Positions 1 to 64,000 of a stretch of 64,000 bases of DNA are shown piece by piece. The translations under genes and the position numbers were made by a program. The DNA lies in NCBI RefSeq assembly GCF_000702905.1, contig NZ_JNKR01000001.1:1-64000 (forward strand). Reading direction: 5' to 3'. Origin of the DNA: Mitsuokella jalaludinii DSM 13811 (GTDB lineage: Bacteria > Bacillota > Negativicutes > Selenomonadales > Selenomonadaceae). Each line of letters begins with the position of its first letter. Within the stretch, counting starts at the first letter, position 1. The notes under the pieces were generated by a model. The model saw only the letters and a list, made by a program, of their open reading frames with translations. It was not told the origin of the DNA and ran no database searches.

Positions 1-333
1 AACAAGGTGATGTGTGAGGCACTCTCGGGGCAACCGCATCTTTCGGTCACGCCAGATCGCGGAAAGGAATTCTCGAAACATGCTCAGCTCAGCAAGGAAC
101 TGAAGCGTGTGACGTTCTACTTTCCTGCTCCGCACCATCCATGGGAGCGCGGGACCAACGAGAATACCAATGGGCTTCTGCGGGAGTTCTTCCCGAAAGG
201 CAAGGACATCACGGATACGCCAGAGGATTACATCCAACGGAAGTACCATGAGTTGAACCTGCGCCCTAGGAAGTGCCTTGGCTACAAAACACCATATGAG
301 GTCTATTTCTCAAAGGTGTTGCACTTAGCTTGA
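1..333 (+). mobile_element. IS30-family transposase, C-terminal part
   Basis: The reading frame is open from the first base, so the gene starts outside the window and only about 110 C-terminal residues are visible. They carry the end of a DDE transposase catalytic domain: TPDRGKEF with its Asp, then about 33 residues on GTNENTNGLLREFF with the catalytic Glu, a spacing and wording typical of IS30-family enzymes. The frame stops at 331-333 and the element should end within a few bases of there. Its end lies inside an opposing gene, which it has truncated. The family is fairly sure; I cannot say whether the element is complete. Confidence 0.85.
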
Positions 334-771
334 CAATTCGCCTCTTTTTATTTCACTTCCTCCAAAATTACCAGCGAATGTTCGCTCAAGTGCTTTGCCA
401 TAATCGTTGGACGACATATTCCTTTTAATATTTTCGTTGGCATTCTTGACAACGCCTATATAAAGATGTATTCCATCTTCTTCACCACTTAAGATATAGA
501 CAAAATTAAACCCAGTGTTATCAAGTGCTAACAGGACATTTTCAAAAGCCTCACGATGGGGATAATCCTCATCATAGGATAACTGCGTTATTTCATAGAA
601 GCAAACATCGTTGCGTTTAAGTCCGTCAATTTCGATTACATTGTCTGTATGGACTTTAAGCGGTTCATTCTGCATAGCCGGAATTTGATAAGACAACAAT
701 GCCATAATACTTTCAGCGTCCATTGACTCGTGTGCAATACCAGTAATCAATTTATTTTGTATAATAGGCAT
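325..771 (-). pseudogene. N-terminal fragment of an unknown protein, cut by the IS30 end
   Basis: This is a 148-residue frame with a normal start, but its last residues and stop codon come from the end of the IS30-family element, so the natural C-terminus is lost. The protein is acidic, has no signal peptide or membrane segment, and contains a plausible alpha/beta pattern ending in an AGNFGGSEIK stretch. That ending resembles the N-terminal portion of some large HerA/FtsK-like ATP-binding proteins, but no P-loop is present and this is only a guess. Base composition is more AT-rich than the rest of the window, as in the neighbouring accessory genes. Confidence 0.55.
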
Positions 772-796
772 CTACATTCACCTCTATTTTCGCAAT

Positions 797-1658
797 TCAT
801 TCTGCCGCCTTAAAATTACAAATGGGCTTCAAAATATCCAAAACTTTCACGGTATCGCCAATCACACTCAAAATATCATCAATGGACTTATACGCCATTG
901 GCGATTCGTCCAGTGTGTCTGCTCCGACAGATGTGGTATAAATTCCCTCCATGGCGTTTTGATAATCTGTCACAGTAAGTGTTTCTTTCGCTTGTTTCCT
1001 GGACATACTCCTACCTGCACCGTGAGGAGCGGAGTTGTTCCAATCGACGTTACCTTTACCGATGGCAAGAATACTGCCGTCACGCATATTGATTGGGATA
1101 AGCACCCAATGTCAGTAAGTTAACAGAAGTAACAACCAGTCCAAAGCCAGTAGCTACATGCCTTTTGGAGAAATGAGAGTGGGATAAATCTGTCATGAAT
1201 GAAATTTTAACATGGCAAACAAGCGGTTAGCCACCTCCAAAGTACCAATGCCGTTTTCTACCGATTATATACTATCACAAGATTTCAACTTCTCGTAGCA
1301 ATACAGCCTTTTCAGGTCAAAAGCCTCCTGCGGTTTATCCCAAACATTCATTCCGGAAGGCATAAAATGCGCAACTTCGTCAAAATACGAAAAATCAACT
1401 GTCGTTGTGTTCAATCGAACGGTATACATACCGCAACCGATATCCCCCCCCACAATATTCGGTACTACTTTATCCGTCACGGTCATAGTCGTACCGATAG
1501 TACAGCCTTTCCCCGCATGGACATCAGGCATAATGCGAATCCTACTACCGACGGCAAAATCGTAATCACACATACGGGCAATTTGCTCTCGCGCCGTGTC
1601 ATCGATGGCTTTGGCGTAAGAAATTGTCGCAGCTTTTGTTCCTTTTTATTCCTTCCAT
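797..1658 (-). pseudogene. rtcB: RNA-splicing ligase RtcB, frameshifted and internally deleted
   Basis: RtcB joins RNA 3'-phosphate or 2',3'-cyclic phosphate ends to 5'-OH ends. The start at 1658 follows an AGGAG site. The first codons run into a five-A tract near 1642-1647 that carries one A too many; removing it restores MEGIKGTKAATISYAK. The N-terminal part then reads RIRIMPDVHAGKG and DIGCGM (metal-binding Cys). Around 1220 a corrupted copy of the GGGNHF motif can be read, and the central third of the enzyme is missing. The C-terminal part (797-1105) keeps PINMRDGS and SAPHGAGR with the His that carries GMP in intact enzymes. It cannot make active ligase. Confidence 0.88.
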
Positions 1659-2083
1659 AACGATCTCCTATTTCAGCCGTTTGAGCAGAGACAGCCACCA
1701 AAGTTCCTCCTATTGCCATTCGCTCATGCTATTGCAAGTGCGAATGGCGTAATCGTTATTTTTGCGCTCCCATCAAGGGAACATTCTCCAATCGGCGAAG
1801 CGTAGCCACGGATTGGTGTCTGTCCGAAATATCGGTATAACGCAAGGACGAATGGCGCAAGCGCGATGTCAATGATACGTATTGGCGGTAGAGATTTCGA
1901 GCCAAATGCTCATAAGGCTCTCTATGCCTCCATCTCATCATTATCGAGACAGCTTTTAGCCATTTTTCGTATTTTGTGTGGGCTCATAGTTCATCCACAC
2001 CTGAACCGAAGTCCCTTCGTTGCCTGTCCCTGCTCAAGCGGCTGCGACGCGAAGCTAGTCCCGTCTGGAATGCCGCCCGTATG
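1659..2083. other. 425-bp stretch without a convincing gene; repeats and hairpins
   Basis: No reading frame here has a ribosome site and family signature. There is a 9-bp inverted repeat GCCATTCGC (1715-1723) with GCGAATGGC (1740-1748), and a 19-bp near-direct repeat (1734-1752 and 1842-1860, two mismatches) spaced 108 bp apart. GTTCA/TGAAC arms near 1990-2007 could form another hairpin. Because it sits between rtcB and an unknown gene, a small structured RNA is conceivable, but I see no tRNA-like core and the stretch could equally be decayed sequence. Confidence 0.35.
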
Positions 2084-2713
2084 CTACTTCTCCATCAATT
2101 CCTCCAAGATAAAGCGATTTTCTCCGGCAAGGTCGAATTTCAGCGCATAATCCACCTGCGTCTGGAGCAGAGCCTCATCAATCTTGATAGACACCTCGTC
2201 CGAGGAACGGTTCAGTTCCTTGACCATGGCGCGAACCTTGTTTCGGTCGTAGTCAATGGTCAAGATGCGATCAATGTCGTAGCAGTAGGATGTCTGGTTG
2301 CCATCATTGTTGAACACATAGCCACGTCCCTCGCCCTTTTGGAGTTCGTGGGAGCTTTTGCGGTTCGCAAGTTCCTGCAACATACCGAGGAACGCACGAC
2401 GGCTCTTGTTGGCATCCACTGCCGCATCGAGGTTAAAGCCCATGCCCGCCTTGGCCTTGCCGATAGCCGCACCCAAGCGTTCCTTTTCCTCCATTAGTTC
2501 CTGCCAGATACCGAGCAGTCGCCCTACATCAAAGCCCTCGTCAGCTTTCCGGCTGACATCCACGGTGTCATCCTGCTGCCCCGCCAGAGCCTTGCTGCGG
2601 AGATGTTTCTCTGTGATAGTCATCACATTGTCCGCATCGGACAGATAGCGGTTGATATACGACATCAACTCGCTGATTTTGTTCTGCGCCTGAAAGGCTT
2701 CCTTTAGGTTCAT
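2084..2713 (-). CDS. Hypothetical 209-residue helical protein
   Basis: A complete frame with an AGGAGG site nine bases before the ATG at 2713. The product is charged and probably mostly helical (residues 1-120 alternate Lys/Glu/Ala/Leu). It has no signal peptide or membrane span. A central segment KSSHELQKGEGRGYVFNN reads like a conserved loop, and DIDRILTIDYDRNKVR follows. I do not recognise the family. It lies upstream of the rtcB pseudogene on the same strand, so it may once have worked with RtcB, but the 425-bp gap makes that weak. Lower GC than the core genes suggests acquired DNA. Confidence 0.7.
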   Translation of the reverse strand: MNLKEAFQAQNKISELMSYINRYLSDADNVMTITEKHLRSKALAGQQDDTVDVSRKADEGFDVGRLLGIWQELMEEKERLGAAIGKAKAGMGFNLDAAVDANKSRRAFLGMLQELANRKSSHELQKGEGRGYVFNNDGNQTSYCYDIDRILTIDYDRNKVRAMVKELNRSSDEVSIKIDEALLQTQVDYALKFDLAGENRFILEELMEK

Positions 2714-2832
2714 TGCTACATTCCTCCTCTGGCTTTATATTTCTACGCATTTCCTCGCATTCCTGCCAGATTCATGTAAATTGTTTAGCTGTCTTGAAAT
2801 GATTTAGTGCGTATACTCCGCTGTCACCGACA

Positions 2833-2973
2833 TCAATAGACTATCATGCGCTCCCAAAAGTCCCGGATAGACTCAAGCTCATGGGACTCGGCGATACCCG
2901 TCTTATACCACACGGCGAGGTGTTCACTGGTAAGATAGATAAGGTAAAATATATTTCGCAAATTCAATTTCAT
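2833..2973 (-). CDS. Short open frame, probably the 3' end of a gene cut by the IS256 remnant
   Basis: This 46-residue frame ends in a protein-like stretch (SEHLAVWYKTGIAESHELES, then an aromatic tail RDFWERM). It starts at an ATG with no ribosome site, right where the IS256-family remnant begins. The simplest reading is the C-terminal fragment of a larger gene whose 5' part was removed by the element. The family is not recognised. Confidence 0.3.
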   Translation of the reverse strand: MKLNLRNIFYLIYLTSEHLAVWYKTGIAESHELESIRDFWERMIVY

Positions 2974-3320
2974 AAAAAATAGACATAGTCTATTGCCGCT
3001 AGTACAATTAAGTTACCGCACCAAATTCGTAAGGAGGCAATAGACCATGTCTGGTAACATTATATCACCGAATTGCTTTGGGGCACAAAGGTCTCTTCGG
3101 ACACCATCAGCAACCTCAACCAGAAGGCGTACAAGCACATCGAAGAATGGCGTCAGCGTCCTTTAACGGGCGAATACCCATACGTTTACGTCGACGGCAT
3201 TTACCTCAAGCGCTGCTGGGGTGGTGAGATTCAGAATGTATCCGTTTTGGTCGCTATTGGCGTCAACAAAGACGGATTTCGTGAGATTCTCGGTGCAGTG
3301 GAAGGTATGAAAGAGGACAA
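2974..3320 (+). mobile_element. IS256-family transposase remnant, internally deleted
   Basis: An AAGGAGG site precedes an ATG at 3047 that begins MSGNIIS, a usual transposase N-terminus. The sequence then jumps with a frame change straight into the middle of the catalytic domain (TELLWGTKVSSDTIS onward). That part contains PYVYVDGIYLKRCWGG with a catalytic Asp and continues to LGAVEGMKED, where homology stops at about 3320. Most of the N-terminal domain and the whole C-terminal third are absent, so it cannot be active. Its right junction lies inside a CMD-family gene on the opposite strand. Confidence 0.8.
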
Positions 3321-3359
3321 ATCGCCCAATGCCTTGCGTCCTGCTGTCTGTTTTTCCAT
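3321..3359 (-). pseudogene. First 13 codons of a carboxymuconolactone decarboxylase-family gene
   Basis: An AGGAGG site precedes an ATG at 3359 that opens MEKQTAGRKALGD and then runs into the IS256-family remnant. The same wording (QTAGRNQLGDFAP) occurs near the mature N-terminus of the intact CMD-family gene at 10.7 kb, so this is the severed 5' end of a paralogue lacking a signal peptide. Its promoter region with a regulatory motif copy survives upstream. Confidence 0.7.
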
Positions 3360-3421
3360 GATAAATCCTCCTATCTCACGACTTCATCTTTTGCTATCAT
3401 CAATAGCATGGCATGCGTGCC

Positions 3422-3436
3422 ATGTGAAATGCTTAT
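3422..3436. promoter_or_regulatory. Shared 15-bp motif, copy 1 (upstream of the cut CMD gene)
   Basis: ATGTGAAATGCTTAT occurs here identically to the copy at 11900, 63 bp before the start of the truncated CMD gene. A GGCATGCGTGCC palindrome lies just beside it. It is likely an activator or operator site; two decayed LysR genes nearby make a LysR-type regulator the first suspect. Confidence 0.5.
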
Positions 3437-3483
3437 CAAAAATCATCTGTCATTCTTAAAATGTATTCCATATAGACCAAAGA

Positions 3484-3528
3484 GAAAGCCCTGCCTGTTC
3501 CAGGTGAACCAAAACAGACAGGGCTTTC
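3484..3528 (-). terminator. Terminator after the DoxX gene
   Basis: The arms GAAAGCCCTGCCTGTT and AACAGACAGGGCTTTC pair with one mismatch across a 13-base loop, directly downstream of the DoxX stop codon. Confidence 0.75.
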
Positions 3529-3538
3529 TTGCGGATAT

Positions 3539-3997
3539 TCAGAAAGGATTGTGTTCTTCTTCACTGACTTCATTGCGAAGCAGGTGGTCGAGGCTGTAGC
3601 GTCCCGGGCCGGCAAAGACGACGCCGAGGTAGAAGACGCCTTCCTCAAACGGGCGCGAGACCTGCAGGAGCGGTGCGCCGGAGGCAAGCTCGATGGAGGT
3701 CGCCATCATGAGGTTGCCGACGAGGAAGAGGGCCATCGGGCGGTAGAACAGGCCGAGCAGGATGAAGAGTCCGCCGAACGTCTCCGCCAGGCCAGAAAGC
3801 AGTCCGAAGAACGTCGGGAAGATATGGATGCCGAGTGCGCCCATCATCGAGCCGAGTGCCGTCCACCCCTCAGGGCCGCTTAAGAGCTTCGGCACGCCAT
3901 GCCAGATGAAGGCAATGCCGATCAAGATGCGGAAGACGAGCAAGCCGATGTCCTTCTTCGACGCGATGATGCTGTTGAGGTACTGCAATGATTTCAT
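3539..3997 (-). CDS. DoxX-family membrane protein
   Basis: 152 residues with four predicted membrane helices (about 15-38, 52-75, 78-98 and 108-130). The hallmark first helix is RILIGIAFIWHGVPKLLSG, followed by the glycine-rich second helix with the AETFGGLFILLGL stretch. DoxX/DoxD-like proteins are small inner-membrane proteins tied to quinone, thiol or oxidative-stress chemistry; the exact reaction here is unknown. A good ribosome site (AAGGAGCG) precedes the ATG. It stands alone with its own terminator, and a copy of the 15-bp motif shared with the CMD/cupin genes lies about 110 bp upstream, suggesting common control. Confidence 0.88.
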   Translation of the reverse strand: MKSLQYLNSIIASKKDIGLLVFRILIGIAFIWHGVPKLLSGPEGWTALGSMMGALGIHIFPTFFGLLSGLAETFGGLFILLGLFYRPMALFLVGNLMMATSIELASGAPLLQVSRPFEEGVFYLGVVFAGPGRYSLDHLLRNEVSEEEHNPF

Positions 3998-4105
3998 GGT
4001 AATCGCTCCTTATTTCTATTATAATATCTAACGGATATTTATTATCTACTTATATGATATATTAAGTATGTGATCGACACAAGAGCGATTTTTTCATTTA
4101 CCAGG

Positions 4106-4120
4106 TATGAAATGCTTGCG
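4106..4120. promoter_or_regulatory. Shared 15-bp motif, copy 2 (upstream of DoxX)
   Basis: TATGAAATGCTTGCG shares the TGAAATGCTT core and flanking positions with the identical copies at 3422 and 11900, in the same orientation relative to the downstream minus-strand gene. It is weaker than the other two. The AT-rich DoxX promoter lies between it and the gene. Confidence 0.4.
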
Positions 4121-4146
4121 TATTGTTGCAACACAAAGAAAAACAG

Positions 4147-4226
4147 CCCGGCGATACATCGCCAGGCTTATGAAAAGAAGAACATGCCCCGCCTGCTCGT
4201 ATCATAGGGATGGAACAGGCAGGGCT
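4147..4226 (-). terminator. Double hairpin terminator after the LppM-type lipoprotein
   Basis: Two hairpins lie in series on the minus strand. The first pairs GAACAGGCAGGGC-like arms (4187-4226). The second pairs GCCCGGCGA with TCGCCAGGC (4147-4168) and is followed by a T-run, so the second is the likely release point. Confidence 0.65.
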
Positions 4227-4253
4227 CTCTGTCAAGAAGACAGCGAATTACTC

Positions 4254-4958
4254 TTACGCAGTCTCATCGGCCTGTTTCCTGCGCCGCATGTAGAGGAAAC
4301 CGCCCGCGAGCAGCAAGGCCAGGACGATGATACCGACCGTCAGGGCGATGTGCGCCTGGTTGTAGATGCGGTAGCTCGCCTGCATCCTGACGTCTTTGCC
4401 CTCCGAGATGGTCTTCTTGAGGTTCCAGGTCAGGCTCTTGCCGTCACCAGCGATGCTGTCTGCATTCTGCGTCTCAGGCTTGACAGGCAGGTTCAGCGTG
4501 AAATTATACTGGACCTGGTCGAGCATGCCCTGTACCATCTTCTTGCTCTCGGGATCCTGCGCGCCCATGTCCGTCTCCTCGCCCTTGGCGAAGAGATCGA
4601 AGGTGTAGGCGTCGTAGAACCACGAACGCGTGACGGTGACGCCTGCATTGCGGCCTTCCACCGCCGTGAACATGTCGCCGCCCTTGGCTGCCAGTGTCTC
4701 GATGTCCGGATACGATACCGTGACCTCGTAGCCCGTCATGTCGCCGTCATTGACGTCTTTGACGACGGCATCGGGATTCTCCGCGACGAATTCATTCTTC
4801 GTGGCCTTCAGGGCCTCTGCGGCAAACATATTGCCGACCATGCGCGTCACCATCGTGCTGGAGCCGTCCTCCTTGATGGTCACGCTTTCTTCCGCTTTGA
4901 TGCAGCCCGCTGCTGCCAGGGAAAAGACGATGAGCAGGACTAGGAATATCCGCTTCAC
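4254..4958 (-). CDS. LppM-domain lipoprotein (DUF3153-like)
   Basis: A lipoprotein signal ends in SLAAAGC, giving a lipidated Cys about residue 18. It is followed by the ESVTIKEDGSSTM opening typical of the LppM/DUF3153 domain, a beta-rich extracytoplasmic domain. A single membrane helix (about 205-225) and a short basic tail RRRKQ end the protein. I chose the GTG at 4958 rather than the one at 4967 because the AGGAAG site is correctly spaced only for it. It lies in tandem with another lipoprotein gene 36 bp upstream, and both probably share a promoter. Role: envelope-associated, exact function unknown. Confidence 0.82.
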   Translation of the reverse strand: MKRIFLVLLIVFSLAAAGCIKAEESVTIKEDGSSTMVTRMVGNMFAAEALKATKNEFVAENPDAVVKDVNDGDMTGYEVTVSYPDIETLAAKGGDMFTAVEGRNAGVTVTRSWFYDAYTFDLFAKGEETDMGAQDPESKKMVQGMLDQVQYNFTLNLPVKPETQNADSIAGDGKSLTWNLKKTISEGKDVRMQASYRIYNQAHIALTVGIIVLALLLAGGFLYMRRRKQADETA

Positions 4959-4994
4959 GTTGCTCACTTCCTCTCAAAACTCAACACCGATCCG

Positions 4995-5381
4995 TCACTT
5001 ATCCTTTGCCTGTTTCTCGAACAAGATGGTCATGCCCGAATAGTCCGTCTTGACTTTGCCAGTCTCCACCTTCACGAAGACCATCTCACCGGACGAATCC
5101 TTGATCTTGAAGCCATTCGCCGTCTCCTCCCAGTCGCCGTTGCCCTTTTCATCGCCGACGACAGCCTTGACATCGCCGTTCGGCTGGAGGTCCAGCGTGA
5201 ACTCGCCGCCGACCGTCTTCGCGACATTGACATTGATGCCGCCCATCGAGCCCGTCGTAGCCTTCCATACGCCGACGTATTCGCTGTTCTCGTACTTGTC
5301 CGACATGCAGCCAGAGAGCAGCAGGCAGAGCAGGCAGCCCGCCGTCAAGATGAGCATCATGCGCTTTGCGAATCCCTTCAT
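4995..5381 (-). CDS. Small putative lipoprotein
   Basis: 128 residues from the ATG at 5381, chosen over the upstream ATG because a GGAGAG ribosome site sits seven bases before it. The signal ends in LLLSGC, a clear lipobox. The mature part is a compact beta-rich domain (GVWKATTGSMGG, DWEETANGFKIKD) that looks like a small lipocalin-like or copper-resistance-like barrel, but I cannot place it in a family. It heads a two-lipoprotein unit with the LppM-type gene. A TATACT -10 element faces it at about 5437-5442. Confidence 0.75.
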   Translation of the reverse strand: MKGFAKRMMLILTAGCLLCLLLSGCMSDKYENSEYVGVWKATTGSMGGINVNVAKTVGGEFTLDLQPNGDVKAVVGDEKGNGDWEETANGFKIKDSSGEMVFVKVETGKVKTDYSGMTILFEKQAKDK

Positions 5382-5529
5382 GGCAATCTCTCCTTCCTCA
5401 AAGTCAAAATCCTTGAATCGCTTTCTCATTCGCTTTCAGTATACAATGGCGGAAGGCCCGACCGTACTGTACAAAATGACAGGTCAGCCAAAAAAATCAG
5501 GCCAGCATGAAAAACTGTCGCAGAAATAT

Positions 5530-5555
5530 CCGACCTGTCATTCCCGACAGGTCGG
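5530..5555. promoter_or_regulatory. Perfect 10-bp inverted repeat at the promoter of a secreted protein
   Basis: CCGACCTGTC and GACAGGTCGG are separated by six bases. The palindrome lies about where the -35 region of the plus-strand gene at 5617 should be (a TATACT -10 follows at 5574-5579), so it is probably an operator. A related GACAGGTC half-site lies at about 5480, and the divergent lipoprotein operon starts on the other side. Confidence 0.6.
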
Positions 5556-5616
5556 TCGGGTCGCCGATTGTCGTATACTAGGGATAGAGAGGATTCTGTG
5601 ATGCGGAGGTGATGTT

Positions 5617-6327
5617 ATGCTGAAGCGATTCCTGATGATGCTGCTCATCTGTGGATACCTGCTGTATGCGCCGACAGCAAGGGCTTGTGAGGAAAGCCCG
5701 CTGCCTTACTGGATGGATTATCAGGCATTCCTGAGCGAGTACCGCTCTGCCATTGTCGAAGACCGTGATACGATAGGCGGCTGGCAACTGAGTGCCGCGG
5801 CCAAGGTGGCCGGCCCCGAGGGGACAGGCTACGCCTTCGTCTGGATGGACGAGGACGATGTGCCGGAACTCCTGATTGGAGATCTGGAGCGCTGGCATGT
5901 CTGGCAGGCCTACACCTGGAAGGACGGCAAGATCTACAATCTCTACCCGGAGGGCGACCCCGGCGGCGAGATGTGGATGACCGAAGGCAAGCTGCTCTAC
6001 CTCGAGATCGCGACGATGAGCTGGAGCTATCACGCCTGGTCCGGCAAGCGCGCACACGCAACGGACCTGTCTTTTGCGGCGGCCTACACGCAGGACCTCG
6101 AGACGCACACGATCCGCGTCTACTGCGGCGAGCGCGATGAAGAAGGCGTTCCCATCTGGCACGAGATCCACACGGATGTCGAGAACGTCATCGCGATGAT
6201 GCCGACGACGCGGATGCTCGAGCTCGACTGGCAGCGGCTCGCGGACCTGTCTGTCCCGGCTGACCATGAACACGATTTCAAGACGGGGCCGACCCGCTTC
6301 TACCGTGGCGAGGACGACAACACCTGA
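5617..6327 (+). CDS. Secreted hypothetical protein
   Basis: 236 residues with a signal peptide (MLKRFLMMLLICGYLLYAPT, cleavage near ARACEE). The ATG has a strong GGAGG site. The mature protein is acidic and rich in Trp/Tyr, with repeated short beta-hairpin wording (FVWMDEDDVPELLIGDLE, QAYTWKDGKIYNLYPEG) like exported proteins that sense or bind at the cell surface. No catalytic motif is visible. It is a single-gene unit: a palindromic operator lies upstream and a strong terminator directly follows. Family not recognised. Confidence 0.8.
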   Translation: MLKRFLMMLLICGYLLYAPTARACEESPLPYWMDYQAFLSEYRSAIVEDRDTIGGWQLSAAAKVAGPEGTGYAFVWMDEDDVPELLIGDLERWHVWQAYTWKDGKIYNLYPEGDPGGEMWMTEGKLLYLEIATMSWSYHAWSGKRAHATDLSFAAAYTQDLETHTIRVYCGERDEEGVPIWHEIHTDVENVIAMMPTTRMLELDWQRLADLSVPADHEHDFKTGPTRFYRGEDDNT

Positions 6328-6331
6328 AAAA

Positions 6332-6376
6332 AAGACACATGCAGCAATACACGATTGCAGCATGTGTCTTTTCTTC
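6332..6376. terminator. Bidirectional terminator between convergent genes
   Basis: AAGACACATGC-AGCAAT pairs with ATTGC-AGCATGTGTCTT, with A-runs before and T-runs after, so it can serve the plus-strand secreted protein and the minus-strand corA unit. Confidence 0.85.
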
Positions 6377-6381
6377 TCCGT

Positions 6382-6609
6382 TCAGCAGGAGCTCTCTCCC
6401 CAGACGGGGTGGCGGGCGGGCTTGAGGCTCCGCACGCGGATGAGGCGCAGGGCCTCGTGCATGTCGATGTCTTCGCGCATGCCGTCTGCTTCGTAGACGC
6501 AGACGGGATCCTTGACGCCGAGCTCACTGCCCGGCATGTAGACGTATTCGCTGTTTTCAGGGTCGCCATAGATGACGCCGACCCTGAGTTTCGATTCGGC
6601 AAGTACCAT
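6382..6609 (-). CDS. Small hypothetical protein downstream of corA
   Basis: 75 residues. The ATG at 6609 is preceded by AGGAGG, so the longer upstream frame is not used. The protein is soluble, beginning VLAESKLRVGVIYGDP and containing EYVYMPGSELG and a charged C-terminal half. It follows corA after an 11-bp gap and shares its terminator, so both are one transcript. A link to Mg2+ or metal handling is inferred only from position. Family unknown. Confidence 0.7.
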   Translation of the reverse strand: MVLAESKLRVGVIYGDPENSEYVYMPGSELGVKDPVCVYEADGMREDIDMHEALRLIRVRSLKPARHPVWGESSC

Positions 6610-6620
6610 GGTTCTCCTCC

Positions 6621-7574
6621 TCAGAACATATCGCGGTGCCAGAGCACGTAGGCACTGACGATACTGATGCTGAAGGCGATGCACATGACGTAAAGGAAGC
6701 CGTGCGCATTTTCGGCAAACGGCACAGGCACGTTCATGCCGAAAAAGCTCGAGACGACGGTCGGGATGGCCAAGATGATCGTCATCGCCGCCAAGAATTT
6801 CATGACGAGATTCTGGTTGTTCGAGATGATTGACGAGAACGTATCAGCGAGGCGCGCGAGGATCTTGCTGTACATCTCGACCATCTCTTTCGCCTGCTTG
6901 TTCTCGATGATGACATCCTCCAAGAGGTCCTCATCCTCCTCATACGCCTTGAGGATTGGCGTCAGGCTCGTGTTGTTGCGCATGCGCAGCAGTTTGTCAA
7001 GCACGGCGCCGTTCGAGCGGATGGCCGCATTGAAGTACGTCAGGCCCTTCTGCAGCTCGAGGAGGCGCAGGATCTCGCTGTTCTTCATGTCGTGGCGCAG
7101 CTGGTCCTCGATCTCCTCCGAGAGCTTCGAGATCTGGCGCAGATAGCGCAGGAAGTACGTCGCCGACTTGTAGAGGATCTGGAACAGGAAGCGCGTCTTC
7201 TTGTAGGTTCGGAAGAGACGCGATGTGCGCTCGTTGAACTCCGTGATGACAGGCGTCTCCTCGAGGCAGACGGTGATGATGTACTCATCCGTCACGATGA
7301 TGGCGAGCGGCAGGGCATCGTAGCTGTCCTCGCCGCGGAAGACCGGCACATTCGTCAGGACCATGACCGAGTTCTCCTCGACGTCCGTATGGGAGCGCTC
7401 CTCATCATCGAGTGCGGAGCGCAGGAAGTCGGGATCAACCTCGGTGAGATTGCTGACGACCTTGAGCTCGTACGGCGTCGGATCGACGATGTTGATCCAG
7501 GCGCCCTTCTCGAGCGTCTTGAGCGTCAATTCCTGCAGTGGGCCGCTCTCCAGGGATTTATAGATCTGCAGCAT
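6621..7574 (-). CDS. corA: CorA-family magnesium/cobalt transporter
   Basis: A 317-residue CorA/MIT-family channel that lets Mg2+ (also Co2+/Ni2+) into the cell down the membrane potential. The large cytoplasmic N-terminal alpha/beta domain and long coiled helices occupy about 1-250. Two C-terminal membrane helices follow, the first ending in the signature GMN (YGMN-like, here FFGMN), with a short acidic loop NVPVPFAENAHG and the second helix ending in a basic tail. Length and order match the family. It begins a two-gene unit with the small gene at 6382. A 5' leader with nested hairpins precedes it. Confidence 0.93.
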   Translation of the reverse strand: MLQIYKSLESGPLQELTLKTLEKGAWINIVDPTPYELKVVSNLTEVDPDFLRSALDDEERSHTDVEENSVMVLTNVPVFRGEDSYDALPLAIIVTDEYIITVCLEETPVITEFNERTSRLFRTYKKTRFLFQILYKSATYFLRYLRQISKLSEEIEDQLRHDMKNSEILRLLELQKGLTYFNAAIRSNGAVLDKLLRMRNNTSLTPILKAYEEDEDLLEDVIIENKQAKEMVEMYSKILARLADTFSSIISNNQNLVMKFLAAMTIILAIPTVVSSFFGMNVPVPFAENAHGFLYVMCIAFSISIVSAYVLWHRDMF

Positions 7575-7594
7575 GGATAGAATCTCCTTTCCAC

Positions 7595-7646
7595 GGGGAG
7601 ACTCCTGCCCGCTGCGCTTACCGGCAGGCCATGGAGATCACTCCCC
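7595..7646 (-). promoter_or_regulatory. Structured 5' leader of corA
   Basis: In the leader just before the corA ribosome site, GGGGAG (7595-7600) pairs with CTCCCC (7641-7646), and inside it CCTGCC (7604-7609) pairs with GGCAGG (7623-7628). A separate hairpin AGCTGCC/GGCAGCT followed by TTTT lies at 7746-7764. The arrangement could be an attenuator or metal-sensing leader. I could not match it to the M-box or yybP consensus. The rest of 7575-7894 shows no gene. Confidence 0.4.
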
Positions 7647-7894
7647 CACTTGTATCACATCGTTTGGGATCTATCGCACTAGGGTGATCGTCCATGATCT
7701 CACCAGCCTTTCTTCTCTGTCACTTGATTCTCACAAGAAAAATGCAGCTGCCGCACGGGCAGCTTTTCCGAACTTCATTATATTACCAACGCCGCAATCT
7801 TGTCCAGCATCCGCGTGTAAAAAATGTGTTAAACCGCGCAGAGAAGGATTTCACCCCAAAAAGGCGAATCCATCCAATGAAGGAGTGATGAAAC

Positions 7895-8317
7895 ATGGAA
7901 TACAAGAATATCGACAGCCAGCACATCCTCGTGCGGCTCGACCCGAACGACGAGATTGTCACCTCGCTGATGCAGGTCGCCAAGGAAGAGAAAATCGAGC
8001 TCGCCATGGTCCAGGGGATCGGCGCCGTCAAGAAGGTCGTCATGGGCGTCTACAACGTGCCGGAGCAGCACTACAAGGCCAACACCCTAGAGGGCGCCTT
8101 CGAGATGCTCTCGCTGACGGGCACGATCGACACGATGGCGGGCAAGCCCTACAGCCACTTCCACATCGCCGTCGGCGACGAGCAGGGCGCAGCGCACGGC
8201 GGCCACCTCAACGAGGCCATCATCAGCGCGACGGCCGAGATCGTCATCACGAAGCTCGCGGGCAGCGTCGACCGCCGCAAGAGCGAGGAAACGGGCCTGA
8301 ACATCTGGAAGTTCTGA
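7895..8317 (+). CDS. PPC/DUF296-domain DNA-binding-like protein
   Basis: A 140-residue single-domain protein of the PPC (DUF296) family, related to the domain found in plant AT-hook proteins and in small prokaryotic trimers. The family core is present: AMVQGIGAVKKVVMGVYN and the metal-binding-like HFHIAVGDEQGAAHGGHL (about residues 88-105), where His residues are conserved. The bacterial role is not settled. It is followed after 35 bp by a PanE-type reductase, and both probably share a transcript ending at 9306. Confidence 0.85.
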   Translation: MEYKNIDSQHILVRLDPNDEIVTSLMQVAKEEKIELAMVQGIGAVKKVVMGVYNVPEQHYKANTLEGAFEMLSLTGTIDTMAGKPYSHFHIAVGDEQGAAHGGHLNEAIISATAEIVITKLAGSVDRRKSEETGLNIWKF

Positions 8318-8352
8318 TTTCCTCCCGAGGTCCGATCAGAAAGGAATCCCTC

Positions 8353-9294
8353 ATGAATACCACAAATCTGAAATTCGCCATCTTCGGCGTCGGCGGCACG
8401 GGCGGCGTCATCGGCGGCTATCTCGCAAACGCCGGCAACGATGTAACGTTCCTCGCGCGCGGCGCGCACCTCGCCGCCATGCAGAAGGACGGCCTGACCA
8501 TCCACACGAATCATCGCGGCGACATCCGCATCAAACCGTGCCAGGCGATGCTCGCAGACGATTACCATGACACACCCGATGTGCTCTTCATCTGTGTCAA
8601 GTATTACGGACTCGACGCTGCCATCGCGCTCACGCGCCGCATCGCGGGCCCTGACACGCTCGTCATCCCGATCCTCAATGTCTTCGGCACGGGCGCCGTC
8701 ATGCAGGAAAAACTGCCCGGCAAGACGGTGCTCGACGGCTGCATCTACGTCTTTGCCAAGCGCGGAGGCCCCGGCATCATCGAGCAGCCGCAGGAAATCC
8801 TGCGCGTCTTCTACGGCTTCCGCCCGGGACAGTGTGACCGTCTCGCCCCGAAAGCTGCTGCACTCGAGAACATCATGCGCGCGGCTGACATCCACGCCCA
8901 TTTCACCGAAGACATCCAGCGCGATGCCCTGACGAAGTTCTCCTTCGTCTCACCGATGGGTGCGGCTGGCCTCTACTTCGGCGTGACGAGTGAGGCATTT
9001 GGGGAGAAACCGGAAGTCCGCGAGACCTTTATCGGCCTCATCAAAGAAGTCGAAGCCGTCGGCCACGCCATGGGCATCACCTTCGACCGCGACCTCGTCG
9101 CGACCGACCTGCGGCTCATGGACGCCTTCGCGCCGGGGCTCACGACCTCGATGCAGCGCGACGTCGCCGCGGGAGGCCCGTCGGAATTTAAAGGTCTCGT
9201 CTCACGCATCGTCGAACTCGGCGAGAAGTATCACGTACCAACCCCGCTCTACCAGAAAATCAACGACTGGGGCAAGGCCCAGGGGCTTGCCTGA
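8353..9294 (+). CDS. 2-dehydropantoate 2-reductase family protein (PanE/ApbA)
   Basis: A 313-residue NAD(P)H-dependent ketoacid reductase. The Rossmann motif FGVGGTGGVIGGYLANAG is at residues 9-27, the family's ALTKFSFVSP segment carries the catalytic-type Lys, and SMQRDVAAGGPSEFKGL matches the C-terminal signature with substrate-binding Ser/Glu. PanE makes pantoate for coenzyme A, but many family members reduce other ketoacids, so substrate is not certain and no pan gene is adjacent. I chose the ATG at 8353, behind AGAAAGGA, instead of the much longer upstream frame, which only overlaps the preceding gene. Confidence 0.88.
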   Translation: MNTTNLKFAIFGVGGTGGVIGGYLANAGNDVTFLARGAHLAAMQKDGLTIHTNHRGDIRIKPCQAMLADDYHDTPDVLFICVKYYGLDAAIALTRRIAGPDTLVIPILNVFGTGAVMQEKLPGKTVLDGCIYVFAKRGGPGIIEQPQEILRVFYGFRPGQCDRLAPKAAALENIMRAADIHAHFTEDIQRDALTKFSFVSPMGAAGLYFGVTSEAFGEKPEVRETFIGLIKEVEAVGHAMGITFDRDLVATDLRLMDAFAPGLTTSMQRDVAAGGPSEFKGLVSRIVELGEKYHVPTPLYQKINDWGKAQGLA

Positions 9295-9305
9295 ATCTAG
9301 ATAAA

Positions 9306-9346
9306 AAAGCCCTGCTCCTTCCATATATAAGGAACAGGGCTTTTTA
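9306..9346. terminator. Bidirectional terminator between panE-type gene and DUF362 gene
   Basis: AAAGCCCTG-TCCTT pairs with AAGGA-CAGGGCTTT, with A-runs on one side and T-runs on the other, between two convergent stop codons. Confidence 0.9.
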
Positions 9347-9357
9347 TTTCGCTGAAA

Positions 9358-10464
9358 TTACGCTTTGAACGGCTTTACATTCTTCACGGCTTCGGCCAGC
9401 GTGATGGGCGTATCCCCATGATCCATATCGAGAATGACATAGCGGTCGCAGCCCATGCCAAGTTCTTTCATATAGCTGAGCTGACGCAGGCCATGGCGGG
9501 TTTCCATGCGCTCGACGAGGTCGTGGCGGTATTTTTCCGGCAAAGCATAGACGAGGTCAACAGATGCTTGGTCGGCTGCGAGAATATCCGTCGAAGCGAG
9601 AATGCCGATATTCGGCGTGACGACCGGCTGAGCCGCCGTACCTTCGCAGTCACACGAAACCGACATGTTGCGCAGCACGTTGATGTAGGCAATGTGGTCG
9701 CCAAAATGGTCAGCCGTTGCTTTCGCAGATTCAGAGATACGCTCCATGAGTTCTTCCTTACTGATGCCCCACTGCGTACCCGTATCGCCGGTATGAATCA
9801 TCTTCTTGCCGATGCGGCCGTCGGCGCAGCCAATGCCGATGTTCTTGTTGGAACCGCCGAAGCCGCCCATCGTATGGCCCTTAAAATGCGTAAGGACGAG
9901 CAGCGAGTCGTAATTCAGCATGTGCGAGCCCACAGACATTTCCGTGAACCATTTGCCGCCCTTGACCGGCAGCATAGCCGTGCCCTCTTCATCCATGATA
10001 TCGACCGGCGCAAAATCCCAGCCGTTGACAGCCAGCGTCTTGCGGTGTTCGGCCGTCGTATAGCGCGCGCCCTGATAATAGGTATTCGTTTCGACAATAT
10101 TGGCTTTCGGCAGTTTCTCTGCTATAAGCGTCTTGACCCACGGACGCGGGATGATGTTCGGGCCGTGCGGCTCGCCCGTATGCAGCTTGATGCCGACTTT
10201 GCCCGTCATATTCTGCGCAATGGCATCGTACGCCTTGAGCAGGCCGGCCGCAGAAAGATCCCGCGTAAAATATACGACAGCCTCACCGCCCTGACGCTGG
10301 GAAGGTGCTACATAATGGTCGCCGCCCTCTGCCGCCTTCGGTGCTGCAGGAGCATCTGCCGTCTCTGCCAGTGAAGTCTTATGCTGCCAAAGACTGCCTG
10401 CTGCTGCCGTCGCCATCGCAATTCCGGCCATTTTTACAAAATTACGTCTTGTCATGCCTTTCAT
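9358..10464 (-). CDS. DUF362-domain exported protein with Tat signal
   Basis: 368 residues. The N-terminus MTRRNFVKMAGIAMATAAAG is a twin-arginine signal, so a folded, probably cofactor-bearing protein is exported. The DUF362 domain starts with VYFTRDLSAAGLLKAYDAI and includes VGIKLHTGEPHG, LTHFKGHTMGGFGGSNKN and a CADGRIGKK segment. DUF362 proteins often bind or sit next to Fe-S clusters; here only scattered Cys are present and no ferredoxin domain. It lies downstream of a flavodoxin remnant and the CMD/cupin genes, consistent with a redox role. Precise function unknown. Confidence 0.85.
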   Translation of the reverse strand: MKGMTRRNFVKMAGIAMATAAAGSLWQHKTSLAETADAPAAPKAAEGGDHYVAPSQRQGGEAVVYFTRDLSAAGLLKAYDAIAQNMTGKVGIKLHTGEPHGPNIIPRPWVKTLIAEKLPKANIVETNTYYQGARYTTAEHRKTLAVNGWDFAPVDIMDEEGTAMLPVKGGKWFTEMSVGSHMLNYDSLLVLTHFKGHTMGGFGGSNKNIGIGCADGRIGKKMIHTGDTGTQWGISKEELMERISESAKATADHFGDHIAYINVLRNMSVSCDCEGTAAQPVVTPNIGILASTDILAADQASVDLVYALPEKYRHDLVERMETRHGLRQLSYMKELGMGCDRYVILDMDHGDTPITLAEAVKNVKPFKA

Positions 10465-10500
10465 GATAGTACCCCTTCCTAACGTATCAGTAAAATAAAG

Positions 10501-10677
10501 TTAAGCGGAAACAGACTTGGAAACGCTGACGCGGCTGCCTTTATTATGGTAGTCAAGGTCTGCCTCTGTATACTCAGGATCTGCCTCAATTTTCATGATA
10601 TCAGCATTCTTGGCCTTTGCTAAGTCCTTAGCGACCTGTTCCGTACGGCCTGTATTCGAATAGTAAATACTGCCTCA
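10501..10677 (-). pseudogene. Flavodoxin, N-terminal fragment
   Basis: The frame opens without a start after a TGA and reads YYSNTGRTEQVA, the flavodoxin FMN phosphate-binding loop. It continues KDLAKAKNADIMKIEADPEY and ends early at a stop at 10501. The extreme N-terminus and everything after about residue 65 are missing. Intact flavodoxins of this type shuttle electrons. The remnant lies between the DUF362 and CMD genes, so this cluster has lost its electron carrier here. Confidence 0.75.
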
Positions 10678-10729
10678 TAAATTTCTGCCCATCTGCTCGA
10701 TCATATCGCCAAATGAGAAATGATGCAGC

Positions 10730-11188
10730 TTATTCTGCGTAAACTTCTTTGGCGTAACGGAACGCCGCCCACGCCTTGGGCCAGCCGCCGTAAAAGCCGA
10801 CCTGCGTGATGATTTCAGCCATCTCGGCCTTCGTCACGCCATTTTTCTTGGCCTCACCGATATGGTATTTGAGCGAGCTATCCGTGATGCCCTGTGCAAT
10901 AAGTGCTGAAACCGTCACGATGCTGCGGTCATGCAGCGAAAGCACATCATTTTTGCTCCAGACCTCGCCGAAAAGGATATCATCGTTATAGCGCGCAAAG
11001 TCCGGTGCAAAATCGCCGAGCTGGTTGCGTCCGGCCGTCTGCACGATTTTGACGGCCTTTTTCTGCGTTTCTGTTTTGCCATGATTCTGTTCCATTGCAC
11101 TTGCCTCTTTCATCGAAAAACCACTGCCCAAAAGCATGATACCTGCCAGTAGGGCAGCCATGACTTTCATCTTGCCACTCTGTTTCAT
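10730..11188 (-). CDS. Carboxymuconolactone decarboxylase-family protein with signal peptide
   Basis: 152 residues from the ATG at 11188, which has an AAGGAG site; the longer frame adds 16 unlikely residues. A signal peptide (AALLAGIMLLGSGFSMKEASA) directs export. The mature domain is the all-helical CMD/AhpD-like fold: LGDFAPDFARYNDDILFGEVW, then LHDRSIVTVSALIAQG and HIGEAKKNGVTKAEMAEIIT. There is no CxxC peroxidase pair. Such proteins are often paired with cupins in redox or aromatic-acid clusters. Here the cupin gene lies 31 bp upstream in the same unit. Substrate unknown. Confidence 0.88.
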   Translation of the reverse strand: MKQSGKMKVMAALLAGIMLLGSGFSMKEASAMEQNHGKTETQKKAVKIVQTAGRNQLGDFAPDFARYNDDILFGEVWSKNDVLSLHDRSIVTVSALIAQGITDSSLKYHIGEAKKNGVTKAEMAEIITQVGFYGGWPKAWAAFRYAKEVYAE

Positions 11189-11219
11189 TTTATTTTTCTC
11201 CTTATTTTTCTCCCGGATT

Positions 11220-11639
11220 TCATGGCAGTGCATCATAGGCAGCCGAGTCTACGGGCTCGCACCATTCGTTGCTCGTCTCCTCGCCCGGTACCTCGATGGC
11301 CAGATGCTGGAACGCACTGTCTTTGGCTGCGCCATGCCAGTGCTTGACTTCCGGCGGGATGTTGACGACATCGCCGGCCTTGAGTTCTCTTGCCGGTTTT
11401 CCCCATTCCTGATACCAGCCGCGGCCGGCCGTGACCAAAAGGATCTGGCCGCCGCCCGATTCGGCATGGTGGATATGCCAATGATTGCGGCAGCCCGGTT
11501 CAAACGTTACATTGCCGACATAAACCTGCTGCAGCGAGAGTCCATTTAAATAACTCTTGCCATCAAAATACTGTGCGTAATTGACATTTTCCCCGCCGAT
11601 GGCAAAGGGACTTGCCTGCTTGATTTCATCGAGTGTCAT
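11220..11639 (-). CDS. Cupin-domain protein
   Basis: A 139-residue single cupin barrel. Motif 1 reads NHWHIHHAESGGGQILLVTAG with the two or three metal-binding His and a later Gln/Glu position. Motif 2 reads LKAGDVVNIPPEVKHWHG with the second His pair. Such small cupins bind a divalent metal and act as isomerases, dioxygenases or sensors. Its ATG overlaps the stop of the upstream 69-residue gene (ATGA), so translation is coupled, and the CMD gene follows. It is cytoplasmic, whereas its CMD partner is exported. Function within the pair is unknown. Confidence 0.88.
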   Translation of the reverse strand: MTLDEIKQASPFAIGGENVNYAQYFDGKSYLNGLSLQQVYVGNVTFEPGCRNHWHIHHAESGGGQILLVTAGRGWYQEWGKPARELKAGDVVNIPPEVKHWHGAAKDSAFQHLAIEVPGEETSNEWCEPVDSAAYDALP

Positions 11640-11845
11640 ACGATCTCCCGTCCTTTCGAATGCTGTTCGAGTGTAAAAATCATATAATCGAGGCAGGAAA
11701 GTTTTTCCTGCTGCTGGTGCAGGGTCTCGACCAGATGGCGCCTGTGCCGTTTCAAGTAGCAGAGGCGCGCCTCATCGTCGGGCAGGGCATCGTACTCTGC
11801 CTGGCATTCAGGCGTGCAGCCAGCGTCAAGGAGTTCATCATGCAT
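11636..11845 (-). CDS. Small coiled-coil protein, like the effector end of MerR regulators
   Basis: 69 residues, first gene of the cupin-CMD unit. After ECQAEYDALPDDEARLCYLKR it has a heptad-like helix (RRHLVETLHQQQEKLSCLDY, then MIFTLEQ), the pattern of the C-terminal dimerisation helix of MerR-family regulators. No helix-turn-helix precedes it, so it may be a stand-alone remnant or an independent small protein. Its stop overlaps the cupin start. The ribosome site is AAAGGAG-like. The 15-bp shared motif sits 55-69 bp upstream. Confidence 0.6.
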   Translation of the reverse strand: MHDELLDAGCTPECQAEYDALPDDEARLCYLKRHRRHLVETLHQQQEKLSCLDYMIFTLEQHSKGREIV

Positions 11846-11899
11846 GTCTTTCGCTCCTTTCCTCTCCTGATGCTTTTATCATAGCAGGACATAATTGTA

Positions 11900-11914
11900 A
11901 TGTGAAATGCTTAT
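11900..11914. promoter_or_regulatory. Shared 15-bp motif, copy 3 (upstream of the cupin-CMD unit)
   Basis: ATGTGAAATGCTTAT is identical to copy 1 at 3422 and lies at nearly the same distance and orientation from the downstream minus-strand gene, making a shared regulator likely. Confidence 0.55.
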
Positions 11915-11999
11915 GTCTTAGGATATGTTATATGTTTTGCGTATCAAAATCATTGTAAAAAAATCACCTGCCCGGTAAAATAAAAGCAGATGATACTCG

Positions 12000-12200
12000 A
12001 TGAGATTTACGCGTACCAGCCGCAGCACGCTTCTGACCGAGGACGGCATGCACCTTCGGCAGCGCGCGGAGGAAATTCTCGCGCTCGGCCTCATCGATTT
12101 CGCGCTGATGATTGAGCCGTTCCCACTTGAAGATTATCATTATATCCGCCTGCCCGAGCCTATTCCTATTGGCATCGTGACACGCGATGACAGCAAATAG
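12000..12200 (+). pseudogene. LysR-family regulator, internally deleted fragment
   Basis: The reading frame begins without the DNA-binding helices. It reads RTSRSTLLTEDGMHLRQRAE, the end of a LysR helix-turn-helix domain, then jumps to GLIDFALMIEPFPLEDY, part of the ligand-binding domain, and stops after VTRDDS. The helix-turn-helix, the linker and the C-terminal half are gone, so it cannot regulate anything. It is divergent from the cupin-CMD unit, the usual position of a LysR activator relative to its target. Confidence 0.75.
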
Positions 12201-12208
12201 GCTAAAAA

Positions 12209-12249
12209 AAGCTGCTGGCTGTATCATATATGGACGCAACCAGCTGCTT
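12209..12249 (-). terminator. Terminator after the metallo-hydrolase gene
   Basis: AAGCTGCTGGCTG and CAACCAGCTGCTT pair with two mismatches, with a long A-run on the far side that becomes a T-run on the minus strand. Confidence 0.7.
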
Positions 12250-12270
12250 CCCAGTGTCTTTTACAGTTTC

Positions 12271-13395
12271 TTATGCCGTCTGCCACCAGGGCGAGAAGCT
12301 CTGCTTCTGGTCAAGCAGCACGAGGGCGCCGATTTCCGGGGTCAGGAGCTGATAAGATTTATCCTGGCTCGCCGCCTGCAGCCTTGCCATCGGCTCCTGC
12401 CACGGATGGCGGGCCAGCGCGAATTTGCTGTTATGCGTGGGGATGACAAATTTTGCCCCGACATCTTCACAGGCCTGCGCCGTTTCCTCGGGCAGCATGT
12501 GGATGTGATGCCATGCGAGGTTGTACTGGCCGTTTTCAGCGAGCACGCAGTCAAAGCCGCCGAACTTCTTGCCAATGACCTTAAAATGCGCGCCATAGCC
12601 GCCATCGCCCGTGTAATAAAGGCTGCGCTTTGGCGTGATGAAGGCCATGCCGCACCAGAGCGTGGGATTCTGCTTGAGGAAACGGCCCGAAAAATGCTGC
12701 GACGGCAGGATATGGACGGAGAGCGTAGCCGAAAGCTTGATTTCCGTATCCCAGTCTTCTTCGTGGATGCTGTCTTTCGCAAAGCCCCACTGCTCAAAAT
12801 AGGCGCCGACGCCGAGCGGGCAGACGACGTGATGAACCCTTGACTTCAGGGCCATGACCGTCGGATAGTCGAGGTGGTCCCAATGGTCGTGGCTCATGGC
12901 AAGCACATCGATTTCCGGGAAATCCTCGGCCGTATAGACATTCGAGCCTGCAAACGCGCGGTTGATAAACCACAATGGCGAAGCGTAGCTGCTGAACACG
13001 GGGTCGATGAGAATGCGGCAGCCGCCGAGCTGCACGAAAAAGCTCGAATGGCCAAGCCAGACCACGGCATCCTGCTCGCGCGGCAGAGCCAGAAGATTCG
13101 CCTTCTCTGTCGGCAGGGGATGAGCGGGCACCAGGCCTTTCTTATCACCAAACAGAAATTTCCACGTGGCTACGAAGCGGTTTTCATGCCCGCCCTCGTC
13201 TTCCGACATGACGGGCACAGGTACGAGGTTCTCAAAATGGTCCCCATGGTAATGCGGCGAGGCCTGCATGCGTTTTAAGCGGTCACCTGACGGCAGCTCT
13301 CCAAACTTTGGCCGATGCACATAAGAATAAACGCCGCCCGCAGCCGCTGCGCCGAGCAGCCCCAGACCGGCTAAAATAAATTCACGTCTTGTCAT
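12271..13395 (-). CDS. MBL-fold metallo-hydrolase with twin-arginine signal (UlaG/NAPE-PLD-like)
   Basis: 374 residues. MTRREFILAGLGLLGAAAAG is a twin-arginine signal or anchor. The metallo-beta-lactamase fold follows: VWLGHSSFFVQLGGCRILID, then the metal motif SHDHWDHLD (about residues 168-176), an HF pair in ILPSQHFSGR, the TGDGGYG loop with the bridging Asp, and a C-terminal PTHNSKF. This order matches the branch that includes N-acyl-phosphatidylethanolamine phospholipase D and lactonases such as UlaG. The substrate is not predictable; an exported position suggests a phospholipid- or envelope-derived ester. Confidence 0.88.
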   Translation of the reverse strand: MTRREFILAGLGLLGAAAAGGVYSYVHRPKFGELPSGDRLKRMQASPHYHGDHFENLVPVPVMSEDEGGHENRFVATWKFLFGDKKGLVPAHPLPTEKANLLALPREQDAVVWLGHSSFFVQLGGCRILIDPVFSSYASPLWFINRAFAGSNVYTAEDFPEIDVLAMSHDHWDHLDYPTVMALKSRVHHVVCPLGVGAYFEQWGFAKDSIHEEDWDTEIKLSATLSVHILPSQHFSGRFLKQNPTLWCGMAFITPKRSLYYTGDGGYGAHFKVIGKKFGGFDCVLAENGQYNLAWHHIHMLPEETAQACEDVGAKFVIPTHNSKFALARHPWQEPMARLQAASQDKSYQLLTPEIGALVLLDQKQSFSPWWQTA

Positions 13396-13534
13396 CGTTT
13401 GCTTCCTCTCTCATTCGATAGAATGGTATTGCGAACAATTATACCGCATTTTTCTTCCTGCGCCAACAAAAACGGTAAAAAGTCACGCCGTATGTAGAAA
13501 AATTCATTTTACAGTATTGAAAGGATGCTGCCAC

Positions 13535-14413
13535 TTGCTTTATCATATCCTGCACAAAAAAATAAATTTCTCTCTGCTGCTGGCCGTCTGTCTGATACTA
13601 ATAAATGCACCAGCCATCGCTGCGGCTGCAGTTCCTGAGGAACCTGCCTGGCGGCTCGATGCGGCCATCGGCAGTGACGAGCCGATTCATTTCCGCCGCG
13701 ATGCAGATCTTAAAATTGCGGGCGGCGGGCAGCCGACAAAAGAAGTCCTCGCCCATCTGCCCGCACTTCTCGGCGTCCCGCCCGATATGCCTATCTGGGA
13801 TATTGACCTGCGGCAGGAATCCCACGGCTTTCTCAATCATGCGGCCGTGAGCTGGCATGGCCCGCAGAATGCGGCGAATCGCGGCCTTGCCGCAACAGAA
13901 GTCGAACAAGACGAAACGGCCCGCCTGCAGGGGGCCCTTGGACACGTTGTCCAAGCCCTGCCGATGGGCCGTTATGATGAAGAACACATCAAGGATTTGT
14001 TTGATGAACCGGTTCAAAGCTGGTCGACGGAACGCGAACTGGCGCGCAGAGCCGGGCTCGGCTACAAGCGCTTTGCCGCGACCGACATGGAATGGCCGGC
14101 ACCTGCCGTCATCGATGAGTTCGTCGACTTTTACCGCAGCCTGCCAAAGAATCACGGCTGGCTCTTCTTCCACTGCCAGGCCGGACAGGGGCGCACGACG
14201 ACCTTCATGGTACTCTATGAACTGCTCGAAAATCCATCTGCCACAGTCGACGAAGCCATCGCCCATCAGCGCAGCCTTGGCGGCGCCGACCTTTCAAGCG
14301 GGCCGCGTTATCATGGCCTGCAGCTTTTCGCCCATTATGTCAAAGAAAACTGTGCGTCAAATTTTCAGCAAACATGGAGCCAGTGGCTGGCTGCCCGACA
14401 AAATTCTTACTAA
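13535..14413 (+). CDS. Protein-tyrosine-phosphatase-like inositol phosphatase (PTP-like phytase family)
   Basis: A secreted cysteine phosphatase of the PTP-like phytase family, which removes phosphate from inositol hexakisphosphate (phytate) or related phospho-esters. The P-loop HCQAGQGR (about 213-220) carries the nucleophilic Cys and the Arg. The general-acid motif ATDMEWP precedes it, and IWDIDLRQESHGF is the conserved N-terminal segment. I place the start at the TTG at 13535, behind AAAGGA, giving a signal peptide (LLLAVCLILINAPAIA). At 292 residues it is shorter than the Selenomonas ruminantium enzyme, so it may be a distant paralogue with different preference. Confidence 0.87.
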   Translation: MLYHILHKKINFSLLLAVCLILINAPAIAAAAVPEEPAWRLDAAIGSDEPIHFRRDADLKIAGGGQPTKEVLAHLPALLGVPPDMPIWDIDLRQESHGFLNHAAVSWHGPQNAANRGLAATEVEQDETARLQGALGHVVQALPMGRYDEEHIKDLFDEPVQSWSTERELARRAGLGYKRFAATDMEWPAPAVIDEFVDFYRSLPKNHGWLFFHCQAGQGRTTTFMVLYELLENPSATVDEAIAHQRSLGGADLSSGPRYHGLQLFAHYVKENCASNFQQTWSQWLAARQNSY

Positions 14414-14430
14414 CAAATTTTCTCATCTCA

Positions 14431-15585
14431 TCATTTCAGATACTTCTGGAAGAATGACGTGATTTTGTCAAACGGGATTTTTTCCATATTGTCGTAAAGA
14501 TCCGTATGGTTGGCACCGGGGATAATCATCAGCTCTTTGTTATCGCCTTTGAGCTTCTTGAAGGCATCCTCACCGAAGTAGCGCGAATGCGCTTTTTCTC
14601 CGTGGATGACCAGTACGGCACTTTCGATTTCATCAGCATAGGTAAGCAGCGGCATATTCATGAACGAAAGAGCATTCGTCAGATTCCAGCCCTCGTTGGA
14701 ATTCAGGGAACGCGGATGATAGCCGCGCTTCGTCTTGTAATAAGCGTAGTAATCCTTGACGAACTGCGGGGCATCGGCCGGCAGCGGGTCGACGACACCG
14801 CCCGCCCGCTTGTACGTGCCCGTGCGGTAGTCCTCGGTGCGCTGAGCATTGAGTGCCCTGCGGTTTGCCATGCGCTCTTTCTTGATGGTCTCTGCGTCCT
14901 TATCGTAATCGAAGTAGCCATTGGCCATGACACGGCTCATATCATACATGGTCGAAACCACCGTAGCCTTGATGCGCGTATCCATGGCCGCCGCATTGAG
15001 AGCCATGCCGCCCCAGCCGCAGATGCCGAGAATGCCGATGCGGTCCGGGTCGACATCTTTTTCATTGGACAGGAAATCGACGGCTGCCGAAAAATCCTCG
15101 GTGTTGATATCAGGAGATGCCACATTGCGCACACCGTTCACGCCGCCGCTCTCGCCCGTAAACGAGGGATCAAAGGCAATCGTCAGGAAACCGCGTTTCG
15201 CCAGTTCCTGTGCATAAAGCCCTGAAGACTGTTCCTTAACCGCGCCGAAAGGTCCGCTGACCGCAACGGCCGCGAGTTTGCCTGTAATTTTTTTCGGCTC
15301 ATAGAGGTCGGCGGCAAGTTCAATGCCGTAACGGTTGTGAAACGTCACTTTGCGATGGTTGACATCCCTGCTTTCCGGAAAAACTTTATCCCATTCTGTT
15401 GTCAGTTTCAAATTGCTCTCCCCCTGTACTTTCGTGTCTGCGACAGCCTGCTGTGTCTGCACGTTCGTCTGTGCCTTATCCGTCTGGGCGGCGGCTTCTG
15501 CCGTCATGCCCACTGTGCCTAAAGCCATGGTCACGCCTAACGTGGCCATAACCAACATCCTTTTCATGTATTTTTTCTTTTGCAT
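14431..15585 (-). CDS. Exported alpha/beta hydrolase (dienelactone-hydrolase-like)
   Basis: 384 residues from the ATG at 15585 (AGAGGTG site). A signal peptide (MLVMATLGVTMALGTVGMTA) is followed by a Gln/Thr-rich linker and then the hydrolase fold. The nucleophile elbow reads GICGWGG, so a Cys stands where most family members have Ser, as in dienelactone hydrolases. The His is in GANHTDLYDN near the C-terminus, with an acidic residue in LTYADEIESAVLVIHG. Related genes in fermenters often sit with LysR regulators and flavodoxins; a LysR remnant is directly upstream. Substrate unknown. Confidence 0.86.
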   Translation of the reverse strand: MQKKKYMKRMLVMATLGVTMALGTVGMTAEAAAQTDKAQTNVQTQQAVADTKVQGESNLKLTTEWDKVFPESRDVNHRKVTFHNRYGIELAADLYEPKKITGKLAAVAVSGPFGAVKEQSSGLYAQELAKRGFLTIAFDPSFTGESGGVNGVRNVASPDINTEDFSAAVDFLSNEKDVDPDRIGILGICGWGGMALNAAAMDTRIKATVVSTMYDMSRVMANGYFDYDKDAETIKKERMANRRALNAQRTEDYRTGTYKRAGGVVDPLPADAPQFVKDYYAYYKTKRGYHPRSLNSNEGWNLTNALSFMNMPLLTYADEIESAVLVIHGEKAHSRYFGEDAFKKLKGDNKELMIIPGANHTDLYDNMEKIPFDKITSFFQKYLK

Positions 15586-15665
15586 CAAAAACACCTCTCA
15601 TCGTGTAAGCAAATCGTCATTTTGTTCCTTGAACTGATTTAATTATACAATGAGAGGTGTTTTAT

Positions 15666-15680
15666 TACCAATACTTGGTA
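15666..15680. promoter_or_regulatory. Palindrome upstream of the alpha/beta hydrolase gene
   Basis: TACCAA and TTGGTA flank three bases, a compact T-N11-A-type dyad of the kind LysR regulators bind, 81-95 bp before the hydrolase start and between it and a LysR remnant. Confidence 0.5.
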
Positions 15681-15709
15681 TTTATCCCTTTTCATGCTCA
15701 GTAAGCATA

Positions 15710-16012
15710 TTATTCGCGAGTGCCGAAAATTTCGTCCAAACGGGCACGTACGACGCCGGCAGCCCGCGAAAATGTCTGCCCTTCCTTCCAAATCAAGTAA
15801 TTATGAGAGTACAAGGCCGGCTGCAGCGGACGAAACGTCAGCTCCGGATGATGCGCTTCGTCGGTGGCAACTATACCGGCAAACGAAAGCATCAGTCCCA
15901 GACGCTGTTCGGCCAAAAAAGCTGCGTTATACGCCAGATTGCAAGTCGAACGGATGGAGAGATCGCTGGTATCACAGCCCAACCAATGATTGAACATTCC
16001 CCATATCTGCTT
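15710..16012 (-). pseudogene. LysR-family regulator, C-terminal fragment
   Basis: About 100 residues of a LysR ligand-binding domain: SDLSIRSTCNLAYNAAFLAE and the following GLMLSF, then LTFRPLQPALYSHNYLIWKE and a final helix. There is no start codon context. The frame simply emerges right after the MATE stop codon, so the DNA-binding half has been lost. It belongs to the same LysR branch as the fragment at 12.0 kb but need not be the same gene. Confidence 0.72.
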
Positions 16013-16019
16013 TCTGCTC

Positions 16020-17384
16020 TCAAAGACGCAGCGCTAACGGCTTAATGTGTTTGCGGTAGAAGGCGTAAATGCCGATGAGCAGTACGGCTGTGATGACCCA
16101 GCTCAGAGGATATGAAATCATGATGTTCGTGAACGTCGGTTTGGCGGCAAACGCCGTATAAATCCACGCGATGCGCACGCCGCAGATGGTCACGAGCATT
16201 AAAAGAGCCGGCGGCAGCGAGTAGCCGTAGCCGCGCAGGGCCCCCGAGAGAATCTCGATAAAGACACAGAGAAAATAAAAGCCGATGATGTAGAAAATGC
16301 GGATACGGCCAATCTCGATGACAGCGGGGTTATCATTGAACAAGGCCAGAAGCTCGTTCGCAAACAGGCAGGCCAGCGCGGAAAGCACGACGGTCACGAG
16401 CATCGTCACGCTGAAGCCCGTTTTTGTGGCTTTGCGGCAGCGCGCAAGATTGCCCGCGCCGTAGTTCTGACTCACGAACGTCGTCACGGCCTGGCCGAAG
16501 GCGATGAGCAGCACGTAAATGTTGATTTCGATGGTGAACGCCGCCGTCGAAGCTGCCATGACGACCGCACCAAGGCTGTTGATGGCCGCCTGAATGACGA
16601 GATTCGACAGGGCAAACACCATGCCCTGAATGCCTGCAGGCAAGCCGATGCGCAGGATTTCCTTCGCGTACGACTTTTCCATGCGGATGGCGCCGGGTTC
16701 GAGCCGGATGATGCCGTGTTCATGGCAGAGCGCATGATAAAGCATCCAGGCACTCAGATAATTAGACAGCGCCGTCGCCGCAGCCACGCCGCCCACGCCC
16801 CAGTCGAAAACGAGCACGGTCACGAGGTTCAGCACGATGTTGAGGCCGCTCGCTGCGGCCAAGGCTTTGAGCGGTGTCCACGTATTGCCGCGGCTTCGAT
16901 AGATGGCTGACTCGAAGTTATAGAGCCCGATGGCCGGCATGCCGAGGAAGTAGATGCGCAGATAGAGCTCTGCAGCCGGCATGACGGAATCCGGCACGGC
17001 CAGAAGCTCGAGCATGGGTCTTGCGATGAGCTCACCGAGGACGGCCACGAAAATGCCTAGGAGCAGTGCCAAAAGAAAAGACGTATGGACGGCCCGTATC
17101 GTCTCTTTTAAGTCATGCGCACCGATGAAGCGTGCGATGACGACGTTGGCACCGAGCGAGATACCGATAAAGAGATTGACGAGCAGGCTGATAATCGGCG
17201 CGTTGTTGCCGACGGCCGCGAGGGCATCCGTGCCGACGAATTGACCGAGCACCAGCGTATCCGCCGTATTGAAGAGCTGCTGCAGCACGCCCGTGAGCGC
17301 GAGCGGCAGGGCAAAGATAACCATCGGCCCCGCCATCGAACCGTGCAGCATATCAACCGTCATCTTCTTCTGAACATCCATCAT
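16020..17384 (-). CDS. MATE-family multidrug/sodium antiporter
   Basis: 454 residues with twelve predicted membrane helices in two related halves. The first helix region carries PMVIFALPLALTGVLQQLFN and the DTLVLGQFVG segment; the second half starts ILRIGLPAGIQGMVFALSNL. This two-half pattern is that of DinF/NorM-type exporters that use Na+ or H+ to expel drugs or cell-derived compounds. The start overlaps the end of tadA by 32 bp, so it is co-transcribed and probably translationally coupled. The substrate cannot be read from sequence. Confidence 0.9.
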   Translation of the reverse strand: MMDVQKKMTVDMLHGSMAGPMVIFALPLALTGVLQQLFNTADTLVLGQFVGTDALAAVGNNAPIISLLVNLFIGISLGANVVIARFIGAHDLKETIRAVHTSFLLALLLGIFVAVLGELIARPMLELLAVPDSVMPAAELYLRIYFLGMPAIGLYNFESAIYRSRGNTWTPLKALAAASGLNIVLNLVTVLVFDWGVGGVAAATALSNYLSAWMLYHALCHEHGIIRLEPGAIRMEKSYAKEILRIGLPAGIQGMVFALSNLVIQAAINSLGAVVMAASTAAFTIEINIYVLLIAFGQAVTTFVSQNYGAGNLARCRKATKTGFSVTMLVTVVLSALACLFANELLALFNDNPAVIEIGRIRIFYIIGFYFLCVFIEILSGALRGYGYSLPPALLMLVTICGVRIAWIYTAFAAKPTFTNIMISYPLSWVITAVLLIGIYAFYRKHIKPLALRL

Positions 17385-17883
17385 CTGCCGCCTCCTTCTG
17401 CTTTTTCAGCTTCTTGAGTGCCTTTTGCTGCTCGCGCCGCATCTTGAAGAAGCGCTTCATGATGCCCGCACATTCTTCCTGCAGCACGCCGGCCGTGATT
17501 TCCGGACGGTGATTGAGCGTTGGATTGCCCGGGATATTGAACACCGATTCACAGGCCCCGGCCCTCGCGTCCGTACTGCCGTAGACGACGCGGTCGACGC
17601 GGCTCATGACAATGGCACCGGCACACATCGGGCACGGCTCGATCGTCACGTAGAGCGTGAGTCCCGAGAGGCGCCAGCGTTCCTGCTTCGCGCAGGCCTC
17701 GCGTATCGCGATCATCTCGGCGTGCGCCGTCGCATCGTGCCAGACCTCGCGCATGTTGTGGCCGCGCGCGACGACCTCGCCCTCGCTGTCGACGAGCACG
17801 GCGCCAATCGGCACCTCCTCGAGGTCATACGCCTTCTGCGCCTCCTCGAGCGCCAGCCTCATGTAGTAGGCATCATCGTGCAT
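17353..17883 (-). CDS. tadA: tRNA-specific adenosine deaminase TadA
   Basis: Converts the wobble adenosine of tRNA-Arg(ACG) to inosine. 176 residues from the ATG at 17883; the longer frame lacks a ribosome site. Zinc and catalytic motifs are complete: TAHAEMIAI (His and the proton-shuttling Glu), then TIEPCPMCAGAI with the two Cys ligands. GSTDARAGACESVFN and LNHRPEI are typical TadA wording. The C-terminus carries an extra Lys/Glu-rich tail of about 25 residues. It heads a unit with the MATE gene. Confidence 0.95.
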   Translation of the reverse strand: MHDDAYYMRLALEEAQKAYDLEEVPIGAVLVDSEGEVVARGHNMREVWHDATAHAEMIAIREACAKQERWRLSGLTLYVTIEPCPMCAGAIVMSRVDRVVYGSTDARAGACESVFNIPGNPTLNHRPEITAGVLQEECAGIMKRFFKMRREQQKALKKLKKQKEAADDGCSEEDDG

Positions 17884-17967
17884 CAAACATCCCCCTGTTC
17901 TTCTCACCAATTCATTCTCAATACGAACATCATAGCGCAGCCCGCCCTCCACCGTCAACTGGACACA

Positions 17968-18000
17968 AAAAAGCTCCTGCCGAAGCAGGAGCTTTCTTTA
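17968..18000 (-). terminator. Terminator after mdh
   Basis: AAAGCTCCTGC and GCAGGAGCTTT form a perfect hairpin with a CGAA loop, a very stable tetraloop type, and A/T-runs on both sides. Confidence 0.9.
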
Positions 18001-18024
18001 TGCGATTGCAATTGCAGGAGGCAA

Positions 18025-18993
18025 TTATTTGAGGGCATCGCCGAGTTTTGCGTTCGTGTTGCGAGCAGCCTGAACGCTCTCTTCGAATTTAGCCTTCTCG
18101 TCGCCATCGAGCTTGATCTCGACGATCTTCTCGAGGCCGTTCTTGCCGAGGATGCACGGTACGCCGATGCAGAGGTCCTTCTCGCCATACTCGCCTTCGA
18201 GGTAGACGCAGCACGGGATGAGCTTCTTGGCATCGAGGGCGATGGCTTCAACCATCGTAGCAGCTGCAGCGCCCGGTGCAATCCAAGCGGACGTGCCAAG
18301 GAGCTTCGTCAGCGTAGCGCCGCCGACCTTCGTCTGAGCGACAACGTCGTCGAGTGCTTCCTTGCTCAGGAGCTGCGTTACAGGGATGCCGCGCAGCGTT
18401 GCATAGCTGACGAGCGGAACCATCGTCTTGTCGCTGTGGCCGCCGATGACCATGCCATCAACGTCAGCCGGCGTAGCCGGATAGCCAGCCTTCGTCAGAG
18501 CCTGTGCGAGGAAATAACGGAAACGGCTGCTGTCGAGCATGCCGCCCTGGCCGAGGATGCGGTTGCGCGGAAGCTTCGTGTCCTTGAGCGTCAGGAACGT
18601 CATAGCATCCATCGGGTTGGAGATGATGATGAAGTAAGCATTCGGGGAATACTTGAGGGCCTGGTCAACAACGCTCTTGACGATCTTAGCGTTGACGCCG
18701 ATGAGATCCTCACGGCTCATGCCCGGTTTGCGCGGCATACCAGACGTGACAACGACAACATCAGAACCAGCCGTCGGAGCATAACCTTCCGGATCGTTCG
18801 GCAGAGCCGTAACGCCCGTTACCGTCGTGTCAAAGTTCAGCATGTGAGCCGTCTGCATGATATCCATGGCCTTGCCCTGCGGAACGCCTTCCTTGATATC
18901 AACAAGAACAACCTCGCTGCAGAACTTCTTCGTAGCAAGAACGTTTGCGACCGTTGCACCAACATTACCTGCACCAACAACTGTTACCTTCAT
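18025..18993 (-). CDS. mdh: Malate dehydrogenase (lactate/malate dehydrogenase family)
   Basis: 322 residues, NAD-dependent interconversion of oxaloacetate and malate, a step of the succinate-propionate route these bacteria use. The NAD-binding site is TVVGAGNVGATVANVL; the substrate loop MPRKPGMSR has the Arg that marks malate rather than lactate specificity; SNPMDAMT and the catalytic GGHSDKTMVP His follow. The start at 18993 has an AAGGAGG site. It is monocistronic: own promoter at 19103-19131, a leader of about 100 bp, and its own terminator. GC content and codon use look like a highly expressed core gene. Confidence 0.94.
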   Translation of the reverse strand: MKVTVVGAGNVGATVANVLATKKFCSEVVLVDIKEGVPQGKAMDIMQTAHMLNFDTTVTGVTALPNDPEGYAPTAGSDVVVVTSGMPRKPGMSREDLIGVNAKIVKSVVDQALKYSPNAYFIIISNPMDAMTFLTLKDTKLPRNRILGQGGMLDSSRFRYFLAQALTKAGYPATPADVDGMVIGGHSDKTMVPLVSYATLRGIPVTQLLSKEALDDVVAQTKVGGATLTKLLGTSAWIAPGAAAATMVEAIALDAKKLIPCCVYLEGEYGEKDLCIGVPCILGKNGLEKIVEIKLDGDEKAKFEESVQAARNTNAKLGDALK

Positions 18994-19102
18994 AATAAAT
19001 TGCCTCCTTATAGTTTGAAAGCGACATTCTGAGCAACCTGTCAGAAACCGCCTTCGGAATGCCAACAAAGTATGCATCAGACTTATGATTCATTACGTGT
19101 AA

Positions 19103-19131
19103 ATTATAGCAAAGTAACATCAAAAAATCAA
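19103..19131 (-). promoter_or_regulatory. mdh promoter
   Basis: On the minus strand TTGATT, a 17-base spacer and TATAAT, giving a start about 100 bp before the mdh ATG. Further upstream lies an inverted repeat, ATTCATGAC (19172-19180) with GTCATGAAT (19196-19204), a possible operator. Apart from these and the rubredoxin terminator, 18994-19310 holds nothing I can name. Confidence 0.7.
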
Positions 19132-19235
19132 TGCATTCTGTGTACATTTTATTGCGGCATTAGCATAATTTATTCATGACGTGTGATTCCAATCGGTCAT
19201 GAATGGCTGAAAGACGCGCCGCATAAGGGAATGAT

Positions 19236-19275
19236 GCAAAAAAGGGGAGAGAAACCACCCGGTCTCCCTCCCCTT
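19236..19275 (-). terminator. Terminator after the rubredoxin gene
   Basis: AAGGGGAG pairs with CTCCCCTT, with a six-T run on the minus strand after the hairpin. Confidence 0.75.
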
Positions 19276-19310
19276 GCGCATGCCTGCTTCACGACACGGC
19301 AGCACGGCCA

Positions 19311-19475
19311 TCAGGACTGCTGTTCTTCGAACATGTCCTTGCCGACGCCGCAGAGCGGGCAGACGAAATCATCCGGCAGATCCGCAAACGGAACGCCCGG
19401 TGCGAGATCGTAATCCGGATCGCCCTTTGCCTCGTCGTAAATCCAGCCACAGACCGTGCAAACCCAAACTTTCAT
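19311..19475 (-). CDS. Rubredoxin
   Basis: 54 residues, the full length of a classical rubredoxin, a one-iron electron carrier of anaerobes. The iron is held by four Cys in two knuckles, [10 protein letters not shown] near the N-terminus and CPLCGVGKD near the C-terminus, with [15 protein letters not shown] between. It starts with ATG behind AGGAGG. It stands as a single gene. In anaerobes rubredoxin often feeds oxygen- or peroxide-reducing enzymes; none is adjacent here. Confidence 0.97.
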
Positions 19476-19530
19476 CAGAAAAGCCTCCTTTTGACTTTTG
19501 ATTCCATACACTAAATACTTCTACAGGTCT

Positions 19531-20433
19531 TTAATTCGCGATGCTCCCGCCATTCTCCTGCTTGCCATCGCGAAATTTTTTGCAGGAAAGAATGATTTTC
19601 GTGTAGACCTCGTAGGGAATGGCCATATTGCCCGCGATGCCGTGGCCCATCTCGATCTGCGGGCGGTTGCTGCCGTGGAAGTCTGTGCCGCCTGTCGTGA
19701 GCAGATGGTACTTCTCAATCATGTGCGCGGCAAAGTCAGAATCCTCCTGCGTGTAGTTCGGATACCAGCGCTCCATGCCGTCGAGCCCCATCGCGTGCAG
19801 GCGCGCGATGGCCGCTTCCTGCTCGGCGCGCGAGAGGCCCTTGAGGCCGATCTTCTTGTGGAAGTGTGCGAGAGATGTCACGCCGCCTGCCTCGTGGATG
19901 ACGGGCAGTGCCTCCTCCACCGGCATATTCTGGTCGAGGCCGAGCTCTCTGACCGCCGGATCGAGGTAGTGATCCCAGAGCGGCTGCGCCCTGTCGTAGA
20001 GGTGCAGCGAGACGAGGTAGCGCATGATGGCGTAGCGGTCGAGCACCTTGCCATAGGCGAACGGGCGGACTTTCTCCAAGGAGATGTCGATGCCCTTGGC
20101 GCGCACGTAGTCGATAATCTCAGGGATTTTCCCCTCCTTGACGCGGCGGATCTCGGCGTAGAGCTGGCGGAAGCTCGGATGGTCCGCATCAAAGCCCAGG
20201 CAGACAATGTGGAGCTTGCGATCCATGAAGTCGGCCGTGAGCTCCATGCCGTTCAGGAAATCCAGCCCCTGCTCCCTGGCGGCGGCAGCGGCCTCCTCAT
20301 TGCCCGCGATGTTGTCGTGGTCTGTCAGCGCGAAGGCTGAGAGACCCACTTCTCTGGCGTGGACGGCCAGGTCGTGCGGCGAATAGCTGCCGTCCGAGAC
20401 AAGAGAGTGGACGTGCAGATCGATGATGTTCAT
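19531..20433 (-). CDS. PHP-domain phosphoesterase
   Basis: 300 residues. The PHP metal motifs are clear: DLHVHSLVSDGSYSP at the N-terminus, ALTDHDNIAG, the middle HFHK pair and GGTDFHG near the C-terminus. This arrangement matches the TrpH/YciV-type enzymes, several of which hydrolyse 3',5'-nucleoside bisphosphates or short RNA ends. The exact substrate is not fixed by motifs. The start at 20433 has AAAGGA upstream. It lies 7 bp after uvrC on the same strand, so the two are co-transcribed. Confidence 0.88.
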   Translation of the reverse strand: MNIIDLHVHSLVSDGSYSPHDLAVHAREVGLSAFALTDHDNIAGNEEAAAAAREQGLDFLNGMELTADFMDRKLHIVCLGFDADHPSFRQLYAEIRRVKEGKIPEIIDYVRAKGIDISLEKVRPFAYGKVLDRYAIMRYLVSLHLYDRAQPLWDHYLDPAVRELGLDQNMPVEEALPVIHEAGGVTSLAHFHKKIGLKGLSRAEQEAAIARLHAMGLDGMERWYPNYTQEDSDFAAHMIEKYHLLTTGGTDFHGSNRPQIEMGHGIAGNMAIPYEVYTKIILSCKKFRDGKQENGGSIAN

Positions 20434-20440
20434 AATTTCT

Positions 20441-22321
20441 TTATTCCTTTCCATTGGCGCCATCTGCATGATAGCGCGTCATATCACGCTGTGCCTGAAA
20501 AAAATGATAGACTGCCTCGGCCGCGGGGCGGTTCATGCCCGGCGCCTGCTGCAGTTCCTCAACGCTCGCCTCGCGGATGCGCGCAATCGTGCCGAAGTGG
20601 CTGCGCAGCGCCTGGCGCCGTTTCGGGCCGATGCCGACAATGTGGTCGAGGATGGAGACGAGATTGCGCTTGCCGCGCAATTTGCGGTGGTACGTGATGG
20701 CGAAACGGTGCGCCTCGTCGCGGATGCGCTCGATGAGGTAGAGCGCCTGGCTGTGGCGCGGCAAGACGACAGGCTCGCTCTCGCCCTCCGTGAAGACGAG
20801 CTCGAACTGCTTGGCGAGGCCGACGACAGGCACATCCTTGTGACCGCCCGCGCCGCGGATGATCTCGAGGGCTGAAGAGAGCTGTCCCTTGCCGCCGTCG
20901 ATGACGATGAGGTCTGGCAATTCTTCCTCGGGCAGTCCAACATAGCGGCGCGTCGTGACCTCGCGCATTGAAAGGAAGTCGTCGGGCTTGCCCTCTGTGC
21001 TCTGGATCTTGAAGCGGCGGTAGTCCGACTTCTTGGGAAGACCGCCCTCGAAGACGACCATCGAGGCGACAGTCTCCGACCCCTGGATGTGCGAGATATC
21101 GAAGCACTCCATGCGGTAGGGCATCTTCTTGAGCCCGAGATAGCGGCCGAGCTCGCGCACGGCACCCATCGTCTTCTCGTCAGCCTGCTTGATGCGCGCG
21201 GCTTCATCCGAGAGGTACTTCTCGGCATTGCTCTCGGCCATCGCGACGATGTCGCGCTTCGTGCCGCGCTGCGGCACGAGGAGCTGCACCTTATTGCCGT
21301 GCTTCTTCTCGGTCAGCCAGCTCTCGAGGAGCGCCCGCTCCTCCTCTGCGATGGCCAGCGGCAGCAGGACCTCGCGCGGCACGAAGGCCGCCCGATGATA
21401 GTACTGCGAGAGGAACGCCGCGAGGATGTCGGCGTCGCTCTCCTCCTCGCTGCCCTGCAAGAGGAAGTGCTCGCGCCCGATCATCTTGCCCGCGCGGATG
21501 AAGAAGACCTGGACACAGACGCCGATCTCCGAGCGCGCGATGCCGATTGCGTCCTGATCGCCCGCACCCGTGACGATATTCTGTTTCTCGGCGATCTTCT
21601 GCACGGCGCGAAGCTGGTCCCGCAGGCGCGCCGCCGTCTCGAAGTGGAAGGCCGCGGCCGCCTGCTCCATGCGGAACTTCAATTCGCGCTCCACATCCTC
21701 CGTGCGCCCTTCGAGGAAGAGCAGGACGGCGCGGATCATCGCCGCGTAGTCCTCCTTCGTGACCTTGCCGACGCACGGCGCGAGGCAGCGCTTGATGTGG
21801 TACTCCAGACAGGGCCGGTCCTGCAGGTGGCGGCAGGTGCGCAGCGGGAAGAGGCGGCGCAGGAGCTTCAAGCTCTGGTGCACGGCCGTGACGTCCGTAT
21901 AGGGGCCGAAGTAGCGCGAGCCGTCCTTCGTCACGCGGTGCGTCAGGAAGACGCGCGGGTACTCCTCCTGCACCGTGACCTTGACGTACGGGTAGCTCTT
22001 GTCGTCCTTGAGGCTGATGTTGTAGTGCGGGCGATGCTTCTTGATGAGGTTGCACTCGAGGATCAGCGCCTCGACTTCTGAGTGCGTCATGATGATCTCA
22101 AAATCCGCGATGTGCGAGACCATTGCCTTGACCTTCGGCGAGTGGTTCTTGTTGTGCTGGAAGTACTGGCGCACGCGGTTCTTGAGGACGACCGCCTTGC
22201 CGACGTAGATGATGCGGCCCGACGCGTCCTTCATGATGTAGACGCCGGGGCTGTCCGGCAGCAGCTTGAGTTTCTCTGCGACAATGTCCGTCAATCGCTC
22301 ACGACCTTTCTTAAACTGCAT
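20441..22321 (-). CDS. uvrC: Excinuclease ABC subunit UvrC
   Basis: The dual-incision nuclease of nucleotide excision repair; it joins the UvrB-DNA complex and cuts both sides of the lesion. At 626 residues it has the standard length. The GIY-YIG domain is at the N-terminus (GVYIMKD...RIIYVGKA), a UVR helix pair for UvrB binding is near residue 205-240, the RNase H-like 3' domain carries the family's IDGGKGQLSSA, and a tandem helix-hairpin-helix ends the protein (RQALRSHFG, then QQAPGM). Co-transcribed with the PHP gene. Confidence 0.96.
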   Translation of the reverse strand: MQFKKGRERLTDIVAEKLKLLPDSPGVYIMKDASGRIIYVGKAVVLKNRVRQYFQHNKNHSPKVKAMVSHIADFEIIMTHSEVEALILECNLIKKHRPHYNISLKDDKSYPYVKVTVQEEYPRVFLTHRVTKDGSRYFGPYTDVTAVHQSLKLLRRLFPLRTCRHLQDRPCLEYHIKRCLAPCVGKVTKEDYAAMIRAVLLFLEGRTEDVERELKFRMEQAAAAFHFETAARLRDQLRAVQKIAEKQNIVTGAGDQDAIGIARSEIGVCVQVFFIRAGKMIGREHFLLQGSEEESDADILAAFLSQYYHRAAFVPREVLLPLAIAEEERALLESWLTEKKHGNKVQLLVPQRGTKRDIVAMAESNAEKYLSDEAARIKQADEKTMGAVRELGRYLGLKKMPYRMECFDISHIQGSETVASMVVFEGGLPKKSDYRRFKIQSTEGKPDDFLSMREVTTRRYVGLPEEELPDLIVIDGGKGQLSSALEIIRGAGGHKDVPVVGLAKQFELVFTEGESEPVVLPRHSQALYLIERIRDEAHRFAITYHRKLRGKRNLVSILDHIVGIGPKRRQALRSHFGTIARIREASVEELQQAPGMNRPAAEAVYHFFQAQRDMTRYHADGANGKE

Positions 22322-22376
22322 GGTTGAAATTCATTCCATTATACCGCAAATCCCACGGGGATTCCATGAGGGAATA

Positions 22377-22405
22377 TTGCATTTCCGCGGTGCATGTGAT
22401 AAAAT
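22377..22405 (+). promoter_or_regulatory. Promoter of the biotin carboxylase gene
   Basis: TTGCAT, a 17-base spacer and TAAAAT, followed 75 bp later by the ribosome site and ATG of the gene at 22480. A second TATAAT-like hexamer lies at 22435 without a clear -35. Confidence 0.5.
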
Positions 22406-22479
22406 CAAGGCAGATTTGGAATTAGCAGCTGGTTATAATATCTGCTATCGTAATACTGTGATTCAGGAGGGATTTTCCC

Positions 22480-23847
22480 ATGTTCAAACGCGTTCTGATC
22501 GCCAACCGCGGCGAGATTGCCGTGCGCATCATCCGCGCCTGCGAGGAGCTCGACATCGAGACGGTCGCCATCTTCTCGGAAGCAGACGAGAATGCACTTC
22601 ACGTACAGCTGGCCGACCACGCCGTCTGCGTCGGCGGCGCCGATGCCACAGACAGCTACTTAAACAAGGACTCGATCCTGCGCGCAGCGCTCGAGACGGG
22701 CGCTGACGCCATCCACCCGGGCTACGGCTTCCTCTCGGAGGATGCAGACTTCGCCCAGCAGGTCACCGAGCACGGCATCACCTGGATCGGACCGATGCCG
22801 GAGACGATCCGCCTCGTCGGCGACAAAGACGTCGCCCGCGCCTCCATGCAGCCGTCCGGCATCCCGATGGCCAAGGGCAGCGAGCCGCTCAAGAACAACA
22901 AAGAGGCTGTCAAGGCGGCCAAGGAAGTCGGCTACCCCGTCATCCTCAAGCCGGTCTCGGGCGGTGGCGGCAAGGGCATGTATGTCGCACACGATGAGGA
23001 CGAGCTCAAGGACATCCTCGACACACTCGTCGACCTCAAGAAGATCAACTACTACTTCGAGCACTACATCGAGCGTTCGCGCCACATCGAAGTCCAGATT
23101 GTCGCCGACAACTACGGCGAGGTCATCCACCTCGGCGAGCGCGAGTGCTCCATCCAGCGCCGCAACCAGAAGCTCCTCGAGGAGTCGCCGTCGATCGCGC
23201 TGACGCACGAGATGCGCAAGCAGGTCGGCACGCTGGCCGTCAAGGCCGCCAAGAGCGTCCACTACTCCAACGTCGGCACGGTCGAGTTCCTCCTGGACCT
23301 CAAGGACAACCAGTTCTACTTCATGGAGATCAACCCGCGTATCCAGGTCGAGCACGGCGTCACGGAAGAAGTCACGGGCATCGACATCGTGCGCACGCAG
23401 ATCCGCATCGCTGCCGGCGAGCCGCTCGACATCACGCAGGCCGACGTCCACTTCCAGGGCCATGCCATCGAGTGCCGCATCAACGCCGAGGACCCGGACA
23501 ACAACTTCATGCCGTCGCCGGGCCAGATCACGTTCCTGCACGAGCCGAGCGGCCCGCGCGTCCGCTTCGATTCAGGCGTGACGGCTGGCCTCTCGATCGA
23601 GCCGTACTACGACTCGATGATCGCGAAGCTCATCGTCCACGGCCGCACGCGCGGCGACGCCATCAAGATCATGCAGCGCGCGCTCAAGGAGTTCCGCATC
23701 GACGGTGTCAAGACGACAATCTCCCTGCACCAGAAGATCCTCAGCGACAGCTACTTCCGCACAGGCAACATCGATACGCAGTTCATCAAGAAGCGCATCG
23801 CCACCTACGAAGCACAGAAGGGCAACGGCAAGAACTACTTTGCCTGA
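22480..23847 (+). CDS. accC: Biotin carboxylase (acetyl-CoA carboxylase subunit AccC type)
   Basis: 455 residues, carboxylates the biotin of a carrier protein using ATP and bicarbonate. MFKRVLIANRGEIAVRIIRA opens the biotin-carboxylase N-domain. The ATP-grasp glycine loop KPVSGGGGKGMYV (about 160-172), GERECSIQRRNQK and MEINPRIQVEHGVTEEVTG follow; the Pro usual after EH is Gly here. It is alone, with no accB next to it. It could serve fatty-acid synthesis or act as the carboxylase partner of the biotin carrier at 40.6 kb, or be the A subunit of a two-part pyruvate carboxylase. Confidence 0.88.
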   Translation: MFKRVLIANRGEIAVRIIRACEELDIETVAIFSEADENALHVQLADHAVCVGGADATDSYLNKDSILRAALETGADAIHPGYGFLSEDADFAQQVTEHGITWIGPMPETIRLVGDKDVARASMQPSGIPMAKGSEPLKNNKEAVKAAKEVGYPVILKPVSGGGGKGMYVAHDEDELKDILDTLVDLKKINYYFEHYIERSRHIEVQIVADNYGEVIHLGERECSIQRRNQKLLEESPSIALTHEMRKQVGTLAVKAAKSVHYSNVGTVEFLLDLKDNQFYFMEINPRIQVEHGVTEEVTGIDIVRTQIRIAAGEPLDITQADVHFQGHAIECRINAEDPDNNFMPSPGQITFLHEPSGPRVRFDSGVTAGLSIEPYYDSMIAKLIVHGRTRGDAIKIMQRALKEFRIDGVKTTISLHQKILSDSYFRTGNIDTQFIKKRIATYEAQKGNGKNYFA

Positions 23848-23854
23848 GCCATGC

Positions 23855-23896
23855 CCCATAAAAAAAGGAGCCCCAAAGGGGGCTCTTTTTTTATGG
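23855..23896. terminator. Bidirectional terminator between accC and the AlaX-type gene
   Basis: GAGCCCC and GGGGGCTC flank three A's, enclosed by ATAAAAAAA and TTTTTTTAT runs, between two convergent genes. Confidence 0.92.
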
Positions 23897-23905
23897 GCTC
23901 ATGGC

Positions 23906-25111
23906 TCAAAGAGCGGACATGAGCGCCTCCGCCTTCTCGCGCCAGTCTGCAGGGCAGATGGCGCTGCCCTGGCACGACTCGGGGCGTCCGCCGCCGCGGC
24001 CGCCGAAGGCTTCGTTGACCGTGCGGATGACCTGCTGGCAGCTCAGCTCAGCGCCGTCCGTCGCAAGGAACATGTAGTTGAGGCGCTCGCCGTTCTGATA
24101 GAAGATGGCGGAGAAGGCTTCAGGGATCTCGCCGAGGCGCTTGGCGAGTGCCTTGGCCTCCTTCGGCGTCATGTCGGACTCGAGGAAGACGAATTTCGCA
24201 TGGCCCGCCTCTGTCGTGGCCGGATGCGCCTTCATCTCCTCGATGCGGTACTCCAGGAGCTTGCCCGTGCACTCCGTCAGGCGCTCGCCGAGCTCCTTCG
24301 TCTCCTGCTGCAGGCGCGCGACGCCTTCTGGCAGCTCCGTCTCCTTGATGGACAGGAGATTCGAGGCCTCGAGAGCCGCGAGCATGTACTGCTCGACGCG
24401 CTCGAGCGCCTCTCTGCCGCAGAGGAAGCTGATGCGCGAGCCTTCCTTGTGCTTCTCCACCTTGAAGATCTTGACGAGGCCGACCATGCCGCTCGAAGTC
24501 GGATGGGTGCCGCAGCACGTGCAGGAGTCACTGCCCTCCACCGAGACGATGCGCAGGGTGCCGGTGAGTTTGTCGTTGAACTTGCGCAGGTTCATCTTCG
24601 CCGCCTCTTCTGCCGGCACGAGCTTCGTCGTGATGGGACGGTCTTCCTGGATTTCGCGGTTCGTGAAGCGCTCCGCCTGCAGGGCCTGCTGCCAGTCGAC
24701 TTCCCTGTCGAGATCGATACCGACCATGTCCGCGCTCATGTGGAAGCCCACATTGTGGGCGCCGAAGAGCTTGTAGAAGGCGTACGAGAGCATGTGCTCG
24801 CCGCAGTGCTGCTGCATGTGGTCGAAGCGGACAGGCCAGTCGAGCTTTGCCACTACCTTCGTGCCGGGCGCCAAGGGCTCCTTCGTCTCGTGGAAGATCT
24901 CGCCCGCCTTCTCGTGGACGTGCTTGACAGGAAGCGCCTTCTCCCCTGCCGTCAGTGTGCCCGTGTCGCTGAGCTGGCCACCGCCCTCCGGGAAGAAGAC
25001 CGTCTGGTCGAGCACGACAGCATAGCCCTCATGATACGGCTCGGTGTGCACGACTACAGCCTCACATTCTCTCTGCATGACATTCTCGTCGAATAAACGC
25101 TTTGTCTCCAC
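23906..25111 (-). CDS. Alanyl-tRNA editing protein (AlaX family, long form)
   Basis: 401 residues, a free-standing relative of the AlaRS editing domain that removes Ser or Gly wrongly loaded on tRNA-Ala. The N-terminal barrel has FFPEGGGQLSDTG; the zinc site is HxxxH in QQHCGEHML and CxxxH in SCTCCGTHP; the C-terminal DHHA1 domain ends with GGRGGGRPESCQGS. The GTG start at 25111 follows GGAAGGG. It begins a unit with the potassium genes upstream only by position (24 bp gap to the ktrA-type stop), so they may be one transcript. Confidence 0.92.
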   Translation of the reverse strand: METKRLFDENVMQRECEAVVVHTEPYHEGYAVVLDQTVFFPEGGGQLSDTGTLTAGEKALPVKHVHEKAGEIFHETKEPLAPGTKVVAKLDWPVRFDHMQQHCGEHMLSYAFYKLFGAHNVGFHMSADMVGIDLDREVDWQQALQAERFTNREIQEDRPITTKLVPAEEAAKMNLRKFNDKLTGTLRIVSVEGSDSCTCCGTHPTSSGMVGLVKIFKVEKHKEGSRISFLCGREALERVEQYMLAALEASNLLSIKETELPEGVARLQQETKELGERLTECTGKLLEYRIEEMKAHPATTEAGHAKFVFLESDMTPKEAKALAKRLGEIPEAFSAIFYQNGERLNYMFLATDGAELSCQQVIRTVNEAFGGRGGGRPESCQGSAICPADWREKAEALMSAL

Positions 25112-25135
25112 GTTAACCCTTCCTTTCTCAAAAGC

Positions 25136-25792
25136 TTATCTCTCACCATCGTCTATCAATTTCTTTACGGCCTCCTGTGCGCCGAGCAAGAGGATGGAGT
25201 CCTCTGCCCGTAGCAGCGTCTTCGGCGTGATCTCCACGTCGAGGCTGCCCTCGTGCTTGATGCCGAGGACATTGACGTGGTGGATGCGGCGGATGTCAAG
25301 CTCGCCGACGGTGTGGCCTGCCCAGATTTCCGGCATCGCGATCTCGTAGATGGCGTAATTCTTGCTGAGCTCGAAGTAGTCGAGCAGGTGGTCCGAGCCG
25401 CAGCGGATGGCCGTCCAGAGGGCCAGCTGCTTCTCGGGGTAGACGACCTCGTCGGCACCGTTGCGCAGCAGGAATTTCTCGTGGATGCTGCTCGAGGCAC
25501 GCGCGACGATGTATTTCGCGCCGAGCTCGCGCAGGCGCAGCGTCGTCTCCAAGGAGCTCTGGAAGTCGTCGCCGATGGCGACGATGCAGGCGTCGAAGTT
25601 GCGCACGCCGAGTGACTCGAGGAAGTGCCCGTCCGTGCTGTCCGCGATCAGCGCGCTGTTCGTGTAGGGCAGCACCTCATTGACGAGCTCCTCATTCTTG
25701 TCCACCGCCATGATCTCGTGGTGCATCGCGTGGAGCTTGCGCGCGACATGGCGGCCATAGCGGCCGAGGCCGATCAGTAATATGGATTTCAT
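25136..25792 (-). CDS. Potassium uptake regulatory subunit KtrA/TrkA
   Basis: 218 residues: an RCK nucleotide-binding domain (ILLIGLGRYGRHVARKLHA, Rossmann GxGxxG) followed by an RCK_C ligand domain from about 135 (AGHTVGELDIRRIHHVNVLG). In Ktr/Trk systems this cytoplasmic ring gates the membrane subunit in response to ATP/ADP or cyclic di-AMP. The membrane subunit gene is 55 bp upstream on the same strand. Length matches the single-RCK KtrA type rather than the double-length TrkA. Confidence 0.92.
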   Translation of the reverse strand: MKSILLIGLGRYGRHVARKLHAMHHEIMAVDKNEELVNEVLPYTNSALIADSTDGHFLESLGVRNFDACIVAIGDDFQSSLETTLRLRELGAKYIVARASSSIHEKFLLRNGADEVVYPEKQLALWTAIRCGSDHLLDYFELSKNYAIYEIAMPEIWAGHTVGELDIRRIHHVNVLGIKHEGSLDVEITPKTLLRAEDSILLLGAQEAVKKLIDDGER

Positions 25793-25847
25793 GGTTTCAT
25801 CTACCTCACGTAACGCATGGAAGAAATAGCATCAGGGCACAGCCCGG

Positions 25848-27161
25848 TCAGCCGACGGTCAATCTGCCCTCTGGCAGGCGGCACGGCACGGCCTTCTTGC
25901 GCTTGTGCAGCGCGTAGATCATCGTCAGGGCCCCGACGCGGCCGAAGTACATCAAGAACATCAGCATGATCTGCGACAGAGGCGACAATTTCTCCGTCAG
26001 GCCGATGGACAGTCCGACTGTCCCGAGCGCCGACGAGACTTCGACCATCGCATCGATCATCGGAGCACGGTCGAGGTAGCCAATGGCGATGCTCGCGCCG
26101 AAGAACAAGAAGAGGTACATGACGAAGATGGCCAGCGCATGGCGCACCGTCTCCGTCGGGATGCGGCGCGACTGGCACTCCACATCGCCGCGCATGCGCA
26201 GGACGGATACCATCGTCATGAACAGGGCAAAGGCCGTCGTCGTCTTGATGCCGCCGGCCGTCGAACCCGGCGCGCCGCCTGTCAGCATCAGGATGATCAT
26301 GATGCAGCGGCTCCCCTCGCTCAAGGTTTCGATGTCCATCGTATTGAATCCTGCCGTGCGTGTCGTGACCGACTGGAAGAGCGCCTGCCAGCCGCTTATG
26401 GGCTCCTGCGTGAAAAAGAGGAGCGCCGGCACGGCGACGAGCAGGGCCGTCATCAGGAGGATGATGCGCGTCTGGAACGTCCACTTGCGCCAGTGCAGAC
26501 GATTGACCGAGAAGTCGGCCCATGTCAGGAAGCCCAGGCCGCCGGCCACGATGAGCCCCATGATGGTCAGATTGACGAGCGGATCGCCCGCATAGGCCAT
26601 CAGCGAGCCGCCGCCGCGCGAGCTCATGAGGTCGAAGCCGGCGTTGCAGAACGCCGAGACGGAGTGGAAGATCGCCATCCAGATGCCCTGCAGCCAGCCG
26701 TAATCGCGCGCGAAGTGCGGCCAAAGCAGACAGGCGCCCAAGAGCTCCGTGCCGGCCGTGAACTTCAGGACGAAGCGCAGCATGCGCACGATGCCGCCGA
26801 TCTGCTGCGCCGAGATGGCGTCCTGCATCGTGCTGCGCTGCATGAGACTGACGTGCTGGCCCATGCCGACCGTGATGGCGACAGCCATCGTCACAACGCC
26901 GAGGCCGCCGACCTGGATGAGGAGCAGGATGACGAGCTGGCCGAACGACGACCAGTAGGCCGCTGTGTCGACGACCGTCAGCCCCGTCACGCACGAGGCC
27001 GAGACGGCTGTGAAGCAGGCAGTCAGCAACGCCGCCCCCTGCCCGTCCTGCGTCGCCCAGGGCGTCATCAAGAGAAGCGTCCCCGTGCCGATCAGGAAGG
27101 CGAAGCTCAGCACGATGATCTGGAACGATGAGAGCCGCTGCAGCAAGGAAAAGATATTCAT
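25848..27161 (-). CDS. Potassium uptake membrane subunit KtrB/TrkH
   Basis: 437 residues from the ATG at 27161 (MNIFSLLQRLSSFQIIVLSF). The upstream extension of this frame only reads through the tRNA-Leu gene. Four membrane-pore-membrane repeats are visible, with selectivity-filter glycines in SASCVTGLTVVDT, SAFCNAGFDLM, TRTAGFNTMD and SALGTVGLSIGLT. These coordinate K+ in SKT-family proteins. The long loop GGAPGSTAGGIKTTT is the gating loop. It imports K+, probably with Na+ as in Ktr systems, under control of the adjacent RCK subunit. Confidence 0.93.
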   Translation of the reverse strand: MNIFSLLQRLSSFQIIVLSFAFLIGTGTLLLMTPWATQDGQGAALLTACFTAVSASCVTGLTVVDTAAYWSSFGQLVILLLIQVGGLGVVTMAVAITVGMGQHVSLMQRSTMQDAISAQQIGGIVRMLRFVLKFTAGTELLGACLLWPHFARDYGWLQGIWMAIFHSVSAFCNAGFDLMSSRGGGSLMAYAGDPLVNLTIMGLIVAGGLGFLTWADFSVNRLHWRKWTFQTRIILLMTALLVAVPALLFFTQEPISGWQALFQSVTTRTAGFNTMDIETLSEGSRCIMIILMLTGGAPGSTAGGIKTTTAFALFMTMVSVLRMRGDVECQSRRIPTETVRHALAIFVMYLFLFFGASIAIGYLDRAPMIDAMVEVSSALGTVGLSIGLTEKLSPLSQIMLMFLMYFGRVGALTMIYALHKRKKAVPCRLPEGRLTVG

Positions 27162-27180
27162 GGAACTCCTCCAACATATA

Positions 27181-27210
27181 AAAACAGGCAGCATCAAAGA
27201 TGCTGCCTGT
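27181..27210 (-). terminator. Terminator after tRNA-Leu
   Basis: ACAGGCAGCATC and GATGCTGCCTGT form a perfect 12-bp stem with a three-base loop, followed by a T-run on the minus strand, 11 bp past the tRNA CCA end and just upstream of the ktrB-type gene. Confidence 0.92.
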
Positions 27211-27220
27211 CGTCTTTGGC

Positions 27221-27305
27221 TGGTGCGGATGAAGGGGCTCGAACCCATACGCCTTGCGGCACTGGATCCTAAATCCAGCGCGTCTGCCAGTTCCGCCACA
27301 TCCGC
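27221..27305 (-). tRNA. tRNA-Leu (anticodon TAG)
   Basis: Read on the minus strand, GCGGATG at the 5' end pairs with CATCCGC at the 3' end. The anticodon arm CTGGA-TTTAGGA-TCCAG has TAG at the centre. A variable arm of class II size (TGCCGCAAGGCGT region) follows, and the T-arm reads GGGTTCGAGCCC. The 3' CCA is encoded. A long variable arm and UAG anticodon identify leucine. It has its own terminator. Confidence 0.96.
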
Positions 27306-27366
27306 TCAAATCAACGAGGACTATTATACCATATCCTCAAATTCGCTGTCAATTTTTAAGAATCGC

Positions 27367-28557
27367 TCAGAGCCAGGAGAGCGGTCTCTCAAAGAGGCCG
27401 ACAAGCCACGAGCCGAGGCTGAAGCCCTCGGGCACGTCATCGGCCACCATGTCGACGCGGCCGATCTCCTCGCCGTCGTACGTGAGGATGACGCGGCCGA
27501 CGACCTGGCCGGATGCGACGGGCGCGCTGATGACCGCCGGCACATCATATGTCACCTTGACATGGCTCGCCTCCTCGCCCGGCAAGAGCGGGTACTCGAT
27601 GTCGGTCGCCGGGCGCACGACGGTGCGCGCTGCCGTGCCGTCCTTGACCCAGACGTGGCGCGAGGCCTCCTTGATCGTCGGACCCTTGACGAGCGTCACA
27701 CTCGCGAAGCCGTAGTCGAGGATCTTCCGCATATCGGAGAAGCGCGTCGTTTCATCCGGCGCCTTCATCAAGACGGCGATGAGGTGCACGCCCTGGCGCT
27801 CGGCCGAAGCCGCAAGGCAGCCGCCCGCGGCACGCGTCCAGCCCGTCTTGACGCCCGTGATACCTTCATAGCGGCCGAGCAGCTCATTCGTGTTCTCGGC
27901 CATGAGCGTCTTTCCGGACGGCGCGATCCAGGTGACGCGGCGCTCCTTCTGGCGCACGAAGTCGCGGAAGACGGGATTCTTCATCGCGTACTGCGCGAGG
28001 CGCGCCATGTCGTGCGGCGTCGAGTAGTGGTTGGGGTCTGTAAGGCCATTCGGATTGGCGAAGTGCGTGTTTTGCATGCCGATCTCCTGCGCCTTCTCGT
28101 TCATGCGCTCGGCAAAGACGGCCGCGCTGCCGTCGATGTGCTCGGCAATGGCGACAGCCGCCCCGTTGTCGGACACCATCATCATGCCGCGCATGAGCTC
28201 TTCCGCCGTCAGGACGTCGCCGCGCGCGATGTGCAGCGGCAGATCCTCCGTGCTGGCCGCCGCCTGCGAGATCGTGACCTTCGCGTCGGGCGGCATGAGC
28301 TGGATGCCCAAAAGGCATGTCATCATCTTCGTCATGCTGGCCGGATAATGGCGCTCCTCGCCGTTCTTCGACCAGAGCACGCGACCCGTATCGGCGTCGA
28401 TGAGGATGGCGGCCTCCGCCTGTATGTCAGGCTCCGCTGCAGCAGCCTCGCCCATCCGTGCCACAGACGGCAGCACGACGGCGAGCGCGAGCAGGAAGAC
28501 GAGGCCTATCTTATGAATATGCGGCAGGATTCTCAAAGAATCACCCTTCCCTTCCAT
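27367..28557 (-). CDS. D-alanyl-D-alanine carboxypeptidase (DacF/PBP5-type)
   Basis: 396 residues, trims the terminal D-Ala of peptidoglycan pentapeptides. A signal peptide (IGLVFLLALAVVLPSVARMG) exports it. The three penicillin-binding motifs are in order: SMTK (about 74-77) with the nucleophilic Ser, SDN in MMMVSDNGAA, and KTG in GVKTGWTRAAGG. A beta-rich C-terminal PBP5 domain follows, and the last residues (FSLGSWLVGLFERPLSWL) form the amphipathic helix that holds such enzymes to the membrane surface. Standard length; monocistronic as far as I can see. Confidence 0.93.
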   Translation of the reverse strand: MEGKGDSLRILPHIHKIGLVFLLALAVVLPSVARMGEAAAAEPDIQAEAAILIDADTGRVLWSKNGEERHYPASMTKMMTCLLGIQLMPPDAKVTISQAAASTEDLPLHIARGDVLTAEELMRGMMMVSDNGAAVAIAEHIDGSAAVFAERMNEKAQEIGMQNTHFANPNGLTDPNHYSTPHDMARLAQYAMKNPVFRDFVRQKERRVTWIAPSGKTLMAENTNELLGRYEGITGVKTGWTRAAGGCLAASAERQGVHLIAVLMKAPDETTRFSDMRKILDYGFASVTLVKGPTIKEASRHVWVKDGTAARTVVRPATDIEYPLLPGEEASHVKVTYDVPAVISAPVASGQVVGRVILTYDGEEIGRVDMVADDVPEGFSLGSWLVGLFERPLSWL

Positions 28558-28639
28558 GATTGATTCCCGATTACTGCGGGGATTACCGTCTCATTATAGC
28601 ACGGATACGGGACAGATGGAACGGACAGCAGGGACAGTC

Positions 28640-30019
28640 TCACGATTCGCGCGGCATGGCCAGGCGCAGGGCGTCGCCTATCGTCTCAGCGCCGTAGAGC
28701 GCGATGCCCTCGACGCTGCCCTTGAGCTGACGGTAGTTCTTCATCGGCAGCACAACGTGCGTGAAGCCGAGGCGGCGTGCCTCGTTGATGCGCAGGTCGG
28801 CCTGGCTCACGGCGCGGACCTCGCCCGACAGTCCGACTTCGCCGAAGACGATCGTCTTCGGGCGCAGCAGGCGGTTCGCAAAGCTCGAGGCCATGGCGAC
28901 ACAGATGCCGAGGTCGGCCGCCGGCTCGTCGATGCGGATGCCGCCGGCCACCTTGACGTAGACGTCGCAGGCACCGACCGACAGGTGGACGCGCTTCTCG
29001 AGCACGGCCAAGAGGAGCTGGATGCGCTTGATGTCGACGGAGTCGGCCGTGCGGCGCGGCGGCACGTAGGGCGTCGGGGCGACGAGCGCCTGCAGCTCGA
29101 CGAGCAGCGGCCGCGTGCCCTCGACGGTCGGGATGATGACCGTGCCTGTGTCCTGCTCGCGGTCCGACAGGAAGAGCTTCGAGGCATCGGGCACATCGAC
29201 GAGCCCGACGTCGCGCATCTCAAAGAGGCCGAGCTCATTCGTGCTGCCGAAGCGGTTCTTGACGGCGCGCAGGACGCGGTACTCGGCGTTGCGCTCGCCC
29301 TCGAAGTAGAGCACGGTGTCAACGATGTGCTCGAGGACGCGCGGGCCGGCCAAGGTGCCATCCTTCGTCACATGGCCGATGATGAAGGCGGCAATGCCGT
29401 TCGTCTTGGCGATGCGCAGAAGGTCGACGGCGCACTCGCGCACCTGCGAGACGCTGCCCGGCGCGCTCTGCACGTCGGGCTTGAGGATGGTCTGGATGGA
29501 GTCGATGACGAGGAGTTCCGGCTTGAGATTCTCCACATGCGTCTCGATCGTCTCAAGGTTCGTCTCGCTGACGACGAAGAGCGTGTCGGCAAGCGCCTGC
29601 AGGCGGTCGGCGCGCATGCGGACCTGGCGCGTGCTCTCCTCGCCCGTCACATAGAGGACTTTCTTGCCCTGGCGCGCGACGTCGGCGCAGACGCGCAGTG
29701 TCAGGCTCGACTTGCCGACGCCCGGATCGCCGACAATCAGGACCATCGAGCCCGGGATGATGCCGCCGCCGAGCACGCGGTCGAGCTCTCCAGAGCCCGT
29801 CAAGAAGCGCGGCATGTCCTCGATCTTGACCGCAGCGATTGGCTGCGGCTTCTGGGCATCCGAGAGGCCGAGGCGCAGGCCGCCCTTTGCGCTCTCCGGT
29901 GCGATTGTCTCCTCGACGAGCGTATTCCAGGCCCCACAGCCCGGACAGCGCCCCATCCACTTGGGTGTATCGTAGCCGCACTCCTGGCAGACGTAGACGG
30001 TTTTCTTCTTCTTTGGCAC
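28640..30019 (-). CDS. radA: DNA repair protein RadA (RecA-like helicase/branch migration factor)
   Basis: 459 residues. The N-terminal zinc finger CQECGYDTPKWMGRCPGC is complete, the Walker A is GDPGVGKSSL, the RadA-specific KNRFGS motif is present, and a Lon-like domain forms the C-terminal third (GGIRIDEPAADLGICVAMAS). RadA extends D-loops during recombination. The GTG start at 30019 is behind AGGAGGTGG. It is the last gene after the clpC operon, the standard Firmicute neighbourhood. Confidence 0.96.
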   Translation of the reverse strand: MPKKKKTVYVCQECGYDTPKWMGRCPGCGAWNTLVEETIAPESAKGGLRLGLSDAQKPQPIAAVKIEDMPRFLTGSGELDRVLGGGIIPGSMVLIVGDPGVGKSSLTLRVCADVARQGKKVLYVTGEESTRQVRMRADRLQALADTLFVVSETNLETIETHVENLKPELLVIDSIQTILKPDVQSAPGSVSQVRECAVDLLRIAKTNGIAAFIIGHVTKDGTLAGPRVLEHIVDTVLYFEGERNAEYRVLRAVKNRFGSTNELGLFEMRDVGLVDVPDASKLFLSDREQDTGTVIIPTVEGTRPLLVELQALVAPTPYVPPRRTADSVDIKRIQLLLAVLEKRVHLSVGACDVYVKVAGGIRIDEPAADLGICVAMASSFANRLLRPKTIVFGEVGLSGEVRAVSQADLRINEARRLGFTHVVLPMKNYRQLKGSVEGIALYGAETIGDALRLAMPRES

Positions 30020-30070
30020 GACGCCACCTCCTATGATCGATCAGCCATATCTCATTTCCCTATGTTACAT

Positions 30071-30202
30071 TCAGCGCTGCAGAAAGCGCCTGAGCAGACG
30101 GATGGTCCACCGCCCGAGCCAGGCGATGGACCATATGGCGTTCAGGATGAAGTTCTGCAGCCTTGCCCAGAATCCTTCTGGGCGAAGCGTATTCTTCCGC
30201 AC
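30071..30202 (-). CDS. 43-residue amphipathic peptide between clpC and radA
   Basis: This frame is too short for routine calling. It starts with GTG at 30202, two bases after the clpC stop, with a GGAGG site placed seven bases upstream inside the end of clpC, so it is likely translationally coupled. The product (VRKNTLRPEGFWARLQNFIL, then Trp-rich NAIWSIAWLGRW and a basic end RLLRRFLQR) is strongly amphipathic and basic, fit for membrane or protein binding. It ends 52 bp before the radA start. No family is recognised. If real, it belongs to the CtsR-controlled operon. Confidence 0.45.
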   Translation of the reverse strand: MRKNTLRPEGFWARLQNFILNAIWSIAWLGRWTIRLLRRFLQR

Positions 30203-30204
30203 CG

Positions 30205-32706
30205 TCACGCCTCCGTCGTCTTGGACACTGCCTTCTCTTTGGCCTTCTCCTTATCCTTGCGCACAAAGTCGAGCTTGGCGCCGCTCTTGCGCACCTGGAT
30301 CGTGTCGCCGCGGCGGAAATCGCGCGCGAGCAGGTGCTCGGCGATCTCATCCTCGATGAGCTTCTGGATGGCGCGCTTCAGGGGACGTGCGCCGTACTTG
30401 AAGTCCGTGCCCTTCTCGACGAGCATGCTCTTGGCGGCCGGGCTGACCTCGAGGCGGATCTCCTTGTCGGCGAGGCGCTCGCGGACATCGCGCAAGAGGA
30501 TGTCGATGATCTTCGAGAGCTCTTCGCGGCCGAGCGGGTGGAAGACGATGAGCTCATCGATGCGGTTGAGGAATTCCGGCTTGAAGATGTGGCGCACTTC
30601 TTCGAGCACGCGCTTCTTGGCCGCCTCCTCTGCCTCCTGCTTCTCATCGCCCGAGCCGACGGCAAAGCCGAGGGCAGGAGCACTCTTCTTCAAGAGGCTT
30701 GCACCGGCGTTGCTCGTCATGATGATGACGGTGTTGCGGAAATCGACCGTGCGGCCCTGGCCGTCCGTCAGGCGGCCATCGTCGAGGACCTGCAGCAGCA
30801 CGTTGAAGATGTCGGGATGTGCCTTCTCGATCTCGTCGAGCAGGATGATGGAGTACGGCTTGCGGCGCACAGCGTCCGTGAGCTGGCCGCCCTCTTCGTA
30901 ACCGACGTAGCCAGGAGGCGCGCCGACCATGCGCGAGACGGCGTACTTCTCCATGTACTCCGACATGTCGAAGCGGATGATGGCGTCCTCCGTGCCGAAG
31001 AGAGCCTCCGAGAGCGCCTTGGCAAGCTCTGTCTTGCCGACGCCCGTCGGGCCGAGGAACAGGAAAGAGCCGATCGGGCGCTTCGGGTCCTTGAGGCCGG
31101 CCCGAGCGCGGCGGATGGCCTTGCTGACGGCCTCGACAGCCTCTTTCTGTCCGACGACGCGGCGCGAGAGGATCTTCTCCATGTGCAGCAGGCGGTCGGA
31201 CTCCTTCGCCGCAATCTGGCGCACAGGCACGCCCGTCCACTGCGCGACGACGTCGGCGATGTCGTCGGCCGTGACCGTGATGCGGCTCTTGCCGCGCTTC
31301 TCGAACCGGCGCTTAGCCTCTTCGAGCTCTTCCTTGACCTTCTGCTCATCATCGCGGATCTTGGCCGCGCGCTCGTAGTCCTGCGCCGAGATGGCAGCTT
31401 CCTTCTCCACGCCGAGCTTCTCGAGGCGCGAGCGGATCTCCTGCAGCTTCTCCGGCTGGGCGACCTGCTTCATGCGGACCTTCGAGGCCGCTTCGTCCAT
31501 GAGGTCGATGGCCTTGTCCGGAAGGAAGCGGTCGGTGATGTAGCGGTGCGAGAGGCGCACGGCCGCCTCGATGGCCGCGTCCTCGATATGGGCGCAGTGG
31601 AAGGCCTCGTACTTGGCGCGCAGGCCCATGAGGATCTTCTTGGCATCCTCGATGCCCGGCTCCTCTACGAGGATGGTCTGGAAGCGGCGCGAGAGCGCGG
31701 CATCCTTCTCGAGATGCTTCTTGTACTCGTCGAGCGTCGTCGCACCGATGATCTGGATCTCGCCGCGCGAGAGCGCCGGCTTCAAGATATTGGCGGCGTC
31801 GAGCGCGCCCTCTGCCGCACCCGCGCCAACGAGTGTGTGCATCTCATCGATGAAGAGGATGACCGAGCCGTCCTGACGCACCTCGTCGATGAGTCCCTTG
31901 AGGCGCTCCTCGAACTCGCCGCGGTACTTCGCGCCGGCGACGATTGAGGCGAGCGACAAGGAGATGACCTTCTTGTCCTGCAGCATGTACGGCACAGAGC
32001 CCTCGACGATGCGCTGCGCGAGTCCCTCGGCGATGGCCGTCTTGCCGACGCCCGGCTCGCCTAAGAGGATCGGGTTGTTCTTCGTGCGGCGCGCGAGGAT
32101 CTGGATGACGCGCTGGATCTCCTTATCGCGGCCGATGACGGGATCCATGCGGTCTTCCTTGGCCATGTCGTTGAGGTTGCGGCCGTACTTCTTGAGGAGC
32201 TGCGGCGCCTGGCGCCCCTTGCCCTTCTCGGCGCGGCCCGGCTCGGGGCCGTCGCCCTCCGGATGCGGGTGGTCGATGCGGTCGAGCACCTCGTTCTGCA
32301 GGGCGTCGATATCGACGCCCATATTGGCGAGCAATTCTGCCGCCGCGCCCTCCGTCTCCTCTAAGAGCGAGAGCAGGATGTGCTCCGTGCCGATGTAGTT
32401 GTGGCCGAGCGTCTGCGCCTCCTCGATGGCCCCCTCCATGACGCGCTTGGCGCGCGGCGTGTAGTAGGGGTTGTCGGCCGGGTACTCGGCGTCGCCGGCG
32501 ACCATCGTCTCGACGCGCTGCATGACGTCGTCGAAGCGCAGCCCGACGGCCTGCATAGCCGCCGCGGCGACGCTGCCCTCCTCGTGCAGCAGGCCTAGAA
32601 GCAGATGCTCCGTCCCGATATAATCTTGTTCGAGCTCACGCGAGGCGTACTGAGCAAACTCAATCGCCTTGATGGCGCGGCTCGTGAAGTGATTGCGATA
32701 ATTCAT
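30205..32706 (-). CDS. clpC: ATP-dependent protease ATPase subunit ClpC
   Basis: 833 residues, the AAA+ unfoldase that feeds proteins, including McsB-arginine-phosphorylated ones, to ClpP. Two N-terminal Clp repeats (1-150), Walker A of the first AAA module GEPGVGKTA (about 205-213), a middle domain with the UVR-like helix at about 420-460 ([19 protein letters not shown]), then the second module GPTGVGKTE. The C-terminal domain ends with a Lys-rich tail. The start overlaps the mcsB stop (ATGA). Part of ctsR-mcsA-mcsB-clpC; ClpP and adaptor MecA are not in the window. Confidence 0.96.
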
Positions 32707-33791
32707 TTTGGAGCCTCCTGACTCCGGGTGTGAGCGAGCAGGGCATTGCGCACATGCTCGGCCCGCAGCCTGTCGATTTCATGCTTCGATAAATTCTCGT
32801 TCTCCGCGAGATTCTGCAAGTAGCTCGTGCGGCTGCTGATGAGGATCTCTGCGTAGCAGTCCGGCGCGACCTCGTTGATGAGCTTGAGGTCGATGCCGAG
32901 GCGCACCTTCGACAAGAGCTCGAGCACTTCCTTCTCCGAGAGCAGCCGCGCGTAGCGCAGCGTGCCGTAGGAGCGCCAGACTTCGTCCTCGAGACGCTCC
33001 TTCATGTAGAGGGCCAGAGCCTTGCGCGCCTGGCGCTCGTGCGAGACGATCTCCATGACGGCCGTCTTGAGGTTCTCGAGGATCTCCTGCTCCGAGAAGC
33101 CGAGCGTCAGCTGGTTCGAGATCTGGAACAGGTTGCCGACGCTCTCCGTCTCGTCGCCGTAGACACTGCGGATGGCGAGGCCGAGCTGCGGCGAGATGTT
33201 CATGATGCTCTGGATGTTGCGCGTGAAGACGAGGCCCGGCAGGTGCAGCAGCACCGAGGCGCGCAGGCCCGTGCCGAGATTCGTCGGACACGAGGTCAGG
33301 TAGCCCATCTTCTCGTCAAAGGCGATGTCGACCTGCGACTCGACCATGTCGTCGATGTGCGAGGCGCGCGCAAAAGGCGTGTCGAGGTCGAGCCCCGGCG
33401 CCATGCACTGGATGCGCAGGTGATCCTCTTCGTTGACCATGATGCTCGTCGCGCGGTCCGCCGTGATGAAGGCGATGCGGTGCTGCGGATTCTGGATGAA
33501 GTTGCGGCTGATGAGCTGCTTCTCGATGAGGACATCGCGCTGCAGGGGCGTGATGCGCTCGAGGTCGAGGAGGTCAAAGGCCTGCCCGAGATCCGCCGCG
33601 ATGCCCGGCAGGAGCTTCTCGGCCTGCAGGCGAACCGCGGTGAGCTGGTTGAAGTCCGCGCGGTTCGGGAACGGGATTTCCTTGAAATTGCGCGCGAGGC
33701 GGACGCGGCTCGAGAGCACGACATCGCTGTCCTTGCCCGAAGCGGCGAGCCACGAGAGGCTGCTGCTGCGCAGGAGTTCATTGACGGCCAT
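32703..33791 (-). CDS. mcsB: Protein arginine kinase McsB
   Basis: 362 residues from the ATG at 33791; the longer frame runs into mcsA. McsB phosphorylates arginines, marking proteins for ClpCP and inactivating CtsR. The phosphagen-kinase fold is readable: [20 protein letters not shown] at the nucleotide site, then [17 protein letters not shown], the NEED catalytic segment, and [20 protein letters not shown] with the conserved Cys and Arg. The gene overlaps mcsA by 14 bp and clpC by 4 bp. Confidence 0.96.
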
Positions 33792-34329
33792 CGCTCTCGC
33801 CCCCTTCCGTCTCCATGAGTTCATGCTCGAGCTGGCGGATCTTGTCGCGCAGCTCCGCGGCCTTCTCATACTCTTCCTGCGCGACGCACTCCTTAAGCGA
33901 GCTGCGCAGACTCTCGATCGTGTGCTTCATCGTAAGCGTGCCGCCCGTGCGGTGCGGGATCTTGCCGCTGTGTGTGCTCGACCCGTGGATACGGCGCAAT
34001 AGCGGCTCGAGCTGGCGGCGGAACGTCGCGTAGCAGACGCTGCAGCCGATCTTGCCTGTCTGCTGGAAGTCGCGGTAACTCATGCCGCAGTTCGGGCAGA
34101 CGAGCTCCGTCACCTTCTCCTGCTGCGGCTTCTCCCCCTGCGCCCCCGCACTGAAGACGCCCTTCAAAAAGTCGTTCATCGACACATTGCGATGTTTCTG
34201 GTTCTCCATGAGGAATTCGCCGTACTTGGCCGCGCATCTCTCACAGAGGTTCTTCTCGATCTTGCCGTCCGGCCCGATCTGTGTAATATGGACGACCGCG
34301 CGGTTGCGGCCGCAATCCTCACATAACAT
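33778..34329 (-). CDS. mcsA: McsB activator McsA
   Basis: 183 residues. Zinc fingers are formed by CEDCGRN, CERCAAK, CPNCGMSY and CSVCY in order. A C-terminal UVR motif (LRSSLKECVAQEEYEKAAEL) follows at about 130-165. McsA binds and activates McsB and helps control CtsR. Standard length. Located between ctsR (87 bp gap) and mcsB (overlap). Confidence 0.95.
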   Translation of the reverse strand: MLCEDCGRNRAVVHITQIGPDGKIEKNLCERCAAKYGEFLMENQKHRNVSMNDFLKGVFSAGAQGEKPQQEKVTELVCPNCGMSYRDFQQTGKIGCSVCYATFRRQLEPLLRRIHGSSTHSGKIPHRTGGTLTMKHTIESLRSSLKECVAQEEYEKAAELRDKIRQLEHELMETEGGESDGRQ

Positions 34330-34416
34330 GATATTCCTCCTCTACTCTTTCGTTCCATGATGACGATGACTCTTCTCTGCATGACCCGTCAGTCGGCCGC
34401 ATGGCAGTCGGCGGCC

Positions 34417-34869
34417 CTACGAGAATTTCTCCACCGTCAGCAACATGGATTTCAAGAGGTGGACGCGCTCCTTCGGCGTCATCCCCTCCGACTGGAAGAC
34501 CGAGGACACGACCTGCATCATCAGGGCGGCCTCGCGGTTCGTGATCATCGCGTGCTGCAAGAGGTAGTGCACCATCGACTGGATGGTCGCGTAATCCGTC
34601 TCCTCCGTGATCTTGTCCATCATGTCCTGATAGACGAGATTCTTGAGCGGCACCTGCACGATGCGGATATAGCCGCCGAGGCCGCGGCGCGACTCGACAG
34701 CAAAGCCCTTGGCCGGCGTGAAGCGCGTCGACAGCACGTAGCTGATCTGCGACGGCGCGCACGAGATCTCATCGGCGATATCCGTGCGGCGCAGTTCCAC
34801 TTTGCCATCCTGTTTCGCAGCGAGCTGGCGCAGGATGTAAGCTTCAATCAAATCTGCAATATTACTCAA
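34417..34869 (-). CDS. ctsR: Transcriptional repressor CtsR
   Basis: 150 residues, dimeric winged-helix repressor of clp genes and thermosensor in Firmicutes. I place the start at TTG (34869), which has AAGGTG upstream and gives the canonical SNIADLIEAYILRQL. The wing contains the thermosensing glycine loop (RRGLGGYIRIVQVPL) and the C-terminal four-helix domain ends at LLTVEKFS. It is the first gene of the operon, and CtsR-like half-sites lie on its own promoter. Confidence 0.95.
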   Translation of the reverse strand: MSNIADLIEAYILRQLAAKQDGKVELRRTDIADEISCAPSQISYVLSTRFTPAKGFAVESRRGLGGYIRIVQVPLKNLVYQDMMDKITEETDYATIQSMVHYLLQHAMITNREAALMMQVVSSVFQSEGMTPKERVHLLKSMLLTVEKFS

Positions 34870-34891
34870 GATAATCACCTTCGTTTTTAAA

Positions 34892-34946
34892 TTGACTATT
34901 TGACTATTATTACCTTTATTATATTTGTTTTTTTGACTTATTGCAA
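34892..34946 (-). promoter_or_regulatory. ctsR operon promoter with CtsR-like sites
   Basis: On the minus strand TTGCAA, a 17-base spacer and TATAAT form a consensus promoter. The CtsR half-site AGTCAAA occurs in the spacer (34930-34939 region) and twice in tandem downstream (34892-34906, the second degenerate). The spacing differs from the standard heptad repeat, so autoregulation is likely but the exact operator is unproven. Confidence 0.75.
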
Positions 34947-34948
34947 GA

Positions 34949-34986
34949 AAAAAGTCACCGCATGGCGAAAACATCGCCGCGGTGAC
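34949..34986 (-). terminator. Terminator of the five-gene exported-protein operon
   Basis: GTCACCGC-TGGCGA pairs with TCGCC-GCGGTGAC, with a six-T run on the minus strand. It insulates that operon from the ctsR promoter immediately after it. Confidence 0.9.
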
Positions 34987-35036
34987 GCAGTAGGACAGAG
35001 TCGGACGAGCCGTCGGACCGTCCGACGATCCGGCAG

Positions 35037-36329
35037 TCAGCTGTCTATGCCGATGGCCTTGTCGACATCTTTGTAGAAGCTCTTGAAGATCTTGCGCAGG
35101 GCGTTGGCGTAGCGGTCGTCATCTTCTGCCGCGAGGCTGCACGAGAGCACAACGCGGCCCGTGCGCGAGTCGACGAGCGAGAGGTCGGCCGCCGCGCGGT
35201 ACCAGAAGCGGTAGTAGCCGTAGGAATCCGTGACCTCGGTCTTATAGTAGACGCGCTTGCCCTTGTGCTCATTTCCCTTGTCGTCGTACCACTTGAATTC
35301 CTCTTCGCGGTCCTTCACCGCGCTCGTCGAGGCTGTCGGCGGACACCAAGTCTCACCGCGCGCGTAGTCCGTGATGGCACCCGTCACGTAGTAGCGGCCG
35401 CCTTTCGGCGCGTAGTCGGCCTTGACGCGCCGGAGGTCGTCGCCCGCCTCGTCCTTGTAGGCGTAGTAGATTGTCTTGATCGCGAATTCATCCTGCGAAG
35501 CGCTCCACGGCAATTCGAGATTGCGGAAGCCGAGCGTCGGCGCACCGGCCGGCACATCCCGGTCGCGGTCCTTCTTGAGGCGGTTCCAGTCGCCCGTGAA
35601 ATTCTTGGCGATCTGGTCGAAGGCGTGCCACTGGTCGACTCCGTAGTTGCGGTAATAGTCAATGAGCGTCATGGCCTCCTTGCCCGTCGCCGCGTCGTAG
35701 AGGCGAAAGTCCATGTCGAGCATCTGCAGTGTGGAGTCATGCGCGGGGATCAGGTGATTGGCGTACCAGCTGTGGTAGTTGCACTTCGACTTGTCGCCTT
35801 GCGGGCCGTTCTCGATGTCGTAGTACGATTCCATCTTGACCGTCGTCCATGTCGCCGGCGAGTGGTCGACGCGCTCCTGCTCGTAGCGGATATGCGGCAA
35901 GAGATATCCCTCCGCGCCCGTCGTGTCGTAGACGGCCTTCGCGCGGTCTGCCTCGCTGTCGAAGTGGCGCAAGAGTTCGCGGTAAGCAGGATCGTCGCGC
36001 AGGATCTCGCGCTTCTCGCGCTTCTTGTCGGCCGCCTTCGCGTCGCCCGGATCCTCGAACTTCATGAAGTTCGTCCGCTTGATGCGCTTGTTGATGCGCT
36101 TCGCGAGAGCGGCGTTGTAGCCCTGGAACTGGTCGACACGGCCATCCGGTTCACCCAGGTAGCGTATCGGGAACAGGACGACCTTCTTAAAAGACTTCGC
36201 CTGAACCTCCGCACTCTCATCCATCCAGATATTGCCCGCCGCCTCAGACGACACGGGCTGCGCGAGCGAAAGCGCCGCCATCAGGCAACCTAGCGCCAAG
36301 CCGCGCAGCATTCCCTTCTTCCCCATCAT
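35037..36329 (-). CDS. Exported hypothetical protein, last gene of the five-gene operon
   Basis: 430 residues from the ATG at 36329 (GGAGGAG site). The signal peptide is GLALGCLMAALSLAQPVSSE. The mature part opens with a strand-turn KKVVLFPIRYLGEPDGRVDQ like the N-terminal strands of periplasmic TolB-N/CsgG-type domains, then has long charged helices. It carries RIYDAATGKEAMTL-like wording and near the end SLVDSRTGRVVLSCSLAAED. That phrase (VDxxTGxVV) recurs in three other genes of this operon, hinting at one shared fold. No lipobox. Function unknown; probably periplasmic or outer-membrane associated. Confidence 0.78.
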   Translation of the reverse strand: MMGKKGMLRGLALGCLMAALSLAQPVSSEAAGNIWMDESAEVQAKSFKKVVLFPIRYLGEPDGRVDQFQGYNAALAKRINKRIKRTNFMKFEDPGDAKAADKKREKREILRDDPAYRELLRHFDSEADRAKAVYDTTGAEGYLLPHIRYEQERVDHSPATWTTVKMESYYDIENGPQGDKSKCNYHSWYANHLIPAHDSTLQMLDMDFRLYDAATGKEAMTLIDYYRNYGVDQWHAFDQIAKNFTGDWNRLKKDRDRDVPAGAPTLGFRNLELPWSASQDEFAIKTIYYAYKDEAGDDLRRVKADYAPKGGRYYVTGAITDYARGETWCPPTASTSAVKDREEEFKWYDDKGNEHKGKRVYYKTEVTDSYGYYRFWYRAAADLSLVDSRTGRVVLSCSLAAEDDDRYANALRKIFKSFYKDVDKAIGIDS

Positions 36330-36363
36330 TCCATCTCCTCCGATTCTCTCAGATGGCCTGCTC

Positions 36364-37011
36364 TCACATGGCCTGCTTGAACTGCGCCGCAAGGTTGGTC
36401 GCCGCATCCTCTATGGCTTCAGCAATGGCGTCTTCCTCGCCGCTGTCGTGGCGCTGCCAGACAGCGTTGTAGGCGAGCTCTGCCTTGCGGCGCGAGTCGG
36501 CCTTCGTCACGAAGACAATGGCCCCCGTGTGCGCGTCCATGACGCGCAGGGATAGCTCGGCGTGGACCGTCTTGTCACGGCCCGATAGGCCGAGCGCGCC
36601 GCTCTGCGCCTTGACCTTGCCGAGCGTCGTCAGGTAGCCGAAGACATAGTAGTCGGCCTTGCCCGCCAGCTCCGGCACGATGTCGCCCGCACCGAGCGCC
36701 TCGACAAAGGCGGCCTCATCGCAGCGCGCTTTTGTCGACTGCGCGCCGAAGTCGTAGAGGTCGAACTTCGCCTCGCCCGCGAGCTCTGCGGTCAGCTGCT
36801 CGCGCGCGACCGTCAAGATCTCGGGCAGCGGCTCCTTGAGGTCCGTCAGCGTGATGTCCGTCTTCTGGACGCGGCTCGTGAAGCCGACGATGGCGACGCG
36901 CGGCTTGGCGGCCTCCGCCGTCAGGCTGCCGAAGGCGAGGACGGCCGTCAAGGCAAGCAGCATGGCCGCAAGGCAGAGCCTGCCTTTCTCAATGAACCAA
37001 CGATGTGCCAT
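36364..37011 (-). CDS. Exported CsgG/LpoB-like protein, fourth gene of the operon
   Basis: 215 residues with a signal peptide (LCLAAMLLALTAVLAFGSLTA). The mature start KPRVAIVGFTSRV and later LRVMDAHTGAIVFVTKADSRRKAEL match the layout of CsgG/LpoB-like domains, where a first beta strand (VAIxxF) and a DxxTG turn are signatures. In between is a helical segment with ADYYVFGYLTTLGKVK, the usual 'is it a known value' strand. The start overlaps the previous gene by 23 bp. No lipidated Cys. Function unknown. Confidence 0.75.
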   Translation of the reverse strand: MAHRWFIEKGRLCLAAMLLALTAVLAFGSLTAEAAKPRVAIVGFTSRVQKTDITLTDLKEPLPEILTVAREQLTAELAGEAKFDLYDFGAQSTKARCDEAAFVEALGAGDIVPELAGKADYYVFGYLTTLGKVKAQSGALGLSGRDKTVHAELSLRVMDAHTGAIVFVTKADSRRKAELAYNAVWQRHDSGEEDAIAEAIEDAATNLAAQFKQAM

Positions 37012-37843
37012 TGCCCTTCACCTCATCCAGTCCGTGCTTCTTGACATCGTCGGCGATGTCCTTGGCCGACGTCTCCATGACCTCGCCGAGCAGAGTATCG
37101 ACATCCATGCCCTTGCCCGTCTTGCCGAGGCCGAAGTTGACCATCTGCGCCGTCTTCTTGTTCTCGATGTGCTTCTCGTAGACGCGGCCCGTCCTGGCGT
37201 TGACGAGGTAGTAGTCGAGCGAGGCGCTGAGCTTCTTGCCCTTCGTCTCGCGCTCCGTATGCGTCGCGAAGATGCTGTGCTTGAGGCGCACATCGAAGTC
37301 CTTGAGGTTGACGAAGAGCATGTAGTCGGCACCGTACTTCGCGGCAATGGCTGCGGCCGTGCGCTGCTTGTCCGGCGAGAGGCGGTAGACCTGCGTGCTC
37401 TTTTTCCAAGCGGCCAGTCGCTCCTCCTGATGGAAGTAGGCGCGGCCCATCGCCAGGTCCGCATAGTGCGCGAGCTTGGCCGCCGTGTAGCCGCGGTCGA
37501 ACTGATGGCCGTGGACGATGGCGTCCATGTGGATCTCCGACAGTTCCGCCGCCTCATCGCCGCTGCCGATCGCGTCGTGGCGGCCCTCCTCGTTCGTGAG
37601 GTCAGCTCGCCCGCTGACGGCAATGCCCTGCTGACGCAGGGCCTCGGCCAGCTTGTCGACAAACGTCGCGCAGGCATCCGCCTTGAGCTCATAGTCACCG
37701 TAGCTCTGCACCTCGCCGACAAAGACGCTGTCCCCTGCCGGCGTGCCGCCGAAAAGGCCGGCAGCCTGGGCAGGCGTGCCCGTCAGTGGTAGGGCAAAGA
37801 GAAGGGCCGCGAGCAGGAATACATTCTTCCATGAAATCTGCAT
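36989..37843 (-). CDS. Exported hypothetical protein, third gene of the operon
   Basis: 284 residues with a signal peptide (VFLLAALLFALPLTGTPAQA). The mature protein has DACATFVDKLAEALRQQGIA, a helix after the first strand as in TolB-N-like domains, AAKYGADYMLFVNLKDFDVR in the middle, and DYYLVNARTGRVYEKHIENK, again the xxARTGRVY turn seen in its neighbours. The spacing of these elements repeats that of the CsgG-like gene. It overlaps the next gene's start. Function unknown. Confidence 0.75.
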   Translation of the reverse strand: MQISWKNVFLLAALLFALPLTGTPAQAAGLFGGTPAGDSVFVGEVQSYGDYELKADACATFVDKLAEALRQQGIAVSGRADLTNEEGRHDAIGSGDEAAELSEIHMDAIVHGHQFDRGYTAAKLAHYADLAMGRAYFHQEERLAAWKKSTQVYRLSPDKQRTAAAIAAKYGADYMLFVNLKDFDVRLKHSIFATHTERETKGKKLSASLDYYLVNARTGRVYEKHIENKKTAQMVNFGLGKTGKGMDVDTLLGEVMETSAKDIADDVKKHGLDEVKGNGTSLVH

Positions 37844-37885
37844 CGATTATCCTCCGTCAACACACGATAAACACGACACATGCGC

Positions 37886-38563
37886 TCAGCGCTTCGATTT
37901 CTTCGCGCCCACCCTGCCGTCCATGCGCGCGAGCAGGCCGCGCGGGCCGTCGACGGCATCCGAGATGGCGTCTTCGAGCGCTTCATTGACCTGTTCCTTG
38001 TCGACCTCTTCCGTGCCAATGCGGATGAGGCCGAGCGGTGCCTTGACGAGCGTGTTGTTCTTGCGCGAGCGGCCCGTCGCCGCGAGCACGACCTGGCCCG
38101 TCTCTGTGTCGACGAGGCGCAGGCTGACGGTCGCCGTGACCTGGGCGCGCTTCGTGCCCGCGCCGACGACCGTCGTCTCCGAGCGGCGCGTCGTCACGCC
38201 GATGATGCTGCCCATGAGCAAGTACTGCGCGCCGTACTGATTGCCGATGGCAGGCGCCGTATCCTCATCGACGAGCCCGGATAAATCATGCGCGTACTCA
38301 TCGGTCAGCGCGCGTTGGCGCGTCCGGTCCAGCAGCTTGAAGCGGCCGCTGTCCAATAAGTCCGTATAGATGTACTCGACGGCTGCACCCATTTCGTCGC
38401 GGTCCCAGTCGGGCGAGATGAGTCCCCGATTCTCAAGCGGCAGGATGCCGACAGTCGGATGGCTCTTGAGACTGGCGGCCATGCACGTGCCCGCCATGAG
38501 TGCAAAGCACATGAACAGCACAGCGATGATGCGCCCGAGCCTGCTTCTCGTTCTCTCTATCAT
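37886..38563 (-). CDS. CsgG-family exported protein, second gene of the operon
   Basis: 225 residues with a signal peptide (IIAVLFMCFALMAGTCMAAS); the Cys near the end is not in a good lipobox. The CsgG/HfaB-like core is clear: TVGILPLENRGLISPDWDRD, a helix YIYTDLLDSGRFKLLDRTR, then YGAQYLLMGSIIGVTTRRSE and VSLRLVDTETGQVVLAATGR. CsgG-type proteins make outer-membrane secretion rings or act as peptidoglycan-synthesis activators. This is the most family-like member of the operon. Confidence 0.82.
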   Translation of the reverse strand: MIERTRSRLGRIIAVLFMCFALMAGTCMAASLKSHPTVGILPLENRGLISPDWDRDEMGAAVEYIYTDLLDSGRFKLLDRTRQRALTDEYAHDLSGLVDEDTAPAIGNQYGAQYLLMGSIIGVTTRRSETTVVGAGTKRAQVTATVSLRLVDTETGQVVLAATGRSRKNNTLVKAPLGLIRIGTEEVDKEQVNEALEDAISDAVDGPRGLLARMDGRVGAKKSKR

Positions 38564-38604
38564 AAAGATGCCCCTCTCTTTGACCGATCACTCTTATCTT
38601 TCGC

Positions 38605-39471
38605 TCACCATTCCTGGGTGCCAGCTTCCGACCCGAGATGGCGGAACTTCTCCTCGAGGCGCTCCGCGGCCTTAGAAGAAGCCTTCTCGACGGCCTTGCT
38701 CCTGGCCATCGCCTCGCTCGTGCCGACGCCCTTTGCCGTCGTGGTGAAGGTGCCGACGACTTCGCCCGTCGCGGTGCGGATGACATTGACCGTCAGGCGC
38801 GCGCGACCCGACTTGAGCTGCGTCTTGCGGTAGCTGCCGTCCTCGCCGTCGGGCAGCGAGATGTCCGTGGCCTGCGACTCGACGCTGCCGAGCACGAGGT
38901 AGTCGGCACCGAGCGACTGTCCGGCCGCCGTGCGCGAAGAAGCACTGACGAGGCCGCTGAGGTCGAGGCCCGCCGTGCGCTCTGAGGCGACAACATGCGA
39001 GAAGCCGAGCTCGAGCAGCTTGGAATCGAGCGCCGACTCCGCTGCGCGGTCGTGACCGCCGTCCGCTTCGCGCACCACGACGGCAATGCGCGGGTCATTG
39101 AGCATCATGATCATGCTGAGGTTGTTCATGAGCTGTGCATCGGGACTCGTGTCGACATCGATGCGGGCGCGCAGGTGGACAAAGCCGCCCTGCTGCTCCT
39201 TCGCAAGGATCTCGGTCCCCGTGACGAAGCCCTGTGCCTTCGTGTAGATCTGGTCGAGTTTCACGGCCGCGTTCTCGACGAGCGTGCGCGAGTCGATGAA
39301 GGTACCCGCGACCTGCTCGACGGCCGCGCGCGAAGCGTCGATCAGTGCCGCGCGCTCATCCGCGCCGACACCGTCGACGACGACCGACTGCGCCGCTGCC
39401 GACGCACTCAGCAGGAAGAGCGCCGACACCGTCAGCAGGCCGCGCTCGATAAGTCTCTTGAATCGCTCCAT
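38605..39471 (-). CDS. FlgT-like exported protein, first gene of the operon
   Basis: 288 residues with a signal peptide (GLLTVSALFLLSASAAA). Residues about 30-100 read like the N-terminal domain of flagellar assembly protein FlgT (ALIDASRAAVEQVAGTFIDS, then NAAVKLDQIYTKAQGFV), and the second half has a CsgG-like arrangement with SLGADYLVLGSVESQ and TVNVIRTATGEVVGTFTTTA. FlgT in Vibrio helps fix the flagellar H-ring at the outer membrane. No flagellar gene is near, so a general outer-membrane or cell-wall assembly role is more plausible. Its promoter is about 50 bp upstream. Confidence 0.8.
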   Translation of the reverse strand: MERFKRLIERGLLTVSALFLLSASAAAQSVVVDGVGADERAALIDASRAAVEQVAGTFIDSRTLVENAAVKLDQIYTKAQGFVTGTEILAKEQQGGFVHLRARIDVDTSPDAQLMNNLSMIMMLNDPRIAVVVREADGGHDRAAESALDSKLLELGFSHVVASERTAGLDLSGLVSASSRTAAGQSLGADYLVLGSVESQATDISLPDGEDGSYRKTQLKSGRARLTVNVIRTATGEVVGTFTTTAKGVGTSEAMARSKAVEKASSKAAERLEEKFRHLGSEAGTQEW

Positions 39472-39522
39472 TTCTTCCTCCGTTCTCTGATTCTCTCCTA
39501 ATCTTCATCTTCGATAAAATTT

Positions 39523-39552
39523 ATTATATCCTCATATGGCTCATTTCGCAAA
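39523..39552 (-). promoter_or_regulatory. Promoter of the five-gene exported-protein operon
   Basis: TATAAT on the minus strand at 39523-39528 with a TTTGCG-like -35 at 18 bp. The operon's first ATG follows about 50 bp later, behind GGAGG. Confidence 0.5.
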
Positions 39553-39558
39553 TAAAGA

Positions 39559-39587
39559 AAGTCTCCCGCACGTTGTGCAGGAGACTT
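39559..39587 (-). terminator. Terminator after the ZnuA-type gene
   Basis: AAGTCTCC-GCAC pairs with GTGC-GGAGACTT and is followed by T-runs on the minus strand. Confidence 0.85.
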
Positions 39588-39606
39588 CCCCCAGGCCCAA
39601 GTACGC

Positions 39607-40503
39607 TTACTGCAGCGCCTCCTTGAGCACCTCCATATTCTTTTTCATCGCCGTGATGTAGGCGTCCATCGCCTCTTCGTTGGCCTCACCCGTGACGACC
39701 GGGTCGAGCTCGTACATCTTCGCGCCCGTCTCGCTCGCAATCGTCTGCGCGGCGGTCGGCGAGTACTGCGGCTCCGTGAAGAGCACCTTGACAGGCAGCG
39801 CGTTGACCTTGGCGACCGTCTCCTCGAGCTCGTGCGGCGTCGGCTCCGTGCCCGGCTCGCGCTCGATGACGCTGATGATGTTGAGCTTGAACTCCTTCGC
39901 GAGGTACGGGAATGCCTCGTGGAACGTCACGATATCCCTGTGCGGCAGGTTGTCGAGCTCCTTGTGCATCTCCTCGCGCAGGGCCGTGAGCTTCGTGACG
40001 TAGTCGAGCGCATTCTTGCGGTAAGCGTCGGCGTGCTCCGGGTCCGCCTCACAGAGCTGCGAGGTGATGGCCTCGACTTGCGCGATGTTGTAGGTCACGC
40101 TGAGCCAGACATGCGGGTTGACCTCGTCGCCGTCCTTGAGGAAGTTGATGTCGTCCGACTTCGAGGCGTCGATGATCTTGAGGTTCTTCTGCTGCTTGAT
40201 GACCTTGTCGAGGAAACTCTCCATGCCCGCGCCATTGACGATGAACGCATCGGCTTTCTCGAGCGTCTTCATGTCCTCCGTCGTCAGCTGGTAGTCGTGC
40301 AGGCAGCCCGTCTGCGGCTTCGTCATGTTGACGACCTCGACGCCGTCGACGCCCTTCGTGATGTTGATGGCATCGATGTACATCGGGTAGAACGACGTGA
40401 CGATGCGGAACTTCTTGTCGTGGCCGCTCTGCTGCTGTGTGCCGCAGCCAGCTGCACCCAGAGCCAGCAGCACGAGCAGCATGGCAATAAGGATTCGTTT
40501 CAA
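39607..40503 (-). CDS. Zinc/manganese ABC transporter substrate-binding lipoprotein (ZnuA/AdcA type)
   Basis: 298 residues from the TTG at 40503, chosen because AGGAGGG sits six bases before it. The lipobox is LGAAGC. The cluster-9 fold is readable, with metal ligands spread through the chain: an early HDYQLTTEDMK His, NPHVWLS, TFHEAFPYLAKEF and a C-terminal Asp in LDPVVTGE. The short length and absence of a His-rich loop leave zinc versus manganese open. No permease or ATPase gene is adjacent, so it must work with a transporter encoded elsewhere. It has its own promoter and terminator. Confidence 0.9.
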   Translation of the reverse strand: MKRILIAMLLVLLALGAAGCGTQQQSGHDKKFRIVTSFYPMYIDAINITKGVDGVEVVNMTKPQTGCLHDYQLTTEDMKTLEKADAFIVNGAGMESFLDKVIKQQKNLKIIDASKSDDINFLKDGDEVNPHVWLSVTYNIAQVEAITSQLCEADPEHADAYRKNALDYVTKLTALREEMHKELDNLPHRDIVTFHEAFPYLAKEFKLNIISVIEREPGTEPTPHELEETVAKVNALPVKVLFTEPQYSPTAAQTIASETGAKMYELDPVVTGEANEEAMDAYITAMKKNMEVLKEALQ

Positions 40504-40544
40504 AAGATTCCCTCCTGTTCGCATTACATTGAAATATCTTCTCA

Positions 40545-40573
40545 ATTATAAAGGACAAGCTCTGCGCTGTCAA
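40545..40573 (-). promoter_or_regulatory. Promoter of the ZnuA-type gene
   Basis: TTGACA, a 17-base spacer and TATAAT, a perfect sigma-70-type promoter on the minus strand, 42 bp before the start. I see no clear Zur box. Confidence 0.85.
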
Positions 40574-40577
40574 GAAA

Positions 40578-40604
40578 AAGAGGCCGCCACATGGGCAGCC
40601 TCTT
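40578..40604 (-). terminator. Terminator after mmdC
   Basis: AGAGGC-GCC and GGGC-GCCTCT form a hairpin directly after the mmdC stop, with A/T-runs on both sides. It also overlaps the -35 region of the next promoter. Confidence 0.75.
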
Positions 40605-40623
40605 CCTTTATCGCTCGATTGGC

Positions 40624-41031
40624 TCAGCCAAGGATCACAAGCGATTCCTTGACCTTGACATTCTGGCCAGCTTCGACGTTGACGGCCTTGACCGTGCCGT
40701 CTGCATCGGCCGTGATCTCATTCTGCATCTTCATGGCCTCGAGGACGAGCAGCACTTCGCCAGCCTTGACGCTCTGGCCTTCTTCGACAACGACCTTGAC
40801 GATCTTGCCCGGCATCGGCGCGTCGATGGAGTGCTCACCGGCACCTGCTGCAACAGCTTCCTTGGACTTGACCGGTGCAGCCTTCGGTGCCTCGACCTTC
40901 GGAGCGGCAACCTTCGGCGTCACTTTCGGTGCGGCGATTTTCGGTGCAGCAGCCTGCGGGGCGCCGTCCTTGACTTCCTCAATCTCTACCTCATACGAGA
41001 TGCCGTTGACCTTGATGTTGAACTTTTTCAT
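40624..41031 (-). CDS. mmdC: Biotin carboxyl carrier subunit (methylmalonyl-CoA decarboxylase gamma)
   Basis: 135 residues. The N-terminal strand [20 protein letters not shown] is followed by an Ala/Pro/Lys linker (about 25-60) and a biotinyl domain with the attachment motif EAMKMQNE. The length and the flexible linker are those of sodium-pump decarboxylase gamma chains. It carries CO2 on biotin from MmdA. It is the third gene of mmdA-mmdE-mmdC. It could also serve the separate biotin carboxylase at 22.5 kb. Confidence 0.9.
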
Positions 41032-41112
41032 GAAATGTTTCCTCCAACCTGTATCATCTTTCGATTATCCGATCATCGATTCCCTGAACCGACTCTAGCG
41101 CTTGCTATTGTC

Positions 41113-41268
41113 TCAGCGTCTGCCGCCGCGCGCGGAGAGCGACCATTCATTGCTGCTGCGGCGGATGCGCAGCGCAACGACCTTGTGCTCCGGCGTTGTC
41201 ATCATCTGGATGGCAGCCGCGATCGCAGCGACGACTTCCGGCTTGACACCTCTTACATCAAATCTCAT
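41113..41268 (-). CDS. mmdE: Methylmalonyl-CoA decarboxylase epsilon-like small subunit
   Basis: 51 residues, too short for many gene callers. The ATG at 41268 has GGAGG upstream. The sequence RFDVRGVKPEVVAAIAAAIQ and the later ALRIRR-SNEWSLSARGGRR match the C-terminal part of the delta/epsilon chains of sodium-pump decarboxylases, where Veillonella MmdE stabilises the complex. It has no membrane segment. Position between mmdA (20 bp) and mmdC (81 bp) supports the call. Confidence 0.75.
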   Translation of the reverse strand: MRFDVRGVKPEVVAAIAAAIQMMTTPEHKVVALRIRRSSNEWSLSARGGRR

Positions 41269-41288
41269 CTTTAGCCTCCGAATCCAAA

Positions 41289-42818
41289 TCAAAGCGGGAT
41301 ATTGCCGTGCTTCTTCGCCGGGCCTACCTCGCGCTTGCTCGCGAGCGCATTGAAGGCCGTGATGAGCAGCGGGCGCGTCTCCTTCGGCTCGATGACCATG
41401 TCGACGTAACCGCGCTCTGCGGCGAGGTACGGCGTCGAGAAGTCGTCGATGTACTGCTGCGTCTTGGCTTCCTTGTCCGGATCGCGGCGGAAGATGATGT
41501 TGGCCGCGCCCGACGGACCCATGACGGCAATCTCAGCCGACGGCCAGGCCATGACCTGATCCGAGCCAAGCTCGTGGCAGCACATGGCGATGTAGGCACC
41601 GCCGTACGCCTTGCGCGTGATGACCGTGACCTTCGGCACCGTCGCCTCGCTGTAGGCGTAGAGCATCTTCGCGCCGTGGCGGATGATGCCCGTGTGCTCC
41701 TGGTTGACGCCCGGCAGGAAGCCCGGGACGTCGACGAGCGTCAAGAGCGGGATGTTGAAGGCATCGCAGAAGCGGACGAAGCGCGCCGCCTTATCGGACG
41801 CATCGACGTCGAGGCAGCCCGCCATGACCTTCGGCTGGTTGGCGACGATGCCGACGACCTTGCCGTCGAGGCGCGCGTAGCCGATGACGATGTTCGTCGC
41901 AAAGAGCTTCTGGATCTCGAAGAACTCGCCGTCATCGACGAGCGAGCGGATGACTTCCTTCATGTCGTATGGCATGTTCGGATTGTCCGGCACGATGGAG
42001 TTGAGGCTCTCATCCTGGCGGTCCGGGTCGTCCGTCGGCTCGACAGCAGGCGCGTTCTCGAGGTTGTTGCTCGGCAGGTACGAGAGCAGCTCGCGAATCT
42101 TCGCGATGCAGTCGTCCTCGTCCTCGCAGGCGAAGTGCGCGACGCCCGAGCGCGTGCTGTGCGTGATGGCGCCGCCGAGCTGCTCCGGCGTGACTTCCTC
42201 AGCCGTGACCGACTTGATGACGGCCGGGCCCGTGATGAACATCTGGCTCGTGTTCTTGACCATGAAGATGAAGTCCGTGATGGCCGGGCTGTAGACAGCG
42301 CCGCCCGCGCACGGTCCCATGATGACCGAGATCTGCGGGATGACGCCCGAAGCGGCCGTATTGCGGAAGAAGATGCCGCCGAAGCCTGAGAGCGCGTCGA
42401 CGCCCTCCTGGATGCGGGCACCGCCCGAATCATTGATGCCGATGCACGGAGCGCCCATCTTGAGCGCGAGATCCTGGACCTTCCAGATCTTGTGGGCGTG
42501 CTTCTCGCCGAGGCTGCCGCCCGAGACGGTGAAGTCCTGTGCGTAGGCGTAGATCAGACGGCCGTCGACCGTGCCGTAGCCCGTGACGATGCCGTCGCCC
42601 GGCATGTCCTTCTTGTCCATGCCGAAGTTCGAGCAGCGGTGCTTGACGAACATATCGAGCTCGACGAAAGAATTCTCGTCAAAAAGCTTCTCGAGGCGCT
42701 CGCGCGCCGTGTATTTTCCCTGAGCATGCTGTTTCTCAACGCGAGCGGCGCCACCACCCTGACGGATGTGCTCCTTCATCGCGTTCATCTGAGCGATTTT
42801 TTCCTGAACGCTTGCCAT
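41289..42818 (-). CDS. mmdA: Methylmalonyl-CoA decarboxylase alpha subunit (carboxyltransferase)
   Basis: 509 residues; transfers the carboxyl of (S)-methylmalonyl-CoA to the biotin carrier, yielding propionyl-CoA. Carboxyltransferase N- and C-domains are typical, with KMGAPCIGINDSGGARIQEG, MGPCAGGAVYSPAITDFIFM and TLVDVPGFLPGVNQEHTGII. It can belong to the Na+-pumping decarboxylase, to a methylmalonyl-CoA:pyruvate transcarboxylase or to propionyl-CoA carboxylase; the neighbours mmdE and mmdC favour the decarboxylase. The membrane beta subunit and delta chain are missing from this locus. A candidate Rex site lies upstream. Confidence 0.9.
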   Translation of the reverse strand: MASVQEKIAQMNAMKEHIRQGGGAARVEKQHAQGKYTARERLEKLFDENSFVELDMFVKHRCSNFGMDKKDMPGDGIVTGYGTVDGRLIYAYAQDFTVSGGSLGEKHAHKIWKVQDLALKMGAPCIGINDSGGARIQEGVDALSGFGGIFFRNTAASGVIPQISVIMGPCAGGAVYSPAITDFIFMVKNTSQMFITGPAVIKSVTAEEVTPEQLGGAITHSTRSGVAHFACEDEDDCIAKIRELLSYLPSNNLENAPAVEPTDDPDRQDESLNSIVPDNPNMPYDMKEVIRSLVDDGEFFEIQKLFATNIVIGYARLDGKVVGIVANQPKVMAGCLDVDASDKAARFVRFCDAFNIPLLTLVDVPGFLPGVNQEHTGIIRHGAKMLYAYSEATVPKVTVITRKAYGGAYIAMCCHELGSDQVMAWPSAEIAVMGPSGAANIIFRRDPDKEAKTQQYIDDFSTPYLAAERGYVDMVIEPKETRPLLITAFNALASKREVGPAKKHGNIPL

Positions 42819-42862
42819 TAAAATCCTCCTATACGAGTTATGAGCATAGTTCTGCCCTCTTA

Positions 42863-42880
42863 TTGTGCACTATTTCACCC
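42863..42880 (-). promoter_or_regulatory. Candidate Rex operator before mmdA
   Basis: The 18 bp TTGTGCACTATTTCACCC follow the Rex consensus TTGTGAA-N4-TTCACAA at 11 of 14 fixed positions. It lies 45-62 bp before the mmdA start, where a TTGCAA -35-like hexamer is also found, and the rex gene is only 1.8 kb away. Not experimentally proven. Confidence 0.5.
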
Positions 42881-42908
42881 AAAATTGCAAGCTGATACTA
42901 AATTCTGG

Positions 42909-44438
42909 TCACACCTTTCCTGTATCTTCCTGACTCTCGCGCTTCATGCTGCCCGTCTCCAGATAGCGCTGGTGGAACGAGAAGGCCTCATCGAGGAGGT
43001 GCGGCGTGTGCGCGTGGTTCGTCTTCGCGTCGGCGCGCTGGAAGTAGTCGCGCAGCATCGGGCGGAAGTCGGGGTGCGCGCAGTTCTCGATGATCTCCTT
43101 GGCGCGCTGGCGCGGCGACTTGCCGCGCAGGTCGGCCACGCCCTGCTCCGTGATGATGACGTCGACGTCGTGCTCCGGCTGGTCGACATGCGAGCAGAAT
43201 GGCACGACGGCCGAGATCTTGCCGCCCTTGGCCACCGACGGCGTGTAGAAGATGGTCAGGTAGGCGTTGCGCGCGAAGTCGCCGCTGCCGCCGATGCCGT
43301 TGATCATGTGCGTGCCCGCGATGTGCGTCGAGTTGACATTGCCGTAGATGTCGACTTCGACGGCCGTGTTCATCGCAATGACGCCAAGGCGGCGGATGAC
43401 CTCCGCGCTGTTCGAGATCTCCTGCGGGCGCAGGATCATGTACTTCTTGTACGTCTCGATGTCCTTGAAGAAGCGCGCCATGCCCTCAGGAGACGGCGAG
43501 AAGGCCGTGCCCGAGGCGAAGTTGAGCTTGCCCGCATCGATGAGGTCGAGCATGCCGTCCTGGATGACCTCCGTGTAGACCGTGAGGTCGCGGAAGTCCG
43601 AGCGGACAAAGCCCGCCGTGACGGCATTGGCGACATTGCCGACGCCCGACTGTATCGGCAGCAGGTTCTTCGGCATGCGGCCAGCCTTTATCTCGCGCTT
43701 GAGGAAGTCAATCGTCAGGTCGGCCATCTGCTGCGCCGTCGCGTCGAGCGGCGCGAGCGAGCGCGTGTGATCCGCGATGTCGCACGGCACGATGTAGCGG
43801 ATCTTGTCCTGCGGGCACGGGATGTACGGCGTGCCGATGCGGTCGTCGACGCGCACGATCGGGATGGGCAGACGGTTCGGCGGGTCGAGCGGCAGGTAGA
43901 CATCGTGCATGCCCTCGAACTCCAGCGGCTGCGCGTTGTTGACCTCGATGATGACGGTGTCGGCCGTCTGCACGAACGAGGCCGAGTTGCCGACGGCCGT
44001 CGTCGGGATGATGTTGCCTTCCTCCGTGATGGCGCAGGCCTCGATGACGGCAACGTCAAGGTTGCCGAGGTAGCCACAGCGCGAGAGCTGCGCGACCTCC
44101 GACAGATGGATGTCGATGTAATCGACCGTGCCGTCGTTGATCTGGCTGCGCAGCACCTTGTCCGTCTGGAACGGCAGGCGTTTCTTGATGCCGTGGACCG
44201 AGGCGAGCGCTTCATCGAACTCCGGCCCCGTCGAAGCGCCCGTCATGATGTTGACCGTGAACGGGTCCTTCTTCATGCGGTCCGCGAGAGCGAGCGGCAT
44301 CGCCTTCGGGTAGGCCGAGGATGTGAAGCCGCTCGTCGCAAGGGTCATGCCCGGCTTGATAAAGTCTGCCGCTTCCTCCGGCGTCACGATCTTGGACTGC
44401 AGCGCCTTGTTGCGCACACGATCGAGGATATCTACCAT
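42909..44438 (-). CDS. Acetyl-CoA hydrolase/transferase family, probable succinate (propionate) CoA-transferase
   Basis: 509 residues from the ATG at 44438 (AGGAGG site). It opens with MTLATSGFTSSAYPKAMPLA, the CoA-transferase class I fold; VIIEVNNAQPLEFEGMHDVY surrounds one active-site strand and THMINGIGGSGDFARNAYLT carries the CoA-binding loop. Enzymes of this type move CoA between succinate, acetate and propionate; beside mmdA the fitting job is propionyl-CoA + succinate to succinyl-CoA + propionate. Exact donor and acceptor are not fixed by sequence. It is transcribed toward mmdA. Confidence 0.88.
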   Translation of the reverse strand: MVDILDRVRNKALQSKIVTPEEAADFIKPGMTLATSGFTSSAYPKAMPLALADRMKKDPFTVNIMTGASTGPEFDEALASVHGIKKRLPFQTDKVLRSQINDGTVDYIDIHLSEVAQLSRCGYLGNLDVAVIEACAITEEGNIIPTTAVGNSASFVQTADTVIIEVNNAQPLEFEGMHDVYLPLDPPNRLPIPIVRVDDRIGTPYIPCPQDKIRYIVPCDIADHTRSLAPLDATAQQMADLTIDFLKREIKAGRMPKNLLPIQSGVGNVANAVTAGFVRSDFRDLTVYTEVIQDGMLDLIDAGKLNFASGTAFSPSPEGMARFFKDIETYKKYMILRPQEISNSAEVIRRLGVIAMNTAVEVDIYGNVNSTHIAGTHMINGIGGSGDFARNAYLTIFYTPSVAKGGKISAVVPFCSHVDQPEHDVDVIITEQGVADLRGKSPRQRAKEIIENCAHPDFRPMLRDYFQRADAKTNHAHTPHLLDEAFSFHQRYLETGSMKRESQEDTGKV

Positions 44439-44600
44439 GGAAAAACCTCCTTGTTTCCCTTTGCCCAGAGACGCACTCCAGGCCATTCCATAAAAATGGA
44501 TCATCGTCTTTGTGTATCGTTTTGGCATCGATGATAATGCCTATGTATCCTGCTTCTTACTATTCTCGCTTTTCTCCCGAGTTCCTGCCTGACAGCAAAA

Positions 44601-44623
44601 AAGCACGCCCTTAGAGCGTGCTT
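44601..44623 (-). terminator. Terminator after rex
   Basis: AAGCACGC and GCGTGCTT flank a seven-base loop, preceded by an A-run that reads as T's on the minus strand. It ends the valS-folC-ligase-rex operon. Confidence 0.88.
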
Positions 44624-44635
44624 CTTGCTTGACGG

Positions 44636-45265
44636 TCACATGCGCGTGATGTGGTACGAGAGGCTGCTGAGCCCAATCGAGAGGTCTTCGTTGACGATGT
44701 GCATCGTCTCGGGGACCTGCATCTTGATTGGCGCGAAGTTCCAGATGCCCTTGACGCCGGCCGCGACGAGCTGATCGGCCACGCCCTGCGCAAACGCTGC
44801 CGGCACCGCGATGATGCCGATCTGGATGTTGCGCTGCTTGACGATGGCCTTGAGATGGCTGATGTCCTCCACCTTCACGTGGTTGACCGTGCGGCCGATG
44901 ACATTCGGGTCTTGGTCGAAGAGTGCGACGAGGTTGAAGCCGAGCGTCACGAAGTTCTGGTAGTTCGCGAGCGCGACGCCGAGGTGGCCGATGCCGACGA
45001 TCGCGATGTTCCAGTGATTGTCGAGGCCCAGGATCCCGCCGATGTTGCGCTTGAGCTCATTGACGTAGTAACCGACGCCCTTCTTGCCGAACTGGCCGAA
45101 GGACGCGAGGTCCTTGCGGATCTGTTCCGGCGTGATGCCGAGGCGGCGGCCGAGCTCATCCGACGAAACGATGTCGCGGCCCTCGTCCTGCAGGAGGCGC
45201 AGGGTGCGGAAGTAGAGCGGCAGGCGGTCAATGGTCGCCTTTGATATCGCGTTCGTTTTCTTCAT
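44636..45265 (-). CDS. rex: Redox-sensing transcriptional repressor Rex
   Basis: 209 residues from the ATG at 45265 (GGAGG). The N-terminal winged helix contains RRLGITPEQIRKDLASFGQF, the DNA-recognition helix, and the Rossmann domain carries IVGIGHLGVALANY, the NADH/NAD+ site. A high NADH level releases Rex from fermentation genes. The start lies 38 bp inside the previous gene, so it is translated as part of that mRNA. Candidate target sites are at the mmdA and HPr-lactate dehydrogenase promoters. Confidence 0.96.
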   Translation of the reverse strand: MKKTNAISKATIDRLPLYFRTLRLLQDEGRDIVSSDELGRRLGITPEQIRKDLASFGQFGKKGVGYYVNELKRNIGGILGLDNHWNIAIVGIGHLGVALANYQNFVTLGFNLVALFDQDPNVIGRTVNHVKVEDISHLKAIVKQRNIQIGIIAVPAAFAQGVADQLVAAGVKGIWNFAPIKMQVPETMHIVNEDLSIGLSSLSYHITRM

Positions 45266-47213
45266 GGCTGTCTGCCTCCTTCGCTTTCTTCTTCTCTTCT
45301 GCCTTCTTCTCAGCTTTCTCGCCATCTTCTGGCTTTCCGGCTGTCTCTGCCTTCTCTTCCGTCAGCTCCGTCTGTTCCGTCTGTTCCGGTCTGTCTGGCT
45401 CAGGAGATGCAGCGTCTTCAGCAGATCCTGCAGTGTCAGCACCTTCCTGCTCCGGCTCAGATGCCGGCGTTTCGGCCTCAACTTCGCCCTTCGGCGCTGC
45501 GGCAGTCTCTTTGGCTGCCGCTTCTGCCTCAGCCGCTTCTTCTTCCTGCTTGCGCTGCTCGAGCGCCTTGCGGACTTCTTCAGCCAATTCGTCCATCGGG
45601 TCGAGCGGCTTCTGCGGTGCTTCAGACGCTTCTGGCGCGTCAGCCGTTTTCACCGGCTCAGGTGCGCTGCTTTCGGCAGTCGTCTCGGCCGACTTGGAGT
45701 CGGACGCCGCTTTGGCCGCTCCCACCGGCTCGACCGGCGTCTCGCGGTAGAGCATGCCGTGGACTTTCGCCTCGACCTTGCCCTGCACCTTGTCCTTGGC
45801 CTCTTTGGCGTTCTGGACGGCTGTCGCGCGGAACCTTGCGAGGAATTCATTGCCGCCCGCCTTCTTCTCCGCGGCCGTCTTCTGCGGGCTCATGCACGAG
45901 AGCACGCCCGCGAGGGCCGCGATCATCCAGAGCAGCATCGATGACGGGATGTTGAAGAGCAGATCGTCCGTCAGGCCGTTGAGCGCGACGGAGAGCACGG
46001 CGAGGCCGATGCCCTGGCTCAGGCCCGCGAGGATGTCACTCTCCTCCCAGTCGGTCCAGAGGCGTTCCCAGCGGAAGGCGCCGCGCAGCTTGCGCACAGG
46101 CATTTCCGGGAAGTGCGTGCGCAGTGCCATGATCATCGTGCCGAAGAAGAACCAGAAGAACGCGACGGCGCCCGGGATGCCGATCTCTGCCATGTAGTTG
46201 AGGTAGATGTTGTGCGCATGGACGATGAGCACATTGGCCCCCTGCAGGTAGAAGTCGTACTCGGGGTAGACCATCCAGTAAGCGCCCCAGCCGATGCCGA
46301 GGAACGGGTGGTCCTGGATCATCGCGACCGTGCTCTCCCAGAACGCCAGGCGCATCTCCGTCGAGGTGTCCACCTTCGTAAAGACGGACGTGATGCGCTC
46401 GTAGAGCATCGGGTCAACGGCGAAAAGAAGCGCGATGACGACGACACAGGCGGCGAGCACGCGGCGGTCACGGAGCGCACCGTAGCCCGCGAGGATGACC
46501 GCAATGACGAGGCAGGCGCCGCGCGCATACGTCATCGCCAGGCAGGCCGCTGCCGCGAGCATGAACGCGCCCAGGAGGATGCGGCGCTCGCGGTTACGGC
46601 ACTTCATGAAGAGGCCGAAGGCCAGGCAGATGAGGATGTCGAGGTAACCCGCGAGGATGTTCGGGTTCTCCCAGGTCGAGAAGACGCGCTTGCGCAGCTC
46701 TGGGAAGGCATCGCCGTCCACCCACTTCATCGAACTGATGTCAATGCCGAACAGGAACTGATAGTAGCCATAGAGCAGGACGATGACAGCTGCCGCGCAG
46801 GCCATGCGCAGGATGGACTTCATCTGCCAGGGCTCCCGGACGTTCTGCCCGATCAGGAGATACGTCAGCACGTAGACGCCGACGAGGTTGTAATAGTTGT
46901 AGAAACTAAAGCCGCGGTCCGGCGAGGACAGCACCGACAGGGCGCTGATGGCCACGAAGAGCACCGCCGGCACGTCGAAGCGCAGGTGGCGGAAGTGGAA
47001 ATCCTTGTCCACGTAGAACCGCAGGGCAGTCCCCGCGATGCCGACGAGCAGAGCGACTGTCGCCGCGCCCGGCGAGAGCGGCAGGAAGAACACCTCGGCC
47101 AGGAGGCCGTACCAGGCAATCGCGCTCGCGCGCCGCTTCCAGCGGCCTTGTGCGAGGGCCCGGCGCTTCTCGCGGATGTGCGCGCCCGTCAGGTTTGTCT
47201 TATCCTTCTTCAT
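45228..47213 (-). CDS. O-antigen ligase/polymerase-like membrane protein with long acidic tail
   Basis: 661 residues from the ATG at 47213. About 11-12 membrane helices fill residues 25-440. The Wzy_C signature is readable: a periplasmic loop with VIVHAHNIYLNYMAEIGIPG between helices, and GIGWGAYWMVYPEYD, as in O-antigen ligases (WaaL) and polymerases (Wzy). The C-terminal 200 residues are an unusual Glu/Ala/Lys-rich, low-complexity tail (AETAGKPEDGEKAEKKAEEK and similar), predicted disordered or coiled. It lies between folC and rex in a T-box operon. Lipopolysaccharide or surface polysaccharide assembly is the likely role. Confidence 0.82.
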   Translation of the reverse strand: MKKDKTNLTGAHIREKRRALAQGRWKRRASAIAWYGLLAEVFFLPLSPGAATVALLVGIAGTALRFYVDKDFHFRHLRFDVPAVLFVAISALSVLSSPDRGFSFYNYYNLVGVYVLTYLLIGQNVREPWQMKSILRMACAAAVIVLLYGYYQFLFGIDISSMKWVDGDAFPELRKRVFSTWENPNILAGYLDILICLAFGLFMKCRNRERRILLGAFMLAAAACLAMTYARGACLVIAVILAGYGALRDRRVLAACVVVIALLFAVDPMLYERITSVFTKVDTSTEMRLAFWESTVAMIQDHPFLGIGWGAYWMVYPEYDFYLQGANVLIVHAHNIYLNYMAEIGIPGAVAFFWFFFGTMIMALRTHFPEMPVRKLRGAFRWERLWTDWEESDILAGLSQGIGLAVLSVALNGLTDDLLFNIPSSMLLWMIAALAGVLSCMSPQKTAAEKKAGGNEFLARFRATAVQNAKEAKDKVQGKVEAKVHGMLYRETPVEPVGAAKAASDSKSAETTAESSAPEPVKTADAPEASEAPQKPLDPMDELAEEVRKALEQRKQEEEAAEAEAAAKETAAAPKGEVEAETPASEPEQEGADTAGSAEDAASPEPDRPEQTEQTELTEEKAETAGKPEDGEKAEKKAEEKKKAKEADSHEENERDIKGDH

Positions 47214-47217
47214 TTGC

Positions 47218-48522
47218 TCACCCCTTCCGCTGCAGCAGCATCTCGCGGACGCCGCCGACGAGGTACAGGGAGCCCGCGATGACGAGAAGCTTCTCGCCGT
47301 TGGCGAGCTCCAGCGCGCGGTCAAGCGCCTCTTTGTTCGCCTCGAAGGCCTCGACATGCTGCACGGCCGGCGCGACGCGGCGCAGGAGGTCGGCAGCCGA
47401 ATCGGCGCGCTCCGACTGCGGCACGGTCACGACGACTGTGTCGTTCGGCCGCAAGAGGATGTGGAGCATCGCATCGATGTCCTTGTCCTTGAGGATGCCG
47501 AGGAGCAGTACGCGCTCCTCGGCGGGAAAGATCGCATCGAGGCTAGAGCGCAGCGCCCGCATGCCGGCCGGGTTGTGAGCGCCGTCCACGATGACGGTCT
47601 GCGCCCCGAAGTCGAGCCGCTCAAAGCGGGCCGGCCAGCTCACGAGGCGCAGCGCCTCCGTGACCGTCTCCATCGTAAGGCGCGCGTCAATATTGTGCAG
47701 CAGGCGCAGGGTCATCAGGGCCACCGCGCTGTTCTCGACCTGATGGACACCGAGCAGGTGCAGCTCATACGGCTGATGATCGATGCCCAGAAGCTCCGAG
47801 CTGAACTCAAGCTGCTGCACGCAGCCGTCGCAGCTGATGAACTTCGAGGAGAAATCCTCGCCAGCCACGAAGATGTCGGCGCTCTTTTCCTCGGCCACCG
47901 CGCGAATGACAGAAAGCGGCTCCCCCTTGGCGGCCGTCACGACGGGCACGCCGTCCTTGATGATGCCAGCCTTGTTCTCCGCGATGCTCTGAAGCGTGCC
48001 GCCGAGCTTGTCGGCGTGCTCCATCGTGACATTCGTGATGACCGAGACTTCCGGCGTAATGACATTCGTCGAGTCGAGCGTGCCGCCGAGGCCGACCTCG
48101 ATGACGGCATACTCGACCTGGCACTTGGCAAAGTAGTAGAAGCCGAGCGCCGTGAGCACTTCAAACTGCGTCGGACACTCCGCGCCCTCTGCGAGCATCA
48201 GGTCGATCTTCTCGCGGATGACCGTCATGCCCGCTGCAAAATCCTGCTCACTGATATTCTGCCCGTCAACGCGGATGCGCTCCGTGTACGAGACGAGGTG
48301 CGGCGAGCTGTAGAAGCCCGTGTGGATGCCGCTGCGTCGCAGCGCCCCCTCGACCATCGCCGAGACAGAGCCCTTGCCGTTCGTGCCCGTCACATGGACC
48401 GTGCGATAGCGATCCTGCGGCCGGTCGAGCAGCTCGAGGAGCCGCTCGATGCGCGTGAGTCCCAGGCGGATGCCAAATATCTTGAGCCCTTCCAGATAAG
48501 AAATGGCTTCCTGATAATTCAT
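47218..48522 (-). CDS. folC: Folylpolyglutamate/dihydrofolate synthase FolC
   Basis: 434 residues, adds glutamates to folates (and may make dihydrofolate). The P-loop TVHVTGTNGKGSVSAM, the ligase-fold signature EVGLGGTLDSTNVI, the TNVTMEHADKLGG motif with the metal His, and DGAHNPAGMRAL are all in place. The start at 48522 is behind GGAG nine bases upstream, chosen over two earlier ATG codons. It follows valS by 17 bp and precedes the ligase gene by 4 bp. Confidence 0.94.
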   Translation of the reverse strand: MNYQEAISYLEGLKIFGIRLGLTRIERLLELLDRPQDRYRTVHVTGTNGKGSVSAMVEGALRRSGIHTGFYSSPHLVSYTERIRVDGQNISEQDFAAGMTVIREKIDLMLAEGAECPTQFEVLTALGFYYFAKCQVEYAVIEVGLGGTLDSTNVITPEVSVITNVTMEHADKLGGTLQSIAENKAGIIKDGVPVVTAAKGEPLSVIRAVAEEKSADIFVAGEDFSSKFISCDGCVQQLEFSSELLGIDHQPYELHLLGVHQVENSAVALMTLRLLHNIDARLTMETVTEALRLVSWPARFERLDFGAQTVIVDGAHNPAGMRALRSSLDAIFPAEERVLLLGILKDKDIDAMLHILLRPNDTVVVTVPQSERADSAADLLRRVAPAVQHVEAFEANKEALDRALELANGEKLLVIAGSLYLVGGVREMLLQRKG

Positions 48523-48539
48523 ATCGCGTCGCTCCATTC

Positions 48540-51218
48540 TCAAAGCTTGGCGAGGTCCTGGATGCGTCCCTCGACCGCCTGCTTCTTCTCCTCATAGCCA
48601 GCGAGCTTCTCGCGCTCCTTGGCGACGACAGCCTCCGGGGCCTTCTTGAGGAAGCCCTCGTTGCTGAGCTTGCCCGAGAGGCGCCCTATCTCCTTCTCGA
48701 GCTTGTCGAGCTCCTTCTGCAGGCGGGCCGTCTCTTTCTCGACATCGATGAGGCCCTTGAGCGGCAGGTAGATCTCCACGCCGTCGACGACGCCGGCCAT
48801 GGCGTTCTCCGGCTTCTCCGCATCGTCTGCGAGCAGCGTGACCGGCTCAGCCGCAGCCAGGGCCTTGAGGTAGCCCTCGTTCTCCGCGAAGACCGGGCGC
48901 AGGCTGCTCTCCGTGAAGTGCAGCATGACCTCACTCTTGTGGCCCGGAGCCGCACCGACTTCTGCGCGCAGGTTGCGGACCGTCTTGATCGTCTCCATGA
49001 TGGCTGTCATCTGCGCCTCGGCAGCGTCGTCGAGCAACGCTTCGTCAGCCGCCGGCCAGTCCGCGATCATGATGCTCTTGAACGCCTCATCATGCGGCAC
49101 TTTCTGCCAGATCTCCTCCGTGAGGAACGGCATAAAAGGATGCAGCAGGCGCAGCGTGTGCTCGAGGACGTACGACAATACGTAGAGGGCCGTGTTCTTC
49201 GCGCGCTCATTCTCCTTATCGTAGAGGCGCGCCTTCGTCAGCTCGATGTACCAGTCGCAGAACTCGTTCCAGATGAACTCGTAGATCATGCGGCCGGCCT
49301 CGCCGAGCTCGAAGTTATCGAGGCTCTTCGTCACGCCCTCAGCCGTCTTGGCATAGCGCGAGAGAATCCACTTGTCAGCCAGCGTGAAGTCGCTCTCCTC
49401 CGGCTTGAAGTCCTTGTCGAAGCCCTCGAGGTTCATGAGCATGTAGCGCGAAGCATTCCAGATCTTGTTGGCGAAGTTGCGCGCACTCTCGACGCGCTCC
49501 CAGTAGAAGCGCATGTCGTTGCCCGGCGTATTGCCCGTGATGAGCATGAAGCGCAGCGTATCGGCGCCGTACTTCTCGACGACTTCGACCGGATCGATGC
49601 CGTTGCCGAGCGACTTGCTCATCTTGCGGCCCTGGCTGTCGCGCACGAGGCCGTGGATGAAGACATGGTGGAACGGGATGTCCTTGCCGAACTCCAGGCC
49701 CATCATGACCATGCGGGCCACCCAGAAGAAGATGATGTCGTAGCCCGTGACGAGCGTCGCCGTCGGGTAGAACTGCTCAAGCTCCGGCGTCTTGTCCGGC
49801 CAGCCGAACGTCTCGAACGGCCAGAGGCCCGAGCTGAACCACGTGTCGAGCACGTCCTCGTCCTGATGGATGTGCTTGCTTCCGCAGTGCGGGCACTCCG
49901 TCAGATCCGTGCGCGAGACGCTCGTCTCACCGCAGTCATCGCAGTACCAAGCCGGGATGCGGTGGCCCCACCAGAGCTGGCGCGAGATGCACCAGTCGCG
50001 GATGTTCTCGAGCCAGTTGATGTACGTCTTCGTGAAGCGCTCCGGCACGAACTGGATGCGGCCATCCTCGACGGCCTCGATGGCCGGCTTGGCAAGGCTC
50101 TCCATCTTGACGAACCACTGCTTCGAGACGAGCGGCTCGATCGTCGAATGGCAGCGCGAGCAGTGGCCGACGGAGTGCTCATGCTCCTCGACCGAGACGA
50201 GCACGCCCGTCTCCTCGAGCTCCTTGACGAGCGCCTTGCGGCATTCGTAGCGGTCCATGCCCGCGTACTTGCCGGCACCCTCGAGCATCTTGCCCGTATT
50301 GCCGATGACCTTGATCTCCTCGAGGTGATGGCGCTGGCCCATCTCGAAGTCGTTCGGATCGTGAGCCGGCGTGACCTTGACGGCGCCCGTGCCGAAGTTC
50401 TTGTCGACGTACTCATCCGCAAACAGCGGGATGCGGCGGCCGACGATCGGCAGGATCAGCGTCTTGCCGACGAGATCCTTGTAGCGCTCGTCATCCGGAT
50501 GGACGGCGACACCCGTATCGCCGAACATCGTCTCCGGGCGCGTCGTCGCAATCTCAACGTACTTGCCCGGCTCGCCCTCTACCTCATAGCGCAGATGCCA
50601 GAGATGGCCCTGCTCCGTCTCGTGCTCGACCTCGATGTCCGAGATGGCCGTGTTGCACGACGGGCACCAGTTCGTGATGCGCGTGCCCTGGTAGATGAGC
50701 CCCTTCTCGTAGAGGCTGACGAAGACCTCGCGGACAGCGCGGCTGCAGCCCTCGTCCATCGTAAAGCGCTCGCGATCCCAGTCAAGCGAGGAGCCGAGCG
50801 AACGCAGCTGGAACATGATGCGGCTGCCGAACTTCTCCTTCCAGTCCCAGACGCGCTCGAGGAACTTCTCGCGGCCGAGCTCATAGCGGTTCGTGCCCTC
50901 CTCGCGGAGCTTGCCCTCGACCTTTGCCTGCGTCGCGATGCCGGCATGGTCGCAGCCCGGGATCCAGACCGTGTTGTAGCCCTGCATGCGGTGGTAGCGG
51001 ATCAGGATGTCCTGCAGCGTGTTGTCGAGTGCGTGGCCCATGTGCAGCTGGCCCGTGACATTCGGCGGCGGGATGACCATGCTGTACGGCTTCTTGCTCT
51101 TGTCGACCTCTGCATGGAAGAACTTGTTCTTCTCCCAGAACTCATACCATTTCTTCTCAAACGACTGCGGGTCATAAACCTTCGGGATGTTGTTCCCGAG
51201 CTCTTCTTTCTCTGGCAT
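48540..51218 (-). CDS. valS: Valyl-tRNA synthetase
   Basis: 892 residues, charges tRNA-Val. The HIGH-type motif [15 protein letters not shown] is at about 45-60 and KMSKS in [11 protein letters not shown] at about 525; the editing (CP1) domain with the [11 protein letters not shown] signature lies between. A zinc-like CxxC pair (CSRCHS...CDDCG, CPHCG) and the C-terminal coiled coil ([20 protein letters not shown]) complete a standard enzyme. The start at 51218 was chosen over a longer frame that only reads into the leader. A T-box leader precedes it. Confidence 0.97.
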
Positions 51219-51221
51219 ACG

Positions 51222-51475
51222 AATCCTCCTCATAAATAAAGCGCTTCCGTCCCAAAAGGACGAAAGCGCCTGCCTTCGTGGTACCACCAATCTTCTCACG
51301 CAGCCCATGCCGCGTGACTCTCGCGTTAACGCCGCCCACGTCCCCGCCTAAGCAAAAGCCTCAGCGAAGCAACTCCGAAGCGACCTTCCGCATCCCCCTG
51401 CCAGGACTCACACCAGCCGTCCCGTCTCTTTGCCAGGGAAGATCCCTACTCCTCTTCGTCATCGTCTTTGCGTAT
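51222..51475 (-). promoter_or_regulatory. T-box leader of the valS operon
   Basis: On the minus strand the leader ends with the T-box sequence TTGGTGGTACCACG (51278-51291), followed by an intrinsic terminator GGCGCTTTCGTCC/GGACGGAAGCGC (51239-51270). Its 5' half carries the AGTA-containing internal loop (GAAGAGGAGTAGGG) and a stem I apical GCTGGTG-like loop. Uncharged tRNA-Val should pair with the specifier and T-box bulge to prevent termination. A GTC triplet near 51390 is a candidate specifier but I could not fold the leader with certainty. The rest of 51476-51579 shows only promoter-like sequence. Confidence 0.9.
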
Positions 51476-51579
51476 TTCACATTATGGAAGTTATCTTATC
51501 ACAAGAAGCCCTAAAATGCAATGCAAAGCATTCAAGACAAGGCAATCGTCCGACAGTCCGACCGCGCTCCCGGATGGCG

Positions 51580-52998
51580 TCAGTCCGCGATTGGCAGGTT
51601 TTTGGCGGCCATGCGGCGGAAGGCGTTGAGGTCGTGGCGAGTCTCGCGCTTCTTACCGCGGCGGTTGTAGTACTCGACCTTGTCGCAGTACATGCGCTGG
51701 TCGGTCTTTGTGATGGCCCTTTCGAGGTGCGCGGTGTCTGCCACCCATTCACTGCCGATGGCGATGGACAGGTCGGCCTTGCCCGCGGCCAATTCGCGCA
51801 GGCGGAGGACGCTCGTCTTGAAGTCGAGCTCGGTGACGAGCGGCACGAGGACGAGGAACTCGTCGCCGCCAATGCGGTAGGTGTTCTCGAGGCCGTAGCA
51901 CTTCGTCAGCAGGCGCGCCGCCTGCCGGAGCGCCGCATCGCCCGCCTGGTGGCCGAGTGTGTCATTGATCTCCTTGAGGCCGTTGACATCGGCGTAGACG
52001 ATGCCCACGCTGCTCGAGTACTTCGTGAGGAAGTCAATCTTCTCCATGCAGGCGTTGCGGTTGTGGAGGCCCGTCAGGGCGTCATGGCGGCTCGCGTGCT
52101 CGAGCTCCACCATGAGGCGGTGGTTCGTGATCTTCGACGAGATGAAGTACGACACCGTCTCGAGGATGGCGACCGTGTTGATCATATCGCTCTTCTCGTA
52201 GTTATCGGCGCCGAGGTAGCCGATGATCTTGCCATCGTGGTAGATCGGCGCATCGATGATGCGCTCGATGCCCTGGCGCTTGAGGTTCCAGTAGTCGACG
52301 GGGTCGTCCGCCTTGAGCACTTCGATGTCCTCGATGATGACGCTCGTCGCGTGCTTGAGGAATTTCTCCCAGCCGCCGATGTACTGCTCGTAGTCGAGAT
52401 GCTGCAGCGTGTCGATCTCCGGCGCGACGCCCGGCGCGCACCACTCGAACGTGTTCGAGACGGTCTTGCCGTCCGTCTCGAGGATGTAGAGCCGGTCCGG
52501 ATGCAGGATGCGGCTGAGTTCCTGCAGCGCGTGATTCATCGCCACCTCATAAGCCTCCTCGCTGCTGAGGATCTTTGAGATGCGCAGGACGATGTCCTTC
52601 GTCGTGAACTCGCGCTTCATCTCCATCTGCCTCTCACGGTCGATGTCGACATTTATGAACGTGTACGCGACATACCCCGGCTGCTTGAGCGGCATGATCG
52701 TGAAGTCGAGCCAGTGCCCAATCTCTGGCGCATAGATGCAGTCATGGATGACCTCACCATCCAGGCTAGCCTTCGCGCAGTACGTCATCCAGATCGGATT
52801 AGCACGTTCATAGCAGGACAGGAAACGCTGTCCCAGGAGCTCCTCAGGCCCCACACCTGCCATCTCACTGTAGATCTTGTTGACATAGACATACTCTGCA
52901 TCCTCGACTGTCCTGCCATCTTCTGCAAAAATCAGCTTGTAGACTGCATACGCCACCGGAACATCGCTGTAGATGTCCGGCATCCAATTCTTCTCCAT
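51580..52998 (-). CDS. Diguanylate cyclase with PAS- and GAF-like sensor domains
   Basis: 472 residues from the ATG at 52998. A PAS-type domain (YVYVNKIYSEMAGVGPEELLG) covers about 1-130, a GAF-like domain (RILHPDRLYILETDGKTV...GKIIGYLGADNYEKSD) about 140-300, and the GGDEF domain the rest, with YADVNGLKEINDTLGHQAGD and the intact active-site RIGGDEF (about 378). It should make cyclic di-GMP in response to a cytoplasmic signal. There is no RxxD inhibitory site before GGDEF and no EAL domain, so product inhibition at this site is not expected. Stands alone; an ISL3 element follows upstream. Confidence 0.92.
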   Translation of the reverse strand: MEKNWMPDIYSDVPVAYAVYKLIFAEDGRTVEDAEYVYVNKIYSEMAGVGPEELLGQRFLSCYERANPIWMTYCAKASLDGEVIHDCIYAPEIGHWLDFTIMPLKQPGYVAYTFINVDIDRERQMEMKREFTTKDIVLRISKILSSEEAYEVAMNHALQELSRILHPDRLYILETDGKTVSNTFEWCAPGVAPEIDTLQHLDYEQYIGGWEKFLKHATSVIIEDIEVLKADDPVDYWNLKRQGIERIIDAPIYHDGKIIGYLGADNYEKSDMINTVAILETVSYFISSKITNHRLMVELEHASRHDALTGLHNRNACMEKIDFLTKYSSSVGIVYADVNGLKEINDTLGHQAGDAALRQAARLLTKCYGLENTYRIGGDEFLVLVPLVTELDFKTSVLRLRELAAGKADLSIAIGSEWVADTAHLERAITKTDQRMYCDKVEYYNRRGKKRETRHDLNAFRRMAAKNLPIAD

Positions 52999-53098
52999 CG
53001 TGATCACCTACTACCTATCACGACATGCTCTGCACACTCTACAAAACAAGCCGTACTATTTTTCTCATTTCATTCTAACACTATTCGCCAACCTTTGC

Positions 53099-54563
53099 AC
53101 ATTTTTGAGGCATCATCAGTTTGTGTGGAGAAATTCCCAGCCTGCTAAGTAGCTTCATAATCCCATGGTAACCTTACATCAATGTCGGAGCAGCGGAGCA
53201 TAATCATATCAATCATGTTGTCTATATTACGAAATCCGTAGGCCATGTAAACGGATAGCTTGATTTTCCGATTGGTCGCCTCCAGTACGGCGTTGGACAG
53301 ATGATGCTCCATTGTTGCCAGTATGGCATCGTAGTGACGGCGTATTTTCCGTTGGAGCTCGACAAACACATTGATGCGACAGTGCTGAGCCCATTTAATC
53401 CATCCGTCCAGTTCTTTCTTGGCGATAGCGACATTCTCGCACTGGAAAACAAGACGGAGTTTCTCTTTTAGCAGATAGGCACGATACAGCCGCTTGTCAG
53501 CCTTGGCAATGAATTCAAGCTGAGCTTGCTGTTTCTTGGTGAGATGCTCCGGAGCCTTTCCCAGAGCAAACCGAGAGCCTTTCAAGTCTTTGGCTGTGGT
53601 ATCTTTCTTGGGACGACCGCGTTTCTTCGGAGTCTTATCTGCTGGATTCCTCAAGGCATCACGCCATGCTAAACGACGCACCTCGTCAAGGGCTTCAGTA
53701 GCCCACTGTACAACGTGGAACGGGTCAATGCATCGCTTGGCTACCGGACAAAAATCGTTGATGCATGCCTGAATCCATTTGGCACCATCACCAGATACAA
53801 GCTGTATATTGGCCAGTTGTTCTTTGCTCAGCAGCTTGAAGAACTTGGTGAAAATGGTCTTGCCATGTCCTTCATGAGCCCAGATAACCTTACCTGTGTC
53901 ATGATTGATGACCACCGTTATGTACTTGTGTCCCTTCTTGTAGCTGGTTTCGTCAACGCCTATGCGGACAAGTCCCACGAAGTGTGCGGCTGGATTTGCA
54001 TCAAGTTCAGCCCGCATCCTGCTAATGATAGAGCCGATGGTATTCCAAGAAATCCTGAGCAAAGAGGCAACAGCGGTTTTCGTGCAGGACAAGGAGAGCC
54101 AAGTGGCCAGCTCCTCAAATTCCTTTGTAAAACGGGACTTATGCCTTGCCCAAGGAACAGATGCCGTAACGACCCCATGTTTGGGGCACATGACACGATG
54201 TATATCTGCTACAATATAGACTTTGTGGGTATTCCAGTCGCAAGCCCGCCAAGAACGGGTGCCACCGCGGCCATTGTCATAGTGGACAGATTTTCTGCCA
54301 CATATGCCGCAACGGCATTGTTCGTCTTTGGTAGGATGTGCCTTGATGACAATTGTTCCATCTGGCAAAATTTTCATGTCATCTATAGCGGTATGCTTGA
54401 CATTTAGGATTGATTTGAGTATCTTTTTGGTGAGCATACATTTCCCCCGTACGATGTGTTTTTTAGCCGAAAATATCGTACAGGAAAATGTATGCTTTTT
54501 CAATGGTCATAAGGGATGGGAAGAGTTAGTTCCCCACACATTCTGATGGAGTGCCACATTTTT
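53099..54563 (-). mobile_element. Complete ISL3-family insertion sequence with 8-bp target duplication
   Basis: The element runs from 53107 to 54555. Its ends are an imperfect inverted repeat of about 26 bp (GAGGCATCATCAG... and GGCACTCCATCAG..., sharing ATCAG, TGTGTGG and GAA), and both sides carry ACATTTTT (53099-53106 and 54556-54563). An exact 8-bp duplication is the ISL3 rule. Ends and target site are intact, so the insertion is recent and probably active. It landed at the very 3' end of an hsdS remnant. Confidence 0.92.
53145..54437 (-). CDS. ISL3-family transposase
   Basis: 430 residues from the ATG at 54437 behind GGGGG; the longer frame adds 22 unlikely residues. The zinc-finger N-terminus has CRCGICGRKSVHYD and a second Cys pair near VMCPKHGVV, then the DDE catalytic core: GVDETSYKKGHKY (first Asp), LVSGDGAKWIQACI (second Asp) and the C-terminal NAVLEATNRKIKLSVYMAYG with the Glu. 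It is full length and uninterrupted, so it should be functional. Confidence 0.95.
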   Translation of the reverse strand: MLTKKILKSILNVKHTAIDDMKILPDGTIVIKAHPTKDEQCRCGICGRKSVHYDNGRGGTRSWRACDWNTHKVYIVADIHRVMCPKHGVVTASVPWARHKSRFTKEFEELATWLSLSCTKTAVASLLRISWNTIGSIISRMRAELDANPAAHFVGLVRIGVDETSYKKGHKYITVVINHDTGKVIWAHEGHGKTIFTKFFKLLSKEQLANIQLVSGDGAKWIQACINDFCPVAKRCIDPFHVVQWATEALDEVRRLAWRDALRNPADKTPKKRGRPKKDTTAKDLKGSRFALGKAPEHLTKKQQAQLEFIAKADKRLYRAYLLKEKLRLVFQCENVAIAKKELDGWIKWAQHCRINVFVELQRKIRRHYDAILATMEHHLSNAVLEATNRKIKLSVYMAYGFRNIDNMIDMIMLRCSDIDVRLPWDYEAT

Positions 54564-54567
54564 TTAC

Positions 54568-54665
54568 GCCCAAGCCCCCGCGAAACGCCCGCGCAAGGAT
54601 CGACGGCTTCATGCTGTCGAAGCCTGCCAGCGCCGACTCTGCCGACTGCCGTCTTATCCCCTGCC
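54568..54665 (-). pseudogene. Remnant of a second hsdS 3' end
   Basis: Read on the minus strand, this stretch encodes RRQSAESALAGFDSMKPSIL followed by ARAFRGGLG, nearly the same as the C-terminus of the intact hsdS gene (EVRQSAESVLVAIDSMKQSI, then LARAFHGELGA). DNA identity is high over about 80 bp. The rest of the gene is absent and the ISL3 element sits right where its stop codon should be. It shows that the hsd locus once extended further, or that a duplicate specificity gene existed here. Confidence 0.75.
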
Positions 54666-54687
54666 AAGCCTCACGCAAGGCTTCGGC

Positions 54688-54716
54688 AAAAAAAGAGAGG
54701 GGCATTTGCCCCTCTC
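54688..54716 (-). terminator. Terminator after the HPr-lactate dehydrogenase gene
   Basis: GAGAGGGGC and GCCCCTCTC are separated by four bases and followed by seven T's on the minus strand. Confidence 0.92.
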
Positions 54717-54755
54717 CGTAACGTAAAAGTTAGAGATCAGAATCTGTGATCGTGC

Positions 54756-56054
54756 TTATTTCACCTCAGCAGCACCGAACGGACGGCCCTCGTTGAAATT
54801 GCGGGCGTTCTCCATCGTCACCGTCGCGATGGCCTGCAGTGCCTCGCGCGTAAAGAATGCCTGATGGCTCGTGAGGATGACCTGCGGGAACATGAGCAGA
54901 CGGCCCGTGACATCCTCCGTCGGGACATCGAAGCTGTGGTCCGTGTAGACATTGGCATCCTCGCCCTCGTAGACGTCGAGCGCAACCGCATGGAACTTGC
55001 CCTTCTTGAGCGCGGCAATGAGCGCTTCCGTATCGATGAGGCCGCCGCGTGCAGCATTCGTGAGCATGACATCGTCCTTCATGAGGGAGATGGCCTTCTC
55101 ATCGATGAGATGATACGTGCCGCCTTCGCCCATGATGAGCGGTGCGTGAATGGAGATGAGGTCAGAGCGCTTCAGGACCTCTTCCTTCGAAGCATAGGTG
55201 AGCAGACCCTCTTCCTCGAGCTTCTTGTTCGGGAATGCATCCCAGCCGATGACCGTCATGCCGTAGCCCTTGCAGATGCGCGCCATGCACTGGCCGATGC
55301 GGCCCGTGCCGAGGATGCCGGCGACCTTGTTGTGGAGATCGACGCCGAGCAGGCCCGTGAGGTCGAAGTTGTTGTCGCGCACCTTGTTGTATGCCTTGTG
55401 CAGGCGGCGGTTTGCAGCCTGCAGCGTCGCCATGGCATGCTCTGCCACTGCGTATGGGGAGTAAGCCGGTACGCGCAGGACCGTGATGCCGTACTCGGCA
55501 GCGGCCTTCTTGTCGACATTGTTGAAGCCGGCGCAGCGCAGGAGGATCAGTCGGACACCGCCGTCATGCAGCTGCTCGATGACAGAACGCGGTGCCTCGT
55601 CGTTGACGAAGATGCAGACAGCGTCATAGCCGTTGGCGAGGTGTGCCGTCTCATCCGTCAGGCGGCTCGAGAAATACTTGAGTTCGACGTTGTACGTGCC
55701 CTCGCCCTTGTCCTTTGCGAGCTCGCTGAAGTAGAGGCGGTCATAGTCTTTCGTGCCGAAAAAGGCGACCTTGAGGACAGAGCCCTTCTTCTCCTTCGGG
55801 CCCATGGCATCGAAAACAGCCTGGATCTGCTGTGCAGCCTCTTCCTCATCAGGGCCGTCCACGGTGACATTGACCGTTGCGCCTTTCGGGGCGTGGAGGT
55901 TCAAGATCTCCAGCACGTTGTTGCCCTGGGCAGTCTCATTATCGACCTCGAGCGTCACCGCCGCCCGCAGGTTGCTGCATGCCTGCGCGATCTGAGCTGC
56001 GGGACGCGCATGGATACCGATTGAGCACTTCACGACGACTTGGAATTTTTTCAT
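54756..56054 (-). CDS. HPr phosphocarrier domain fused to D-lactate dehydrogenase
   Basis: 432 residues from the ATG at 56054 (GGAGG nine bases before). Residues 1-88 are a full HPr domain: GIHARPA with the phosphorylatable His exactly at 15 and Arg17, then a helix and a second region where the regulatory Ser46 is replaced by Asn (QGNNVLEILNL). A short linker leads into a complete D-2-hydroxyacid dehydrogenase from about residue 94, with Rossmann GILGTGRIGQ, catalytic Arg336 in NAARGGL, Glu363 in DVYEGE and His397 in SHQAFF, each shifted by about 100 relative to free D-LDH. It likely reduces pyruvate to D-lactate under phosphotransferase control. Promoter and terminator are its own. Confidence 0.9.
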   Translation of the reverse strand: MKKFQVVVKCSIGIHARPAAQIAQACSNLRAAVTLEVDNETAQGNNVLEILNLHAPKGATVNVTVDGPDEEEAAQQIQAVFDAMGPKEKKGSVLKVAFFGTKDYDRLYFSELAKDKGEGTYNVELKYFSSRLTDETAHLANGYDAVCIFVNDEAPRSVIEQLHDGGVRLILLRCAGFNNVDKKAAAEYGITVLRVPAYSPYAVAEHAMATLQAANRRLHKAYNKVRDNNFDLTGLLGVDLHNKVAGILGTGRIGQCMARICKGYGMTVIGWDAFPNKKLEEEGLLTYASKEEVLKRSDLISIHAPLIMGEGGTYHLIDEKAISLMKDDVMLTNAARGGLIDTEALIAALKKGKFHAVALDVYEGEDANVYTDHSFDVPTEDVTGRLLMFPQVILTSHQAFFTREALQAIATVTMENARNFNEGRPFGAAEVK

Positions 56055-56089
56055 TGATAAGATCCTCCCCAAAAAATGCGGTACATTTA

Positions 56090-56140
56090 TCGTATTGCTA
56101 ATACGATTATACGACGCCGCGCGTGTGAAAGCAATAACAT
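56090..56140 (-). promoter_or_regulatory. Promoter and operators of the HPr-lactate dehydrogenase gene
   Basis: On the minus strand TTGCTT, a 17-base spacer and TATAAT (56106-56111). A perfect inverted repeat, TCGTAT-5-ATACGA (56090-56106), overlaps the transcription start. Over the -35 box the 18 bp at 56123-56140 (GTGTGAAAGCAATAACAT) resemble a Rex site. Redox control by Rex together with an unknown second regulator is a reasonable reading. Confidence 0.6.
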
Positions 56141-56240
56141 ATTTGCAGTCCTCTGCACTTTTTTGAGCGACTGTTACCGAGATTGGCTAGTTGTGACTGC
56201 CTGATGGGTATCCCGTGAACTTCTTCCCTGTCTATAACTC

Positions 56241-56291
56241 TGTGGATTTCCTGTGGATATCCTGTGGATAAGTTGCGGCAGGTGTGGATAA
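56241..56291. promoter_or_regulatory. Cluster of four DnaA-box-like repeats
   Basis: TGTGGATTT (56241), TGTGGATAT (56252), TGTGGATAA (56263) and TGTGGATAA (56283) lie in the same direction at 11, 11 and 20 bp spacing, that is on one face of the helix. The last two equal the perfect DnaA box TTATCCACA. No dnaA or dnaN is near, so this is not oriC as such. The remainder of 56142-56463 holds no gene; 56369-56399 has a weak hairpin followed by T's on the minus strand. Confidence 0.75.
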
Positions 56292-56463
56292 TTTGACGAA
56301 CTGTCCCGGTTTATGGTTCAGGATATGATCAGGCTGTGTCCGCTCTGTGTTCCTATGTGACATAGTAAAAAGCCGCAATCCGTTGGCGCACAAGGCTTCC
56401 GAGCTCCCCTAAGACAAAGACAAAGCAAAGATAAAGAAAGAGTAACGTAGTAGCGAGCAAGGC

Positions 56464-56491
56464 TCAGCGATGGCGCAGGTAGCACGGGATG
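56464..56491. repeat. Left direct repeat of the hsd island (att-like)
   Basis: These 28 bp match 62657-62684 in the same orientation with only two differences (core CAGCGATGGCGCAG and AGCACGGGATG identical). The copy begins right after the hsdS stop codon. On the minus strand it still reads IPCYLRHR-stop, echoing the end of the symporter gene at the other copy. This is the pattern of attachment sites around an integrated element. Confidence 0.7.
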
Positions 56492-57775
56492 TCACGCCCC
56501 AAGTTCCCCATGGAACGCTCGCGCGAGGATTGACTGCTTCATGCTGTCGATGGCTACCAGCACCGACTCCGCCGACTGTCGGACTTCTTCTTCCCTGCCG
56601 AGCAGTCGGTCGAGGATGGCGACAATCTCTTGCTGCTCTGGAAGTGATGCCATCGGTATCGTTAACTGACGCAATCCTTTTATTGGAACCGTCAGTTGTG
56701 CCGTGCCCTTGGCAATTCTTGTAGCCTCTCGATAAAAATCCTTCTCTTGCAAGGCGTACCAAAGATACCTTTGCAGAATAACATCTTCCTTCGGCTTCAG
56801 CAAAGCCATGTGGCGCTGGAAACAAAACGCCTGGTCCGTGTCGACTAACACAGGAATCCCATACGTCCCGACCAATGTGTAGAGCACATCACCTGATTCC
56901 GGCTTACGCGTGTCGGTCAATTTGTCATAGTAGTCCTGCGGAACAAACCGCGTCTCCGAAAAATCGAGTTTACCTTTGTTCACATTCGAGATGACCAAGA
57001 ACGGAATGCCTCTACTTGATTTTGGCGGCGGCATGTGATCACCGTCAAAGATGCTCTTGCAGACATCAGCTAATGGCACGCTTTGATATACGTCACCCGT
57101 CACACCTCGTGCTTCACGCCATTTCGCTGTCAGCTTACCTGCAAATGCATCGTGCAGCAGCGCAGCCTTGCGCGTTTCATGGGCGTCGAAGACAGACTGC
57201 ACCTTTGCCTTGGCAGCATCGAGCTTGGCAAACAACGACTCAATGCGCGCCACAAGGCGCTGCTGCTCAGATACCGTTGGATATGGAACAGGCATGTCTG
57301 AAAGAACTTTTCCGGTGACTTGTAAAAAAGTACTACCTGTCGCATGCTCATATAGATAAGATTCTGACTGAATGAGATAGTATCTGATCCAGTCGACTGC
57401 TCCTGCAATGGTTCGTATGCCTGCCACGCCACGGCCTAAACAATACTCACCATCAGATACAACAGGTCGCCCCAATGTTGCGCGGATACATAAAACCAAA
57501 TCATTTTTCCTAGAAAGTTTTGTCACTACCTTTGTGTATTTATGGGGAGTAAGTTCCTTAGCCCCCATATCAGCAGCACCGCCAATCAGTGGCGTATACG
57601 AGCTATCATCCGTTGTATCAAATCCACGCGGCGACTGTCCCATGATGATATCAGACAAGCCATCGAGTCTTACCCACTTCCATCCCTCTGGCAACTCATA
57701 CGGCTGCTCTTCCTCTGGCACAAGGGCGGCGGCAAGGCGTTCTTCTGGTGTCATTTCTTTCTTGTTCTTGGCCAT
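56492..57775 (-). CDS. hsdS: Type I restriction enzyme specificity subunit HsdS
   Basis: 427 residues from the ATG at 57775; the far longer frame only reads through hsdM. Two target-recognition domains (about 25-180 and 225-360) each open with the LADVCKSIFDGDH or LDGLSDIIMGQSPRG type of strand and are joined by conserved helices (EQQRLVARIESLFAKLDAAK and PEQQEIVAILDRLLGREEEV). These two halves read the two parts of a split DNA target. The last 30 residues are duplicated in a remnant 1.9 kb away. It follows hsdM after one base. Confidence 0.95.
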   Translation of the reverse strand: MAKNKKEMTPEERLAAALVPEEEQPYELPEGWKWVRLDGLSDIIMGQSPRGFDTTDDSSYTPLIGGAADMGAKELTPHKYTKVVTKLSRKNDLVLCIRATLGRPVVSDGEYCLGRGVAGIRTIAGAVDWIRYYLIQSESYLYEHATGSTFLQVTGKVLSDMPVPYPTVSEQQRLVARIESLFAKLDAAKAKVQSVFDAHETRKAALLHDAFAGKLTAKWREARGVTGDVYQSVPLADVCKSIFDGDHMPPPKSSRGIPFLVISNVNKGKLDFSETRFVPQDYYDKLTDTRKPESGDVLYTLVGTYGIPVLVDTDQAFCFQRHMALLKPKEDVILQRYLWYALQEKDFYREATRIAKGTAQLTVPIKGLRQLTIPMASLPEQQEIVAILDRLLGREEEVRQSAESVLVAIDSMKQSILARAFHGELGA

Positions 57776-57776
57776 G

Positions 57777-59192
57777 TCACTTCTCCTTTGCGGCGCGCAG
57801 TTCGTCGGCGACTTCCCGCAGGAGCTTGGCGGCTTCTCGAAGGCTGGCGATGGCGCTCTCGGCGCTCTCGACGGGGTCGGGCAGGTCTTCGTAGTCGATG
57901 ATGGAATCGTCTTTGATGAGGCCGAGGTCGAGGCTGTCGTCTTTGGCGGCGATCTCTTCGCGCGTGTACGAGTGCCAGCGCTCGTCCTCGACGCTGTGGC
58001 GGTCGGCGGCCTCATAGGCCTTGACGAAGCCCGCGAAGTCCTCGCGCTTGAGCGGGTGCGTCTTGCCGAAGGACGGCATGTTCGTGCGCAGGTCATAGAA
58101 CCAGACTTCGTGCGTGTTCCCCTGGTCGGACGTGCCGCGCGTAAAGAAGAGCACGTTTGTCTTGACGCCCTGCGCATAGAAGATGCCCGTCGGCAGGCGC
58201 AGGATGGTGTGCAGGTCGCACTTCTCCATGAGGTCGCGGCGGATGGCCTGACCGTCGCCGTCGGCGAACAGGACGTTGTCGGGCAGGACAACGGCGGCAC
58301 GCGCTCTGCCGTTTGCCTTAAGGCTGCGGTAGATGTGCTGGAGGAAGTTGAGCTGCTTGTTGCTCGTCGTGTAGGTGAAGTCGTCGCGCGTCGCGCGCTC
58401 GCCGCCCTTCTTCGTGCCGAACGGCGGATTCGTCAGCACGACGTCGTAATCCTTGAAGCGCTTGCCGAAGTCCGAGAGCGTGTCGCCAAGGTAAATCGGG
58501 CCATCGATGCCGTGCAGCATGGCGTTCATGAGCGCGAGGCGGTGCGTGTCGTGGACGAGCTCGCAGCCGGAGAAGGCTTCCTCGACTTCGAAGTTGGCCA
58601 GCTCCTCGGTGAGGTCGGCGTAGTCGTCCGTCATGTCCCTGACGTACTGCGCAGCGGCAATCATGAAGCCGAACGTGCCGCAGGCCGGGTCGTTGCAGCG
58701 CTCGCCGGGCTGCGGCTTCACGAGACGCGTCATGACGTCGATGAGCACGCGCGGCGTGAAGTACTGGCCCGCGCCGGATTTCTTCTCGTTGGCGTTCTTC
58801 TCGAGCAGTCCTTCATAGAGGCTGCCGAGCCCCTCTTCCTTGGCGGAGAACCAGTCGAGCTCGTCGATGCTCGTGATGATCTTCTCGAGGTTCTTCGGCT
58901 CGTCGATGTTTGTCGCGGCTCCGGCGTAGATCTCGCGCACGCGGCCCTGCGTCTCTGTGCCAAGCTTGTCGAGGACTTTCTTGTAGTGGTTCTTGAGGTC
59001 GAGGCCGCGCAGGTCGCGCAGCGCATCCCAGCGGCAGTCCTCCGGGATCGGATCCTCGGTGTACGTCTCCTTCGCCATCTTGAGGAAGAGGATGTAGGTC
59101 AGCTCCGTCACATACTGATGATACGTGATGCCGTCGTCGCGCAGGACGTTGCAGAGATTCCAGAGCTTCGCTACGATTTCTTGTGTGTTCAT
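57777..59192 (-). CDS. hsdM: Type I restriction enzyme methyltransferase subunit HsdM
   Basis: 471 residues, N6-adenine methyltransferase of the RM complex. AdoMet motif I is DPACGTFGFMIAA (about 165-177), and the catalytic NPPFGTKKGG lies at about 254. The N-terminal helical domain opens with IVAKLWNLCNVLRDDGITYH. Length and order match the EcoR124/StySKI-like families. Its start overlaps the hsdR stop (ATGA), so the three subunits are translated together. Confidence 0.97.
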   Translation of the reverse strand: MNTQEIVAKLWNLCNVLRDDGITYHQYVTELTYILFLKMAKETYTEDPIPEDCRWDALRDLRGLDLKNHYKKVLDKLGTETQGRVREIYAGAATNIDEPKNLEKIITSIDELDWFSAKEEGLGSLYEGLLEKNANEKKSGAGQYFTPRVLIDVMTRLVKPQPGERCNDPACGTFGFMIAAAQYVRDMTDDYADLTEELANFEVEEAFSGCELVHDTHRLALMNAMLHGIDGPIYLGDTLSDFGKRFKDYDVVLTNPPFGTKKGGERATRDDFTYTTSNKQLNFLQHIYRSLKANGRARAAVVLPDNVLFADGDGQAIRRDLMEKCDLHTILRLPTGIFYAQGVKTNVLFFTRGTSDQGNTHEVWFYDLRTNMPSFGKTHPLKREDFAGFVKAYEAADRHSVEDERWHSYTREEIAAKDDSLDLGLIKDDSIIDYEDLPDPVESAESAIASLREAAKLLREVADELRAAKEK

Positions 59193-62100
59193 GCGGATTT
59201 TCCTCCATCGTCATAGTCGTCATAAAGGTAGGTGTTGAGCTTGTCGATCACTTCCGCCAGATGGCCGTCGAAGATCCTGTCGTAGCGCGGCTGGCCTCCG
59301 TCTCTCCTGAAACGGCTGTCGTCGCGGAACATCTGCATGCCGATGACGTAGTTCTCGTCGGCGAGGAAGTATTTCTCGATCTTGCGCAGGACATTCTCCT
59401 GCGGCTTGGTCAGCTTGCCATGATGGCGCAGCTCGTCGATCAGGCGGCTGACGGCACCATGGATGCGCTCTTCGTGGCTCTTCAGCGGCGTGCCGATCGT
59501 CGCACGGCGAATGAGGCTGATGATGTCGGCCGTGACGGCTGCGCCATCGCCGCCCGCGATGGCGTCGGAGAGCTGGCGCTCGGTGAAGTGGAGCGCGCTG
59601 AGCTGCTTGCGCAGGCTCTTGAGGTCCTGCACGGTGAGGTCCTGCGGCCGCGTGCAGATGATGTTGAGCGCCTCGACCTTGTCGCGGTTCTCGCGCACCC
59701 ATGCGGTGAAGGACTCGAGGTAGTCCTCCGGCCGCGTCTCGCCCTCGCCGTAGCCGTGGTAGACCCTGGTGACTTTGTCGGTGTGGTCGTCGATGACGAT
59801 GCCCTTGCGCGTGTGGTGGATAGACTCGAGCGCCTCGATGGCGGCACGGTTCGCCAGGAGGACGGTGCGCGCCTGCTCGGGCTGCATATCCTTCACCGCA
59901 TTGATGAAGGCGGTCAATGAGGCAGGTGCTTTCCCGTCGATGGCGAGCGAGGCGGCGGCCTCCTTGTCCTGTGACGTGTCGAGCAGTTTGCTCTTGCGGC
60001 GCAGCCGGCCCGTGAAGCGGCCGAGGCGCGCGCTCAGTTTCTTCTGGCGCAGCGCGCTGTCAGCGGCCAGCGATGCCTCTTCGAGGCCGTCGAGCAGTTT
60101 TGCGAATGTCTCCTTGGGGTTCGCTGCGACGGGCTTCATGTCGCTGACCTTCTCGAGCGCGGCATACGTGCCGACGGGGTCGTAGATGTCGAAGGCCGCC
60201 TTGTGGATGGCGGGACAAAGTCGCGTTGCGCGGCCGAGCATCTGCTCGAAGAGGATGCGCGACTTGACGCGGCGCAGGAAGACGAGCGTCGTTATTGCGG
60301 GGACGTCGATGCCCGTCGTGAGCAGGTCGACCGTCACGACGATGCTCGGATACGCTTCATTCTTGAAGTGCTGCACGGCCTCGCGTATCTTCTTCTGGTT
60401 GCCGTTCTCGATGGTGCCCGTGATCTTGCGGATGGCATCGGCCGGTGCCATGCCTTCATAGAGCTCCCTGAGCAAGCGCACGATGAGGTCGGCGTGCTGG
60501 TCGTTCGCGGCGAAGATCATCATCTTCCCCTGCGAGGGCTCCGTCGGGTCGAAATTCTTGGCAATCTCCTTGAGCACTTCCCGGTTGAAGTTCTCGGTGA
60601 TGACCTTGCGATTGAAGTCATCGATGTCGAAGTCGAGCTCGTCCTCGAGCTGCGCGCCATTGAGGAGTTCGCCCGTCTCCGGGTCGATCATCGCGACCTG
60701 CTCCCCCTTCTTGTAGTGGATGCCCTTCGTCGAGAGCTCCGTCTCGATGTGGATGGGCGCATTGTGGTCGACGAGGTAGCCGTCGACGACGGCCTCGCGG
60801 TAGGAATACGTGAAGACGGGCGCGCCGAAGATCTGCGTCGTGTGCAGTGCCGGCGTGGCCGTCAGCGCGATCTTCACGGCGTCGAAGTACTCGACGACAT
60901 TGCGGTACTTGCTCAAGTAGTCGCGCTGGTCGCGGTAGAGGGCCGCGTCCTCGCTCATATCGCGGTCGAGGATGTAGCCGCGGTGCGCTTCGTCGATGAT
61001 GACGAGGTCGAAGTCCGTGACAGCTGGCATCGACTCGCCTTCCTGATAGAGGATGCGGCGCACGAGGCTCTGGACCGTCGCGATCTGCACGCTCGTCTCA
61101 CGCTCGATGGCGGCATCGTCGGCGATGCCCTGGACGTTGTAGATCTGTGTGAGTGTCTGGAGCTCGGCGAGCTTGACCTCGCGGAAGGTGTCCTCTGCCT
61201 GTGAGCCGAGGACGTTGCGGTCAACGAGGAAGAGGATGCGGCGGAAGCGCCGCGTCTTGAGGAAGCGGTAGATCAGCGCGAGGACCAGGCGCGTCTTGCC
61301 CGTGCCGGTTGCCATCGCGAGCAGCATCGAGGTCTGTCCGTCAGCGAGCGCCTGCTCGACGGCCTCGACGGCCCTTATCTGATAGTCGCGCAGGCTCAAG
61401 CCCTGCGGGTCGCGCAGTTCGTCGTAAGGCTCGGCGGCGAGTCGCTTCTCCCCTTCTGACTTGTCGTGTTTCAGGAGCGCGAGGATGCCGTCTGGCGACA
61501 CCCAGCCGTGCAGGACGTGCGGGATGTTCATCGGATCGCGCAGGTCCTGGAACCAGATGCCCGACTTCTCCTTGTACTGCTCGATGTAGGGACGGCCGTT
61601 CGTCGCAAAGATGAACGGCACCTGATAGTCGCCCCACTTGCCAACGGTGTACGGAGCCGCGCCCTCGGCGACCGTGGCATAGCGCTTGCCCTGACCGTCG
61701 AGGACGGCGGAGACATCCTTGTACTCAGCCTTCGCCTCGACGACGGCGACCATCTTCTCGCCGCAGAACAGGGCGTAGTCGACGGGGCCCGTGCACGTCG
61801 GCCACTCGGCGATGGCGATGTTACGCCCTTTCTGCGGCCGCGTGCCCGCGCTGTGGCGCAGGTGTTGCGTGTCCGCCTCCCAGCCGACGCGGCGCAGCTG
61901 CTCGTCGATGAGCAGGCGCGTCTCGGCCTCACTCTTGTAGCGGTGTGCAGCCGCAAGGTTCGCGCGCTTCTGGCGCTTCTCGCGCGTCAGCCGCTCTGCC
62001 GAGGCCGACTCGATGGCCTTGGCCGCCACCTCTTCGTCATGGGCCGCTTCTTTCCGGCGTTCCTCGGCCGTCTCGCGCGCCTCCATGACCTCCGGCGGCA

Positions 62101-62497
62101 CGAAGTCGCGGTGCTCGTAGTGGTAGTCGCCGTACGTCTCGTAGAACCACTCTGCCAGCGTGTAAGCAAGCGGCAGCAGTACCTTGCAATCCTCGACCGA
62201 CTCATAGCTCTCGTGGACGGCGAGGTTGCGCTTCTTGCGCAAGGCGTGCAGGATGGCCGTGAGGTCCTGCGTGATGTAACCCTCGCGCTCGAGCAGGTTG
62301 ATGCGGTGCACGGCGTCATCCTTCAGCGGGTGCTCGATATCGTCGATGTCGTAGATGAGCTGGACGACCGTCTCCCCGATCATGCCGAGCTTCATGAGGC
62401 AGGCATTCGCGTCCGACTGCCAGTAGCGCTCCGCCTGCTGCCCGAAGCGCGCGAGCACCGGGAAATGTTCGGCCAAGAACGAAAAGTTTGATTCCAT
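59189..62497 (-). CDS. hsdR: Type I restriction enzyme endonuclease/translocase subunit HsdR
   Basis: 1102 residues from the ATG at 62497. After an N-terminal DUF4145-like helical domain (1-130), a PD-(D/E)xK nuclease lies at about 225-275 (GPVDYALFCGEKMVAVVEAK). The helicase motor follows: Walker A MATGTGKTR (about 392-400), DEAHRG (about 504), LTATPA, and the GxGRATRL motif VI. A C-terminal helical region binds the methylase. It should translocate and cut unmethylated DNA. All motifs are intact, so the system looks functional. Confidence 0.96.
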   Translation of the reverse strand: MESNFSFLAEHFPVLARFGQQAERYWQSDANACLMKLGMIGETVVQLIYDIDDIEHPLKDDAVHRINLLEREGYITQDLTAILHALRKKRNLAVHESYESVEDCKVLLPLAYTLAEWFYETYGDYHYEHRDFVPPEVMEARETAEERRKEAAHDEEVAAKAIESASAERLTREKRQKRANLAAAHRYKSEAETRLLIDEQLRRVGWEADTQHLRHSAGTRPQKGRNIAIAEWPTCTGPVDYALFCGEKMVAVVEAKAEYKDVSAVLDGQGKRYATVAEGAAPYTVGKWGDYQVPFIFATNGRPYIEQYKEKSGIWFQDLRDPMNIPHVLHGWVSPDGILALLKHDKSEGEKRLAAEPYDELRDPQGLSLRDYQIRAVEAVEQALADGQTSMLLAMATGTGKTRLVLALIYRFLKTRRFRRILFLVDRNVLGSQAEDTFREVKLAELQTLTQIYNVQGIADDAAIERETSVQIATVQSLVRRILYQEGESMPAVTDFDLVIIDEAHRGYILDRDMSEDAALYRDQRDYLSKYRNVVEYFDAVKIALTATPALHTTQIFGAPVFTYSYREAVVDGYLVDHNAPIHIETELSTKGIHYKKGEQVAMIDPETGELLNGAQLEDELDFDIDDFNRKVITENFNREVLKEIAKNFDPTEPSQGKMMIFAANDQHADLIVRLLRELYEGMAPADAIRKITGTIENGNQKKIREAVQHFKNEAYPSIVVTVDLLTTGIDVPAITTLVFLRRVKSRILFEQMLGRATRLCPAIHKAAFDIYDPVGTYAALEKVSDMKPVAANPKETFAKLLDGLEEASLAADSALRQKKLSARLGRFTGRLRRKSKLLDTSQDKEAAASLAIDGKAPASLTAFINAVKDMQPEQARTVLLANRAAIEALESIHHTRKGIVIDDHTDKVTRVYHGYGEGETRPEDYLESFTAWVRENRDKVEALNIICTRPQDLTVQDLKSLRKQLSALHFTERQLSDAIAGGDGAAVTADIISLIRRATIGTPLKSHEERIHGAVSRLIDELRHHGKLTKPQENVLRKIEKYFLADENYVIGMQMFRDDSRFRRDGGQPRYDRIFDGHLAEVIDKLNTYLYDDYDDGGKSA

Positions 62498-62549
62498 TGT
62501 ACAAGCCCCCCCTCTGCTGACTTTGACGGTCAAGTCCTATCAAACAACA

Positions 62550-62580
62550 AGAGCCCCCGCCGTGAGAGACAGCAGGGGTT
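62550..62580 (-). terminator. Terminator after the sodium:solute symporter gene
   Basis: GAACCCC-type and GGGGGCTC-type arms pair across a loop and are followed by T-rich sequence on the minus strand, between the symporter stop and the hsdR start. The 62498-62656 interval otherwise shows only an 11-bp palindrome, TTGACGGTCAA (62522-62532), near the hsdR start. Confidence 0.6.
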
Positions 62581-62656
62581 CCTGAATATCTTCATCATCT
62601 TGTTAATTATTCCACAGAAATTTGAAAAACCCTGCCTGCGCTGCTTTGACGAGTCA

Positions 62657-62684
62657 TCAGCGATGGCGCAGCCAGCACGGGATG
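62657..62684. repeat. Right direct repeat of the hsd island (att-like), at the symporter 3' end
   Basis: 26 of 28 bases match 56464-56491. It begins exactly at the symporter stop codon (62657-62659) and encodes its last residues (IPCWLRHR). Integration into a gene's 3' end with restoration of the gene is typical of site-specific elements. Confidence 0.7.
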
Positions 62685-64000
62685 AGGCAGAGGGCGCTGA
62701 CGGCGAGGCCGAAGAAGAGCGGGTTGCCGGCGGCGCCGAGGAAGACGGCGATGAGGGCGGCGGCGGTCGAGAGGGCCATGGAGAGCGTGGCGCTCATGGC
62801 GGTGATGGTGCCTGGCGCAAAGATGGCGAAGCTCAGCGGCAGGAAGATGCCGCCGCTCCGGAGGGCCATGGACAGGAAGTTCCAGAAGAGGACCTGACTG
62901 CCCTCGTTGGCCAGCGCGATAAAAGCGGCCAGCGTGATGGTCAAAAGGACGATCAGGCGCGTGACGGCGAGCTCTGAGAGGTGGTACGGATGGTTGGGTG
63001 TCGGGATTTCCGTGATGTCGATGATCTGGTTCTCAGGATCTTCGGCGAGCTTGTGGATCTTGCGCGCGCGCAGCGTCACGCGAGCGCGGTGGAAGATGTC
63101 GCGCGAGAGCATCGTGCCGATGCCGAGCGACAGGCCGGCAATCGAGCCGATTAGGGAGAGCATGATGCCGCCCATGGCGATGCCGCCGAGCAGGGATGGC
63201 TGCTCCGTCAAGAGGTACGTCGGCAGCGAGAGGATCGGCATGATCTCAGGATGCGCCGCGCCCATGTAGATGCCGACCATCGCGCAGGGCAGTCCGACCG
63301 GCAGGCTGATGAGCGCTGCCGTAAAGGCCGCGACGGATGCCGTGCGCGGATTCGAGGCCGAGAAGATGGCCTGGATGTACGACTGCGTGCAGAGCATGCC
63401 GATGACGACGGACGAGAAGTTCGCGAGGATGTGGCTCATGTCGCCGCGCAGCAGGTTGAAGGTCCCCTCCGGCAGGGTTGCCGAGACGGCAGGATCGGCA
63501 AAGAGCGAATGCGAGGCCATGATGCCGGCGATGGCCATCGTGACCCAGATGACGATCATCTTGAGGATGCCTCCGACACCGGCACTCTTCATGCCGCCGA
63601 AAAAGGCATAGGCTGCGACGGTCAGGACGAGCAGGATCGTCGCGGGCAAAAACGAGATGCCGAAGATCGCGGCGATGATGTAGATGGCCGGCAGGCAGCT
63701 TGCCACCGCGCTGAACAGGATGCCGATGGATGAGACGACACTCGAGAAGATGCCGCAGGTCACGCCGAAGTTCTGGGCGAGGAACTGCGGGATCGTCTCG
63801 AGTGCCGTGCGGCGCAGGGGCTTGGCATAGAAGAGGCCCATGATGATGAGTCCGACGCCGGAGCCGATGGTGAACCACCAGGCCGACAGTCCGACGGTCG
63901 CGGCGAGCTGCGCCGTGCCGACGGTCGCACCGCCGCCGACACATGTGCCCGCGATGCCGCCTGCGACGAGCGGCACACCGGCCGACCGGCCGCCGACACT
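62657..64000 (-). CDS. Sodium:solute symporter (SSS family), start beyond the window
   Basis: About 447 residues are visible with roughly 11-12 membrane helices; the frame is still open at the window end, so the N-terminus is outside. GGRSAGVPLVAGGIAGTCVGG is the family's first-helix Na+-site region (GGRS, with small residues), and AKPLRRTALETIPQFLAQNF matches the second signature seen in SSS carriers. The substrate could be a carboxylate, an amino acid or pantothenate; it cannot be told from the sequence. Its 3' end is the right boundary of the hsd island. Confidence 0.88.
   Translation of the reverse strand, partial: SVGGRSAGVPLVAGGIAGTCVGGGATVGTAQLAATVGLSAWWFTIGSGVGLIIMGLFYAKPLRRTALETIPQFLAQNFGVTCGIFSSVVSSIGILFSAVASCLPAIYIIAAIFGISFLPATILLVLTVAAYAFFGGMKSAGVGGILKMIVIWVTMAIAGIMASHSLFADPAVSATLPEGTFNLLRGDMSHILANFSSVVIGMLCTQSYIQAIFSASNPRTASVAAFTAALISLPVGLPCAMVGIYMGAAHPEIMPILSLPTYLLTEQPSLLGGIAMGGIMLSLIGSIAGLSLGIGTMLSRDIFHRARVTLRARKIHKLAEDPENQIIDITEIPTPNHPYHLSELAVTRLIVLLTITLAAFIALANEGSQVLFWNFLSMALRSGGIFLPLSFAIFAPGTITAMSATLSMALSTAAALIAVFLGAAGNPLFFGLAVSALCLIPCWLRHR

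Follow-up and report, generated by a model that had tools for sequence, protein, structure and literature searches.

On the minus strand of the window, the whole 64,000-nt stretch of Mitsuokella jalaludinii DSM 13811 DNA that we analysed, a single open frame of 432 codons encodes HPr (residues 1-84), a short linker and a complete LdhA-type D-lactate dehydrogenase (LDH). The features of this gene are listed in Table 1. A preliminary description of the locus had given the same coordinates for one frame devoid of internal stops, and these are right: the frame runs from ATG to TAA and specifies 432 aa. The translation also contains His15 within a GIHARPA motif and Asn at position 46, as that description had it. 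The offset of about 100 that it reported for all three catalytic residues is 101, as R336, E365 and H397 correspond to 235/264/296 in Lactobacillus D-LDH, the numbering that we took as the base of the assignment.

Table 1. Coordinates of the fusion gene, its parts and upstream elements, and of a further dehydrogenase gene in the window
Feature	Position	Strand	Basis
Fusion gene HPr-linker-D-lactate dehydrogenase	54756..56054	-	ATG (56052-56054) to TAA, 432 aa; Pfam domains
HPr domain, residues 1-84	55803..56054	-	PF00381 and TIGR01003 over cut-off; structure match
His15 codon, predicted phosphorylation site	56010..56012	-	Invariant in 106/106 fusions
Asn46 codon, position where HPr kinase would need Ser	55917..55919	-	Residue counts in 106 fusions
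Linker, residues 82-93	55776..55811	-	Alignment length; lower model confidence
D-lactate dehydrogenase (LdhA type), residues 94-432	54759..55775	-	PF00389/PF02826; structure match
Catalytic Arg336	55047..55049	-	Kept in 105/105 sequences reaching Arg336
Catalytic Glu365	54960..54962	-	Kept in 105/105 sequences reaching Glu365
Catalytic His397	54864..54866	-	Kept in 104/105 sequences reaching His397
Ribosome-binding-site-like GGGGAGGA, 8 bases 5′ of ATG	56063..56070	-	Read by eye from the sequence
Promoter-like TTGCTT-17-TATAAT	56106..56134	-	Read by eye from the sequence; block recurs in related Selenomonadaceae loci
Probable malate dehydrogenase, the genome's sole L-LDH/MDH-type gene found	18025-19077	-	Profile scores

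The HPr half matched Pfam PTS-HPr over residues 3-81 (74.2 bits; cut-off 23) and TIGR01003 (73.9 bits; cut-off 47.9), and it has the open-faced beta sandwich fold together with His15 and Arg17. The dehydrogenase half matched 2-Hacid_dh over residues 111-425 (104.3 bits; cut-off 24.6) and 2-Hacid_dh_C over residues 209-399 (155.9 bits; cut-off 25.1), and both domains come with the catalytic Arg/Glu/His and the LdhA fold. The D-LDH models of NCBIfam, which are narrow models rather than a definition of the fold family, stayed below their cut-offs, the best being vanH_gen with 191.4 bits (cut-off 540), while two D-LDH models gave 172.3 bits (cut-offs 356 and 579). The Pfam scan found no further PTS domain in the fusion, such as the EI or EIIA that stands beside HPr in multiphosphoryl transfer proteins.

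Structure prediction is consistent with these assignments. The HPr part alone was modelled with a pLDDT of 95.2 and the element order E-H-E-E-H-E-H. Compared with solved structures, this model reached a best Z of 15.9 (rmsd 1.1 over 84 residues), in agreement with Foldseek, and the top 37 rows of the search were HPr, Crh or NPr chains, followed by an unrelated row at Z 5.6. AlphaFold predicted the whole fusion with a pLDDT of 86.5 and a pTM of 0.78, with lower confidence for the linker region at residues 81-90 (block mean 73). Residues 94-429 best matched E. coli LdhA (5z1z; Z 32.5, rmsd 3.7 over 313 residues). The dehydrogenase half showed 42-45% identity across the first eight structure-match rows, and 44-45% to E. 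coli LdhA 5z1z and the Fusobacterium nucleatum enzyme 5z21.

An ISL3-family transposase gene (53145-54503, minus strand) lies between the fusion and a PAS/GAF-GGDEF gene, and type I restriction-modification genes for specificity, methylase and EcoEI-like R subunits are located upstream of the fusion (~56200-62650). In M. multacida (L056), the transposase stretch is absent and sequence matching the GGDEF gene follows the fusion, apparently twice; the restriction-modification genes are not at that place, and sequence matching the window from 62657 onward is found close to the fusion. Of the window ORFs that we read, none next to the fusion was recognisable as a PTS gene. Apart from the fusion, no ORF cluster was present in more than 11/80 loci, some of which are short, and one cluster at 11/80 loci is an antisense frame overlapping the fusion.

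We also scanned up to 300 bases upstream of the 106 fusions described below for what we take to be the Rex box consensus. Rex-like boxes were found upstream of 8 fusions at up to two mismatches vs 0.4 expected, and of 23 at up to three mismatches vs 3.8 expected. Because these rows are related, the enrichment is only a lead towards possible Rex or redox control of the fusion. The window's own Rex-like site (within 56085-56140) overlaps the -35 box with 5 mismatches and is common to related Selenomonadaceae promoters. A perfect palindrome, TCGTATTAGCAATACGA, is located just 3′ of the -10 box and is intact in none of six related promoters.

Distribution and descent of the fusion

The fetched loci contained 137 fused frames, from which 31 duplicates were dropped. 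The remaining 106 distinct sequences, from 74 named and 32 unnamed loci, share the same architecture. Full length is reached by 104, whereas L016 breaks off at a contig end and L032/L060 carries an internal deletion. Identity is at least 99% in 15 pairs. Subsets served for the first alignment (83 sequences), the structure alignment (55), the HPr model (33) and the trees (46 representatives). The linker is 12 residues long in 96/106 fusions and 11-14 residues in the others. In a tree of 91 rows, 46 of them fused, which was built by a quick method and carries long-branch warnings, the fused LDH parts form one clade (SH-aLRT 100) that lies within the unfused Lachnospiraceae D-LDHs. The fused HPr parts likewise form one clade (99/95; 46 of 80 rows) in a tree of few columns that also carries long-branch warnings.

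Two-gene versions occur in two other species, as would suit a sequencing or assembly error that joined two genes here. The 106 distinct fusions, the near-constant linker length and the single clade rule out such an error, or a chance joining, to the point that we attach a negligible probability to it. Therefore, the HPr-D-LDH fusion put forward in the preliminary description is real.

Two of the sequences deviate. In L032/L060 (G171; Selenomonas bovis RUG10837), residues 368-398 are deleted in frame and the catalytic His397 is lost, so that this is either a dead enzyme keeping its HPr or an assembly error. L016 (G002:C78:2-883) is a second, contig-end copy that comprises residues 1-294 and is 96% identical to the window protein; G002 also has a full copy, and the second one reflects either duplication or an assembly effect.

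Among named genomes, 148 relatives were confirmed, and the reading as fusions rests on the best 80 of the 148, each of which matches residues 1-431 or 1-432. The carriers among these 80 bear names such as Lachnospiraceae, Erysipelotrichaceae, Sharpea, Faecalibacillus and Lactimicrobium, and a few are Selenomonadaceae. The Selenomonadaceae in the named scan include Mitsuokella multacida and Selenomonas montiformis, and Sharpea azabuensis DSM 18934 carries the fusion as well (L110). In the whole-genome search, the fusion was found in 9/189 genomes of the window's family, which are the only carriers among the 380 genomes of its class. Within Lachnospiraceae, the family of Lachnospiraceae bacterium KH1P17, 11/299 genomes have the fusion, and another 32 matches reached E 1e-100 or better. 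In the order of S. azabuensis, presumably Erysipelotrichales, 70/294 genomes have the fusion, with matches that extend into HPr, and there are 3 further partial matches. The window's class as a whole does not share the fusion; most copies found are in Lachnospiraceae and Erysipelotrichales. Of the conservation across Negativicutes that had been raised earlier, what stands is presence in 9/380 genomes, and these are confined to the window's own family. The plasmid search matched 2642 records, all below 60% identity and 7 of them covering at least 80% of the query; no fusion was recognised among the matches listed (eight of the 2642 plasmid records), which start at query residue 56-96.

Selenomonadaceae copies sit inside the fused LDH clade. 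Since this clade is nested among Lachnospiraceae enzymes, the trees suggest that Selenomonadaceae likely acquired the fusion by transfer, and perhaps twice, because L033 is apart from the window's copies in the LDH tree. In L057, L058, L060 and L028, homology to the window comprises the gene and ~130 bases upstream, ending at ~56185 (the flank of L028 is only 1.5 kb), and in L059 it is restricted to the fusion gene, while M. multacida (L056) has common flanks. Homology limited to the gene and a short upstream stretch suggests that the fusion may have moved as a small unit, and it is probably mobile.

The split form in the two other species consists of an HPr gene directly before a D-LDH gene, at L177:3273-4640 (G231) and in L215 (G787). 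In G231, the LDH gene starts with its own GTG after a ribosome-binding-site-like sequence. Both split-pair HPrs have Cys for Pro18 and Gln at position 46. The split-pair enzymes cluster in the LDH tree with the unfused enzyme L178, whose 8-kb stretch has no HPr, and the HPr tree places the split-pair HPr as a weak sister of the fused HPrs (97/68). The split pair may thus be the ancestor, the product of fission or a separate pairing. As far as gene order goes, HPr-LDH pairing occurs in two physical forms, fused and as adjacent genes.

Conservation of the two halves and the host cell

Gly13, His15, Ala16, Arg17 and Pro18 are invariant in all 106 fusions. Position 46 is occupied by Asn in 91, Asp in 11, Ser in 2, and Arg and Glu in 1 each; the Ser46 typical of HPr-kinase-regulated HPr is Asn in the window and is lost in 104/106. 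The two Ser46-bearing fusions, L033 and L183, are among the most divergent, with 62-63% identity to the window protein. Overall, the HPr half varies more than the dehydrogenase half (mean entropy 1.36 vs 0.58 bits in 83 sequences). Within HPr, the positions that we scored as the EI-contact face, presumed from E. coli HPr, are better conserved than the remainder (mean entropy 0.78 vs 1.59 bits; permutation p 0.002), also when positions 15-18 are left out (p 0.016). The median dN/dS was 0.086 for HPr (16/21 pairs) and 0.049 for LDH (21/21 pairs) in seven Selenomonadaceae copies, and 0.14 (15/28) and 0.040 (13/28), respectively, in eight others; pairs were dropped if dS was zero, failed, or was 2.5 and over. 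These ratios indicate purifying selection on HPr and LDH alike.

Set against 31 relatives that are unfused or split, the fusions show characteristic residues, Trp271 and Tyr201 among them, and short inserts of their own at 118-121 and 308-310. An internal start for a free LDH was considered and rejected, Met84 being present in only 11/106 fusions.

The faster evolution of the HPr half would suit a passive tag, which serves stability, the oligomer interface or expression and has no PTS role. The exact retention of H15, A16, R17 and P18 in 106/106 fusions is unexpected for such a tag, however, and makes this explanation quite unlikely in our view.

The preliminary description had also asked whether free HPr and free LdhA exist alongside the fusion. 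Free HPr does: in the window's genome, Enzyme I adjoins a free HPr bearing Ser46. In a 33-genome search, all 25 genomes with the fusion also had another HPr-family frame that exceeded the Pfam cut-off; in two of the frames that were read, L194 and L195, position 15 is Glu. It follows that the fusion is probably not the cell's general phosphocarrier. As to free LdhA, no second LdhA-like enzyme was seen in the window's genome. The other strong D-2-hydroxyacid dehydrogenases there are SerA and a 322-residue enzyme, and the sole protein of the L-LDH/MDH type is by score a malate dehydrogenase (379.3 bits; cut-off 283) rather than an L-LDH (231.8 bits; cut-off 303.55). Hence no LdhA-like enzyme other than the fusion was seen in this genome, three weaker PF02826 matches over the cut-off aside. 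No L-LDH/MDH-type protein was found in 7/13 other fusion hosts.

The HPr half keeps its phosphotransfer site, which would also allow control in the reverse direction: binding of NADH or pyruvate to LDH would alter phosphate acceptance or donation by HPr, and sugar uptake or a regulator would thereby respond to redox state. Phosphate transfer by an HPr domain within a fusion is known from IIA-HPr-EI proteins, according to the passages cited from PMC2405797. The separate HPr-family frames in all 25 fusion genomes searched argue against this coupling, as do the lack of a recognised PTS gene beside the fusion in the window ORFs read and of any neighbour in more than 11/80 loci, and we consider it very unlikely.

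A search for HPr kinase, which B. subtilis has, found none in the window's genome and none in the 13 Selenomonadaceae covered, of which 8 carry the fusion and 5 lack it; the B. subtilis control was also silent. With a second model, the window's genome again gave none, 0/9 Selenomonadaceae exceeded the cut-off and the B. subtilis control was silent again; G181 (Selenomonadaceae) had a match of 19 bits (cut-off 240). Because the control was silent with both models, absence of HPr kinase from the window's organism is likely on these searches, not proven. HPr kinase was found in 13/13 fusion hosts outside Selenomonadaceae, and the second model was over the cut-off in 7/8 non-Selenomonadaceae, the exception without a match being G231 (split pair), while G787 matched. 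Escape from HPr kinase, as envisaged in the preliminary description, therefore hardly applies to the window's organism, where no kinase was detected and Asn46 is probably inherited and neutral; it can apply in the source lineages, with the kinase in 13/13 hosts.

The window's genome encodes a second HPr fusion outside the window (G000:C10, L004:6180-7862), a protein of 560 aa with HPr, PAS, sigma54 activator and HTH domains. Its gene is directly upstream of ptsH and ptsI, and its HPr, the third of this genome, keeps His and Arg and has Val in place of Pro18. HPr-matching frames 563-586 aa long are present in 5/9 other Selenomonadaceae, and a frame of 406 aa in a sixth.

Proposed coupling of pyruvate reduction to the phosphotransferase system

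Enzyme I phosphorylates HPr at His15, with PEP as the donor and pyruvate as the product, and pyruvate is presumably the substrate of the fused dehydrogenase. The simplest reading of the sequences, and a plausible one, is that a target of HPr has been fused to its HPr, whereby the PEP/pyruvate ratio and sugar flow would set LDH activity. The fusion would then be a fermentative D-LDH that carries an HPr domain of its own for sensing, a proposition for which we find belief and doubt evenly balanced.

In the first step, Enzyme I would very probably phosphorylate His15 of the fusion from PEP, and the phosphate could pass on; consequently, the state of the fused HPr would follow the PEP/pyruvate ratio and PTS sugar flow. 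In the second step, which may equally well hold or fail, the phosphorylation state of His15 would control the dehydrogenase in cis. As for the direction, the likelier guess is that the unphosphorylated form would be active, when sugar is arriving and pyruvate is high, and the phosphorylated form restrained, when there is no sugar and PEP is high. The outcome would be that pyruvate reduction follows PTS uptake. In E. coli, dephosphorylated HPr builds up during glucose transport and binds MtlR only in this form (passages cited from PMC5320558). In the third step, loss of Ser46 would fairly probably free the domain from HPr kinase in kinase-bearing lineages.

We favour the in-cis switch because H15, R17 and P18 are invariant in 106/106 fusions, the EI-contact face is more conserved and the dN/dS of HPr is low. 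Further reasons are that the fused rows are monophyletic in both trees, that the pair exists as adjacent genes in two species, that Enzyme I and free HPr are encoded in the fusion's own genome and that HPr acts on enzymes in trans. In E. coli, HPr directly regulates PykF, PfkB, NagB and Adk in trans, as stated in the passages cited from PMC8167557, and there are structures titled as glycogen phosphorylase with HPr (entries 9s8b/9s8k). The Selenomonadaceae copy without His397 counts against the switch, as does the lack of a conserved neighbourhood backing a PTS link. Moreover, the split-pair HPrs with Cys18 and Gln46 indicate that related domains tolerate change at these positions.

The main rival to the in-cis switch is docking with pyruvate capture. 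Here, the HPr domain would hold the dehydrogenase at Enzyme I, where phosphorylation by PEP sets pyruvate free; removal of pyruvate as D-lactate would pull the reversible EI reaction forward and re-oxidise NADH at the site of sugar entry, and it would suffice for His15 to bind, or to be phosphorylated incidentally. Stronger conservation of LDH than of HPr would also fit a looser domain that serves only for docking, and the conserved face is the one that we presumed to contact EI. Binding of HPr to EI is transient, however, free HPr competes for it, and binding alone would not demand an invariant His15. Enzyme I turns PEP into pyruvate, and its reaction also runs backwards in vivo in E. coli (passages cited from PMC5290146), as docking would exploit. 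PTS genes and the S. azabuensis D-LDH gene are highly expressed in the Sharpea-rich sheep rumen in the passages cited from PMC5069950, and strain DSM 18934 carries the fusion, but another strain was mapped there and we infer that the expressed gene is the fusion. On this balance, we regard docking as unlikely.

Both parts of the protein and the principle of HPr-enzyme contact are known, and the covalent joining of HPr and D-LDH is the new element. The fold and the His15/Arg17/Pro18 site are common to the fusion and general HPr (PF00381, TIGR01003); general HPr is unfused, whereas the fusion carries HPr on an enzyme, has Ser46 replaced in 104/106 and is probably not the main HPr. The whole enzyme with its catalytic Arg/Glu/His is shared with LdhA of E. 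coli (5z1z) and F. nucleatum (5z21), which lacks the N-terminal HPr that the fusion adds. Crh, an HPr-like protein of Bacillus, is a specialised second HPr like the fusion, but with the opposite residue pattern, as it keeps Ser46 and lacks His15. Multiphosphoryl transfer proteins (IIA-HPr-EI; passages cited from PMC2405797) likewise have HPr as a domain of a larger protein; the partners there are PTS phosphotransfer domains, whereas the partner in the fusion is a metabolic oxidoreductase. Regulation by HPr in trans (9s8b/9s8k; PykF, PfkB, NagB and Adk, PMC8167557, both as cited above) is a candidate parallel in that the PTS state is read through HPr, but it involves two proteins in reversible contact, whereas the contact in the fusion is covalent and one to one.

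A search of the open-access full-text literature gave no description of an HPr-LDH fusion, in line with the preliminary description, whose author knew of none; subscription papers or domain databases may list the architecture without remark. The cited passages of a 2008 study on HPr evolution (PMC2405797) describe HPr fusions with EI and IIA domains, and the words lactate and dehydrogenase are absent from its text.

Taken as a whole, the fusion may be a one-protein circuit that spread horizontally among gut and rumen fermenters, in which EI-phosphorylated HPr would set D-lactate production in proportion to PTS sugar entry. EI, HPr and LDH would possibly act as one pyruvate-handling unit, and the circuit would have shed HPr kinase control so as to answer to the PEP/pyruvate ratio alone. 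We advance this full picture tentatively, with rather more doubt than belief. An HPr-enzyme contact known in trans has here been fixed covalently by evolution, with the phosphorylation site kept in every copy read and the kinase site dropped in nearly all, and the fusion offers a clean system for testing PTS gating of a fermentation enzyme.

The passages cited from PMC5069950 describe a 'd-lactate dehydrogenase gene' of S. azabuensis as highly expressed and 12-fold up in low-methane sheep, and all S. azabuensis reads there went from 937 to 11372 RPM, about the same rise. As the two rises match, they give no evidence of gene-specific induction. The carriers of the fusion include rumen lactate producers; because the S. 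azabuensis D-LDH gene is highly expressed and a genome of this species carries the fusion, the fusion, if it is a switch, may have a bearing on acid load and hydrogen flow in the rumen.
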